Shown one piece after another: positions 1-64,000 of a stretch of DNA of 64,000 bases. The translations under genes were made by a program, and so were the position numbers. Each line of letters starts with the position of its first letter. Within the stretch, counting starts at the first letter, position 1. The DNA lies in assembly GCA_948144175.1 (NCBI GenBank), contig CANXME010002160.1, positions 2,179,501 through 2,243,500 on the forward strand, read 5' to 3'. Under the pieces are notes generated by a model. That model saw only the letters and a program-made list of their open reading frames with translations. It had not been told where the DNA came from and did not search any database. This DNA comes from Closterium sp. NIES-65 (taxonomy: Eukaryota > Streptophyta > Zygnematophyceae > Desmidiales > Closteriaceae).

Positions 1-161
1 CGACGCGCGGGCCGGCGGCAGGCTGCGCGGGCGGCTAACGTGGCGTGCGGAGCCGAAAACAGGCCTAACCGGGCCTAAACAGGCTGCGCGAAGGCTGCTT
101 AAGAGGCGCGCGCGGGAAGGGCCGCGCGCATGCAGCCGAGGCGCGCGCGGGCAGTAGGCAA

Positions 162-538
162 TATCAGAATCCCAACCACTAGACCATTGGGATAAAAGGG
201 CTTGTTTCAGTAGCGGGTCAGTGCGCCCGTAACCCCCCAGGCAAACGCGCCTATAACCCCCCCTAGGATCGATCGGGAATCTCACAGTGTAGCTCTACTG
301 ACACCCCCCCACACTGGGAGGCCCAGGACTGAGCACAGTGGCAACGGCCAACATGTGCATACACCGGGATTCGAACTCGAGACTGCTCTGATACCATATC
401 AGAATCCCAACCACTAGACCATTGGGATAAAAGGGCTTGTTTCAGTAGCGGGTCAGTGCGCCCATAACCCCCCAGGCAAACGCGCCTGTAACCCCCCCTA
501 GGATCGATCGGGGATCTCGCAGTGTAGCTCTACTGACA
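162..538 (-). mobile_element. TRIM/SMART-type miniature LTR retrotransposon, copy 1
   Basis: A complete 377-bp element. The two LTRs (162-303 and 397-538) are 142 bp each and almost identical; only 93 bp separate them. It is flanked by the direct repeat GGCAA (157-161 and 539-543), a target-site duplication. On the minus strand the 5' LTR (538-397) is followed with no gap by TGGTATCAGAGC (396-385), the classical plant tRNA-iMet primer binding site. A purine tract AGTGTGGGGGGG (315-304) precedes the 3' LTR. It has no coding capacity, as expected for terminal-repeat retrotransposons in miniature, so it must be mobilised by another element. It sits inside the leader of a Copia element. A second full copy is at 23019-23362. 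Confidence 0.9.
366..421 (-). promoter_or_regulatory. tRNA-Glu-like RNA polymerase III A and B boxes across the LTR/primer-site junction
   Basis: On the minus strand TGGTCTAGTGG (421-411) fits the A box TRGYNNANNNG at every position. GTTCGAATCC (376-367) fits the B box GWTCRANNC. The gap is 34 nt, as in a tRNA gene. The text before the anticodon region (TCCCAATGGTCTAGTGGTT) resembles eukaryotic tRNA-Glu. The LTR end and primer site together form a 5-bp stem TCTGA/TCAGA with a 7-nt loop, like an anticodon arm. The acceptor stem does not pair, so this is not a functional tRNA. That it drives pol III transcription is inference. Confidence 0.6.
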
Positions 539-624
539 GGCAAGGTAAGTAGGCACGTGAGGTAGGTAAGAAGTAAACGGTGGGCCCTAATACTGGGTCC
601 TAAGGACCTATACTCTAGATGCCA

Positions 625-759
625 TGTTAGAATCTTAGGCAAGGATAATGTTGGACTATCGAGAGTTTGGTACAAAAGTATGACCTAAGGGGTTGTACCC
701 TATAGTGAGTACCCCACTAAAGCCTACCCAAACTATAACATATAACTATATGTTTTACA
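625..759 (-). repeat. Copia 5' LTR (135 bp)
   Basis: Read on the minus strand it runs TG...CA and is followed at once by a primer-site-like TGGCATCTAGAG. The right boundary at 759 is inferred from the TGTAAAAC terminus, because the partner LTR is outside the window. Confidence 0.55.
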
Positions 760-967
760 ATTAAATCAGCATTTATTGATTATTATGGAGTGAAAATCAT
801 AAATTGTATGTGCACGGTAGATTTGCAATCATTTTAATACATTATATGTGTATTGGTATGTGTACAGCAGCAACACTGTCAGGTCACACCCTTCTTCTAA
901 GGAGCAGACCACACAATCTAAACATTACATATTCTTTATAGCGTTACCTAACATAACATGCAAAATA
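760..967. other. AT-rich spacer without recognisable gene
   Basis: An AT-rich stretch between two retroelements. I see no reading frame, repeat or RNA gene in it. The last five bases (AAATA, 963-967) would be one side of the target-site duplication of the Copia element that starts at 968. Confidence 0.5.
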
Positions 968-1432
968 TGTTAGAGTGAGAATCTTGGATAGAAAGGACTG
1001 AGAGAGATTGGTAGTGGAAGTCTTTGTTGTAGGAACTCAGATCATAGTGAATGTAGATGACTATGTTGATTAAAAGATGGAATACAAGGGAGATAAATAG
1101 TCATACCTAGCCATGTACTCTAAGGGGTACATTCCCTTATTATAACTGTTTTACAAGCATTTCTACAGTGACTCCGACTGTTGTTCTACCTTCTTGTTAC
1201 CGAGTCGCTGCATATAACCTGTACGGTTACGCCTGTTGCCATTCCTCGATGGTAAGTCAAGCGTCGGTCCAGATGGTCAACAGTCGCGATAGTTGACTCT
1301 TGCGATTGTTGACCTTCCTGCCCTCGATACAGGCTGATCCGATACTCCGGTTGTTGTTGCTTCGACAGAGTCAGGTGCGATACTACTACACCTACGGGAA
1401 TGCTAAGTATAATTCCCCTTCACACTCCAACA
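968..1432 (-). repeat. 3' LTR of the Copia element 968-7242
   Basis: The first 160 bp (968 onward on the plus strand) match 7087-7242, which proves the repeat. The inner boundary at 1432 is set by the polypurine tract and by the inverted ends TGTTGGAGTG and CACTCTAACA. Confidence 0.8.
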
Positions 1433-1439
1433 CTCCCCT

Positions 1440-4400
1440 TCATTCCTGGTGGTGCGCCACCTGGCTCTTGCGAGTGACTCCGCACAGGTCCGACAAGTAC
1501 TGAAACTTTTGACGTGGAAGTTTCTTTGTGAGGAAATCAGCTGCCATTTCGCCAGTTGGACAGTAGGTGAGCTGGACCTTCCCCTTGTCGATTTCGTCCT
1601 TCACGAAGAACTAACATAGGGCAATGTGTTTCGTGCGGTTGACGAAGCCTGGCTTGTTTGCAATTTTGATCGCGCTCTGGTTGTCACAGAGTAACTTGAA
1701 TGACCCATTCATCGCCGTTTTCGTTTCCTGTAGGAGCTCCGTGAGATAGAGTCCTTCGCGAACTGCTGCGCTTGCTGCGATGAATTCCGCTTCTGCTGAC
1801 AAGAGGGTGATGAGTTCTTGCTTGTTGGAGTTCCAGGAGATGGTTCCTGCAGGCTCAAGTTTGAAAATGAAGCCTGTGCGGGATCTCCTGTTGTCTGCGT
1901 CCCCAGCGTGGTCACCATCCACATAGCCGGTGAGTTGTAGTGGAGCTGTTAGGTTGGCCTTGTAGGTGAGACCAACATCGGGAGTAGAGATAAAGTACTG
2001 TAAGGCGCAACGCAGGTCTGCTAGGTTCTCCCCTTCAGGTCGGCACAGGTACTGGGCGAGCTGGCTGGCAATGTAGGATAAGTCCGGGCGGCACGTGACG
2101 GCGGCGAACAGTAGGCAGCCGAGCTGCTGCTGGTAGAGACGGTGATTGGCCGGTGAGAGTGGGGTGGTGTCAGGCTTGTGGTTAGGTGGAGGGATGCGGA
2201 ACGGGGTGGTGATGCCGACGGGAGCAATCCCGAACTTCTTGGCGAGGGTCTCGGCGTATTTCGCGGCGGAGAGGTGGATTGTGTCCGCAGTCTAGGTGAC
2301 GTCGAGCCCGAGGAATTGGGTAACTTTGTGGTCGATGGTCACCTCTAGCTTCTCCTAAATCTCGCGTTCGAAGCGAGAGTAGGTGTGTGTTATCTCCAGT
2401 GTAGAGGAGGTCGTCCACGTAGGCGACGAGCAAGATGAAGTGCCCGCGGGATTCGAGGCGGTACATCCCTTGGTCATGGGGAAGTTGCTGGAAGCCGAGC
2501 TCGATAAGGACGCCGTGAAGATGCTGCTCCCACAGGCGTGGTGCCTGCTTGATGCCGTACAGAGACTTTTGAAGGAGGCAAATAGCGTCGCCGTCTTCTT
2601 CGAACGCATGTGGCTGCTTGACGTGGATGACGGCTTCGAAAATCGCGTAGAGGAACGCGTTGGAGACGTCGATCTTGCGAAGTGGGCGCTCCTTCACGGC
2701 GGCGATGCAGAAGAGAACACGCACTGAGGTATGACGACCGATAGGTGCGAATGTTTGGTTGTAGTCCACGAATTGTGTCTGCTCAAATCCGCAAACCACC
2801 CATCGCGCTTTGAATATCTCGACAGTTCCGTCCGCGAGGGTCTTGATTCTGAAGACCCATTTTCCTGTGAGAATTTTCCTCCCCTTTGCGTGGCGACGTG
2901 GTACCAGCTTCCAGGTGCCGCGGCGTTGGAGTGCAGTGACTTCTGCGGCCATGGCGGCTCTCCACTTCTCGGCATCGGACCCGTTGAGAGCCTGGCGAAC
3001 GGTGGTGGGCTCAACCAGCTGCTGGTTATCCCGTACGGCGACGGCCAGGCCAAGGATGCGAAGGCCCGTGAGGTTGGATTCGGCTGTGGTGGTAACTTTG
3101 ATCACGTCGTCGTCATCGCCACGGATGTCGCGAAAGGTGCCACGGGAGGAGTCGCGAGCTGGGTTTGCATTCATGGATGAGTGCATTTCTGCACTTGCAT
3201 AGTTGTGCTGCGCCTGTACTGCTTCATGAGGATCAATGTTTGTTGGGAAGTGTGTAGGAGCGCCAAACTGTTCCGTAATGGGGATGAAGGGTGCTTCATC
3301 CGCTGCTGCCTCGTCTGGCTATTCTCCTACCACGTTAACGTCGTCCTCGTCATTGGCGTAGCTGTGCTGTCCCTGAAAAATGTTGTCCGGTGCGTTTTGT
3401 GCAGCGCGGTGCTGGCGGTACACTGGCAGAGTCAGTCTTTCATAGAAGATGCAGTCACGTGAACGCGTGAGCTGGTGGGTGGCGAAGTCCAGGATTGTCC
3501 AGGCGAGGTATTCGGATTCGATTCCGAGGTGAATGCCCCAGCAAGCGCGGTCCTCAAATTTTCCTGTTCGGGCAGTGTGGGGCCGGTACTGTACCATGCA
3601 CCTGAAGACTCGCAGCATGCGTGTATTGGGGTGTTTTCCGGTCCACTCCTTGAAGGGTGAGTTGTTGTTGGGCCGTGCCTTCAAGGAGAGCATGTTGTGC
3701 AGCCAAACTGCATGCGCCATTGCGAAGGGCCAATACTTAGTTGGCACAGCTGACTGCTTTATGAGGGCTCGCATTTTTGTCGCGAGGCTCCTGTTGGCTC
3801 TCTCCGCCAATCCCTGTTGCTCGTGGGTGTAAGGCAGGGAGATCATCCTCTTGATCCCCTTTTGCTTGCATAGGATTTTGAAGTCGTCGGACATGTATTA
3901 CAGGGCTCCGTCTGTGTGGAACGCCTTTAGTTTGTGACCGTCACTTTGATTCTCTGCCATGGCGAGCAAGACTTTGAAGTAGTAGTAGGCGAGGTAGTGG
4001 TCCTTGAAGTTCACGGCCCAGACGAAGCGTGTGCCAGCGTCGATGAAGGTAAGGGTGTACTGCACCCCTCCAAATCCTTTCGCCGTGAGTACTAGGAAGT
4101 CGCTGTAAACCTTCTCCAGTGGTTTGTATCGTTCGGCTCCGGGAATCTTTTCGGCGAAGGGCATGTGGCGGAGCGCGACTGCCAAACAGACGGTGCAGTT
4201 GGGTAAGTCGGTTCGTGGTTTCAGCAGCTTTCCATCGGGCAACAACAGTGCGTCTACCGCAAAAACATTTGCGGTAATGCAGTTGTTGAGCACTTCGATT
4301 GATGGGTGTCCCATGCGTTGATGCCAGATGTCTCCGTCGGCCCGATATCACTTGGTGCGCGCGTACAGCTCCTTCTCTCGTGCTAATATCTCCTCCGCTG

Positions 4401-6989
4401 TTTCTTACCTTGTCTCATCCGCAGATTTGTCGGGCACGGTGACCTGAACTGCCGCTGCTTGAATTGTTACGCCATGATACGTTCCGCTGGTGTCGCCGAT
4501 GGTGACAGTGTCCACCGTCACCGGCAGCTCCAATGGCTCCTCTGGCCGCGGGGCAAGGTTCGTGCGCGACGATCTTTGGGTTGCGAGATTTCTCCTTCCT
4601 CGAAGTTGACATCGCCGATCGCTACTCCCCTTGTCTCAAGGCGAAGGTAGTCCCTGCCGTCCGTCGTGATGGGAAGCAGGTGAGGTCCGTAATCCGTCAG
4701 TAACTCTTCCTCCTCTGCTTCTGGTGCCTCTTCAGTAATTTCCGGTTCTTCTGCTGCTTCTTCTGCAGCTACTTCGGCGATGCTTCCCCATCCAGTTCCA
4801 GCTGCGATTGCTTCATCCAGCGCGGTGTTTTCCATAACCCAGCGTGCATCGACTGCGTCCCATCCTTCGGTTGTGTTCCAACCCGTGGGGCGTTCAACAG
4901 GCGTTCTTGTCGGTTCAGTTGTTCTGACTGCCGTTTCTGACGTGATCTCCTCTCCTTCTTCCACTGCTTGTGGTCCGGTTTCTGCAGGGTTTGTTGTTGA
5001 GGCGACGGGCACAGCAAGGGCGCGGAAAGTGCCGTCGAGGCTGGGTTGCTGATAATCGGTTTCTTCTGGCTGACTCCACCTCGGTGGCGACGGGTGACCT
5101 GGAGGGTCAAGAACAAGGATGTGTTCGTTGTCGCCGGAGGTTCTGGGTGACCCGAAGTCAAGCACGAAGACGCCTTCCACACTTGTTGCCTTTCCGATGA
5201 AAATGCCGTTGTATATTAAATTCATCTCGTCTTCTATTGTTTGCAGGCCAACCCTGCACTTCATTAGCTGGTGGAGGGACAAGAGGTTGTACTGGAGTTC
5301 CGGCATGATGAGAACATCGCTTATGTGGATGCAGTAGCCGGTGTCGTGTGACTCCAGTTGCACTTGTCCGTGGCTTTTGGCGTAGATGGTTTGACTGTTG
5401 GCGACGGTGATCTCCACTTCGTTGAAGAGTCGCTCTCTGTTAAGAATGAAGATGTCTGAAGACACCTTGTGCTGACCACAGCAGCTGTCCAGGTACCACG
5501 TGTTGGCTTCTTTTCTTGTCTTGGCTAGATTGGCAAGTTTCGGGGTGATGTGATGGTCCATGTCGTGATCGTTCTCGTAGTCGTAATAACATCCTTCCTC
5601 GTCGTATGCGATGCGTGCAGGTGGTGACTCCTGGATCCACTCCGGCACTTCCCAGTCAAATTGCATCCGTCCGGCCGTCAACTCGTCGTAGGCTGGATCA
5701 TTCTCTTCTTCTTCTTCGACTGATCCTTCGGGCCGCTCTTGAGGTGGGTCTGCGAACATGTCTTCCCAGCTGCGGAAAAAACGGTAGTGACGGTTGGGGC
5801 GAGGCGGTCCACGACGCACCATGCAAGTCAAGACCTTGCTTTTGCCCTTGTCGCTTGTGTTCGCAGAGAGGCGCGCCGGCGCTTGGGACGTGCTGGTGAC
5901 GGCTGGCGGCGACACAGTTTGGTTGCGCGCTGTAGCTCCTCCTTGCTGGTGAGCAGCGGCACCCTTTTGGTTGTTGTTGCCATTCAATTTCCAGCAGTCT
6001 TGATTCGTGTGTCCAGACTTCTTGTAGTATTTGCAGAAGAGTTTTTTCTTGTCCGGTGGCGCTTGAGTGTAAAAGGCGATCTTCTTCTTCTTGTTGCCTC
6101 TTTTGTTGTACACGTCGATTTCCTTCTGCTCGGAGAGAAGCGTGGAGCAGAGGGCGGTTTCAATGAGGGTTCCTTGAGTGTGAAGGAGTGACTTGCATTG
6201 ACGCCATTCCGGGCTCAATCCAGCGAGGATGATAGTGACGAACATGTCGTCAGGGAAGTTGTCGCCGCTTTTCCTGAATTGGTCTCTCAGGTTCCTGCAG
6301 CGGTTGATGTATGGTCCGGCCTTCTCGTCGGGAAACATCTTGACGTTGTTAAGTTGGTTGAGCAGGCAACTGAGTGTCACCGAATCTGTTGCCATGTGGC
6401 AGGTGCGCAGGTGTTCCCATGACCGCTGCGCGGGCGTCCACTCGTTTTTGAAGGGGCGGATGCTCAGCTGCTCTTCGGGCGACAAGTTCCGAATCAAGAC
6501 GGTGAAGGCCAGGAGCGACTCATTGTACAACTGTGTCTTCTCCTGAGGTGAGCCGTTAGTTGGGAAAGCGTACGAACCGTCATAGTACATCCAGATTTGA
6601 GCGCCCTGAGCTAGTAACTCGAATTTGAAGCTCCAGGTGTAGAAGTCTTGTCCATCGAAGGGCTTGGTCATCCTGAGCTTCGATGTAGAGAGGAACTTGC
6701 TCTGCATTGAAGCCATCGCCTCGTAATATGTTTGTTGTGCTTGAGCAGATCCTTGAGCTCCGCGGTTATCGAAGGTGAAGGATCGTTCAGATCCAGCTCC
6801 TTGAGGATCGGGAGGTCTTCGGACGTAACTTGAGCCGTCAATGCTCATTGGCTGGTGGCTCTCCAGTGCGCTGATGCGGGAGATGAGCTGCTCAAGGAGC
6901 GCTGTGTCCACAGTCGTCGTAGTAGAAGCGACATTGGTGGAGGGTTGCACTGGATTCTCTCTAGCCTCTCCGTAGTCTGCGCCTGGCAT
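1440..6989 (-). pseudogene. Copia gag-pol polyprotein, broken
   Basis: The 823-residue first reading frame starts at the ATG at 6989. It holds a UBN2-type gag (MTKPFDGQDFYTW...), a zinc knuckle CKYYKKSGHTNQDC whose second Cys is replaced by Tyr, and a protease-like WYLDSCCGQH in which the usual DSG is DSC. A roughly 250-residue Glu/Thr-rich linker follows, which is unusual at this place. After a frameshift near 4500-4320 the integrase follows (TFIDAGTRFVW, FHTDG, QQGLAERANRSL, giving a D-D-E triad), with stops near 3895 and 3316. The reverse transcriptase keeps VAYVDDLLY and DVSNAFLYA, then is frameshifted near 2400. RNase H (KQELITLLSAEAEF, LCDNQSAIKIAN) carries a TAG at 1611-1613 and reads on to a natural stop at 1440. 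It cannot make a full polyprotein. Confidence 0.85.
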
Positions 6990-7086
6990 GTTGATGCCCT
7001 TAATGTTGTTGATGTTTTATTTATGAAGAAGCTTTTGTTGGAAGCCCCATTAGCCGATCCTATAATCCAAACTAGCTCTCATACCA

Positions 7087-7242
7087 TGTTAGAGTGAGGA
7101 TCTTGGATAGAATAGGAATGCTCTGAGAGAGATTGGTAGCGGAAGTCTTTGTTGTAGGAACTCAGATCATAGTGAATTTAGATGACTAAGTTGATCAAAA
7201 GATAGAATACAAGGGAAATAAATAGTTCTATCTAGCCATGTA
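7087..7242 (-). repeat. Truncated 5' LTR of the Copia element 968-7242
   Basis: It starts TGTTAGAGTGAGGATCTTGG on the plus strand, like the LTR at 968, and stays similar up to GCCATGTA. It is then cut by the plus-strand element starting at 7243. The primer binding site lies next to it at 7075-7086. Confidence 0.8.
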
Positions 7243-7391
7243 TGACAAAATTAGAAGAAAGAAAGAGAGGTTTGACTAGCAAGAATGGGGATACAAATAG
7301 CAAACCCTAACAGGGTTATACTCGCTATAGAGCACCCCACTACAGGCTAGATAAGAACATTCGGACACACATTCTCGTTCAATTCTTCTCA
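7243..7391 (+). repeat. 5' LTR of the truncated plus-strand Copia
   Basis: It begins TGACAAAATTAG, contains the family words ACCCTAACAGGGTTATACTC and ACCCCACTACAGGCTAG, and ends TTCTTCTCA before the primer binding site. No partner LTR is in the window, so the left boundary is inferred. Confidence 0.55.
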
Positions 7392-7499
7392 TGGAATCAG
7401 AGCAGGTCTCCTCCTAGGGACTGTTCATAGGGCCCACCGAAGCGCGCCCCGAGGCGCGCGTTCCTTTTTTTTTTTAGCGACCCTTCGTGTCGCCCCTAG

Positions 7500-8010
7500 C
7501 GACCCTTACTGCCCCTCGAGCCACCCGCTACGGCCCCGCTTAGGCTCCGTCGGCCCCACTACGGCCCCGCTTAGGCTCCGTCGGCCCCACTACGGCCCCG
7601 CTACGGCCCCGTCGGCCCCGCTTGAGCACCGCTACGGCCCTGCTACGGCCCCGCTAAGGCCCCGTCGGCCCTGTCGGCCCCGCTACGGCCCAGCTTAGGC
7701 CCCGTCGGCCCCGCTACGGCCCTGCTTAGGCCCCGCTACGGCCTCGCTACGGCCCTGCTACGGCCCCGTCGGCCCCGTCGGCCCCGCCGGCCCCGTCGAC
7801 CCCACTACGGCCCCGCGTAGGCCCCGTCGGCCCCGCTACGGCCCCGCTTAGGCCCCGCTACGGCCCTGCTACGGCCCCGCTACAGCCCCGTCGGCCCCGC
7901 TTAGGCCCCGCTACGGCCCCGATACGGCCCCGCTTCGGCCCCGTCGGCCCCGTCGGCCCCGTCGGCCCCGCTACGGCCCCGCTACAGCCCCGCTACAGCC
8001 CCGTGAGCCG
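7500..8010 (+). repeat. GGCCCC-rich leader array
   Basis: Dozens of degenerate 10-14-bp units of the type GGCCCCGCTACGGCCCCGTC in the untranslated leader of the Copia element. The complementary strand is rich in GGGGCC. From about 8000 to 8200 the text becomes GAGCCGCCCGTGAGCCGCCC repeats. Similar GC arrays occur in the leaders at 24290-24760, 12900-13990 and 31620-32140. Confidence 0.8.
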
Positions 8011-8325
8011 CCCGTGAGCTGCCAGTGAGCCGCCCGTGAGCCGCCCTTGAGCCGCCCGTGAGCCGCCCGCGAGCCGCCCGTGCGCCGCCCGTGACGACGC
8101 CCGAGCCGCCCGTGCCACCCGCGTCACCCGAGCCGCCTGCGCAGCTGAGGAGCCGAGCCGCCCGTGCCCGCTGTACGCCCGAGCCGCCCGAGCCGCCTGA
8201 GGTGCCGGCTCCTACTTCTGTGGGGCTGCTGCTGCTCCTGGGCCGGCGGAGTTGCTGAGCTGCCATGTTGCTGTCCTGCTGAGCTGCTCGACCCTTCCTC
8301 TCTGGTGAGACTGTCGGCTGCTATC

Positions 8326-8424
8326 ATGGCCACCCCTAGTGTCCTGGCCTTTGACGCTGAGGGTCGCGCCATAGACTTTGCGGTCTGGGTCGAGGACCTG
8401 CAGCTGTACTTGCAGTGCGATTCA
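8326..8424 (+). pseudogene. Copia gag, N-terminal fragment
   Basis: Starts at the ATG at 8326 with MATPSVLAFDAEGRAIDF and continues VWVEDLQLYLQ, which aligns with the gag start at 24967 (MASPQVLVFDAEGRPVKF). It is cut after about 33 codons by the junction with the minus-strand Copia. It is useful only to mark the start codon of the family. Confidence 0.7.
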
Positions 8425-8429
8425 GTAGA

Positions 8430-11400
8430 TATGCGAAATCTAAGCAAATGACGGTCATCAAGTATATGAGGTATCCCACCAGCTCTACGCACTGACCATT
8501 TGGCTCAACAGATTCGTATGGCCAACATGTAGAGGAGTGGGGTGTGCAGAGGAGAAATGAAGATTGAAGCGCTAAAGGATCTGCTAGACCATGCGTGACT
8601 GAATGAGGGTGATGGTTGGCTCTGTCATTTGTGATACGTAGGCCAAGATAGCGGTGCGACCAGTGCAAGTGTGTCTCCTCAACAACTCATCCTTCATTGA
8701 GGCCAGGGCAACTCCGTCAAGAGTAGCCAAGACAAGGTCATCAACGTAGACGAGGATGTAGAGCATAGTAGAGCCGGAGTGACCGAAGGGAAAGTGGTCA
8801 GCTTAAGATGCGAAAAAGTGGAGGTCAACCAAAGTAGTGCGCATCTAGACATGCCATTTACGAGGAGCCTAACGCAAATTGTAAACGGTCGTTGAAGGCT
8901 CCAATGGGTCCCAGGAGGAAAGTATCTAAGGAAGCCAAGTGGGTGACACAAAAATTTTTGCTCATTCAAGCTGCCCTGGAGAAAGGCAGTAAAGAAGTTC
9001 AATGCGAGAAGCTCGTAGTAGTGCTTCGCGCCGTCAAGTGCAGTCGTACCTATAGACTGGTCATTATTCGATTGGGGGAAACACTTTGAGAAAAGTCCAT
9101 CCTCTTCTTGATTGAAGCCTTTAGCCAAGTAATGCACCTTAAATTCAGGGGGCTCTCCATGGCTGACTGCCACTGAGAGAAGTACTCACCCGCGATCGCC
9201 TCAGCGTAAGAGCGCCGGGTCGGGATGTCTAGTGCATCTGAGTCTCCCTCAGGTGCAATCAGCATGGACACGAGATGAGGTACAGCGGCGGCAAAGCACT
9301 CAAACTCCTCCTGCCTGTCCTCAAGGACGTCCGTGCCAAGAGCACACTCACCCCCGACGGACGGAGGACAGACAGACTCAAACTCAGACTCAGCAACAAG
9401 ACTCGCAGCGTAGTCTAGACGATAGTGAGCAGCAAAGTCAACAAGCTCAGCAACTAAGGCAAACGCAGTAGCTGACTCAAAGGAAGGGTCAGTGACAGCA
9501 GTTGCCAGGACACGCGTGACAGTAGGACTAGCAGCACAAAGAGAATCAGACTCCGGGTCCGGACCGTCAGCAAGGGTAGGAAGAGAGGACGGAGGAGGAG
9601 AAGGCAGCGGGACACACTGTGGAGCAGTAGAAGGACAAAGCGCCATCTGGTGAGTGCCTGGGACAGCAGGAGGACGCTGACGTGGGACACGACGACCAGT
9701 GCAAGCAGCACGAACAGGTGACGCAGACTGAGACTCAGGCGACACAGAACGAGACTCAGGCTCACAACGCTCCGTAAGACCGCCTGTCGGACCAGTGTAG
9801 GGAGAAGGACCAGGGAGTGGCGAGGCAGGCGGTAGATGTGACAACGACTGGACAAGCGGAGGACACTCTAAGGAGGGAGTAGGACAAGGAGGAGGCGGCT
9901 GACCAAGAACCTGTTGAAGGAGGGGAGCGAAGTACGGCTGTGGCCGTAAAGTGTCCCAAGAACCAGCAGAGACAGCACTAGAACCTCCAGCAGCAGCTCC
10001 AACTTGCTCTGCACCACCAGCAGCTCCAGTACCTCCAGCAGCAGTAGTAGCAGCTCCAGCAGGACCAGCACTAGCAGCACCTCCAGCAGCACCAGCCCCA
10101 GTACCAGCAGCACCACCAGCAGCTCCAGCAGCTCCAGTACCTCCAGCAGCACCAGTAGCACCTCTAGCAGGACCAGCTCCAGCAGCTCCAGTAGCACCCC
10201 CAGTCCCAGCAGCTCCAGTACCGCAAGTACTCGCACTTCCACGACCAGTGGCTCCAGCACCTCCAGCGCCAACCCAAGGGTCAACAGCAACACCAACTCC
10301 AGTAGGCTCAGCGTCCTCAGCTCCAGCTCCAGTAGCACCTCCAGCTCCCACAGCACCACAGCGGTGGCGACAGTGTCGAGAGTACCACTCACGCAGCTGC
10401 TGGGAAGAGAGAACACCCCCACACGCAGCACCCTTAGGCTCAGGACCTCCAGACTCAGCACCCCCAGGGACAACACCCCCAGTCTCAGCACCCCCAGGCT
10501 CAGCACCCACAGTCTCCGCACCCCCAGGCTCAGCACCCGCAGTCTCCGCACCCCCAGGCTCAGCACCCCCAGTCGCAGTACCCCCAGACCCAGCACCACC
10601 AGGCTCAGCACGCTCAGGCTCAGCACGCTCAGGCTCAGCACGCTCAGTACCTTGCGCAGGACCAGAGTCGACAGCTACCTCGACAGGCTCGACCGGGTCT
10701 ACCTGGGAAACACCTGAGGGAGTAGGACCCTGGGGAGGCAGGGGGTCTATCGAAGCAGCACCTGGCGTGAGGAAGAGTGGCGGAGGGGGGAGCGGGGCAG
10801 TGCGGTAGGGGAAGAGACGGTAAAAGGGGACCGACTCGTCAAACGTGACGTACTGAGAGGGGAAGACACAGCGCGAGGTGGGGTGGTAAGACTGCCAGCC
10901 AAGCGCGTCAGGGACAAAGCCCAGGAAGACACAAGGAACGGCACGGGAGGAGAGCTTGTCCGCAGACGTATCGCGGACAAAGGCACGAGATCCCCAGACA
11001 CGGAACACAGACGCATCGCCAACCGCTCCCGTCCAACGCAGTGTCGGCGAGGTCTCCGGAACGGAGACACGGGGCCAGAGGTTGAGCTGATGCGCGGCGT
11101 ACCGGACCGCAAACGGCCACAAAAAATGGGGGGCAGCCGCATGGATCAAGGAGGTACGAGCGACCTCCATGACCAAGCCAATGCGGCGCTCAGCAACCCC
11201 ATTCTGCTGAGGAGAGGCCGGAAGCGGGAACGTCTGCTCAATGCCCTCCCCCTGACAGAAGGCCTTCAAGAGGTCGGAGGAAAACTCAACACCTCTGTCA
11301 GAGTGCAGTCGCAAGACGCGAAGGTCTGTGCAAAAGCGCCTCTCCAGCTGGAGACGAGTAGCGCGGATCCAAGGGATCAAGACAGCAGGGACCTCTCCCT

Positions 11401-12806
11401 TGGTGCGCAAAGGGAAGACCGTGGTGTAACGCGTGTATTCGTCAACTACCAGCAGGAAGTAGCGCTCTCCGCCCTGTCCACGGACGCGGGCTGGGCCCCA
11501 CACGTCCATGTGAAGGGTCTGCAGAGGAGCCTCCGTCAGGGGAAACTCAGAGGAGTGGCACGTTGCTGCCCCTCGACACAGAGAAGGCAAGGAGGGGCAG
11601 GTGGATGGTGGCAGGGGAGGCAGTGACCTGGGGAGACCAGAGATAAGGAAACGAGAGTGCATGCCACGAAGGTGCTGCATCGAAGGGTGCCCAAGGCGGT
11701 GGTGCCGAAGGACCGTCCGGTGCGACAAGGTGCGACACGAGCAGGGGGCGGACAACTGACCTGACGCAGACGCCGCTACCTGAGGAGACTCAGTGGTTAG
11801 TGTGTACAAGTCCGACCCCGGCTGCCGAGTGAAGGTAGCCAGGTGACAACCCGTCTGGGCACACGTGCAGTGTGTCACACGCTCGTAGGCAGGGGAGAAC
11901 TGGTGAACACCCGCGTCCTGGAGCGCAGAACCCGCCAACAAGTTTGTAGAGAACGAGGGGAGGTTAAGGCCCGACAGTGTGCCAGACGGGACAGCAGGAC
12001 AAGGGAGGGCAGTGGTGGAGGTCGCAAGGACCGGACCCCCGGAGGGGTCAGCTAGGGAGACAGCAACCGGCCTAGGGAGCAGCTCGAGGGCAGTGCGGTC
12101 GCGAAAGAAACAGCGGGAAGCACCTGAGTCCAGTGTGAAGGTGTGCAGTGCTTTAGTAGACGCAGTACCTGAAGGCGCAGACGCACAAGTACCTGAAGCA
12201 GCAAACACACCTGCACGTAGAGCTGCAACCTCACCAGGGGGGCAGCAGACGCACTAGCACCTAAAGCGGCAGCCTCACCGGAACCTGGAGCAGCAGATTG
12301 GATACCGGGGTCAGGCGGCACACACAGGTGACAGGCTCCCTCGGCACTAGTAGACAATGCATACATTGCAGTGAGAATAGCATCATAGTCAAGAGCAAAG
12401 ATATCTACCCTCTGCCTAAGCAGCTCCACCCAGTCGGGGAGCTCAGCGTCGTCGCCAAACTCTGTATGCCAAGAGTCGCTCAGACGGGCGAAGCAACGGG
12501 ACTCTGTATGACCACACGTGCCGCAAGGCTGACCAGTCCGGACACCCGTGCTAATAACGTACGGGCAGCGAGCACTACTCAGCGACCCTCTACTCTGAGC
12601 GTACCACTCACGAAGCTGCTGGGGCGAAAGAGTCTCTCGCGGACGACGCTGCTGCTGCACAGGGCCACTACAAGAAGCTTCCGAACTACCCACTCCAGGA
12701 CGACTCCCACTACTGCCACCCCGACAACCCCAACTGGCGTACCACTCACGAAGCTGCTGGGGCGTGAGGGACACACGCGGACGGCCCTGGAGCTGCATTT
12801 GGCCAC
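8430..12806 (-). pseudogene. Copia gag-pol of the QLREWY/GAEPGG lineage, broken
   Basis: The gag remnant (12798-12240) has two LSPQQLREWY-type motifs, a Cys/His region (CGHTESRCFARL) and YALSTSAEGA. After a frameshift, one 1,052-residue frame (12208-9050) carries an intact protease motif LDSGASRCFF, a pre-integrase HHRLGHPS, and integrase with MDVWGP, LHSDRGVEF and PQQNGVAERR, so the D-D-E triad is complete. A long linker rich in GAEPGG and GATGAAG follows. The reverse transcriptase loses about 45 codons near 9175, is then frame-broken, and retains ILVYVDDLVLA near 8750. RNase H is absent. The protease-integrase half is among the best preserved retroelement coding stretches in the window. Confidence 0.85.
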
Positions 12807-12899
12807 GCCAGGAGCAGTATTAGAAGCAGGAGTAGCAGAAGCATCAGTAGTAATAGCAGCAGGGGCAGGGCAGTGCTCACCAGTGGTGGGAAGGGTAGG

Positions 12900-13990
12900 C
12901 GCACGACGGAGGCGACTGCGGGGCCGCTACAGCGGCAGGGCGGGGCCGCGACCGCGGCAGGAAGCTCCGCGGCAGCTGGTGCAGGGCAGAGACAGGGCTG
13001 CGACGGTCGCTGCTGCAGGGGCGGCTACTACATGGGCCAGGGGCAGCTCCTGCAGTGGCGGCTACTCCAGTGGCCAGGGGCGGCTGCTACAGGGGTGGCC
13101 GCTCCAGTGACCAAGGGCGGCTGCAGGTGCGGCTGCTCTAGGGGCCAGGGGCGGCTGCTGCAGTGGCGGCTGCTCCAGGGGCCAGGGGCGGCTGCTGCAA
13201 GGGCGGCTGTTCCAGGGGCGGCTGCTCCAGGGGCCAAGGGCGGCTCCTGCAGTGGCGGCTGCTCCAGTTGCCAGGGGCGGCTGCTGCAGGGGCGGCTGTT
13301 GCAGGGGCGGCTACTCCAGGGGCGGCTGCTGCAGGGGCGGCTGCTCCAGGGGCGGCTGCTCCAGGGGCCCGGCGCGGGGTAGGGCAGGGCGATGCGGCGA
13401 GCAGGGGTGACGCGGCGAGCAGAGCGACGCGGCGGGCAGGGGCGACGCCGCGGGCAGGGGTGACGTGGCGAGCAGGGCGACGCGGCGGGCAGGGGCGACG
13501 CCGCGTCAGCGGCTGGGCGTGGCCGCGTCAGTAGCAGGGCGCGGCCGCGTCAGCAAGAGGGCGCGGCCGCGTCAGCTGCAGGGCTGGCGGGGCCGCATCA
13601 CGGCAGGGTGGGGCCACAATTGCGGCCTGACGGGGCCGCGACTGCGGCCTGACGGGGCCGCGACTGCGACTTGACGGGGTCGCGTGCTGGTCTGACGGGC
13701 CTGCAGAGGCTGCGTGCGGGTGGCGAGGGTCTGCAGGGGCGGCGCGCGGTCGGGCAGAAGCTGTGCGCGGGCGGCCTGGTCCTGCAAGGGCAGCGCGCCG
13801 ACCTGACGGGCCTGCAGGGGCGGCTCTCGGGCCTGACGGGCCTGCAGAGGCGGCTCAAGGGCCTGACGGGCCTGCAGAGGCGGCTCAAGGGCCTGACGGG
13901 CCTGCAGAGGCGGCTCGGTGGGCCTGACAGACCTGCAGGGGCGGCTCAAGGGCCCTACTAGCTTGCAGGGGCGGCGCACTGGCCTAGGGC
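12900..13990 (-). repeat. GC-rich tandem-repeat leader of the minus-strand Copia
   Basis: Short repeats based on CAGGGGCGGCTGCTGCAG (plus strand), then GACGCGGCGGGCAGGGG, then GGCCTGACGGGCCTGCAGAGGCGGCT. This is the untranslated region between primer site and gag. Reading frames drawn through it are low-complexity artefacts. The N-terminal half of gag seems to be deleted here. Confidence 0.7.
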
Positions 13991-14211
13991 AGCAGGAGGC
14001 AGCGCGAGGGCTGTAGGTCGGCGCGCAGGCAGAACGAAGAACGGGGCGCGCGAGGGCGCACAAGCATAAAAAAGGGGGCGCACGAGGGCGCACGAGCAGA
14101 GAAAGGCACACGAGGGCGCACGTAAGGTAGGGCGCACGAGGGCGCTTCTAGCGGAATAGTGGGCCCATAGTAGTAAGCGGTCCTAGGTGGCAACCTAGGC
14201 TCGTGATACCA

Positions 14212-14341
14212 TGTCAAAATGAATAAGAGTGATTGCACTAGGAAAGAGTTGGGTACAAGTAGGAAACCCTAAACTTACTGTACCCCATAGTAACTACCCC
14301 ACTACAGCCTAAACAAACTGTAGTAGACATAACATTTGACA
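14212..14341 (-). repeat. 5' LTR (130 bp) of the minus-strand Copia
   Basis: On the minus strand it runs TGTCAAATGTTATG...CATTTTGACA, with inverted ends TGTCAAA/TTTGACA. Inside are GTTTAGGCTGTAGTGGGGTA and TAGGGTTTCC, shared with the LTRs at 24065 and 20957. The primer site TGGTATCACGAGCC is directly adjacent. Confidence 0.8.
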
Positions 14342-16100
14342 CTGCGACTGCCTCACATAGGTGCGAGGGGTCGGGATGTCACGAGCGTCTAGGTCTCCCC
14401 CGGGGCTAGCAGTATGGTGCAGATATGAGGTCCACCGGCCGCAAGGAAAGCGAGCTCGTACCACTTGTTCTCTAGGACGTTAGCAAAATCTCCCTCGAAG
14501 GAAGAAGGATGGGTAGGGGCAGAGACCAACTGAGTGGCGTAGTCAAGGCGGCGGGTGGAGGCAAAGTCAGCAACAATGACGACAAGAGTGGAGACAGATA
14601 GAGGAGGAGCAGTGGGGTCGGTATCAAGGGAGGATAATACATGACAATAGTTAGGGCAAGAGGCACGGAGGAAGCTAGAAAATAAAGAAGAGCATGCAAC
14701 AAGAGACAACAAAGGAGGCAATGGGAGAATAGCGGGTGGAGGAGAATGAGAAACGCGAGAACGAAGAACCATAGAGTGAATATTAGGAAGGAAAGACGCG
14801 ACATGAGTACGAGAGGGACAAGGAACCCAATGGAGGGAGGCAAGAAACAGTTCAGGGGATAGAGGATGAGATAGCTGTGAATGAGGAGGAAGACGAGGCG
14901 GAGACGAGACGGGGGGAAGAAACGTGGGACAGTAGATTGGGAAAGACGGTGAGGGGGGAGCAAGCGGTCAGTTAGGTGAGGGATAAGAAAAGAAACAACA
15001 AGAAGGCAAAGAGCATATACAGGCGGTGACAACGATTGCTGCAGCGCCGGATGTCCCACGCCCGCGGCACTCCTAGTATCAGTACCTCATGCAAATGCAC
15101 CCCCCGAACTAGCACTCCCAGTATCAGCACCCCCAAAACCTGCACCCATACTGGCAGCACCCCTGCAGCGGCAACGACGGCGGTTGCGGCGACGAAGGGT
15201 GATGCGGCGACTACGAAAACCACGCCAGTGACGGCAGAGACTGTGGCAACTACTACGGTAGTGGCAGGGGACGGTGATGAGGTAGTGAAGGGGCCAATAT
15301 AGGAGGCCCACCTCCGCGTACCAGGCCTCGAGAGTCAGCAGATTCCCCAACAAGCCCAACCGAGGGATGGGGGGTGATGTGCGATACACTAGGCGGAGGT
15401 AGGGGAGCAAGTGAAGGATTGGAACCGAGGTGGGGAGTGGGAGTAAGAAAGATGGGAATGGGGGGGACTGGTGTACCCTGGTGAGGGAAGCGGGTGTAGA
15501 AGCAAGGTAGCCCTAGACGTGGAACGTTGGAGCAACATCGGTGGACCCACTCCAAAGGAGCCTGCTAGACACAGAGTCACAAATTAAGCTGGTGCGCAAC
15601 GTAGTGGACTGCAAACGACCACATAAAATAGGGGGCACATACATGAATCATGGTATGAGCTATCTCCATGACCAAGCCAATGCGATGCCTAGCTACCCCA
15701 TCCTGCTGCGGCGACTGCGGGAGCAAGTACATATGCGTGATGCCCTTCGCACGATAGAACTGACCGAAGGCGAACTCGCCACCAAAGTCGGAATGTAGAC
15801 AAAACACAGACTGGGCACACTGTGTGCAAAATTCTACTTGCCACCGGAGGAGAATGTCAGACATGTCGGCCTTTGGCCCCAAAGGTGGTGTATCAAGAGC
15901 AGTCGTCCACACAGACCTAAAAGAAATGCTCTTGGCGCGTCTTCGGGACCATGTGCACGGTACAAATAGGCGTGAGGAGGAGTCACGGCCAGGGCGCTAC
16001 TTGCCCTCGTCTCAGGGGATGTACGGTAGAGCAGAAGAGGGGGGGAGGGCGTGGAGCGTCGATAGGAGACCAGAGGCAAGACCATGCTAAGCCATGTGAT
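14342..16100 (-). pseudogene. Old Copia integrase to reverse-transcriptase fragment
   Basis: Minus-strand frames show the integrase core (LHSDFGGEFAFGQF, LPQSPQQDGVARHR, IGLVMEIAHTMIH) at 15912-15577, then the proline-rich linker (15555-14800), then RRLDYATQLVSAP and LLAPGETDAL at 14600-14389. The first Asp region and everything upstream of about 16100 is lost. Many frame changes show age. The reading is cut at 14341/14342 by the insertion of a younger Copia. The expected continuation may be the decayed part at 9175-8430. Confidence 0.75.
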
Positions 16101-16239
16101 GGAGACGCAGGAAGGTGGGGTGAGTGAGCGAGCGATATGAGGACGGCATAACTACCTGACCAGATGCAGGAACCTTGGTGGATGCATTCTGCAGCATGAA
16201 GAAACTTGAAGCAGGGTCCCACAACGGAGCTGTTTCCTT

Positions 16240-17790
16240 GCCAACGCTTATGCCAATAACAACATATCCCACAACCATTTCCCTGGCGTTGTTCCCACAA
16301 CCATTTGAGCCTAGAGCAGCTGAATTCCCTGTGAGTGCACCCGTGCATCTCACCAAATGATACTCGAGTTATGAGGAAGGTAAGGAACAGCACACTAAGG
16401 CAAGGTGAGTTAAACAGCACGTTGGGCTGATTACGAGTTGCTAGACAAAGATTGACCCCTAGGTGCTACCCCGCAGAGTCAGGTGCTATGAAGCAAGGCC
16501 AATGCTTGCTAGGAGTCGATAAGGTGGGAGATCCTGACATTGCATCCAAGTATGCTTGAGACACCTGGGAAACAAATGCCTCGATCAAAGGATATTTGGA
16601 GCTTGCATAGCGACGTGAGAAGCAAGAGAAGCCAGTGTGGGAAAGTGATAACGTGGTCAAATGGCCGGAAGATAATTGCTCATGGATGCTCTGGTTGTGT
16701 GCGGCCCTGGTGCTAGTATAGTTGTGATTGGCCTGACCAACCACAATTGTCTGTGTTTGAAGGGCTGACCACAAAGGGTTGTCCCAACACAAACGTACAC
16801 CAAATGAAGTGCACAAGCTTGCCTAGCACGCTACATGTTATTAAGACACTGTAATGTTGTGCAATGTTTTGCCGTGCCATGTCATGCCACCTTTTTGGGA
16901 TGAAAGAGAGCAGGGTACACAAATGGAGGCGTGCATGCACCTGGCCATAAAGAGGCACATGCGGCAAGGAAATCGAGGTGGATTCTCGTATGGCACACAG
17001 TGTACATGTGCATTTGGGCCATGGCTCACTGCAGTTCGTCACTATTAGGACATTCCATAGGAGCATGCTACCACCTCGTTATTTTCACTATCGCCCATGT
17101 ACTCTCTCCTGCTCCATGGCCCACAACCAGCTTCAAGGGACTCTTCCTGCTGACCTTTTTGCCCCTGTCCTTGCTTCCTTATAAGCGCACCTCGAAGATG
17201 CTCTTGTGTAGAAGGAGGGTGGGAAGTGCGTGTGCTGAAGGATACGCTGCCTCCAACTGAATTCAATCAAAACAGAAGCAATGCTCAGTGAATATGTAGA
17301 AATGAGCCCTTTCTATATCGCACAACGATTCACTCTCCCATCCCCATCCCATGCATCATATGCACTTACGCAGTGAGCTACAAGGCAATGCCCTCTCTGG
17401 TCCGCGTTGAGTGGAAAAACCCATCTCTACCTGTATGGTGAGGCCACGATCTTGTTCTTAATCTTCATGTGCATCGTCACCCACCCATTGAGAAGGCTAG
17501 ATCTGATATAGCAGACACAGGCCACATCTGATGTAGCAACATGCCTAGGCATTGCATGGTTATGAGTGTTCAGAAAGCAATACTCAGTGTGAGATCTGTG
17601 ACATGTAATATCATCCTAATTCCCCTTGCATTTTGTTTCTCCCCCTTTTCTCTCCACTGTCCATTCACCCTTGCAGAAACTACCCCCTTTCGCCACTCCG
17701 CACTCAATCCCGAAGGATGTGAGTGACAACCAGTTCAATAGCTTCCTCGCTGACTTCATCTCTTCCTCAGCATCGATGCAGCTCCTGTGA
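16240..17790 (+). pseudogene. Relict LRR-receptor exons
   Basis: Four pieces resemble LRR exons of the host gene to the right. (1) 16258-16330 matches the type I exon at 62826 (ISHNQFTGVVP), but its acceptor AG is changed to AA and it has in-frame TAG and TGA. (2) 17113-17186 matches the type II exon (MAHNQLQGTLPADL), but the acceptor AG reads CT and the donor GT reads AT. (3) 17394-17428 codes ELQGNALSGP. (4) About 17723-17791 codes DNQFNSFLADFISSS and keeps both splice sites and the usual phase. Intergenic words such as GAGGAAGGTAAGGA also match the right-hand introns. I read it as a decayed tandem copy cut off from its gene by retroelements. Confidence 0.7.
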
Positions 17791-17791
17791 G

Positions 17792-18189
17792 CTACTAACA
17801 ACCCCCTTTGAGCATGAGGCTGAGGTGCTGTCGTGAAACAAATATGTTTCTTGAAACATGGGCTGAAGCAAGAGCGTTCCTTGAACCATGGGTGCTTTGA
17901 AGTTTTATGCAACAATTGTTGGGGGGAATTGATGTAGCCACTAGCTGCGTGACACTCCTTTGAAAGGGCGGCCTGCTGCAGCTACCGCAGCTTTTACAGT
18001 TTTTGTTGCAACAAGCAATGCAAACAATTTGTTGGCATGCACATGGTGGCATGGAATGGCATGGCGTTGCATGGCAAGGCTTGGATGGCGTGACATCGCA
18101 TGGCATGGCACGAAATTTCATTGCATCTCATTGCATGGGAAATGTAACGTGTGGTCGCACATCAAAGTCGACGCGGTAACACACTCAAG
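17792..18189. repeat. Non-coding stretch with GGCATGG-type simple repeats
   Basis: No gene seen. From about 18040 to 18140 the DNA is a degenerate repeat of TGGCATGG/CATTGCATGG words. The rest resembles intron DNA of the LRR gene family. Confidence 0.5.
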
Positions 18190-18311
18190 TTCTTGATACA
18201 CCGAAAGGGATATGATCCGTCAGAAAACCGATGGGTTGCAGAAGCTGATATGGGCACCGCAGTTCGTGCTCTCAATTATTATCCTGTCAAGTAGGGTGTT
18301 TCTCATTCGAC
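18190..18311 (+). pseudogene. Gypsy chromodomain remnant
   Basis: Conceptual reading RKGYDPSENRWVAEADMG then TAVRALNYYPVK and a TAG. It matches the C-terminal chromodomain tail of the Gypsy element at 34950-35040 (WKGYDPVEDSWV, ADMGNAHRALKDYLVK). Only this end survives and no LTR follows; it passes straight into a Copia fragment at about 18312. Confidence 0.7.
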
Positions 18312-20727
18312 CCACCTCCTACAAGTACTGGTCGTGCTGCCGGGGGAGGTACTCGCTCTGGGGGTGCTCAGCCGGGTACTGTTGAGGACGGAGCCAGATC
18401 TTCTGCTGCGTCTCCTGACACCACTCCTCCTCCTCACCCCTACCCGACTCGTTACCAGGCCCTTTTTTGTCTAGAGCGTGAGGAGCAGCAGCGTTTGGAG
18501 CGTGAGAGGTCGGAGGTTCAGCAGCGGGTGGAGCGTGAGAGGTTGGACTTGCAGCGGGAGCAGCAGCAGCAGCAGCCGGAGGAGCCTCCGGCCCCTGATT
18601 CTAGCCTTCGGGCCCTTGGTCTCCCCTCCTCTCCTCCTGTGTTTGGTCCTGCGTTTCCTCCTCCGGACTCAGCTCCGGCTCTGTTCCCTCGTTCTCAGTC
18701 TCCTCCGTCTCCCTCTCCTCTCGCCCACACTTGGACCTCTCGTCCCCCTCGTGCTCGTCCTTCGTCACCTGTCACTGACCTCCGTACCGTGTTGTTTCGT
18801 CCTAGTCCTCCTCCGTCTGTTCTTCCTCGTCCTCCTGAGTCGTCTCTCACTGCCTCCCTATCCACTCCGGTCACTGACTACTACCGCACGTACCGCCCTA
18901 CTCTCTCTCATGTTCTCGCCTCTCTTGTTACTGACCCTCGTGCCTCTCCTTCCTCCATCATGGTCCTCACTGGCGTTGTCACTGACTTTACTGCCACGCG
19001 CCGCCTTGACTACGCCACTCGTGTTGTGGCCGCTTCTCCTGTCCGTCCTCTGTCCGCCGGGGGTGAGTTTGCCTTTAGCTGTGATGTCCTAGAGGACAGA
19101 CTACGAGCTACACTCTCTTGACTTCTCCACTGCCTTCCTCCAGGGCAGTCTACATGAGGAGATCTGGTTGCGTCGTCCTCCGGGCGTCACTAGCACCTTC
19201 CCTCCTGGGACCCAGTGGAGCCTTAGACGACCAGTCTACGGTCTCCGCCAGGCACCCCGTGAGTGGCACGACACTCTCCGCTCTACTCTGTCCAACCTCG
19301 GGTTTGAGCCGTCTTCCGCCGACCCGTCGCTGTTTGTTCGTCGTGGGCGCACACCTTTCTTCGTTCTTGTCTACGTTGACGACCTGGTTTCTGCCACAGC
19401 TGATACAGTTGCAGTGGCGGAGGTGAAGTCCGAACTGCAGAAGAGAAACACCTGCACTGACCTTGGGGAACTGCACCGCTACCTTGGCCTGCAGATCTCC
19501 AAGGACAGAGCCGCTCGCACCATCTGTGAGAGTACGACGGCTTATGCTAGCTATGCTTGCTTGCCTTTACTTTATCATGCTTTTTCTAGCATAGGATAAT
19601 CATATGCATGCATGAATTGCTTGATTTCCTAGGCTAGGTGCTTTCCTATATTTTATTATAGTCATAGCACCGAGCTAGGTTACGTGCACCGAATTCCGGC
19701 CTTTTCGGTTGCCACCGAATTGCCTTCTACCGAATTCGGTAAGGGTCTGTTCGGGACGCTACGCGGCCCGCGGAACCTTCGCGTAACACCTGGTTACAGG
19801 GCCTTGTGTCGAGCCTATATATAGCCTCGTGTTGTACCCAGGTGATCATTCAATTCAAACTCTCTTTTCTGAGCTCGATCCTAGATCCTCACACCATCAC
19901 TCTGACTCAGTCACACATGGTGCAGCAGGTCTATCAGCGGTTCGGGCTTTAGCACTCGTCTCCTACACCAACCCCTCTTGCTGTAGACCACATACTCACT
20001 GGGCCTTTTCCTGACAAGCCGTTCGAGCCCAGTGGTCCCTACGCAGAGCTGGTGGGCTGCCCCATGTACCTGATGGCGTGTACTCGCCCGGACCTCGCCT
20101 TCCCTCTTAGCATCCTTTCTCGCTTTGTTGCAACTGGGAGGCACCGTCCTGTTCACTGGACGGCGGCTAAGAGGGTGGCGAAGTACCTCGGCGCGACATC
20201 AGACATGGGGCTTGTACTTGGAGGGACACAGCCAGTTGTACTTACCGGTCACTGCGACTCCTACGCCGACAACGTTGAGACTCAGAGGTCTACGCAAGGT
20301 TACTGTTTCAGCCTGGGCTCTAGAGCTGTTTCGTGGAGGTCCACTCGGTCCTCTTCTATTGCGACTTCTACCGGAGAGGCCGAGATCTACGCCGCAGCCC
20401 TTGCTGCATGCACAGGAGCTACGCTGGTTGACCTTCTTGCTCACTGACCTTGGTGAGCGGCCGAGCTCTGCACCGACCTTGTTTGCTGACAACAAGGCAA
20501 TGATTCTCGTGTGTCCTGAGCCTCAACTGGAGAGCAGAGTTAAGCACATCGACGTCAGGTACTTCCTCCTTCGAGAGTTGCAGAGACACGGACAGGCTCG
20601 TCTGGACTTCGTGGCCTCCGAGGCCAACACTGCAAACATCTTCACCAAGGCCCTTCAGCCTTACGACCACCACCGGTTTTGTCTGCAGTTAGGCCTCGTT
20701 GAGACTGGGTCTAGTAGACTGCAGTAG
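18312..20727 (+). pseudogene. Copia pol C-terminal half, broken
   Basis: Frames: a coiled-coil-like linker (REEQQRLERERSEVQQR) at 18478-18570; a proline-rich part; CDVLEDR at 19080 followed by a deletion of roughly 130 codons and a frameshift; reverse transcriptase LDFSTAFLQGSLHEEIWLRR, FVLVYVDDLVSATADT (19120-19524); continuation after the solo LTR at 19899; RNase H (GEAEIYAAALAA, FADNKAMILVCPEP) with a frameshift near 20420; stop at 20725-20727. The YVDD catalytic motif is intact but the protein is not producible. Confidence 0.85.
19525..19893 (+). repeat. Solo LTR of the Gypsy family
   Basis: 369 bp, TGTGAGAGTACGACGG...GATCCTCACA, closely similar to the LTRs at 21700-22072 and 35079-35451. 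It is flanked by the perfect 5-bp duplication CCATC (19520-19524 and 19894-19898). A solo LTR arises by recombination between the two LTRs of a full element. It carries a TATA-like CCTATATATAGCC, as do the full-length LTRs. Confidence 0.93.
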
Positions 20728-20956
20728 TGAGTTCTTGCCTCTTGTTTATGTGTACCATATAAATTAGCTTGTATACTCTTGAACTGGCCTTGTGGCCCTT
20801 CTTGAACTGGCCTTATGGCCCCTTGTTTATGCTCAGACTGTGTGGTGACGTTGTGATCCACCCTGAGCTTTGTTTTCTCTCTTGCTTGTGACTGGTCTTG
20901 TGACCTTAGGTTACGTTTCTTGTTGCTTGGCATTCCCCACTTAGGCTATGGGGGTG

Positions 20957-21064
20957 TGTCAAATGTTATAGCCTCTAGTGGGTCATGCTATATGGGGTAC
21001 AAACAATTAGGGTTAGGCATTTGTACCCCAACCGAATGAGTCCAACTCATTCCGCTGTATTTAG
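20957..21064 (+). repeat. Partial 3' LTR of the plus-strand Copia
   Basis: Starts TGTCAAATGTTATAGCC after the polypurine tract and holds the family words TTAGGGTTAGGCATTTGTACCCC. The right boundary is not clear because another element follows. Confidence 0.5.
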
Positions 21065-21699
21065 TTTCTGAGACTCTTGTACCTCTAGCACCAGCAGCAC
21101 CTCTGGCACTAGTATCTCTAGTACCTCCAGCAGTACCTCCAGTACCTCCAGCACTAGCAGCTGCAGCACCTCCAGCACCAGCAGCACCTCCAGCAGTACC
21201 ACCAGCAATCACAGCTCCAGCACCTCCAACACCTTGAGTACCTCCAGCACCAGCAGCACCTCTAGTACCTCCGGCACCAGCAGTACCTCTAGCAGTAGCA
21301 GCACCTCCAGGACCCCCATTTGTACCTACAGAACTAGTAGCTCTTACACCAGCAGGACCGAACCCTCCACCACCAGGACTACCTCGCCGAACGATCCACA
21401 CACGAATCTGCTGCGGCGAGGGCGTCTCAAGTAGATCAGGCTGCGGTGGCTGTCCAGTTCCAGGACCTCCAGCAGGGTCACCCACAGCTCCACCGCCACC
21501 AGGCGTCGTAGCACCCCCAGAGTCAGAACCCCCAGTCGCAGCACCCCCAGAACCAGCACCCCCAGTCACAGCACCCCCAGGCTCAGCACCGGCAGTCTCA
21601 GCTCCAGAGTCCACAACAGCAGGCTGCGGAGGCGGCAAAGATGGCCGAGGCGGAAAACCAGGGGGGATCTCCAAGCGTGGAGAGCGGCGAGTGGCCGCC
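21065..21699 (-). pseudogene. Minus-strand Copia fragment, linker region (left half)
   Basis: Minus-strand frame with GAETAGAEPGG-type repeats, a PSPQQIRVWI motif (a QLREWY relative) and Gly/Ala/Thr-rich repeats. It is the continuation of 35880-35452, from which it is separated by the Gypsy element 21700-35451. The duplication CCGCC (21695-21699 and 35452-35456) proves the split. Confidence 0.7.
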
Positions 21700-22072
21700 T
21701 GTGAGAGTACGACGGCTTATGCCAGCTATGCTTACTTGCCTTTACTTTATTATGCTATTTCTAGTATATGATAATTATATGCATGCATGAATTGCTTGAT
21801 TTCCTAGGCTAGGTGCTTTCCTATATATTATTTTAGTTATAGCACCAAGCTAGGTTGCGTGCACCGAATTCTGGCTTTTCAGTTGCCACCGAATTGCCTT
21901 CTACCGAATTCCGTAAGGATCTGTTCGGGACGCTTCGCGACCCGCGGAACCTTCGCGTAACACCTGGTTACAGGGCCTTGTGTCGAGCCTATATATAGCC
22001 TCGTGTTGTACCCAGGAGATCATTCAATTCAATTTACATTCTCTTTTCTGAACTCGATCCTAGATCCTCACA
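21700..22072 (+). repeat. Gypsy 5' LTR (373 bp)
   Basis: TGTGAGAGTACG...GATCCTCACA, the same length as the 3' LTR and nearly identical to it. CCTATATATAGCC near 21990 is a plausible TATA box for the element's transcript. Confidence 0.95.
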
Positions 22073-22624
22073 CTTGGTAATCAGAGCGGGTCTACACGCG
22101 GGGTCTTCAACCGCTTAGTTCCGGCCTTTAAAAACCGCGGGGGCGACGACGAAAGCGCCGATACGGTTATGTAAAACCAGTTCCGCGCAATTTTTCTAAG
22201 TCCCCCTTGATTCGGTTTTCGAACACCCCTCAGATTTACTGGTGGAAAGGTTGGAGTTTCGACCGTTTGATCTAGTTTCATCTCAACGGCCCAGAGAATT
22301 TCGCTCAAAATGTTGAAATTTGGAGCATCGGATTGATTTTCTCTTCAACGGCCAAGATCCGACGCAATTTTCGCTTAAGGGAGATTTACGCAACCTACAG
22401 AAATCAAGCTCGTCGATCCTATAGTCAACTTGACTCGCAGTAAGAGGACCAGCACCTAGAATTTGATTATTTTCGTCGCGCATCTTCCGGTAAATCGCCA
22501 AATGCAGGGAAAATGAGATATTTCAGTACAGAAAATCGCGGAGTTACGTGCTGAGCATAAGCAAATACATGCGGCACTCCCACGAGTCGAAAAACTTCTT
22601 GCAAACTAGTCGGCAACCGCCACA
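22073..22624 (+). other. Gypsy primer binding site and untranslated leader
   Basis: TGGTAATCAGAGCGGGTC directly after the 5' LTR resembles the 3' end complement of an initiator tRNA-Met. The rest up to the gag frame has no long open frame in the sense direction. Confidence 0.65.
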
Positions 22625-23723
22625 GCAGCAGCGACAACAGTAGCAGCAGCAGCGGCGGCAACACCAACAATTCTACATGCGACAACGGCAGCAGCTACAG
22701 TTAACCTTGAAGCAGTGAAGCCGAGGCTACCGGAGGCGTTCGATCCTACGGTAAAAAGGAACGACGTTCGTCGATTTGTAGCTGAACTCGAAATTTACTT
22801 CGAACCTGTTGGATGCACGACCCCGACAAAAGACGCAATGCGGATACGGCTCGCAGCAACACTGTTACGAGGCCCAGCTCTAGAGTGGATCAACAACAGA
22901 ATAGTCCAAGGCGAGGAGACGTGGGCGCAGTTTCCGGCACCACTGATCGAACAGTTCGACACGTTGAACAGTAGCTACTACGGAACACGACGCAACAAGC
23001 CAACTAGTAGCATGGGGCTGTCAGAATCCCAACCACTAGACCATTGGGATAAAAGGGCTTGTTTAAGTAGCGGGTTAGTGCGCCCATAACCCCCCAGGCC
23101 AACATGCCTGTAACCCTTCCCTAGGATCAATCGGGGATCACCAGTGGACCTCTGACACCCCCCCGCACTGGGATGCCCGAAGTGCACACACTGGGATTCG
23201 AACCCAAGACCGCTCTGATACCATGTCAGAATCCCAACCACTAGACCATTGGGATAAAAGGGCTTGTTTAAGTAGCGGGTTAGTGCGCCCATAACCCCCC
23301 AGGCCAACATGCCTGTAACCCTTCCCTAGGATCAATCGGGGATCACCAGTGGACCTCTGACAGGGGCGATTGGCACCACCCACGACTGCCGACCCGATGT
23401 AGAACGACGAGGGCGATGTGGAGCAGCGGCTAGCAAATAATGAGACGTGCAAATTTTGCGGCGCTACAGGACATCGTATCTTGGCGTGTTGGAAAATGAA
23501 GAGAAGGTGTGCAGAGCTAAAGGAAAAGAACAGTGCGGCACCCCCGAAGCAGAAAACGGACAATGTGGCAACTTCGGAGAGGGCGAAAAAAGGAGAATAT
23601 GGTGGCGCAAATTTAAAACGTCACGACCAAACGGCACCAGGGGAAATCGCCGAGACTAATGGAGGATCCGCGAAACAAGACCCTGCACCGACCGGGAAAC
23701 TCCAGCCGTATACCCCGACAAGT
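22625..23723 (+). pseudogene. Gypsy gag, interrupted by a miniature LTR element
   Basis: A frame with Ala/Thr-rich start, then VKPRLPEAFDPTVKRNDVRR, FVAELEIYFEPVG and ATLLRGPALEWINNR, typical of Ty3 gag, up to 23018. The miniature element 23019-23362 is inserted there (duplication GGGGC). Gag resumes at 23368 with a zinc knuckle CKFCGATGHRILAC (23449-23490) and a Lys-rich tail. It ends at the insertion of the non-coding LTR element at 23724. Confidence 0.8.
23019..23362 (-). mobile_element. TRIM/SMART-type miniature LTR retrotransposon, copy 2
   Basis: A 344-bp element with 139-bp LTRs (23019-23157, 23224-23362), inverted ends TGTCAG/CTGACA, and duplications GGGGC (23014-23018 and 23363-23367). 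The internal part is only 66 bp: the primer site TGGTATCAGAGC (23223-23212, minus strand) touches the 5' LTR, and a GTGCGGGGGGG purine tract precedes the 3' LTR. The same A box TGGTCTAGTGG occurs in the LTR. The B box is perfect here (GGTTCGAATCC) inside a fully paired T-arm (TTGGG/CCCAG around TTCGAAT). It lies inside the gag of the Gypsy element, so it is younger than that. Confidence 0.92.
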
Positions 23724-23941
23724 TGACAAAATACTAGCAAGGCTTAGGAGCCATGGCTAGTGAGGTACGAGAAGTTGAGTTCGAGTGAGTTTAGGAAAGT
23801 CGAGAGGAATGGGGTTCAGTAATGAGAATAGCAAGTACAAATAGGTAAACAACAACACAAGGAGGTGCACCACCAAACATGATGCAATATGTACACTACA
23901 ACTGCAAACGTTTATATAAAATATGTAACCATATTTTGACA
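23724..23941 (-). repeat. 3' LTR of the non-coding element (218 bp)
   Basis: Nearly identical to 32193-32410; the left flank is CAAGT. Confidence 0.92.
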
Positions 23942-24064
23942 CGCCCCCATAATTGATTGCAGGAGTAAGTGTAAAACGCCCACTCTGGTAAGTGTAAACC
24001 GCCCACGCTGGTCACCCACTCCATCCCCTCACCCTCCCCCTCCCCTTCCCCCTCCCCCACACAC

Positions 24065-24196
24065 TGTCAAACATTATATATGTTGTGCTTGTTTAGGCTA
24101 CTGTGGGTTAGCCTATAGGGGGTACACAATTCTAGGGTTAGGTACTTGTACTCATTTCACTGTTAGTTCATTCATTCCTGTTCAGTTATTCCAACA
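24065..24196 (+). repeat. Copia 5' LTR (132 bp)
   Basis: TGTCAAACATTATATATG...TTATTCCAACA, with the primer site adjacent at 24197. Confidence 0.95.
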
Positions 24197-24289
24197 TGGT
24201 ATAGAGCAGGTCCTTCCTAGGACCGAATTTTTTTTAAGGGCCCACCACTACCTACCTACCTACCTACCTGCTTGCGCCCTAGGGCGCCT

Positions 24290-24760
24290 CGGCTTTGTCA
24301 CGCCCCTAGAGGCCCCTAACGGCCCACCGCGATCGCCCCTAGAGGCCCCCTTGACAGCCCCGCGCTTACCTACCTAGCGGCCCCGAACGGCCCCGTCGGC
24401 CCCTAATAGGCCCCGTTAGGCCCCGCGCTCACCTTCCTAGCGGCCCCTAACGGCCTAGTCGGCCCCTAGAGGCCCCGTTCAGGCCCCAAACGGCACTGCG
24501 CTCACCTCCCTACGGCCCCAATCGGCCCCGTCGACCCCTACTCGGCCCCGTTAGGCCCCCGCGCTCACCTTCCTAGCGGCCCCTACAACCCCATCGGCCC
24601 CTAGAGGCCCCGTTAAGGCCCCGATCGGCCCCGCGCTCGCCTCCCTAGGGCCCCAAACGGCCCCGTCGGCCCCGCGCCCGCCATCCTTAGAGGCCCCAAC
24701 CGGCCCCGTGCCCACCGTCCCTAGAGGCCCCGAGCGGCCCGTTCCCGCCGCAGCCCAGGA
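24290..24760 (+). repeat. GGCCCC-rich Copia leader
   Basis: Degenerate repeats such as GGCCCCGTCGGCCCCTA, with recurrent CGCTCACCTTCCTAGC spacers at intervals of about 100 bp, before the gag start at 24967. They lie in the transcribed, untranslated leader. Confidence 0.75.
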
Positions 24761-24966
24761 CCGAACCGAACCGCGCGGCCGAACCGAGCCGCGCGACCCG
24801 AGCTGCGCGACCCGAGCTTCGCGATCCGAGCCGCGCGACCCGAGCCGAGCCGCGCGAACCCAGCCGAGCCGCGCGACCCGACCCGAACCGAGCCGCGCCG
24901 CCCTGCCCTAACTGAACCGTCCTAACTACTTCTCCTACTGCTACTGCTGCTACTTCTACTGTTCCT

Positions 24967-27900
24967 ATGGCTAGCCCACAGGTTCTAGTTTTCGATGCTG
25001 AGGGCCGCCCAGTGAAGTTTTACACCTGGCTCGATGACCAGCACCTCTACCTACAGCTCACAACCAAGGATGACATCTCACTGTACGACCATGCCCTAGG
25101 CCATGTCACTGCCCCTGCTGCTACTGCTGACAGCACTGCTCGCTCCCAGTGGCAGACTCGTGATGCCCACGCTCACGCCGCTATTTGCAACTCCCTACCG
25201 ATAGACGAACGCGAGCACTTTGGCCAGCACAAGATTGCACAGGCACTGTACACCACCTAGTCACCCGCCTCCTTAACACACTGCGTGCTGTCAGGGACCA
25301 CTTCCTAGCTCGCTGCCCCACTGAGCTCACCATTGCCCTCCTCGAGAAGGAGCTGCTTCCAGCCGAGACTAGCATAGTCGCTGTAGGTGCCTCTCGTGGC
25401 GACCCCCGTACCCCGTTCTTTGAGGGGTGTTCTCCTTCCCCCCTTCTTCCCTCTTTCGCCTCTGCTGCTGCTGTCGACCTTCTTGGTGCTGAGAAGGTCG
25501 GCGCTGCGTCTGCCTCGAGCGGGCGCCGCAGCAGCAAAGGCAAAGGGGGCAAGGGTGGTGGCGGTGACGACGGGGGAGGCGGCGGTGGGGGCGGTGGAGG
25601 CGGTGGGGGTGGTGGCACAGCTGGAGGGGCTAGTGGTACCAGTGGGGGTGGTGGCGGCAGTGGCGGGGGAGGTGGCAGGGGCAGAGGCGGTGGTTGGGGT
25701 GGAGGTGGACGAGGCGGCGGCAGGGGTTGGGGTGGTCGAGGAGGTGGCGATGGTGGTGGTGGTTGTGGAGGCGCTGGCGGTGGCCAGGGCCAGCAGCACA
25801 CTCCGTCGCTCCAGGAGGTCCGTGAGTGGTACTCTCTGCACGAGGGGGGGGGGGGGGGGGGGGGGGGGCTTAGCTGCACATACGTCATTCGCACTGGTGA
25901 CCGCACTGGTCAGCAGTGTAGACGACCGCACGCCACACAGCGCTGCTTCGCTCGTCTCGACGACGCTTGGCGTGTTCAGTTCCCTCAGGCCACTGAGCTG
26001 CCCCGCTGGATTGATATCCTGAAGAAGGGGATTGATATCTATGCTCTAGACTTTGATGCTATTCTATCTGCTATGTATGTGATGTCTACTAGTGGAGAGG
26101 GTGCTGAGTACTTGTGTGTGCCGCCCGACCCGGGCATTAGGGCTAGTGCGTCTGCCGCTCCAGGTACTCGCGTGTCGGCTACCCCAGGTGCTGGTGAGGC
26201 AGCTGCTCTAGGTGCTTGTGTGTCTGCCCCCCTTGGTACTGAGTTGACTGCAGCACTGCACACCTTCACACTGGACTCAGGTGCTTCTCGCTGTTTCTTT
26301 CGTGACCGCATTGCCCTTGAGCCGCTTGCTCGGCCAGTTGCTGTCTCCCTTGCTGACCCCTCTGGGGGTCCGGTCATTGCGACCTCTTCCATTGTCCTTC
26401 CCTGCCCTGCGGTCCCGTCGGGCACACTGTCAGGTCTCCACCTCCCCTCGTTCTCTACGAACTTGGTGGTAGGATGTGCGCTCCAGGACGGGGGTGTTCA
26501 CCAGCTCACCCCTGCCTACGAGCACGTGACGCACTGTACGTGTGCTCGTACGGGCCGTCACTTGGCTACCTTCACTCGGCAGCCAGGGTCGGACCTGTAC
26601 ACACTGACTACTTAGTCCCCTCAGGTCGCTGTGTCTGCGTCTGCGTCCGCGTCAGGTCAGCTGTTGGCCCCCTGCTCGTGTCGCTCTCTGGCGCACAAGA
26701 CTGTCCTCTGGCACCACCGCCTTGGCCACCCGTCTGTGCAGCGGCTTCGTGTCATGCACTCCCGGTACCTTGTCTCTGGCCTGCCCATGGTCCTTCCTCC
26801 CCTCCCGCCCTCCCCTGCTCCTACATTTCTCCCCTGTGTCGAGGGATGGCACCGCGCCGCTCCTCACTCCTCCTCGTTTCCCCCGACGACTGCTCCCTTG
26901 CAGACGCTCCACATGGACGTGTGGGGCCCAGCCCGCGTCCGTGGTCAGGGTCAGGAGAGGTACTTCCTGAGAGTTGTTGACGACTACTCGCGCTACACCT
27001 CGGTCTTCCCCTTGCGCACCAAGGGTGAGGTCCCTCATGTCTTGATCCCTTGGATCCGCAGAGCCCGTCTCCAGCTCAGCGAGCGTTTTCACTCGGACTT
27101 TCCTGTCCTGCGCTTGCACTCTGACAGAGGTGGTGAGTTCTCCTCCGACCTCTTGGCAGCCTACTGTGCTGAGCAAGGCATTGAGCAGTCGTTCACGCTT
27201 CCGGCCTCTCCACAGCAGAATGGGGTGCGGAGCGCCGCATTGGCCTGGTCATGGAGGTCGCCCGTACCTCTTTGATCCATGCCGCTGCCCCCCACTTTCT
27301 GTGGCCGTTTGCGGTCCGGTACGCTGCGCATCAGCTCAACCTCTGGCCCCGTGTCTCCTTGCCAGAGACCTCGCCCACACTGCTGTGGACGGGGGAGGTT
27401 GGCGATGCGTCGCGTTTCCGGGTCTGGGGATCTCGAGCTTTTGTTCGCGATACGTCTGCGGACAAGCTCTTCTCCCGTGCTGTTCCTTGCGTCATCCTAG
27501 GCTTTGTCCCGGACGCGTCTGGTTGGCAGTTTTACCACGCCACCTCGCGACGAGTCTTGCCCTCTCAGAACGTCACTTTTGACGAGTCCGTCCCCTACTA
27601 CCGCCTCTTCCCCTACCGCACTGCCCCGCTCCCCCCCCCGCCTCTCTTCCTCGCGCCAGGTGCTGCTGTTGTAGACCCCCTCCCCCCTCAGGGTGCTGCT
27701 CCCTCAGGTGTGTCTCAAGTAGACCCGGTTGAGCTTGTTGAGGTAGCTGTCGACTCTCGTCCTGCTGGGGGTGCTGAGCCTCGGGGTTCTGAGCCTGGGG
27801 GTGCAGAGACTGGGGGTACTGAGCCTGGGGGTGCGGAGGCTGGGGGTGTGAAGCCTGGGGGTGCTGAGCCTGGGGGTACTGAGCCTGGGGGTGCTGAGCC

Positions 27901-30900
27901 TGGGGGTGCTGAGCCTGGGGGTACTGAGCTTGGGGGTGCTGAGCTGCGGAGTCAGGAGTCTGGGGGTTCTGAGTCTGGAGGTGCTGAGCCTGGGAGTCCT
28001 CCACCTGGAGGAGCCCTCTCCTCGGATTAGCTGCGTGAGTGGTACTTATAGTACTGCAGCCTCAGGAGAGGTGCCTCTGGAGCCGGGCGTGCTGCTGGGA
28101 CTGGTGCTAGTGCTTCTCCTCCTAGTCGGGAGCTCCCCTCCCGTGAGCGGATCCGTGAGTGGTACGAGCGGCGCTGCACTCTTCGGAGTGGCGCGCCTCG
28201 TGTCGCGGACCCCGCTGCGGTGAGAGCTGCTGGTGGTGCTGAGGACCCATGTGTTGGAGCTTCTGCTGGTGCTGAGGAATCGGGTGTTGGAGCTGGTGCT
28301 GGTGCTGCGGACCCGAGCGTTGGAGCTGCTGCTGGTGCTGAGGACCCAGGTGTTGGAGCTGCTGCTGGAGCTGCGGACCCGGGTGTTGGAGCTGCTGCTG
28401 ATGCTGAGGACCCAGGTGTTGGAGCTGCTACTGGTGCTGCGGACCCGAGTGTTGAAGCTGCTGCTGGTGCTGAGGACCCGGGTGTTGGAGCTGCTCCTGG
28501 TGCTGCGGACCCGAGCGTTGGAGCTGCTGCAGGTGCTGAGGACCCAAGTGTTGGAGCTGCTGCTGGTACTGCGGACCCTGGTGCGGGTGTCCCTGCTAGT
28601 TTTGGTGTTGCTGCACAGCCACGGCCGTACTTCGTTCCGCTCCTTCAGAAGGTTCTCGGTCAGCTCCCTCCTCCTTGTCCTCCTCCCTCCTTAGAGTGTC
28701 CTCCGTCTGTCCAGCTGCAGTCGCAGTTACCGTCTGCCTCCTCTCTCCCTGGTCCTGCTCCTTACACTGGTCCAACTAGAGGTCTTACTGATTGTCGTGA
28801 GCCTGAGTCTCGTCCTGCGTTGCCTGAGTCTCGTCCTGCGTTGCCTGTCCGTACTGCTCTCACTGGTAGTCGTGTCTAGCGTCAGCGTCTTCCTGTTGTC
28901 CCAGGCACTCATTGGATGGCGCTTCGTCCGTCCACTGCTCCACAGCGTGTCCCACTACCGTCTCCTCCTGCATCCTCTCTTCCTGCTCTTGCTGACCCTG
29001 GGTCAGACTCTCTTCATGCTGCCAGTCCTACTATCACGCGTCTCCTGGCTACTGTTGTCACTGACCCTTCCTTTGAGTCTGCTGCTGCGTCTACCTTAGT
29101 TGCTGAGCTTGTCGACTTTGCTGCCACCTTTCGTCTAGACTACGCTGCTAGCCTGGTTGCTGAGTCTGAGTCTGTCTGTCCTCCGTCCGTCGGGGGTGAG
29201 TGTGCTCTTGGCACTGACGTCCTTGAGGACAGGCGGGAGGAGTTTGAGTGCTTTGCTGCCGCTTTGCCCCATCTCGTGTCCATGCTTGTTGCCCCTGAGG
29301 GAGACCCGGATGCACCAGACATCCCGGCCCCACGCTCTTACGCAGAGGCGATGGCCGGTCCCTACTCCTCTCAGTGGCAGTCGGCCATGGACACAGAGAT
29401 GGCTTCCTGGAAGTCCACAAGCACCTACGTCGACGAGGTTCCCCCACCTTGGGCGAACATCGTCAGTGGCATGTGGATTTTCAGGGTGAAGCGGCCGCCG
29501 GGCTCTCCGCCTGTCTTCAAGGCGCGTTACGTTGCACGAGGCTTCAGTCAGCGAGAGGGAGTTGACTTCTTCCAGACCTTCTCCCCGACCCCGAAGATGA
29601 CCACTCTTCGGGTTCTGCTGCACGTCGTCGCTCAGCGTGACTACGAGCTCCACTCGCTTGACTTCAGCACTGCTTTCCTACAGGGCAGCCTGCACGAGGA
29701 GATCTGGCTGCGCCGTCCACCTGGCTTCACTGGGTCGTTCCCTCCTGGTACCCAGTGGAGCCTCCGACGGCCAGTCTACGGTCTCCGCCAGGTGCCTCGT
29801 GAGTGGCAGGACACACTGAGGACTACACTTGCGGCTCTTGGGTTCGCGCCTTCTACTGCTGACCCGTCGCTGTTTCTACGCACCGACACCTCACTGCCGC
29901 CATTCTACGTCCTTGTGTACGTCGACGACTTGGTCTTTGCCACTGCTGACACTGCGGCACTCGCCCACGTGAAGTCGGAGCTGCAGAAGAGACACATGTG
30001 CACAGACCTGGGCGAACTGACAAGCTATCTTGGCTTGCGGATCACCCGGGACAGAGCACGCCGCACCATTACCTTGACTCAGTCACACATGGTGCAGCAG
30101 GTCCTTCAGCGCTTCCGCTTCACGTACTCCTCGCCTCAGCCCACTCCTCTGCCTACCGGTCACTCGCTCTCAGCTCTGCCTTCGGATGAGTCCGTAGAGT
30201 CAAGTGGCCCGTATCCAGAGCTTGTGGGTTACCTCATGTACGTGATGACCTGCACTCGACCTGACCTTGCATACCCTCTCAGCATTGTTGCACGCGATAT
30301 CGCTCCCGCCCGTCACCGGAAGGAGCACATGGATGCAGCTAAGAGGGTGTTGCGCTACTTGTGCAGTACGTTGGGCATGGGGCTAGTGCTTGGAGGGCGA
30401 GTCCCAGTTGTTCTCACTGGTCACTTAGACGCTTCTTGGGCAGACGACCAGGCTACTCAGCGGTCGTCTTAGGGTTACTCCTTCAGTCTTGGCTCTGGTT
30501 CTGTTTCTTGGCGTTCTACTCACTCTTCTTCTGTTCTCAGCTCCAGTTGTGAGACTAAGATCTACGCCACAGCCATGGCGGCCCAGGAGCTACGCTGGCT
30601 CACCTACTTGCTGACCGACCTTGGAGAGCAGCCTCGTTCTCCTCCAGTGCTGTACGTCGACAACAAGGCAGCCATTGCCTTGTGTGAGGAGCACAGACTG
30701 GAGCACAGAACGGAGCACATTGCTTTGCGTTACTTCCTTGCTCAAGAGCTGCAGCAGCGTGGTCAGCTTCGCCTGCGCTACGTGGCCTCTGAGGCCAACA
30801 CTGCTGATGTGTTCACCAAGGCGCTTCAGCCTTGTGACCATCAGCGTTTTTGCACTCTTCTAGGCCTTGTGCCTACTGGACCTCACTTGCTTATTTCTTG

Positions 30901-30901
30901 A
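24967..30901 (+). pseudogene. Copia gag-pol of the QLREWY/GAEPGG lineage, broken
   Basis: The gag start MASPQVLVFDAEGRPVKF is intact. A frameshift near 25240 leads to a frame with a Gly-rich stretch (including an uninterrupted run of 25 G), QEVREWYSLHE, RPHATQRCFARL and protease LDSGASRCFF. A TAG at 26613-26615 precedes integrase (HHRLGHPS, MDVWGP, LHSDRGGEF). A 1-nt deletion near 27222 breaks PQQNG(VAERR). The linker 27770-28600 has 6-residue GAEPGG and 11-residue VGAAAGAEDPG repeats, with stops at 28028-28030 and near 28049. Another stop is at 28877-28879. Reverse transcriptase (MWIFRVKRPPG, LDFSTAFLQG, LVYVDDLVFATADT) is intact in 28916-30469. A TAG at 30470-30472 precedes RNase H (YVDNKAAIALCEEHR). 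The end is at 30899-30901. Confidence 0.92.
25844..25868 (+). repeat. Run of 25 G in Copia gag
   Basis: An uninterrupted homopolymer encoding poly-Gly between YSLHE and LSCTYV. Its length is likely to vary between copies and between sequencing reads. Confidence 0.9.
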
Positions 30902-31139
30902 GTCTGTCTGTACTGTGATCTATATACATATATATATACCTGCATGTTTACTCTTGCATGTTGTGATCATTGTATCTTTTGCTCTATTATAAACTTGCAT
31001 GTGAACTGGTCTTGTGACCACTTGCTTGTGCTCGGAATTTGTGTGGTATCCTTGAGATCCACCCTGAGCTTGTTTTGCCTTGCTTTGCCTTAACTGGTCT
31101 TGTGACCCCTAGTTCTCCCCCACTTCGCCTATGGGGGTG

Positions 31140-31271
31140 TGTCAAACATTATATATGTTGTGCTTGTTTAGGCTACATTGGGTTAGCCTATAGGGGGTAC
31201 ACAATTCTAGGGTTAGGTACTTGTACTCATTTCGCTGTTAGTTCATTCATTCCTGTTCAGTTATTCCAACA
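31140..31271 (+). repeat. Copia 3' LTR (132 bp)
   Basis: Nearly identical to the 5' LTR; the polypurine tract is directly upstream and CACAC downstream. Confidence 0.95.
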
Positions 31272-31276
31272 CACAC

Positions 31277-32192
31277 TACTGCAAGAGCAGCAGAGGGGGG
31301 AAGAGAGGAGAGGTGGAGGGACGGCGGCTGGGTGGTCTCGCACCCGCCACCCGAGTGCCACTCCTTGGGCTCCCCCACACCCTCACACCTTCCCCCCCAG
31401 CGGCAGCTGCAGCAGAGGGAACAAAAGGAGGAGGAGAGGGGGGGAGGGGGGGGGGGGGGGGGCGACGCACGGCCTCCTTGGGCGCCAAAGCAGGCGGCAG
31501 AGGGGGCGATGTTTGCCCCCCCCTTCCAGGTCGCGGCCCCCGAAGGAGCCACGACAGGTGACAGGAAAAGGGGGGGGGGGGGGCGGTGCACGTGCCCTCG
31601 GTGTGCCGCAGCTAGTGACGGGGCATGGCCGGGGCGAGGTCGGGGCCGCAAGTGGGCGGGGCCGTAGGTGGCATCGGGGCCGAAGTGGGCGACGGGGCCG
31701 CAAGGGTGGGCGGGGCCGCAGGTGGCGACGGGGCCTCAGGTGGCGGGGCCGCAGGTGGCGACGGGGCCGGGGCCGCAGGTTTAGGAGACGGGGCCGGGGC
31801 CGCAGGTAGGTGACGTGGCCGGGGCCGCAGGTTGGTGACGGGGCCGGGCCGGCAAGTAGGCGACGGGGCCGTAGGGCCGCATGTAGGGGACGGGGCCGGG
31901 GCCGCAGTTAGGCGACGGGGCCGGGGCCGCAAGGTAGGCGACGGGGCCTGCTGAAGGGCGGGCGACGGGGCCGCGAAGGGGCCGCGAGGGTCCTGGACGG
32001 GCGGCGACGGGCCGGTAAAGGCGGCGACGGGGCCGCAAAGGGGCCGCGAAGGGCCTAGAAGGGCGGCGACGGGGCCGCGAAGGGGGCCGCGAGGGGCCAC
32101 TAAGGGTCTCGCGAGGGGCACGCCACGGGGCGTGCAGTACACAGAGTAGCAGCGGAAGCAACAGGCCAGGAACGTAGTTCGTTCTGATAGCA
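31277..32192 (-). other. Interior of the non-coding LTR element, no gene
   Basis: Purine-rich and GGGGCC-rich DNA with G runs at 31440-31462 and 31570-31583. From 31620 to 32140 it repeats GGCGACGGGGCCGGGGCCGCAGG. Reading frames through it are low complexity in all directions. It includes the primer site at its right end. Confidence 0.7.
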
Positions 32193-32410
32193 TGACAAAA
32201 TACTAGCAAGGCTTAGGAGCCATGGCTAGTGAGGTAGGAGAAGTTGAGTTCGAGTGAGTTTAGGAAAGTCGAGAGGAATGGGGTTCACTAATGAGAATAG
32301 CAAGTACAAATAGGTAAATAGCAACACAAGGAGGTGCACCACCAAACATGATGCAATATGTACACTACAACTGCAAACGATTATATAAAATATGTAACCA
32401 TATTTTGACA
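32193..32410 (-). repeat. 5' LTR of the non-coding element (218 bp)
   Basis: Nearly identical to 23724-23941; the right flank is CAAGT. Confidence 0.92.
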
Positions 32411-32415
32411 CAAGT

Positions 32416-35069
32416 AAGAATATTACTTCTCGTGGGTTTCAAGCCTATATTAAGGGAGAGTCAGAAATTAAACCGGTAACGGGTATTATGGGGACCCTAC
32501 TCCAGAGCGCTAATACGGGTCGAGCGTTCCGAGGAGTTAATATTCTCTCCCAGCAGCACTGTTTAAAGGCTCCCTGTTCCCCACAGATGAAGCCTACACA
32601 GCTGCAAAGGCTTAGTGGAAGGTTCCAGGCCTAAGAGAAGCCGAATCGGCCTCGGATAAATCCTTCTAACCTTTCTCAATTGAAAACTGGTACTGTAGCT
32701 GCATCTTCGAGCGCAGGACCTAGGGATAACATATTCGACGTACCCTACGATCCTATAAGCGATACCATCCACGGATACTCGGAGCAGCAGCAACCACTAG
32801 TACTCAACGTGATCTGCAACGGGCGTGGCCTCCAGGCCCTGGTGGACAATGGTGTGTCCCACTCGGTGTGCGACCGCGGGACGTTGGAGAAAATTGGACA
32901 ATCCTCAGAAGAAACCCAGTTTACAGCAACGATGGTGGACGGTACGAAGCTTCCCATCCACGGCAAGTCAACACTGTAGCTGCAGATAGGGGCGTTGAGG
33001 TGGAAGCCGACGTTGCCGATCACGAACATTAAGGGATTAGATTTCAACTTGGAGCAAGATTTTCTGAAGCGGTTCAACCCCGAGATCAACTGGGTCAGCC
33101 GGAAAACGGGCATCTACAACAACGGGAAACTAGTGGAGCTACAAAGCTGGACGGATACAGGGAGCGTTCCTGAAACGACACTGGCACGGTTCGAACGGAC
33201 AGTGAACGAGAGTAACACGGGTTACTTCGCACTGGTTATGGCAGCAGCAGAGGAGGAGGTCTTGGAGCAGTACAAGGATATAATGCCCGACGACCTACCC
33301 GCAGGCGGACCTCCAGCACGCACCCACGAGCACGAGATAGTGGAGGAACCAGGTGCAAAACCCGTCTCACGTGCACCATACCGACTGAGTACGGCTGAAC
33401 TGACAAACATGAAAAAACAGATAGAGTATCTACTAGACAGACAACTGATCCGCCCATCCACCTCTCCCTACGATGCACCAGTTCTCCTCACTCCACAGCC
33501 AAACGGTAGTTTACGGATGTGCATCGACTACCGCGCACTGAACAAACAAACAGCACTGACTACGGCGCCAGTACTCATCCTACCGGATCCAGATAGAGAC
33601 TACGTGGTGGAAGCAGACGCTAGTGACCAAGTAGTCGGAGCAGTACTGATGCAGCATCACGAACGCAGTTTGCAGCCCATCGCCTACCTGAGCAAGAAGT
33701 TATTACAGTGGGAGAAAGACTTAGCTGTAAGGAAGGGTTCAGGAAAGATTTGGGTACCGAATTACGATGCTACGGGAGATCGTATTGGAGGAGTTTCACG
33801 ACGTACCTTACGCGGGACATTTCGGGAGCAACAAGGCGTTAGCAGGGATAGCGAAGTATTACTACTGGCCCGGGATGGCAGCAGACGTGCAGCAGTTTGT
33901 CACCTCTTGCGACACGTGCCAGCGGATGAAGAGTAGCAAGCAGCAAAAAGCAGGGTTACTTCACCCTCTACCCGTACCGGAGCAGCCATGGCAGGTCATT
34001 AGCTTCGACTTCATCACAGGACTTCCTTCGACCTCACGGGGGCACGATTCCATCCTTGTAGTAATCGATAAGTTCTCCAAAATGGGTCACTTCATACCGA
34101 CCAACGCCACAGCTACAGCTGAAGCAACTGCTCGCCTCTTCTTCCACCGCATCATCACCATCCACGGCATCCCCGCTACACTCATCTCAGACAGAGACCC
34201 CAAATTCACGAGTAAGTTCTGGAAGGAGCTCATGGGACTATTGGGGACAAAGCTTGCAATGTCTTCAGTATACCACCCCCAGACTGACGGACAGACAGAG
34301 CGACTCAATCAGGTGGTTGAACATTTATTGCGCACAGCTTGCAAGGACGACGTCAGCCACTTGGACACAAAGTTACCGACTCTAGAGTTCGCCTACATCA
34401 ACACCTCGCATGCGGCCATAGGGAAAACACCTTTCTTCCTGTGTTACGGACGGGAACCACTCACACCACAGCAGCCAACCACACCGGCACACGTTCAAGC
34501 CGCACATGATTTCGTCACCACCATGCAGCAGCTATGGGAGAAGACTCAGCGACGTCTCACCACGATGCAAAACTCCCGGAAGCAGTATGCCGATCGTCAG
34601 CGACAAGATCACTCAGTAGCAGTCGGAGATCAGGTGCTTCTTGACACGCGCAACTTGAACCTGTCTCACCTACCATCCAAACTCCGGCCTCGCTTCTGTG
34701 GTCCCTTTCTCGTTGAGGCACAAGTGACACCAGTAACATTCCGCTTGCGCTTACCTACTACTTGGAAGCTTCACAATGCTTTCCATGTGCAGCTACTGAA
34801 ACCCTACAAGGACCCCAACCAACAGTTCCAGGGACGGCAGCTACTGCCACCTCCACCTGTTTTTGTGCAGGATGAACCCGAGTACGAGATTGAGCGCGTT
34901 CTCTCTCATCGGCGCCGCGGCGGCATGATCCTCGAGTTCCTGATAGGCTGGAAGGGATACGACCCCGTTGAGGACAGTTGGGTTACATAAGCTGATATGG
35001 GCAACGCACATCGTGCTCTCAAGGACTATCTTGTCAAGCAGGGTGTAGCTCACGCCACCCAGCTTTGAG
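32416..35069 (+). pseudogene. Gypsy pol: protease, shortened RT/RNase H, integrase, chromodomain
   Basis: The protease-like region at 32680-32978 has ALVDNGVSHSVCDRG (DNG where DSG/DTG is usual) and ends in a TAG. The reverse transcriptase starts APYRLSTAELTNMKKQIEY and reaches CIDYRALNKQ (33535), then jumps directly to the RNase H motif YVVEADASDQVVGAVLMQ; the palm with YxDD is deleted. A second deletion/frameshift near 33750 removes the end of RNase H. Integrase (33767-34990) has the HHCC finger (H..GHFGSNK, CDTCQRMK), FDFITGLP, SDRDPKFTS and TDGQTERLN, then a chromodomain EYEIERVLSHRRRGG, FLIGWKGYDPVEDSW. A TAA at 34988 interrupts the last residues, which continue ADMGNAHRALKDYLVK to 35069. 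Confidence 0.88.
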
Positions 35070-35078
35070 GGGGGGACG

Positions 35079-35451
35079 TGTGAGAGTACGACGGCTTATG
35101 CCAGCTATGCTTGCTTGCCTTTACTTTACTGTGCTATTTCTAGCATAGGATAATTATATGCATGCATGAATTGCTTGATTTCCTAGGCTAGGTGCTTTCT
35201 TATATTTTATTATAGTTATAGCACCGAGCTAGGTTGCGTGCACCGAATTCTGGCTTTTCGGTTGCCAGCGAATCGCCTTCTACCGAATTTGGTAAGGATC
35301 TGTTCGGGACGCTTCGCGACCCGCGTAACCTTCGCGTAACACCTGGTTACGGGGCCTTGTGTCGAGCCTATATATAGCCTCGTGTTGTACCCAGGTGATC
35401 ATTCAATTCAATTCACATTCTCTTTTCTGAGCTCGATCCTAGATCCTCACA
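35079..35451 (+). repeat. Gypsy 3' LTR (373 bp)
   Basis: Partner of 21700-22072, preceded by a GAGGGGGGGAC polypurine tract and followed by the CCGCC duplication. Confidence 0.95.
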
Positions 35452-35880
35452 CCGCCGTGTCGTTAGCAGCAGTTCACCCCCCTCAGCTGGGCCAGACGAG
35501 TCAGAAGAGATCTCCAAAGGCTTAACCAAAGGGGGTGGGTCTACCCGAGACACACCTAAGGAAGCTGGACCCTGTGGGGGGAAGGGGTCTACCGGGGGGG
35601 GGGGACTGGTACCAGGAAGAGAGGGGTTCTACTGGTGGGGAAACTGGTACCAGGAAGAGAGGCACTAGGGGGACCGGGTCGGACACATGCGGGTGTAGCC
35701 TGTAGAAACAGACAGACTCGTCAAATGTGACGCCATGGGAGGAAAAAACTCGACGCGAATGCGGGTGGTAGAACTGCCACAGCGGGTGGTATAATTGTAT
35801 TATGATATGCCTCCAACACGCGGGAACCCGTGTCAAACCTGTTCCAACTCTTTTCACTTCAAATGTTTCTGCCTGCATTG
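35452..35880 (-). pseudogene. Minus-strand Copia fragment, integrase C-terminus (right half)
   Basis: Minus-strand text LWQFYHPHSRRVFSSHGVTF then DESVCFYRLHPHVSDPVPL is the integrase C-terminal core of the Copia lineage (compare QFYHATSRRVLPSQNVTFDE at 27530). It continues across the Gypsy insertion at 21699. Upstream integrase is missing: the homology ends near 35820-35880. Confidence 0.75.
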
Positions 35881-36657
35881 GTCTTGCTGACGGTTGTTAG
35901 TGTCATTTCGACTCTTCTGATTCCTCGACTTTGTACTCGGTAGACTCGGCTCCTGCAGCGTACAAGAATGCCTTCTCATTAAGTTTCATATTGTAACATT
36001 GAGACTGGCCAAATACTTGCCTAAATATCACGAGACTGGAAAAATAAAGTAAAAAATATGAATCAAAGAATGTCATATTTGAAACGTCAGCTTTAGTACC
36101 ACATACAAATTATTTCATTGACGCAGTACCTGCGGTCATTCACGATTACATACTGCCAAGGCATTTCAGTATTTGTTACACATTGCTATGTTTTGCATAG
36201 GTCCTTGAACTCTAGTAGAATCATTCGTTAATGCTAGTTACTGTCTCACACTTCTACTAGTGTACCCATCACATTAATCCGTAAAGCTGTTTGTTGTAGC
36301 GAACCTGCAGACTTTGCTGTCACGTCAGCATCGAGGGGACCAGTACAAAGCTAAGCGACCTGACAAGCCAGCAGGGCGACCTAACAGCCAGCAAGGTCAA
36401 ACCGAACAGACCAACCAGTTGGGCCAAACCAGACGAAACCGGACCGACTTGACTTGGTCTGTGCCTAGCCGGTCAAGCACAGGCGAAACGCGCGCGAAAT
36501 ATTCTCGATTTCGCGTTCGTTCAGCCTTCGTTTCCCCCTCCCTCGTTTTCGCCTTGGTTTCTTTGCACCAACTGGTTTCTTGGTCATATTTCCACACAAG
36601 AACTCCTTGAAGGCGCCTGCTTCTTGCAAGCCGCGTTCTCCTCTTTCTTCATCTGTC
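35881..36657. other. Upstream region of the LRR gene, no gene seen
   Basis: A mostly AT-rich stretch (35881-36300), then a purine-rich stretch with repeated CAGC/AGCC words and pyrimidine-rich DNA just before the start codon. The promoter of the LRR gene should lie here; I cannot point to a convincing TATA box. Confidence 0.4.
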
Positions 36658-36907
36658 ATGGCGCGAAACTCGACTCTCGCCTCTCTCAAGCCGTACTTAG
36701 TCTGCCGCGTGCTGGTCGTCGTCATGCTTCTCATCGCTTCCTCCGCTGTTACGAGTACTAGTGCCTACCGTGTGGCGGAAGGCCATCGACAACATGCGCC
36801 TGGACGGAACGTTGCCGTGATGCGTCGTCCGCCTCTAACTCGTCGCCCGCGCCAGGCGTCCGTAGTAACGCCGAATCAGGCCGGCGTCACGCTCCACCCC
36901 TCACAAG
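36658..36907 (+). CDS. LRR gene exon 1: start codon and signal peptide
   Basis: ATG at 36658 opens MARNSTLASLKPYLVCRVLV, followed by VVMLLIASSAVTSTSA: a positively charged start, a hydrophobic core at about residues 13-30 and a small-residue cleavage region (TSTSA). Then come about 45 basic residues. The exon ends CACAAG before GTGAG; the last G joins TG of exon 2 to give Val. An upstream in-frame ATG would add about 26 residues before the signal peptide and is less likely. Confidence 0.7.
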
Positions 36908-39678
36908 GTGAGATACTAGTACTATTCTCCGAATCAGGCTGGCGAATGATACTATTCTCATGACATGAGAACGGGAAATAAATACCAAAAAACAAAAGCG
37001 AATGGTTGAACACCGTCAATACTGACCGTGTATAATGCGAGTGGTGACCACTGCTCGCAGTGCTACAACTGAATGACAGGTATTTTGTTTGTTCGTTTTT
37101 TTATAATATTGTTATTTTTCTTCCAGGTTAGAAAGGACTCTGCCCCAAGTACTACTCTTGCGAACGAATTCACTGATAACAAAAGCTATTGAAAAAAATA
37201 CAAGCGAGTCACATCATCAACATTTATTATGAGGTCGCCACCAAATTATGTCAACTTTCCTAGTTGACCAGAGTCTGTCAACGTTGTACAGCATGGGTGG
37301 AGTTGCTCGGCTTGATACATCATGATGTTTGGACATTGCGGCTCCAACAGCATGGATAGCACAAGCGGCCGAGCATTGCCTCACATTATTTGTTCTAACA
37401 AATGTGACTGGATGTTAGGAACAACCAGCCTAAATAGTCCACGACTATCACGACCACTATCATTCCTCTTGGCAGTCCTGACGCTTCCCTTCTTTCCCTC
37501 TTTGAAATACAGCAGAACGTGGAAATGTGTAACAGGACGGAATTCACCATGCGAGATGCATGGGAATTTCCGAACGGGTCCTTGCCTAGCTACCTACGAA
37601 CTGCACCACTTGCTAGCCTAGAACGTACTCCCGTATCCCTGTCAGGAAGAATAGTACAGCAGGGCATGGCATCGAGGCGCTATGCCAAGATGCCATGCTA
37701 GATTGAGTGGCGATGCGGTTTTCCTCCCAAGTTGCCATCTCTCTTCCTAGCATAAATATCTCTTCCTAGTTCTTGTTGTATCATCCTTAATTCTGGAATC
37801 TACTTTCTACTTCTTCATCTCTCATCTAAGACTCCAGAGTTAGGCATCTCTCACTAGCCTAGCTTCTTCTCTATTCCGCTGCGATTACTCTTCCTCTCTT
37901 CTTCTAGCTACGGCGCCACCTTCGCCTTGGCAGGCTCGGCCACCTCGCCTAACGTGGTTGCGCGCCATAGCCTTGTTTCAAAATGCCAAAGGCAGGCGAC
38001 CAGTTCTAGTCGGCCAACAGGCGGACGGTCGCCAAGCATGCCGCTCATCCCCTGTGTCGTGCCTTGTCATATCCCCAAAACAACCTGCTATCTACCTTGC
38101 CCCCAGTGCAAGCGTTTGATGACCTGGCCAGCACATGCCACGTATATGAGGGGCCACATCAAGTTTTTGACTACACGCCAGACGTGTTCTGTGCCGGCGA
38201 TTGGGCGAGTGGCAATATGACTGAATGGCCCTGGGGCTTTGGAAGTATGAAGTGTAACCGGCACGGCATGGTTACCGAGCTGTGAGCTCTGTGATGAAGT
38301 GTTGCTGCTGTGCGGTTTGGAAAAAGAATACTGGGGACAGGGGGGAAGGAGGAAGTGAGGATGGCAATAGGGGAAGGGAAGGGCAGTGCATGGGGTAGTA
38401 TGGAGGATTATTTGGCATGATGGATGATGGAAGAGAGCGAATACTGCAAGTGTTAATTGGCCATTATATACGACCGTGCTTTGGTGCTAGTGGAGAGAAC
38501 TAGCATGCATTTGCAAATGACACAGTCTGCAGCAGGATTTAGAGAACCTGATGTAGTAATGCCACCGTTTTTGTTGAAACTGTACAACCATCCAGTTAAT
38601 TTTTCCTTTTCCTTTATTTTATTTCATGTTTTTTTTTGTTTTGTTTTGTTTTGTTTTGTGTTGTTTTGTGTTGTTTTGTTTTGGTTTTTTTATTCATTTC
38701 TAAATATTCTGAAATGTGATGCAGGCTGGCGTATCAAATTTTTGAGGATCAATTCACTGAATCTTTTACCTCATGTGGAACCGTGCCGTCATCCATCACA
38801 GCCCTCACTGATCTTCGGAAACTGTCAGTGCAGACCACTGTTGGAAAGGGCACCAGGATGGTCGTAGGAGAAGTTGAAGGGCCGCATACTGGGTTGTGGG
38901 TGCACTGAACCACCACTGAAACACGCGAGCTGGCGACACAGTTGCATTCATCATTCCACACGCTACTTGACGGGTGGTTTAGCATCTGAAGTCTGCACAC
39001 CATACAGGATCTAGAAGCTCACCAATTCTGTTGTTCGCTTCTTTTGAGTCACCCCGCTCTCTTGCATTACATGGATTTCTGCAGGGAGATGTCTCATTCT
39101 TACTTTGGCGGAGGCTTGGAGATTTTGGGCCATTTTCCCAAGTTTGCAATATGTGTACGCGCTCAATCTGTTCCGCGTTAGCACTTTTCTAACAATTAAT
39201 GCCATGCTGGGATACCTTGCTTCAAATTGGGGTTTCGCAGTTGGGCTGAGGCAAAGGTTTATTACCTGCGTCCAAGTCCTTCGCGTGTGTCTGGTTACTA
39301 TGCTATTTAGTTTCAACCAGGCAGCTTTACTTTGCCAACGACCAGCGAAAATTCGTCCAAAAACTTTTACGTTGAATGTGCACCCCCACTTGGGAGTCAT
39401 TTCGTCAGCTCCGCCTTCTCCCCTTGCCCTCTCCCACGCCTGAGCATTGCCTTACCCACCCACCTGGTTGCCATTCTACGTGACAGAGATCTGAGCTATA
39501 CCCTTTTCAGTGGATCCATCCCTGAATCCATCAGCAATGCCACGAGTCTGAGTTATCTGTAAGAGGGGGTTCTAGTCTAGTGCCAAGGCATGGTCGGGGC
39601 ATGAATAGTAACTCAGTTTTTCAGCACGTCCGCCTTCAACTTTCAACAATGAAAAGTGTTTGTTAGTGCTTGTTTGTT

Positions 39679-39728
<50 letters not shown>

Positions 39729-39804
39729 TGCGTGTGTGTGTGTTTGTTTTGATTAAGGTTTAGGGTTTGTTTTTCTTGAAGTTGCTGCTATGATCTTTCT
39801 TTTA

Positions 39805-39840
<36 letters not shown>

Positions 39841-42800
39841 CCTTTGTTTCTCCTGCTCTCGTTTTGTTTGTTTCCATTGGTTGCTGGACAGTATACATCC
39901 TACCCCTTCAGTACCCATTATCCAACTTCTGTGATTCAATATCATCATATTTCTGTGCCATTGAACGTTGTTGTCGCAACCACTTCTGTGTACCAATCTG
40001 CATGCATCCCATCCCAGTGACCTCATGGGCGTGGATCTCAGAGGAAGTCTCCCTTGCAGCATCAGTCGCCTCACTGCACTCGTAACCCTGTACCTTCCTC
40101 TTCTCCTTGCTAGAGCTCTCCTTCTCCTCTTCCACCTCCTTGCAGCATGGGCATCACTTATAACTCGCGTTGACATGCTGGTTTGTGCTTTCCTCACATC
40201 CCAACCACTGCTCCACTTTCTGTCAAACTGCAAAGTCTGTTTCTTGCGCGAACTTCCCTTTACCCAACTCCCGTTTTCTACCTTTACCCCCCTCCCCAAC
40301 GTGCAGGCATATTGGAGAGCGTCAACTCTATGAGTCATATGTGGATCCATTTCTTAGCGCCGAACCAACCAAGTGAGATTGATGGAGACATCTTCAGGCT
40401 CCTCTGCCTGCTGGTGCATGCCATGGCGCATGGTTTGGTTTTTTTTTTTTTTTTTTGGGGGGGGGTGCAAATACATTATCAAATGTAGATACATCAACAG
40501 TCATAACTGTAGTCCTGGAGGGCACGGGCCTTGCTAAGGGAGCGACGCATGTCCCCCCTTTTACTACTACGATGGTTGATGAAACGTTCGTGAATTGTGC
40601 CATGTGGATAAGAACTGGGCCGTCCCCTTTGTCGGACCATCCGCACTGCAGATCCCTTGCAATTGCTTCCTCTCGTCGGCCGCCACGTGGATCCTTTGAT
40701 CGGAGCTTCCCCCAATGCCTCATTCGCTCTTGGTCATCGTCCTGGCCCTGGATGCCAGCACAACTCTTGCATGCGTCACGAACTCCAACACAGCACGGCG
40801 CCCCACTTTTTTCCTTTCAAACCCAGCCGCCCGCCATGCAGCGTCGCACCTCGCCAACCACACATGGCGAAACACTACGGCAGTCAGCGTCATCTCCGGA
40901 AACCCCGTAGTCATGCCCCCCCTTTCAAACAGCAGATCCCCCAGAGAATCCATCGGCCTGCCCGGGTTCATCAGCTGCAGTGTCCTCTTGAGCGCGCCGA
41001 TGATCGGTTGTATGACCGGGCAGCTGTATAGGCAGTGGGCTAGGGTTTCCTCCCCCCCGCAGTGCGCGCAATTGATACTGTTGCTGAAGAAATCCAGCCT
41101 TGCCCCCACTTGGAGGTTCATGCGCCATGGCGTATGGTGTGTGCCAGTCGCGTTGATACATGCAAAAGTTGTAGAATGCGGTCGGTGGCACGTGTGTGTG
41201 CAGCTCGAGAAGCTGATGCGTGGGATGCTCTAGAAATGACTTGCAATTGCAGTGCAAAGCGTCCTGTTCTGAAGAGCCAGTTGCAATGCCTTGCAGTTGC
41301 AGTGCAACTGCAGATCATAAGGCAATGCCAGCCGTGTGTTCCAAGCTGCTCTAATCACACGCCTCCTCAGTACCTCTCGTTATCCACTTCTCAATCCCTC
41401 TTGCTCACTGCTCGATGCTCCCACGCAAACAGGGCTTCATATGACAATATCCCCCCCTACGACTACTGCTGTTGTCATGCTTTGTGCGAATGCCGCCCAC
41501 AAAAAGCTGGTCACTCCCCGTATCCTTTCACCCTGCTGACTGTGTATCTCGCAGCATTCTCTTGGCTCAGTCGAACATCAGTCACCTTAACAGGATGCAA
41601 GGCTCCATGGACGACCTCTCGTGTCTCGCCCCACTCACTCGCCTACAGTTCCTGTATGCTCCACTCTCATCCGCACCACTTTCTCACCCATCCCTACCCT
41701 TTCACTCGCCTACTTTCATCTCAATCATCTCTATCCCTCTTTCCCTTCTGGTTCATCCTTGCCCGCCTTCCTTTCTCGCTCGACCAACGAGTGCTCCTTT
41801 TTGTTGCTCAATAGAATCAACTCCTTCTGCAAGCAAATCACCCAGCCAAGTGGCTCTCCGCATTTTGCTGTCCCTCTCTCACCCACATTCCACGTAGCAC
41901 TACCCCGTGTGTCATTCTCAAAGCCTTGCTCACTCACATTGACTCACCTCCCTAGATTTTGTGTGTCTACACTTGAGCATTGAGTAGAATCCTCTCATTT
42001 CCACATATTCTTCTGTATTTCATCCTCACTTCTCCTCAGCTCTCTCACGAGTCTTAACCTCACGGCTGGAGAGTTGCCTTCCTCTCTCTCTGCCCTTAGT
42101 AAACTCGGGTTCCTGTAAGTCTCTTGAGTAACCACCACGCTGTCGCTGGGCCCATGCCTTGAATATGATAATTTATATGTAATATTTATATATACATATA
42201 ATTTCCCATGTTTAATGCATTGTTTTAGTGACCATCGAAGCACAACCATGATAGTGTCGCATTCTTTGTAGCTCTGGGCATCTGCTTGCACCGCATTATT
42301 ATGATCCAATCAAAATCGAAAAACAGGTGTCTCTTTTAAGGGTTCATTGGTCCTATTATCAAACCATCAAGACATAGGAGGACGCATACACGTTTCACTT
42401 TCAAGGGTTCATCAGTCCTATTAATGAACAACGAAGACATGCCTATAGTTGAACTAGAGAAGGAGCTTGGGTTTGTGCCAATCCTCTCTTCCCTCTCTGT
42501 TCTTCCATCTGTGGCAGTGACCTTAGTTTCCTCCCCATCACCCGCTTACCGCAATGGATCAATTCACTTTCTGGCCTGACCTATTTGTGAGTGGCACCAA
42601 CAGCCCCTCGCCCCCAACTATCAACACGTTCTGTCGTAACTTGCATGTCCTTCACTTGGGAAAAGAGGCGCATGCACGTCCCTTTTATGGGTTCCATCTC
42701 CTCTCCCTCCTGCACCACATGTGATTCGCCACAGTCCTACCACCTGCGCACTCACTCGCTGCGTTGCTTTGCTCGCTGCGCTGCTGGAACTTTGCCAAGG

Positions 42801-45800
42801 CAAACCTGCAAAAGCTCGCTCTCTAACTCAGTTGTGCCGCCTTCACTAGAGTGCTTCTCTCACTTTCACTACGTGACCATGCGCTGTTCTTCCACATGCA
42901 GTACTGCCCTGTGCTGTGACTCCCTGGTCCACCGACTATAATAGCCTGACTAGAGTGCCCTGTGCATCCTCCAATCTCCACGCCCACCAACAAGAGCTCA
43001 CTAGAGTGCCTGTGCCCATCCTCGCCACCCTCCTGCCCTTGACCGCACTGCAGGGATGTCACCGGCAACTTTAATGTCCACCGCTCTGCACCTTTCCCCA
43101 CTGAATGGATGGCATTCACAGGGCTGCAAACTTTGTGAGCCATCCACCGCAACAAGAGCACAGAATTTTGATTTGACGTATTTGAGCTGCTCAGGCCGCT
43201 CCCACCATTCTATTCCTGTTTGCCTGGCTGGCCTGTATACCCACTGCTTTGCCCACCAGCCAACCAACAACTCGTCCAGCTCTCCTCTCCTCCCCACCAA
43301 CCCCGCCCTCCCACTTCCACCTCCAGGAGGGCCGGTCCGAATGGCTTTACTGGCTCTATCCCCTCCACCATCTCCGCCCTCACTGCCCTGACTGAGCTGT
43401 ACGCCTCCCTTCCCACCCATTCTCTTCTCGATTTCTTGGTCATTCCCTCCCCACACAATACGCAAGCATCAAGTTGTATGAACCAGGTTGTGAGCAGCAG
43501 ATTTAGAGCACCAGGTTAACAGCACCAGATTTTGATGTAGCAAGATGCGAGGGCCAACTTGGAAAAGGGATAGATATGTGAAGGCGGTTCATCCTGTCGT
43601 TTCCTACAATGCAGCGCCAACGTCTCTCCCCTCCTCGAAATGGCCCCATCAGGCAGCTCTATTTTAACAACCTCACAGAAAGCATCCCTGCCGGCATCTC
43701 CAAGCTCGCTAAACTGAGATATCTGTAAGCCCCTGAAAATTTTGCTGTGTTTTTCTTTTTCACCATGCTTTTCAGACCGAATCAGCGTGCAAAAGAACGT
43801 CATTGGGCCAGCTTTGGAGATAATAACTGAGTTGCAAAATCGCAAGCAACCAGTAGCTTGAAGCCATCCCTGCGCTTGTATGGAATGACAATTCACTGCA
43901 CAGAGTTGAATTGCCATAATTCGAAAGTCCATGCATGCCTTTTGAGTCAACTAAAAAACCTCCTTAATTCACGTGTATGCATTGGCCTCTCCCCACACGT
44001 GCCTGCCTCCACACAACACAGTGGGCTCTCCTACAACAATCTCACCGGCGCCGTTCCTGCCACTCGTGCATTCCTCCAGACCATGTGAGTTTCTAACACA
44101 CACCTCTCCTCACAAGCATACGAGGGACAACCAACGGAATTAGCTGGTGAACTCTCCTGGTAAGGCTCTTTCACTATGCCTTTTCCTCTCGTGGCAGTTT
44201 TTCTTCAAAAATCTCTTCGGATTTTTCTGCTGTTGCTGCTTCGAGAATGTATGTATGTGTTTCTTTCGGTTACAAGGGGAGCTCTTTGTGCTGCGTTTTG
44301 CTCTTGATAGCAAAGGCTGTGTGAATTCAGATTATCTCACACCACCCAGTTACATGCTGTCACGCATGTTATGTTCAACAGACCCGCCTCGTCCTCCTCC
44401 AAATAGCTGTTCAAAATCGCACATCCCTTTGCCGTGTAGCAGTCAAGCACTTCCACCCTTATTTCAGCATGCATGTCCCTTCTCTATTCAACATCCCTCT
44501 CCTCTCCACCTGCCCTCACTACGTGCCCTCATTGTGTGCAGAGAGCTCTCCCACAATCACCTCACCACCATGCCTACTGCCATCCATGCGCAAAATATGT
44601 AAGTCCTAGGAGGATTGAGGGTACGTGGACGTGAGCAAGAGAGAAGTATATAAGGTCCTTGGCAAGGGGTATGCCACACAAATTATTTTATGAGGCTTCT
44701 CATTATTTTGCTCGGTGCCAGAAAATTAGTGCTTTGAGTGAGCAAGCAAGTGCCCCACTCCCATGGAAAATGCTCCACTAGGAGCAACTGGATCCCTATG
44801 TTCCTGGCTAGGGGTTTTTTTTGTGGCACTATTTTGCCGTTGTTCGGTTATGCAAAGGACCATTCGAGAGAGAAAGTGATGGGTGATGTTGCTTTAGAGT
44901 TCAGAGACTTGACTTGACCTGCAATAAGCTCGTGACTTTTGATATCAATGACATGACCAAGAAGCTGAGCTTTTGAGAAAACTGACATGAAAAGAGTCAA
45001 GTCAGGTTGACATAAGTTTGTTTTTGTCAATGATTTATGGACTGGACTGCGGTGAATGTAACGTTGATTCAGTCAATTGACCTGAGTGAAGTTTAGGATG
45101 GCTCAAATCGAGTGCTGTCTTACATCATTAGATGGGTTGCCTGTTAAGTCAGTCTGGTAATCAATTTAGTTTGGCTTGAAGTGGAGTCAAACCCAAGTCA
45201 CCGGTCTCACGGGCCGAGGTGGTGCTTGCTCATGTCATGCTTGCGTTCAACTGTTTTGCTGTCTCACTGTTTAGATCAAGTTACAGAAGCTTGCAGAATG
45301 TCAGCAACTTTCAATGCATGGGAAAACAGTCGACAAAGCTTCAAGGTGGCGTAGCAGTATATGATTGAAATCTCTCCACCCTCCCCCACCTCTTCCATCC
45401 TTCCCTGTCCCTTGCAGCAAGCTGAGCCACAACGACCTCAAGGGATCCGTGCCCGTCAATGGAGACGTGTATAGCATGTGAGATGTGCCGCCCTGCCCCT
45501 TGCATGTCACGCGTAAGTACCGGGTCCAGTACCCCGCACCCCTTGCGAATCACCTGCCTTGTCTCCTCCACCAGGCACCAGCTTTCACCGCACACCGTGT
45601 TACATCTTGGCCGCTCGGCAGAACACACAGCTGCCATGCAAGGCCAACAATCTCAGTCTCAGAGGCGCTTCCACATAGTGGGTCCATCATGCCAGCTTGA
45701 CATGATTGGGTTTTAGTGTGAGCCCTTTGCCGCCAATGGCTCGAGCAAGGTGAGTGAAGCCCACCTTGAAACAACCTCGTGAATCCAGGAGAGTTGAAGA

Positions 45801-48800
45801 AACTACCTTACAGGGCTTACAGACGAGTGCAGGCATCACAAAAACCCTATGCCAAGTTTGGTCGAATTTTGATTTCGATTGTCTTCGCGTAAAAAAATCC
45901 GTAGCCAATTTGGACCGACGGTTGGAGTCATTTGATAGGAGCTCCGAGACACATCTCGCGACAAGGCTTGGCTCGGTTCAAGTTCCAATTTGGCACGCGA
46001 GCTTTTCCGGATGACATTCCGACGCAATCCGTTTTGTTGCAAATTCGTGACCAATTTATTCAATACTAAATTCTGTTTTTGTTCATTTTGGATTTTGGGG
46101 ATTTCAAAATTGCATTTATTATTGCGGTTTACAAGAACCATTATTCAGCATGCTAGCAACAATCAGTCTTAGCACCAGGTCAAATAGCCTACGCATTGGC
46201 GGGCCTTGAAAGCGCCCGGTGGGCAAGGACGACATCTCCAAGGTCGCCGTCGTCGATGAGGAACTTGTTCGGAAAGACGAACGCACCCATAGCCGGATCG
46301 TGAGGGATCCTCCGCTCCACGACAGCAAAATGGATCATCTGTTTGACCTTTTCGCACCACTCCTGGTAGTCTGGCCTCTTCTGCTCTGGCTGGCTACTGA
46401 TTCGCTTGCGACGCTTATCCTGCAGAAGGGGCCATTCGATCTGCAATGTGGTGTAGTAGGGCTGGGTGGGTGGTTTATGAGGAGGGTAGGTTACGGGTAA
46501 ATGAGGCAACTGAAAGCGGTGATGCAGTCGTCACTATCTACGTAACTGCAAAGGCCTAATCGACCAGGGATTAGGGTTGAAGTACACGCAAGGGGTTAAG
46601 GGGATGAGGCATAGGGGTACAAACACATATCTACATCCTTACCGAAAACAGGCCCCATGCCACCATGCGGCTCTTGAACTTGGTGAACACCGCCCCGCCC
46701 CTCTTGAAGGAGATCTTGAACGCATTAGCGAACAAGGGGTTGCTGAAGGGCGTCCCGGTGGCCTTGTCAAAGTGCCAGTTGAGGGCCCACTGTTCTGTTT
46801 TTTGGCAGGGAGGGTATGGGTTGGAAAGGGTTTTGTAGAGAAATCAAGTGGGGGGATGAGTGTCAGGGTGAGCCACATCGCACGGTGATATGTAGCTGCC
46901 AACTGGCATATGGTAGGGCATATTGTGTTTTCGAGTTGCACATACCATCTCTGTACTCGGCTAGGAGTTGAACGTCATCGAACCAGGTCGTTGGGTGTAG
47001 CTCAGTGGGCAGGCTATCCACGAGATGGCTGTAATCAGCAAGGCCCATGCCGGTGTATGTTGCTGGCCTGAGGGTGGAGTTGATAGTTGACCTTGTTGAG
47101 GACAGCTGGTGGTTGAAGACTCCCATGGTTGACTTGTCATTGTGCAACCACAGCAGCTTCATTGCCTCGAGCCCTTCTGCAGACAAGTGGACAGAGAACG
47201 CTTCGAACACTTCCTCCGGTGCAGGGTAGTACTGTATTTTCTCCGGCGGATTCAGAAACATGAGCTGAGAGCACACTAAGTAGGCTTTGTTCTACGCAGT
47301 GGTGTAAGGTATACAACACGACATGGGAGAGAGAAACCAGCAGTTATGTGGGTGGCCGCGTGACCATGGGATTGTGACTAGCAACACTGTGTGAACTTGC
47401 CACGTCACACCCTGCGCCATCCGACACGTCCACCAACAACCCGGCCCATTCTGCCACGTCACACCTCCCTACCACAAGCCACGTCACCCCCCACCCACCT
47501 GACACGCCTCGCTTCGTCATGCGCAGTTGTCACGTGTACCTTTTCTAACCGCCACGTCATCTCCAACCCTCACATGCTGCCACGTCACACCCACCTGCAT
47601 CCGCCACGTCATCCCCAACCCTCACCTTCCGCCACGTCAGACCCTCCTGCATCCGCCACGTCCACCAACCAGCCCCACGTGCCACATCACACCCTCCTGC
47701 ATCCGCCACGTCCACCAACAACCAGCCCCACGTGCCACGTCACACCCTCCCATCCCATGCCACGTCACCCCCCCACCCACCTGACACGCGTCGCCTCGTC
47801 AGTGGCCGCTCCTGTGTACCATTCCAAACCGCCATGTCAGCCCCAACCCTCACATGCTGCCACGTCACACCCTTTTGCATCCGCCAACAACCCGCCCTAC
47901 TTGCCACGTCACACCCCCACCAAGAGCGACGTCACCCCCCACCCACCTGAAACGCCTCGCTTTGTCATGCGCCGCTCACGTGTACCCTTGTAGGGTGCCA
48001 CGTCATCCCCAACCCTCACCTTCCCCCACGTCACACCCACCTGCATCCGCCACGTCATCCCCAACCCTCACCTTCCGCCACGTCACACCCTCCTGCATCC
48101 GCCACGTCCACCAACCAGCCCCACGTGCCACGTCACACCCTCTTGCATCCGCCACGTCTACCAACAACCAGCCCCACGTGCCACGTCACACCCTCCCATC
48201 CCATGCCACGTCACCCCCCCACCCACCTGACACGCGTCGCCTCGTCAGTGGCCGCTCTTGTGTACCATTCCAAACCGCCACGTCAGGCCCAACCCTCACA
48301 TGCCGCCATGCCACACCCTTTTGCATCCGCCAACAACCCGCCCTACTTGCCACGTCACACCCCCACCAAGAGCGACGTCACCACCCACCCACCTGAAACG
48401 CCTCGCTTTGTCATGCGCCGCTCACGTGTACCCTTGTAGGGTGCCACGTCATCCCCAACCCTCACCTTCCCCCACGTCACACCCACCTGCATCCGCCACG
48501 TCTTCCCCAACCCTCACCTTCCGCCACGTCACACCCTCCTGCATCCGCCACGTCCACCAACAACCAGCCCCACGTGCCACGTCACACCCTCCTGCATCCG
48601 CCACGTCCACCAACAACCAGCCCCACGTGCCACGTCACACCCTCCCACCCCATGCCACGTCACCCCCCACCCACCTCTCACGCGTCGCCTCGTTACGCGC
48701 GGCTCCTGTGTACCATTCCAAACCACCACGACAGCCCCAACCCTCCCATTCTGCCACGCCACACCCTTTTGCATCTGCCAACAACCCCCCCTACTTGCCA

Positions 48801-51800
48801 CGTCACACCCCCCACCAAGAGCCACGTCACACCCCCCACCAAGAGCCACGTCACCCCCCACCCACCTGAAACGCCTCGCTCCGTCATGCGGCACTCCCTT
48901 GCACCCTTTCACGCCGCCACGTCATATCCCAACCCTCACCTTTTGCCATGTCACACGCACTTGCATCCGCCACGTTCACCAACAACCCGCCCCACTTGCC
49001 ACGTCACACCCACCCACCCCATGCCACGTCACCCCCCACCCACCTGATACGCGTCGCCTCGTCACGCGCCGCTCCCGTGTTCCCTTCGAACCCGCCACGT
49101 CAGCCCCAACCTCGACCTTGTTGCCACGTCAACCCCAACCCGCCCCATTTGGCCCGCCACATACCGGGAATGGGTTTGTCTCCTGCAACACTAGCACTCG
49201 TGCCTTGTCCACGGCGCTCATCGGCGGCGGGGTACCAGCCATAGGCAGGGCTTCCGACCCGCCGGCATAGCTGGCAGGTACTCCACGACGCAGGCCGAGC
49301 TGTGCAAACATGGCGTACATCTCAGACCGCAGCGCCTGGAACTCCTCCCGTGTAACAAACTGCTCGTGCTCCTCACTTTCACCTAGGGCACCCATGAGCG
49401 GAGGAAAAGGGTGTGAAGAATCCCCCCTCTGGCCAAGGGTATCAACGTCTTCTGCAGCAGTCCCGTGTGCCCTCACACTATCACGCTGGCGGGAAAAGGG
49501 GAGCTCAGGGAAGGGATTGGCATAAGTGCCTGCCTGATGCCCGCGCGAAGGACCGGCGATGGGGGAGACCGCCCTGCCCCGGACAGGAGAAGCGTGGAGT
49601 TGCCGAAATGGGTACGAGGGTGAGGCGAGTGAGGAGTGCGTGACGGGGACGGGTGGAGGGGATTCGGATTCCTCTCCTCTTGGCGCGCCGGGTGCCGTCG
49701 CAGCGACTTTGCTGGGGCCGGCCCATGGCGTGTAGAACCTTGGTGCGCCGGACGAGAGCGGAGTAACACTCGCTATTCCGGCAGCCTTCGTTAGATGCAT
49801 TCGTTGCACGCTTAAGGGCGGCCCAATGCCTGTAACGCGAGGGGCTGAGATGTAGAGGGAGTGGGAAAATAAAAATTGGAGTCGATCGGTTTCAAGGCGG
49901 GGCCAGACATGCATGCATATTCAGAAAGGTTTGAATCTAGATCGGGTTTAGGGTTGTACTGGTTTGAGACAAGAGGGTTTACCTTGCTTGGCAGATTTGT
50001 CAACCTTCTCCTTCCCTGCAGGAGAGAAACAATGTGAATAAAGGGTGTTATTTGGGACGGTTTAGCAGATTGTTTAACACGTAACGCCAGTTGTATTGGA
50101 CACAATGCTCACCTTTCTGTTGTCCCTTCGGTTTTAGGGCAGCCTGCGCCTTCTCGTTGCCACCTTTCCGCGGGGTGCTTCGGCGCACGCTGCGACGTTT
50201 ACCGGCAGGTTCCTTCTTGCCGGTACCCACTCGATCCCCTTTGGCGCGGCCACCCTTTCCTCCTCCATCCCCTTTTGCACCCTGGCTCCCTTGCTTTTTA
50301 CCAACCCCTTCACTTTCGACCTTCACCTTACGCGCCTTCGGTTTGCCCGCTGCTTCGCCGCGCGCAGCGTCACCTGCCCCGCGTTTTCGGGAAGGGCGAG
50401 TCCGGCCCCCCTCCTTCCCTGTCCCACTCACCCGACCGCCACGCCCGCCCCGTCTCTTCCCTGGCGCCACATCCTCCTCCTCCTCCTCCTCCTCCTCCTC
50501 CTCCTCCTCCTCCTCCTCCTCCTCCTCCTCCTCCTCCTCCTTCTTTGATGCCTCCTCCTCCTCCTCCTCCTCCTCCTCCTCCTCCTCCTCCTCCTCCTCC
50601 TCCTCCTCCTCCTCCTCGTCACCCTGCTCCTCCTCCTCATCCCCCTCCTCCTCCTCGTCCTCCTCCTCCTCCTCCTCCTCCTCCTCCTCCTCCTCCTCCT
50701 CCTCCTCCTCCTCCTCCTCCTCCTCCTCCTCCTCCTCTTCGTCCTCCCCGCCATCATTCTCATCTTTAGCATCCTCCCCAACATCCGCGTCTTGCTCCTC
50801 CGCTTCCTCTTCATCCTCCTCTCCCTCCGCATCCTCCTCCTCATCCTCCTCCTCCTCCGTATCACCGGGGTCTTCATCGCCCCGTTTTGGCCTCGTTCCT
50901 GTCGCTGCTTTCTTGCCTCTCCTTCCGCCAGATGCTTTTCTTGCTGCGGGGCGGCCCTTCTGGCGCAATGCTTGACCGCCCGCCTTGCCACTAGCTTCCT
51001 TGGCGCCTCGCGGTGTGTCAACTTCCGCGCCTCCGGCGTTGTCAGCACTACCTGTTGTCTGGCGCCTCTTCGCCCGCGTGGTGAGGTCCCCGGGCACGGC
51101 GGTGTCATCATCCTCCTCCCCATCGCTCTTCCTTTGCCTACGCCTTCCTCGTCCACCCGAAGGAGGAGAGCCACCGACCAGCCCCACCGACTCGTGCTGT
51201 GCCACCTTGTCCTTATCCAGCACGGCTGCAGAAACTTCGACCACGCTCGGCTGGAGCAGCGTCAGATGGTGTTGCGTTGCCGCCTCCTCGGACTCCTTGG
51301 TTGCGGCATGCTCGGCGCGAGGATCGCCTCCGTGATTTCCCCCTGTCGCCGAACCCTCCATCTCCGCCGACGGGAGTGCAAGACTCGCGCTCCCTCGCCC
51401 CGGATCTTCGTTGCCGCCAGTGGTGCCGTCTTTACTCGGACCGGGCTCGGTTCCAGCAGAGGCACCATCCGCAGCTTTGTTCACTGTAGAAACACGCTTG
51501 CGTGGCGTTGGTTTAGGCCCCTTGTCTGCCGCTTTCTTGCCGGCCTCCTGTTGACCGCGCGCGACCTTTTTTGCCACTGCTTTTTCCGGCCCAATGCCAC
51601 GAGCGACGGACGCATTGTTTTTTTTAGCGCCGCCACCACTCTCCCTATCGATTTGTTTAGACGTCCCCCTTGTCGCGCGGCGGCCGGCCTGTTCCTCCTC
51701 CATTGCTTGGTTACGTGTTGCACGTGTCATGGTAATCGTAGGAAGAGAAAAGTTGCAAATCGCGCGGAAGGGTTGAGCCGGTTTCGAAAGGGTTTTGCTA

Positions 51801-54800
51801 CTGAATCCCACGAAGGCATAATCGGCCGTCTATCACTGTTATGTGTTTACGAAAACAGCCGCTTCAACTAAGTCTGAAATAGTAGCCACTATGCTTCGCG
51901 CTAAGGCCGATCTGGAGAGGCGTGTGTCAAGGCAACGAGCAGCGTCAAAGTGTTGGCCCAGGGAGTGACGGAAGCAGGTGGGTGGGGCACGAGGGTGGTT
52001 GGGGTGAGTTGCGAGACAAGAGAGAGAAATGTAACCCTATCAGGCTACATTGGACGGTGTGCGTGTAGCCACCCTAGCATAAACCCACCTTCTGCTCGAT
52101 CTCAGCCGCCCAATGGCTGAAGTACCTCTTGGCTGATGACTGTGTTGCGGGGGGAATCGTTTGAGATGCGTCGGCCAATGACGGTTGCCAACACATCAAT
52201 CACAACAAAGGGTAAACCTGGTGTGAAACCTACAGTGCGAAATTAGTCAAATCCCTGCAAAGTACAGTGTTTTCGGTTGCAAAGTAACAACGCATTTCAT
52301 CAAACTCTAAGTTGCAACTGGTTTTGTACAGGGTTGGGGTAAGTTAATCCGTGATTCTCACGTCACACACACAACGACCGTCTTGAATTATTACTTAGGA
52401 AAGATGTACTGCGCACTTTTAGGCTTTGCCACAATGGTTTAGGGCCAGCGGACGTCATTCTAACACGATTATCAATAATAACAAACGTGAATCCGTTGTG
52501 GTATGGTGTTGGATTGTCATCCATTCTTGCACAGACATTACACAAGGTGCTTAGAAGGAGTGGTATGAAGCACAGGCCCAACGCACAAGCGTAGATGCGT
52601 TATCGACAGTCATGTTTAGACTGTGCGACGATGCATCGTTCACGCCTCCGCGTTGCTCGACTTGGTGAATCCGTTGTGGTATGGTGTTGGATTGTCATCC
52701 ATTCTTGCACAGACATTACACAAGGTGCTTAGAAGGAGTGGTATGAAGCGCAGGCCCAACGCACAAGCGTAGATGCGTTATCGACAGCCATGTTTAGACA
52801 GTGCGACGATGCATCGTTCAGGCCTCCGCGTTGCGCGACTTGGTGAATCCGTTGTGGTATGGTGTTGGATTGTCATCCATTCTTGCACAGACATTACACA
52901 AGGTGCTTAGAAGGAGTGGTATGAAGCGCAGGCCCAACGCACAAGCGTAGATGCGTTATCGACAGCCATGTTTAGACTGTGCGACGATGCATCGTTCAGG
53001 CCTTCGCGTTGCGTGACTTGGTGAATCCGTTGTGGTATGGTGTTGGATTGTCATCCATTCTTGCACAGACATTACACAAGGTGCTTAGAAGGAGTGGTAT
53101 GAAGCACAGGCCCAACGCACAAGCGTAGATGCGTTATCGACAGTCATGTTTAGAGTGTGCGACGATGCATCGTTCAGGCCTCCGCGTTGCGCGACTTGGT
53201 GAATCCGTTGTGGTATGGTGTTGGATTGTCATCCATTCTTGCGCAGACATTACACAAGGTGCTTAGAAGGAGTGGTATGAAGCGCAGGCCCAACGCACAA
53301 GCGTAGATGCGTTATCGACAGCCATGTTTAGACAGTGCGACGATGCATCGTTCAGGCCTCCGCGTTGCGCGACTTGGTGAATCCGTTGTGGTATGGTGTT
53401 GGATTGTCATCCATTCTTGCACAGACATTACACAAGGTGCTTAGAAGGAGTGGTATGAAGCGCAGGCCCAACGCACAAGCGTAGATGCGTTATCGACAGC
53501 CATGTTTAGACTGTGCGACGATGCATCGTTCAAGCCTTCGCGTTGCGCGACTTGGTGAATCCGTTGTGGTATGGTGTTGGATTGTGATCCATTCTTGCAC
53601 AGACATTACACAAGGTGCTTAGAAGGAGTGGTATGAAGCACAGGCCCAACGCACAAGCGTAGATGCGTTATCGACAGTCATGTTTAGACTGTGCGACGAT
53701 GCATCGTTCAGGCCTCCGCGTTGCGCGACTTGGTGAATCCGTTGTGGTATGGTGTTGGATTGTCACCCATTCTTGCGCAGACATTACACAAGGTGCTTAG
53801 AAGGAGTGGTATGAAGCGCAGGCCCAACGCACAAGCGTAGATGCGTTATCGACAGCCATGTTTAGACTGTGCGACGATGCATTGTTCAGGCCTCCGCGTT
53901 GCGCGACTTGGTGAATCGGTTGTGGTATGGTGTTGGATTGTCATCCATTCTTGCGCAGACATTACACAAGGTGCTTAGAAGGAGTGGTATGAAGCGCAGG
54001 CCCAACGCACAAGCGTAGATGCGTTATCGACCGCCATGTTTAGACTATGCGACGATGCATCGTTCAGGCCTCCGCGTTGCGCGACTTGGTGAATCCGTTG
54101 TGGTATGGTGTTGGATTGTCATCCATTCTTGCACAGACATTACACAAGGTGCTTAGAAGGAGTGGTATGAAGCACAGGCCCAACGCACAAGCGTAGATGC
54201 GTTATCGACATTCATGTTTAGACTGTGCGACGATGCATCGTTCAGGCCTCCGCGTTGTGCGACTTGGTGAATCCGTTGTGGTATGGTGTTGGATTGTCAT
54301 CCATTCTTGCGCAGACATTACACAAGGTGCTTAGAAGGAGTGGTATGAAGCGCAGGCCCAACGCACAAGCGTAGATGCGTTATCGACAGCCATGTTTATA
54401 CTGTGCAACGATGCATCGTTCAGGCCTCCGCGTTGCGCGACTTGGTGAATCCGTTGTGGTATGGTGTTGGATTGTCATCCATTCTTGCACAGACATTACA
54501 CAAGGTGCTTAGAAGGAGTGGTATGAAGCACAGGCCCAACGCACAAGCGTAGATGCGTTAACGACAGCCATCCATTCTTGGATATTCGTTCTTCACGGTG
54601 CGGCACGATATATGTATTTGCTCCAAGCACCAATCATACGTTACGGCATGGAGTTACCGGGTAGTTCCCGTATCGTTATCGAGTAAGGATTGTTCAAGAA
54701 CAGTCCCAAGGATATGAATGTTTACTATTTATGAATGATACGAGTTTCTTGTTAAGTTGTAACTGTACATATGCATTTCCAGGTTTGTTTGACGCCTCTG

Positions 54801-57800
54801 TAGCTCACCTACGTAATTCCGATTTTGAGGCTATATCGATTCGCGACACAATCAGAGATCCAAACGGATCTCTTCCTGCTCTTCCTCATCCTCCTCGACT
54901 CTCACGCACAGTTCATAAAAACTTGTTCTAGACTCAATAGGCACGTCCTTCTCGCCTTGCTTGCGAATCACATACACGACCATGAGACTTAAGATCCAGT
55001 GCATCTCCCCTGGCCACGTCGTGGTCGCTGTAAACGGGGGCGACACGCCTTGTAGGGAAGACGGCCCGTGCTATGGGCGGTCTGTATCGTGCCTGGTAAC
55101 GACCACGCGGCTCGACAACGTTAGCCAGTCATATACACTAGCGCGTGCGTCAAGTGCCAGTCGTGCAGTGATACAAGCCGCCCACCACAGTGCGCGCATT
55201 GGCGATGATCGTGTAGCTGTCACAGACTTCTTGAACGGGGTAGTTAATGCGTTCACAAGCTTCATCACGGGTAGTAGCTTCATAGGCCAGGTCTCGACTC
55301 TACAACGGATCCGTAACTGATGGGCTCTTTACCAGGCGTCGTTTGCGAGTTCTGCAACAGATGGTTCCCCAATGCCCAAGTTTATGGCGGTCATAAGTCA
55401 CGGCGGACCCCTTGCCAAGGACTATCCGCCGTGGCGAGGCCCACGCGATCTGCACCGACCGCCGGTCTTCACTCTTTGCTATTCGTCCACGACATTCTGT
55501 CGGACGCTCCAGCCGCTCCCGGTTCACCTACAGCGTCTAACGCATCCAACGCCGTCAGTGTGAGCCGACCTCCACGCGTTCCTGATGCTCACGTTGACGA
55601 AACTCCCAACGACGTGAACGAGGGGCCTCCTGAAGATGAACATCAACCACGGCATGGAGCTCCTGCGGCTGAGACGACTGACCATCCTGAGAGCCGGCCC
55701 GAAGGGAGTCATGCCGCGCCGCCAACCGTCATCTCCGGACAGAGCAATGCCATGCCCCTCAATCCGCTCGCGTTGAAGCTACTGCATTTCGTCCGGCGCG
55801 TGAATGGCGGAATGGGAATGGCCGAGGTTGACATCAACGGCCTGCTTCAGCTAGTCGTAGAGCCTGGCCTTGCGCCTCTTGTGAACTCGGAGCTCCGGAA
55901 CTGTAAGGATCTGGAGCGGTTCGAGTTGGAGCGCTTGGCAGGGTTCAATCGCGGATGGTCGGTGGCGACCTTCGAGATTGACGGTCATCCACCACAGCGC
56001 TTGCTCTTCCAGAACTCAGCCCAGGTAAGCCGACTTTGCATTCAAGGCCGTGAAATGATGATGAGGCACACAGGGTTTGCATGTACTTAGTTATCCTTGT
56101 ATTAACCGTACACCCACCTTCTCCGCCACAAACCATGCCTCTCCTCTCACCTGCTTTCGCCACCGTACACCAGGCATTCGCTGAAATGTTTGGACATCCC
56201 AACAACGCGCCCGGCTTCAAGCTCAAGGCGCGTGTAGATGAGGACCCTGACGCAGGCGGCCGTCGCTATACCACGCCCGAAACAGGAACGTGGTGGAATG
56301 ATGCTCAGGTAAGGAAAGACCACGTTGCCACCCCAAACCCAATCCTGAGTCATGCATCCATCGCAGCACTGATCTCTCAAGAGCATCTTGAGTGTTAAAC
56401 CGTGTGTCCGTTGCCGCTTCGTCGTGCACTGCAGGAACACTTCGGTTGGTCCGAAGTTGTGGGGGGGATCATCTTATATTCGGATGTGACGCACATGAGC
56501 AACAACGGCCGGAAAAAGGCGTGGCCGCTCATGATGACGCTGGCGAACATCGCCCAGGCCAAGCGATGGGGGAAAGCCGGTCACACACTACTTGCCCTCC
56601 TTCCAATCCCCCCATCTGCAATGTCTGCCGTGGAGAAGGTCATGCTCTTCCAGCGTTGCGTCATCACCGTGCTGCAGCCGCTTCTTGATGGCATCGCCAG
56701 GTCCGTACTCGGTTTGCATCTTGCTAAGACATCATCTCACCACCTGCATGGTATGCAAACCCTCTCTGTATGTAGCATGGCCCTTTGCCCCTCGTCGTTC
56801 CTCCCTAAAAGCCGCAACCTTGAATGCCTGTTGCCACTCACTCCATTCCTTGCAGTGGGTTCCGTCTCAGGGACCCTTTCGGAGATTGGCAAACCGTGCG
56901 GCCCCTGCTGTACGCCCGGGTGTGCGACTACCCCGAGAGCGGCAAAATCAGTTGCACACTCTCGCATGGATCGCGGATGCCGTGCAGCATCTGCTATGCT
57001 GCAAAGGTGAGGTCACATGCCATCTGCACGCATTCAATTACATTCCCGTTTGTGGCTCGCCTGAGCGAACCCACATAGCTACCACCCTTACCTTTTCTAT
57101 CCCATCCCTCGGCCCCGTGCTACAACAGGAGCATCTGAGTGCTGTCAAGGCACGGAACACGCCGCGCACGCCTGAACAGCAGCAATGGATCGTTAACGAG
57201 GCGGCGGGGACGACAACTAGCCAGGACAACCCGTGCAAGGCCTACTCTACCTACCCTGTTGAGGTGAGTGACCTGTTTCCCCGGCCCATGAGTAGTCTAT
57301 GCTCTCGCCCGCCCCGTCATGAATTGCCAGATGTGCTCTGCCCCATTGAACTCACCCGACTTGTGGTTTAGATTACCTATCCACTCTCACGTACATCTCT
57401 CCTCCATTCCCCACCACATCCCCATTTCCAGTGCGTGCTTTGGAAGTGGGATGTCCCAGGGACCGCGTGGGGCAATCCCTACCTTGTGGTGATGCCTGAC
57501 ATCATGCACCAGGCGGACCTAGGCATCATGAGCCACATTGTGGCTGTCGTGCGCAAGATGAAGAAGCGGCGTGTGAAGCAGATGGACAGGTCAGTGTTTT
57601 GGGGATTGGATTCGTTGCTCCTGGTCACAATTACTCAAACCATAAGTTCTGTCCTATTACTGGCCTGTTTCTGCCCTTTTGGCGCCGCTGAACTGATGTG
57701 TATGGGCAGGCGCCTGTCTCTCATTCGCGACCGCACGCGCCTGAATCACATGCGCCTGCCGGAGAGCGCCTACTTCGAGACCGGCGCATGTGTGGCGGCC

Positions 57801-60800
57801 TATGAGCACAGAGCCGTCATGCAGGTATGAACCCTCCATTCCCTGTTGCTTGTCCTGGCCTAAACCCTCAAGCAGTCTGCTCATGCTGCCATTGTCCGTC
57901 ATGCTCCACTCCTCACACCATCTGTGCTCACCCTCCCCTTTGCTGCTATCCACGTTCTTTGCAGGTCATGGTGTTTGTTTTTGCAGGTCTGTTTCGCCAG
58001 CCCCAGATGGATGCCGTTCGTGCCTATCTTGGCTGGTACATCCTGTGCTCCCAGCCACAGGGGCACACTGAGCGGTCCCTCCGGGAGCTGAAGAAGATGA
58101 CCTCTCGGTAATAATATCACGCATGTAAATCCCTGTGCATGGGATGTATGCTTGGCTACTGTAAATGTGCTCTTGTAGTAGGCAATCTTGTGAGGATGTT
58201 GCTGCTAAACTTTGATGAAAAGGATCAGGAATAGGAAAAGCATATGAATAAGTAGACTCTGTGAATGCATGTGTTGTCATCTCCCACTCCCATCAGGCTC
58301 GTTGAGCAGTTGCAGGCTGCGTTTCCAAAGCAGCCATCCTCTTGGTGCCTTGTGAAAACACATCTCATGTCGCACTACATCGACTCCATACGTCGGGCGG
58401 GTCATGTGACTGAATTCAGCACCAACATGTTCGAGCACTTGCACGGACCGTTGGTAAAGAGGATCTACCGTCGGTCCAACAAGCGCAATGTAGATGGGCA
58501 GATCATGAAGTTCCATGCTAGGCGCATTTCGGATGTGGTGCCGGTGGATGATCCTGCCGGTCGGGACACCGCCATGCGGCAGGTAAATCTGTTTAGTGCT
58601 TGAATTGCATGGATATGAATGCAGAATGTAATAATATCAATAGCATATGTTGGCAGGCGATTGAGACCGACACACGGACGCTCATCAAGGAGTCATACTC
58701 CCTCCCTGTGGAGTTGTCACAAGAATCCACCTCTACCAACTGGTTTGCAAGGAAGTGAGCCAAGCAACACCCTCGTGCCCAAGCTGCCCTCAAGGATGCG
58801 CTTATGCGTTATGCAGGATGCGTCACCAAGATTCGAGTAAGTAGTTGCAAGTTTATGCAATCAACCATCATTTTGGCTGGCTCGTATCATACATGACTAA
58901 CATCAACTGTTATGCAGGCCCATGCATCGCTGGCAATCCCTGCAGCAGACGACGCCACCTTCTCAAGAGTGTCTCACTTCGTTCGAGCGACCCCTGACTA
59001 TTTTGAGAAGCCATGGTACTCGGATGTTGCAGTGGAGGGTGTAAGGTATGGTCGGAGAGAGGAGTGGTATGCAAGGTTGCTTCTGTTGTTCCATACCAAA
59101 ATACGTGGAGAGAGGGAGGAGCTGGCTTACGTTAGATATTGGAATGCAAGCGGAGAGGATACAGCAACAGGATGCCTTCGCCTCAAGTGGACGACAGGAA
59201 TGTACGCGTACTCCGTGATTCCCATTGAAGCGCTACTCCGCCACGTCCATGTGGTGAAGGCATTCCATCTGGACAGTACCTATCTCATTAATAAGTATCA
59301 AATGTGATGCATTTATCTTGTAATAAAATGGCCAGCATATTTTCATGCAGTCACATTTTAGGGAAGTCAAAGCTTACAAAACCAGTTACAAATTCAGAAC
59401 AAAATTGGCAAGCTTAAAAAAACCGGCAATGTACCGGAGTCGCGGATTCGATTTCGACTTCGACAAACAAACGCGTTCCGAATTCATTCCGTGATTGGTC
59501 GCGATCTGGCTTCGGAAATTCGCCAACCAAAACACCTGAACTGTACCCCCCTTCGAACCCCCTTCAAAAATCAAGGTTTTTTGTGATGGGCAGGCTGCCT
59601 TCGAGGTAGATAGCGAATCCCCCCTTCAATGGGGACCCCTCCATTTAACAGGGTTGGGGAGCAGAGGCACTATCATCGCTGCACACACCACAACGGCTGG
59701 CTGTGGCATGGGTACGGTCAGGACAAAGCCAGCGCAGCACACCTGAGGAGTCAGTTTACAGGGAGGCGACGGGGCAGCAGCGACTGCCGGAGTGTCGGCA
59801 GCGGCTGCTTGTCCTTGAGCTGCTGTAGCTGGTCCGTGCTGTGGGCCGCCTGTCAATCACCGTCGCGTCAGCGGCGGCTGTTGATTCCGCGTCAGCCGCG
59901 AAGATCACAAGCGATCGGGGCAGAGTGTGTAGTTCAAAGTATAGGCCCTCTTATCCCTCTCCTTGTTGCTTTATGCGCGATGTATAATTAGTCTATGAAA
60001 ACACTTGTAATTGCTTGATGAATCACTCTCTCTCCCATACCTGTCTGTTCCCCATCACTCATGGTTGGGCACATACACACTAATTTGTCTATGAATGACC
60101 AACACCTTCCCAAACCACGAGACAACAGGTGCAGAACAGCCAAGGGGTTGCATTAACAACCACTTCCAGGCGCTTCCTCCCTTTTTCTCCATCCATCACA
60201 CTGCATGTGTCTCCCTCTCCACCTTTGCCCTTATCACCAGTGTTTGCTTGCCATGCTAACCATCTCTCATGCCTCCCACAGAGACCTCAGGTACAATCCT
60301 CTTAGTGGAGGCTTGGATGTGCTCCTTAAAACGTCCACAACTGGTCAATTACAGTGAGTGCTCAAGATGTAGTTCATCATTGTGCGATATGTGAATCAGA
60401 AATGGTTGTATCGGATGTTAATATTGTCAATTCGTACATCTCCTGCTCATCCTACTTGCTTCCACTAGGATGATCGTAATTCCAAGGTTTATCTGTCTAC
60501 CTTCATTCTTCCTTTATATCCTTACCCTCTTGACCTATATCCACAAATCAATCCCCCTTTTTTCCTATCCCCACCTCATTATCCCCCCTTCTTTCTTCCC
60601 CTCTCCAACACGTTTTTCATCTTCTGTCCTTAGGATGCTATATGCCGCATCATGCAACTTCTCAGGCCCATTTCCATCCTACCCCAACATAAATTTCGAA
60701 AGGCTGTAAGCTTCTCATGGATATCCAAGTGGTACGTTTGAATAGAAGTTGCACATCAGTCTCGACGTAACTCATCAATGCCTGTGTAAGGTACAACTCT

Positions 60801-63800
60801 CTGTTCCAAAGTACAGTCAGATTCCGTAATTGTCTGTTTGCATGTCTCTGTGACTTCTTTCGTCTCTCTGCATTTGTCCATTTGTTGTTCGTAGATGAAA
60901 TAATATACCATAGGTGTCTAAGGTGTCATGTGAATAGGCAAGATCAGATCAAAATGCAAATGGACTTTGTGTGACGTGCTCATTCAGCAGCTTTACCCAG
61001 ATGCACAAATTCCCCTAAATCATCCTTCTTTGTTCTTGTTTTTCTTACCCCATCCAATACTTTACCCTCACTCACATCACTGCCTTCAAGCTTTATTGCC
61101 CACCTTCCCGTACAGCCCTTCCTCCACAGTGATGTGTCTAACAACAGCTTCACTGGACCCTTCCCCTCTATCCTCTTGAATGCGGAAAATTACATTAGAG
61201 ACATGTAACGCATTCTCAATAAAGTCTCATGGGCTTCTCAATGATGTTTCACAAACGTCTTCTTTCCTTTTCATGCAACGGTGCCTCCAGAAGCCGTTCA
61301 CTCCAATCATTTCAAACAAGACATACACTTCATTGCATCCAAGCCATATAACCTTCATTGCATCCAAGCCTTAGAACCTTCATTGCATGCAAGCCATATA
61401 ACCTTCATTGCATTCAAGCCATACACCCGTCATTGCATCCAAGCCATATACCCTTCATTGCATGCAAGCCATACACCCTTCATTGCATGCAAGCCATATA
61501 ACCTTCATTGCATGCAAGCCATATAACCTTCATTGCATGCAAGCCATATAACCTTCATTGCATCCAAGCCACATAACCTTCATTGCATGCAAGCCATATA
61601 CCCTTCATTGCATGCAGGCCATATACCCGGCATGCAAGCATATACCCTTCATTGCATGCAAGGCATAGGCTTCATTGCATCCAATCCATTATCTTGATTG
61701 CGTGTAGCAACCTCTCACACAACAACTTCACAGGACCCCTCCCACCAAAAATGGCTGTCCCAATGTCCCTGATCTCTTAGTAGTTCTTAGAGCCATCCTC
61801 TGTTCTTGCAGTTGGTGACAAATTGTTTCAGATCTTTCGTCCTGTCCTCCATAACACCTGTGGCGTTTCCTTGCCAATGTTGGTCTCCTGTGCTGACAGC
61901 AACATTTCCCACAACAAGTTCTCTGGCGTTGTTCCTCGCGGCATTTGGGCCCTGACCAGCCTAAAGTCCCTGTGAGTGCCTGATGTCCCTTTTATTGCGG
62001 CCACTCATCCCATCAAATGCGCCTCATGTGACGAGGAAGTTAAATAGTGGCACATGAATCCAAGGCGAGCTCAACAGCACGTTGGAATGACTATGGCTTG
62101 CGAAACTGACTGGTGACCCTCAAGTGCTGCCCTGCAAGGTCACTTGAGATTGTTGTGGAGTGATGCCCATTCCACTAATATGGGGCTCCGTTGTTGGTAC
62201 GATTGGTGAAAGTTGTTATTAGACTGACCAACCCATGTCATGCTGTGCCTTGATGAGCCATGCTGTTCTGACCTGAGCCATGCTCTAACGTCTTGTGCCG
62301 GGCCACCCTACCCCTTCTGGCATGGTCAAGAGCCAAACATGCTAGCAGGATGGTGTGCATGCATCTAGCCGTGGGATCGTGCATTGCATGTGGCAAGAAA
62401 AATAGGTGGAAAATCATTCACGTGCATTCTGGCGGGTTGTCTTTGAACGTTCCATGGGCCGCTGGATGGCTCATTCCTCACTCCAGCACGTTGCTTCTGA
62501 CGTATGTTACTGGTTTTTCACATTCTTCCATAATCACCCGTGCGCTCTTCTCAGTGACATGGCTCACAACCAGCTCCAGGGGCCTCTTCCTTCTGCTCTC
62601 AACTCCACAGACCTCCATTATCTGTATGCGTGCATAGAGCTTGCTCTCTCCATTGTGGAAAGAGGGCGGGAAGTGCACATCCTAAAGCGTATGCTGCCTC
62701 GTTTTCACATGATTGACGACAGCGAGTGTTGTGTATTTGCAACTGTGAACATTCCCCTTTGAACACACTGCGAGCCCTTCCTCTGAGCCCTTCCTCCATT
62801 CCCGTTCCCACACCTGTGCCAACAGTGACATTTCCCACAACCAGTTCACTGGCGTTGTTCCTCCTAGCATTTGGAGCCTGGAGTACCTGACCTCCCTGTG
62901 AGTACTTGACCTCCCTGTGAGTACCTGACCTCCCTGTGAGTACCTGACCTCCCTGTGAGTACCTGACCTCCCTGTGAGCTCCTGGCGTCACTGTGGGTGC
63001 TGACACCCATCCCATCGAAATCTCCTCGTGGGATGAGGAAGGTAAGGAGTAGAAAATGAAGGCAAGGTGAGTACACTATGACAAATTGCTGGACCAAGTC
63101 TCGACCCTAAGGTTCTACCTGCAAGGTCTCTTGAGATATCACATGCAAATGCCAACTTGGAAGAAGTAGGAAGGAGATTCTTAGATAGCATGCAGCTGTG
63201 GCTGAGGAAATTGGTAGACCGTTACATTGATCAAAGGAACTGGAGAGAAGTCATACCAATGTGGGAGGCAAAGTAAGTTAGGTGATTAGATGGCCCACTA
63301 GGTAGGGTAATGAGTACATTTGCAGTGTGAGGTGCTGGCGTTGCTACAATTGGGACAGTTGTGATTGGAAGGAACCACCACAAATGTTGTACCTGACATA
63401 AATGTACAACACATGTTTGAACACACGGGCTCGCCGAATTCTCATCATTCCAACAATGGCCACTGGATGGCTCAAACCTCACTGCAGAACGTTGCTTCTG
63501 ATGCATGTTACGATCTTATCAATTCCCTCCACCGTTGCCCATGTGCTCTTTCCAGCGACATGGCTAACAACCAGCTCCAGGGGGCTCTTCCTTCTGCTCT
63601 TGGCTGGCAACTTAGTGCTTTGTAAGAGCGCATTGAGCTTGTTCACTCCAGTAGGGCAGGAAGTGCACATTTTGAAACATATGCTGCCTCTTTTTTCCTT
63701 GATTGAAAACAGATCGTGTTGTGTATTTGCAACTCTGTCACCATTCTTTATTTCTACACAATGCGAGCCCTTCGGCCATTCCCATTCCCACACCTGTGCC

Positions 63801-63877
63801 AACAGTAACATTTCCCACAACCAGTTCACTGGCATTGTTCCTCCTAGCATTTGGACCCTGACATTCCTGACCTCTCT
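36658..63877 (+). CDS. LRR receptor(-like kinase) ectodomain, 3' end outside window
   Basis: Exons by inspection: 36658-36907, 38107-38281, 38725-38823, 39487-39558, 40018-40089, 41555-41653, 42040-42114, 42518-42586, 43054-43134, 43327-43398, 43653-43724, 44022-44084, 44542-44598, 45418-45477, 60282-60353, 60634-60705, 61130-61204, 61708-61779, 61900-61971, 62555-62623, 62826-62897, 63556-63621, 63806-63877. After the first two, each exon encodes one LRR, begins with 1 nt and ends with 2 nt of a split codon, and has an AG acceptor and GT donor. All joins are in frame and make no stop; about 652 residues lie in the window. A signal peptide plus LRRNT plus plant-type LRRs (NxLxGxIPxxIxxLxxL) indicate a secreted or membrane receptor. 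A kinase domain is inferred, not seen. The intron 45478-60281 holds the 13.8-kb transposon. A further phase-compatible candidate exon is 40307-40372. Confidence 0.75.
38107..38281 (+). CDS. LRR gene exon 2: LRRNT-like cap
   Basis: A pyrimidine tract and CCCCCAG acceptor precede QAFDDLASTCHVYEG. The later part FCAGDWASGNMTEWPWGFGS, MKCNRHGMVTEL has the Cys...Trp...Cys...VTEL pattern of the N-terminal cap of plant LRR receptors. The donor is GTGAGC at 38282. Phase 2/2 fits exon 1 and exon 3. Intron 1 (1.2 kb, 36908-38106) shows no other gene. Confidence 0.7.
38725..45477 (+). CDS. LRR gene exons 3-14: twelve single-LRR exons
   Basis: Core motifs in order: FTSCGTVPSSITALTDLRKL; TLFSGSIPESISNATSLSYL; VDLRGSLPCSISRLTALVTL; NRMQGSMDDLSCLAPLTRLQ; NLTAGELPSSLSALSKLGFL; SFLPITRLPQWINSLSGLTY; HRSAPFPTEWMAFTGLQTL; NGFTGSIPSTISALTALTEL; NNLTESIPAGISKLAKLRYL; NNLTGAVPATRAFLQTM; NHLTTMPTAIHAQNM; NDLKGSVPVNGDVYSM. 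Exon sizes are 57-99 bp, most often 72. The donors are GT with mostly GTAAGT/GTGAGT-like sequences. The last three repeats are short and end in Met rather than Leu, so they may be variant or shortened LRRs. Confidence 0.75.
39672..39833. repeat. Intronic (TG)n/(CG TG)n and poly-T microsatellites
   Basis: TGTGTGTG and CGTGCGTG runs at about 39685-39742 and a run of about 24 T at 39809-39833, in intron 4 of the LRR gene. Confidence 0.85.
40438..41240 (-). mobile_element. 5'-truncated LINE fragment with zf-RVT domain
   Basis: On the minus strand 41121-40720 reads MNLQVGARLDFFSNSINCAH, then CGGEETLAHCLYSCPVIQPI, the C-x2-C...H...C zinc motif at the end of plant LINE reverse transcriptases (zf-RVT). 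It continues into a Trp/Arg-rich tail (HVWLARCDAAWRAAGF). The 3' end is an A run of about 18 (T run at 40441-40458, plus strand) with a C run before it. The 5' part is missing. It lies in the intron between exons 40018-40089 and 41555-41653 of the LRR gene, antisense to it. I could not find a clean target-site duplication. Confidence 0.7.
45834..45848 (+). repeat. Left terminal inverted repeat of the KDZ-like transposon
   Basis: CATCACAAAAACCCT; matches the reverse complement of the right end except for one extra A and a final mismatch. Confidence 0.6.
46189..51730 (-). CDS. Unknown transposon-borne protein, 6 exons, 1,017 residues
   Basis: Exons (minus strand): 51730-50113, 50015-49983, 49844-49165, 47264-46946, 46794-46643, 46440-46189. 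All donors are GT and acceptors AG, all phases join, and no stop is internal. Residues 1-540 are charged and disordered: basic AT-hook-like patches (RKASGGRRGKKAATGTRPKR), a Glu tract of about 100 residues, then RRGGRGGRVSGTGKEGG. Residues 550-780 are Ser/Pro-rich with EEFQALRSEMYAMFAQLG. The C-terminal 240 residues look folded: PLMFLNPPEKIQYYPAPEEV, LEAMKLLWLHNDKSTMGVF, YTGMGLADYSHLVDSLPTEL, EQWALNWHFDKATGTPFSNP, IEWPLLQDKRRKRISSQPEQ, PDYQEWCEKVKQMIHFAVVE. I recognise no family. It may bind DNA and help transposition or regulation; that is inferred from its position only. Another ATG lies upstream at 51811. Confidence 0.65.
47395..49160. repeat. CACGTCA-rich tandem array in intron 3 of the unknown gene
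   Basis: About three dozen copies of CCACGTCA (reverse TGACGTGG) at spacings of about 25-50 bp, embedded in C-rich text such as CACCCTCCTGCATCCGCCACGTC. A larger unit of about 448 bp recurs (TGTACCATTCCAAACC at about 47814, 48262, 48710). ACGT cores with TGAC are binding sites of plant bZIP factors; use as such here is inference. Long plus-strand frames through it are low-complexity artefacts. Confidence 0.85.
50470..50745 (-). repeat. GAG/CTC trinucleotide tracts coding poly-Glu
   Basis: Three nearly pure (GAG)n stretches, minus strand, at about 50470-50540, 50552-50617 and 50660-50737, within exon 1 of the unknown gene. They encode a Glu tract with occasional Asp, Gly and Ala/Ser-Lys breaks. 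The length is likely polymorphic. Confidence 0.9.
51812..52485. other. Upstream region of the unknown gene, no gene seen
   Basis: No reading frame or RNA gene recognised. The promoter of the leftward gene should be here or in the adjacent satellite. Confidence 0.4.
52486..54569. repeat. 178-bp satellite, 12 units with three-unit higher-order pattern
   Basis: Units start about 52486, 52664, 52842, 53020, 53198, 53376, 53554, 53732, 53910, 54088, 54266 and 54444 (last one partial), all exactly 178 bp apart. Marker differences (GAAGCAC versus GAAGCGC, ACAGTCAT versus ACAGCCAT) put units 1, 4, 7 and 10 in one class, so the array expanded in steps of three (534 bp). Most complete units contain the perfect 12-bp palindrome ACGATGCATCGT. 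It lies between the two divergent gene starts of the transposon. Confidence 0.95.
54570..55319 (+). other. Upstream region of the transposase gene, with a possible upstream ORF
   Basis: Holds the presumed promoter and leader. A frame from the ATG at 54982 to the stop at 55318-55320 (about 112 residues, MRLKIQCISPGHVVVAVNGG...) overlaps the transposase start as TGATG. I recognise no domain in it. It could be an upstream ORF or an unspliced leader. Confidence 0.4.
55320..59307 (+). pseudogene. KDZ-superfamily (Plavaka-like) transposase, 11 exons, one nonsense codon
   Basis: Exons: 55320-56024, 56174-56308, 56435-56700, 56856-57006, 57129-57263, 57432-57589, 57710-57824, 57965-58107, 58297-58582, 58657-58836, 58918-59307; 887 residues. 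All phases join. A C2HC finger (C9, C12, H25, C32) opens the protein. IILYSDVTHMSNNG then KKAWPLMMTLANI (D297), YARVCDYPESGKISC, YLVVMPDIMHQADLG (D487) and TEFSTNMFEHLHGPLVKR (E649) match, in order, the DDE RNase-H-fold motifs of Plavaka/KDZ transposases as I know them. The C-terminus has HTKIRGEREELAYVRYWNAS. The start is the first ATG after an in-frame TAA. The one defect is a TGA at 58756-58758 (residue 732, FARK*AKQHPRAQ), after the presumed catalytic Glu. No splice choice I can see removes it. Confidence 0.85.
59574..59589 (-). repeat. Right terminal inverted repeat of the KDZ-like transposon
   Basis: Plus strand AGGTTTTTTGTGATGG. Near both ends there are also TTCGATTTCGA-like words (near 45874 and 59447), possibly subterminal binding sites. 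Confidence 0.6.
59590..60281 (+). other. Intron DNA right of the transposon, no gene seen
   Basis: Starts with the GCAGG duplication, then GC-rich DNA with CAGC repeats (59750-59880), then AT-richer DNA up to the acceptor of exon 15 at 60281. No domain recognised on either strand. Confidence 0.5.
60282..63877 (+). CDS. LRR gene exons 15-23: nine single-LRR exons
   Basis: Core motifs: YNPLSGGLDVLLKTSTTGQL; CNFSGPFPSYPNINFERL; NSFTGPFPSILLNAENYIRD; NNFTGPLPPKMAVPMSLIS; NKFSGVVPRGIWALTSLKSL; NQLQGPLPSALNSTDLHYL; NQFTGVVPPSIWSLEYLTSL; NQLQGALPSALGWQLSAL; NQFTGIVPPSIWTLTFLTSL. From 61900 on, two exon types alternate (ISHN...GVVP and MAHN/MANN...LPSAL), with similar introns. They arose by tandem duplication of a two-exon module of roughly 0.95 kb. 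Exon 18 uses donor GTAGTT at 61780, which gives the right phase. The gene continues beyond 64000. Confidence 0.75.
61331..61690. repeat. 25-bp minisatellite in an LRR-gene intron
   Basis: About 14 units of CATTGCATGCAAGCCATATA followed by ACCTT, with variants (GCATCC, TACCC). GCATGC gives each unit a small palindrome. It lies between exons 61130-61204 and 61708-61779. Confidence 0.9.
62878..62980 (+). repeat. 19-bp tandem repeat duplicating a 5' splice site
   Basis: The exon end/donor text CTGACCTCCCTGTGAGTAC is repeated so that GTGAGT/GTGAGC donors start at 62898, 62917, 62936, 62955 and 62974. The first gives the normal 72-bp exon; any later one would add an in-frame TGA. A shorter version (two units) follows the homologous exon at 63806-63877. 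Confidence 0.9.
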
Positions 63878-64000
63878 GTGAGTATCTGACCTCCCTGTGA
63901 GCTCCTGACGTCACCGTGAGTGCTGACACTCATCCCATCAAAATCTCCTTGTGGGATGGGGAAGGTAAGGAGCAGCAAATGAAGGCAAGGTGAGAACACT

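Follow-up and report, generated by a model that had tools for sequence, protein, structure and literature searches.

A two-gene Plavaka-type transposon with an internal satellite in an LRR gene intron of the streptophyte alga Closterium

The window, a stretch of 64,000 nucleotides from Closterium sp. NIES-65, contains a gene with 13 one-LRR exons of uniform phase, four of which are located upstream and nine downstream of a large insertion (Table 1). The inserted DNA carries two divergent genes, both described here as predicted exon chains, of which one encodes a transposase and the other a Glu-rich protein termed ORF2. This organization agrees with an initial interpretation of the letters alone (the sequence-only reading), which had proposed two divergent spliced genes on either side of a satellite, residing in an intron of a streptophyte LRR gene whose flanking exons keep their phase.

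Table 1. Features of the transposon and its surroundings, in window coordinates.
Feature	Position	Strand	Remarks
Upstream host LRR exon, KLSHNDLKGSVPVNGDVYS	45418..45477	+	Phase 2
Host intron holding the transposon	45478-60281		
Target site duplication, left copy, GG	45832..45833	.	Single GG at both empty sites
Whole transposon	45834..59588	.	13,755 bp, termini CATCAC...GTGATG; end-to-end match of copy C1872 and empty sites
Left terminal inverted repeat	45834..45848	+	11 bp perfect, 14/15 with one mismatch; base-by-base comparison
ORF2 gene	46189..51730	-	6 exons, 1,012 aa, Glu-rich middle; frame open in window copy
ORF2 exons	51730-50113, 50015-49983, 49829-49165, 47264-46946, 46794-46643, 46440-46189	-	Exon 3: alternative start at 49844 possible
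Tandem array, 446-bp period, GCCACGTCA-rich units	47429..48836	.	Within ORF2 intron 3
TCC trinucleotide tract	50472..50858	.	Codes ORF2 poly-Glu
178-bp satellite	52487..54571	.	11.7 units; separates the two divergent genes
Plavaka transposase gene	55320..59307	+	11 exons, 887 codons
Transposase exons 1-6	55320-56024, 56174-56308, 56435-56700, 56856-57006, 57129-57263, 57432-57589	+	
Transposase exons 7-11	57710-57824, 57965-58107, 58297-58582, 58657-58836, 58918-59307	+	
In-frame premature stop, transposase codon 732	58756..58758	+	Window copy
Right terminal inverted repeat	59574..59588	-	Base-by-base comparison
Target site duplication, right copy, GG	59589..59590	.	Single GG at both empty sites
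Downstream host LRR exon, DLRYNPLSGGLDVLLKTSTTGQL	60282..60353	+	Phase 2

The extent of the element is defined by copy C1872, whose alignment with the window at 98.67% identity is confined to the transposon, with nothing matching beyond. Together with the empty sites, this end-to-end match bears out the idea that the short inverted ends delimit a single mobile unit. Its left end had been placed correctly, whereas the right end, put at 59589, has to be moved by one base since the alignment with C1872 stops at 59588. Two related (paralogous) LRR introns on the same contig lack the element entirely and read GAGTGCAGG^CAGGCT, with one GG each, and the target site duplication thus comprises 2 bp. 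The 5-bp duplication suggested previously (GCAGG) is rejected on the same grounds; it stems from a GCAGGCAGG that the target contains naturally.

In the 874-Mb Closterium genome, exact matches to the 20-base left tip number 138 (79 + 59) compared to zero for the reversed pattern, and they are therefore not due to chance. Among 33 other copies that were fetched, 29 at 25 further sites show a direct repeat of 2 bp or more immediately flanking CATCAC/GTGATG, a count that omits C76, C1541 and C1052, whose right ends are located outside the fetched pieces, and C221, whose left tip is changed; the duplication flanking C2251 was corrected by eye. With the window included, at least 2 bp are duplicated at all 26 distinct sites (30 copies), and exactly 2 bp at 23 of them. 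As copies were chosen by tip similarity, the agreement of their termini is partly a result of selection, which does not affect the flanking duplications. The earlier expectation that other copies would share both the ends and a 5-bp duplication thus held for the ends but not for the duplication, and nine full copies end at the same two points, with no case seen in which the coding parts were enclosed by other ends. Satellite cores number between 5 and 12 in each of the window and ten other copies. One copy has satellite of its own family at either end and a duplicated TA, and the sequence that it targeted occurs 11 times in the satellite of the window. Among nine copies, 71 of 77 variants in the transposase are singletons, and the near-identical copies found elsewhere in the genome suggest a recent spread or rise in copy number. 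At three other Plavaka loci, tandem arrays obscure the ends; no ORF2 match was found there in the approximately 3.1–4.0 kb covered upstream of the transposase match, a span too short for an ORF2-like placement.

As anticipated by the sequence-only reading, the 887-residue translation matches a Plavaka profile (PF18759, E 5.6e-31, 108.4 bits at a cut-off of 26.3). The stitched protein contains, in this order, D297, D393, C412/C415, H625/H629 and E649, corresponding to the D, D, E motif with CxxC and HxxxH between the second D and E that is ascribed to the CMCT clade, where Plavaka is grouped with EnSpm/CACTA, in the passages of Kojima (2025; PMC12730594) used here. PF18759 is also matched by 13 of 13 Closterium relatives (alignment A1), which were themselves picked from search hits, and a regular-expression check found the motifs incomplete in two of nine, with P0012 ending upstream of HxxxH and E, and P0017 being devoid of D1 and HxxxH. 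A zinc-finger-like motif at the N-terminus is weak (Pfam E 0.14, under the cut-off), and a search of the transposase profile against solved structures retrieved zinc fingers only (best E 0.46). Splice sites are kept in all eight fetched copies with the whole gene, and the frame is open in five of eight other complete copies, two of which share one insertion site. Since its own transposase is broken, the window copy probably depends on other copies for the enzyme in order to move.

On these sequence criteria, we are highly confident that the element represents a cut-and-paste transposon of the Plavaka superfamily in Closterium, which we describe as PlavakaB-like, a label derived from termini, target duplication and motifs and not from a tree. 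PlavakaB elements are described in the same passages of PMC12730594 as having 5'-CATCA..TGATG-3' termini and target duplications of 2 or 3 bp. The window and 29 other copies carry such termini, with C221 differing at its left tip, and the duplication is 2 bp at the two empty sites. The Closterium element thus shares with the fungal PlavakaB described there the Plavaka transposase, the termini, a 2-bp duplication and the D-D-E, CxxC and HxxxH motifs, while differing in its zygnematophyte host, its internal 178-bp satellite and its second gene, whose searched parts showed no TET/JBP domain, and perhaps in the 11 exons of its transposase. The claim that such an element would be new or poorly described in a streptophyte was overstated: Pfam already labels Closterium proteins as Plavaka, and the passage of PMC12633428 used here names EnSpm-Plavaka elements, likewise Plavaka-type DNA transposons of a green alga, in Auxenochlorella, a chlorophyte and not a streptophyte, where it calls them potentially active and finds that haplotypes differ in their insertions. 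The superfamily itself is known, and the novelty lies in the second gene and in the complete anatomy of a Plavaka element from a streptophyte.

The protein encoded by ORF2 resembles no family in the searches carried out. Two pieces, chosen to skip the poly-Glu and the stretch immediately following it, returned nothing from Pfam up to E 10, and its C-terminal 240 residues matched no family in NCBIfam and no solved structure better than E 0.79. The length of exon 1 varies among copies, by multiples of three in eight of nine, for which slippage of the 3-bp repeat alone could suffice. Evidence for coding function comes from the diverged copy C1541, whose pieces are 91.5–95.4% identical to the window and whose fetched part reaches transposase exons 1-8, with a stop at codon 213. 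Relative to this copy, dN/dS of the transposase is 0.26 in frame over 582 codons, compared to 1.00 and 1.82 off frame, and that of ORF2 is 0.47 in frame over 818 codons, compared to 1.33 and 1.56; for ORF2 exons 3-6 alone, the values are 0.44, and 0.89 and 1.57. The test is decisive for C1541 only, as in the closer copy C221 the off-frame value of ORF2 exons 3-6 (0.43) does not discriminate from the in-frame value of the whole gene (0.53). By this single diverged copy, both predicted genes appear to be under purifying selection.

Position and selection are the two grounds on which ORF2 can be tied to mobility, and its protein most likely has an accessory role, be it in binding, in targeting or in counteracting silencing. 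Plant En/Spm elements encode a second protein, TnpA, and have CA..TG ends and 3-bp target duplications. The Closterium element has in common with EnSpm/CACTA the two-protein layout, the CA..TG ends and, following PMC12730594 in the passages used, the CMCT clade, but it duplicates 2 bp instead of 3. We tentatively propose, as a possibility with clearly less than an even chance, that a two-protein PlavakaB branch in Closterium has independently invented or acquired a lineage-specific, TnpA-like Glu-rich partner that is required for movement, with the intergenic satellite serving as regulatory or binding array. A serious contender, with a chance only somewhat short of even, is that ORF2 is a passenger, dispensable for movement and kept for another benefit, such as protection against silencing. 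Such extra cargo is known from the TET/JBP genes of TET+ fungal Plavaka families and other transposons (PMC12730594, same passages), and C>T and G>A changes account for 52 of the 77 variants in the transposase, a pattern that methylation-driven decay would produce. Conversely, ORF2 is present in every complete copy fetched, and the searched parts of its protein contain no known enzyme domain, including TET/JBP.

It is very improbable that ORF2 and the satellite stem from other insertions and that the transposon comprises the transposase half only. The 15 ORF2 hits are from Closterium only and include no protein of strain Yama58-4, despite transposases of 88–89% identity in this strain (about 8,000 candidates scored in each search), as might be expected of two separate elements. 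For the present element, this explanation is already disfavoured, as ORF2, satellite and transposase are located inside the same outer ends in the window and in nine of nine fetched two-ended copies (one of which, C149, has its transposase exon 1 interrupted), and as the diverged C1541 contains both genes as far as fetched; a chance joining at the window locus is rejected by the same layout.

Weakest is the assignment to KDZ (Kyakuja/Dileera/Zisupton) with a longer duplication, the part of the sequence-only reading's KDZ/Plavaka label that did not stand: although an earlier review had set Plavaka near KDZ, the passages of PMC12730594 reporting this find Plavaka recognizably similar to EnSpm, ask for the placement to be corrected and give 8 bp for the Zisupton duplication instead of the 2 bp found here, while the window protein matches only PF18759 and weak zinc fingers up to E 10, no KDZ model is among the families listed for the 13 relatives up to E 1, and the CMCT motifs CxxC and HxxxH are present in the transposase.

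For the PlavakaB-like element, we envisage that the transposase would bind the short CATCAC ends, perhaps via the zinc-finger-like motif at its N-terminus and assisted by the second protein, and would then excise the element and join it to the target at cuts staggered by 2 bp. The window copy entered a pre-existing intron of about 1 kb. If the proposed role of ORF2 is correct, it would be the first such partner for Plavaka, in the first complete streptophyte Plavaka element, within the literature searched. For a superfamily described mainly from fungi, the locus provides the complete anatomy of an element, backed by proven empty sites, in the algal group close to land plants, and it offers a clear test case for the roles that second genes play in transposons of the CMCT clade. 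Mixed gene models in Closterium, with P0005, P0016 and P0025 as candidates, might also be due to insertions as large as this one.

The genome of Closterium sp. NIES-65, a zygnematophyte (PMC10407611), was screened over 874 Mb in 2,400 contigs for copies of the 13,755-bp element inserted in the LRR gene. For the left tip, where the best 40 of 204 candidates were scored, 34 of the 39 listed matches other than the window's own start at query position 34 or 35 (window 45833/45834), with the remaining five starting at 30, 33 or 36. At the right tip (best 40 of 195 candidates scored), 33 of 39 such matches stop at position 269 (window 59588) and the other six at 270, 271 or 276. The span enclosed is exactly the aligned span of the copy on contig C1872 (98.67% identity), one of ten large copies retrieved besides the window. 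Both termini carry the inverted repeat CATCACAAAAA, perfect over 11 bp and matching at 14/15 positions overall. Exact matches to the 20-base left tip number 138 genome-wide (79 + 59), which is a count of left tips and not of whole elements, and a reversed control pattern does not occur. The same ends recur in other copies, the check suggested in the sequence-only reading, with duplications of 2 bp in place of the 5 bp proposed there.

Coordinates of features in the window and of related loci (G000, this genome)
Feature	Location	Remark
Plavaka element	window 45834-59588	
Intron of host LRR gene	window 45478-60281	~1.05 kb without element
In-frame stop of transposase, codon 732	window 58756-58758	+ strand
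Long ORFs	window 1611-7016, 9050-12819, 18249-20727, 25164-30472	both strands; presumably Ty1/copia-like polyprotein (by eye)
ORFs	window 32980-34990	presumably Ty3/gypsy-like reverse transcriptase/integrase, chromodomain-like end
C461 copy	G000:C461:818061-849977	flanks alone retrieved
L075, relative of host gene	G000:C1862:1588300-1591300	
L076, relative of host gene	G000:C1862:2259700-2261200	

Both ends were readable in nine of the ten large copies and in all 20 further copies sampled as 60-base end pieces. Including the window, the duplication tally covers 30 copies at 26 distinct sites, with shared flanks (C1954/C1890 and C2225/C1997/C1960b/C786) merged into single sites and three diverged copies contributing nothing; the flanks of C2251 (CC/CC) were set by eye, since a chance GTGATG in the flank had misled the script. 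At least two identical bases are found directly outside the ends in 30/30 copies. The duplication is exactly 2 bp at 23 of the 26 sites; at the other three (CCC, GGG and a TA repeat) more bases agree. Contig C1862, to which the window belongs, also contains two related LRR introns that represent the empty site of this insertion, and alignment to the window's element matched no element sequence in them. They correspond to the window flanks at 98.2% (left) and 94.0% (right) in the first case and at 85.3% and 91.5% in the second. Both read GAGTGCAGG^CAGGCT with a single GG, and the end of the left flank overlaps the start of the right flank by exactly 2 bases, which speaks against the 5-bp duplication, a call attributable to GCAGGCAGG at the target. 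The C461 copy offers a second type of empty-site evidence: satellite borders it on either side, TA is duplicated, and it lies within the ends of another copy, in whose satellite it is therefore very probably nested.

The transposase gene comprises 887 codons from eleven exons with GT..AG introns, and a profile search of its translation recovered the Pfam family Plavaka (PF18759, E 5.6e-31), in line with the Plavaka part of the initial KDZ/Plavaka-like assignment. Its residues D297, D393, C412/C415, H625/H629 and E649 follow the order D, D, CxxC, HxxxH, E described for the CMCT clade (PMC12730594). Eight of the ten retrieved copies have the complete gene and every splice site; five of these are open in frame, two of the five sharing one site, and the other three contain one or two premature stops. 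In C76 the gene is cut at exon 10 by an insertion or the end of the retrieved stretch, and in C149 exon 1 is interrupted and the exon-10 donor changed. All protein relatives found are Closterium-labelled (22 in one search, 41 in another); since only the ~8,000 best-sharing candidates were scored, the missing fungi reflect search reach.

The second gene, ORF2, encodes 1,012 aa from six exons on the - strand, includes a long Glu tract and is open in the window copy. Comparison of the searched parts with Pfam, NCBIfam and solved structures gave no match worth naming, and the 15 protein relatives found (~8,000 best-sharing candidates scored) all come from Closterium NIES-53, NIES-54 or NIES-65. 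All ORF2 exons are present in nine of ten copies, exon 1 being partial in C76. Five of the nine complete copies are open with every splice site kept, C1890 is open with a changed exon-3 donor, C32 and C1960 contain stops (C1960 also a changed exon-2 acceptor) and C1872 has one frameshift.

Relative to the diverged copy C1541, dN/dS of the transposase is 0.26 in frame (582 codons) and 1.00 and 1.82 off-frame, and that of ORF2 0.47 in frame (818 codons) and 1.33 and 1.56 off-frame. By this comparison, both exon chains have the look of genuine coding genes that have been maintained, consistent with the two divergent spliced genes recognized at the outset. Transposase values range from 0.23 to 0.62 when eight closer copies are compared with the window; against C221 they are 0.50 for the transposase and 0.53 for ORF2. 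C1541 alone discriminates, since at such small divergence the off-frame count (0.43) is no higher than the in-frame one.

The satellite noted earlier in the middle of the unit is a 178-bp array between the starts of the two genes; the window and the ten copies each contain 5 to 12 of its cores, always at a spacing of 178. A second tandem array lies within ORF2 intron 3. Of the nine copies in which both ends are present, eight measure 12.2-13.7 kb. C149 extends to 19.9 kb, including a ~6.8-kb piece without match to the element, and C76 contains such a piece of ~7.3 kb. Several further copies span 19-32 kb end to end, by coordinates of tip matches only. In its transposase coding parts, the window shares 98.9-99.3% identity with eight copies. 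Among nine copies, 71 of 77 variants are singletons and 52 are C>T or G>A, a pattern to be expected of a recent burst and subsequent transition-rich decay, with cytosine methylation possibly behind the transition excess.

PF18759 has at least 133 matches in this genome (123 of 1,397 candidates scored), of which the final ten entries are second pieces of genes listed higher up, and 0 in 14 control genomes. Judging by the 133 matches among those listed, the Plavaka population is large and mixed. At three other Plavaka loci (L077-L079, on C440, C2232 and C1692) the transposase is ~35% identical; these families have a long transposase ORF (588 aa) with tandem arrays before it. In three public Closterium gene models (P0005, P0016 and P0025), lectin/peptidase, retrotransposon or LRR domains are fused to sequence of Plavaka or ORF2; these models are probably annotation mergers across insertions, although they may alternatively be chimeric transcripts. 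The kind of element is already known, with 'EnSpm-Plavaka' transposons named in the alga Auxenochlorella (PMC12633428). A Plavaka element from a streptophyte is not described within the literature searched, where 'Plavaka' and 'streptophyte' co-occur as separate words and none of EnSpm, CACTA and KDZ appears in the main text of the paper on the Closterium genome (PMC10407611).

The host gene consists of thirteen short exons, chosen by eye, of about one LRR each. Four precede and nine follow the insert, and all have lengths divisible by 3 and phase 2, preserving the phase on both sides as first observed. Splice sites are canonical at 13/13 acceptors and 12/13 donors, and splicing the exons together yields an LRR protein (LRR_1, 1.1e-39). 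The same contig carries no fewer than two close relatives of the host gene (L075 and L076) with the matching intron and no insert, which suggests that its LRR family has expanded locally. Upstream of the host gene lie the long ORFs that we take to be Ty1/copia-like.
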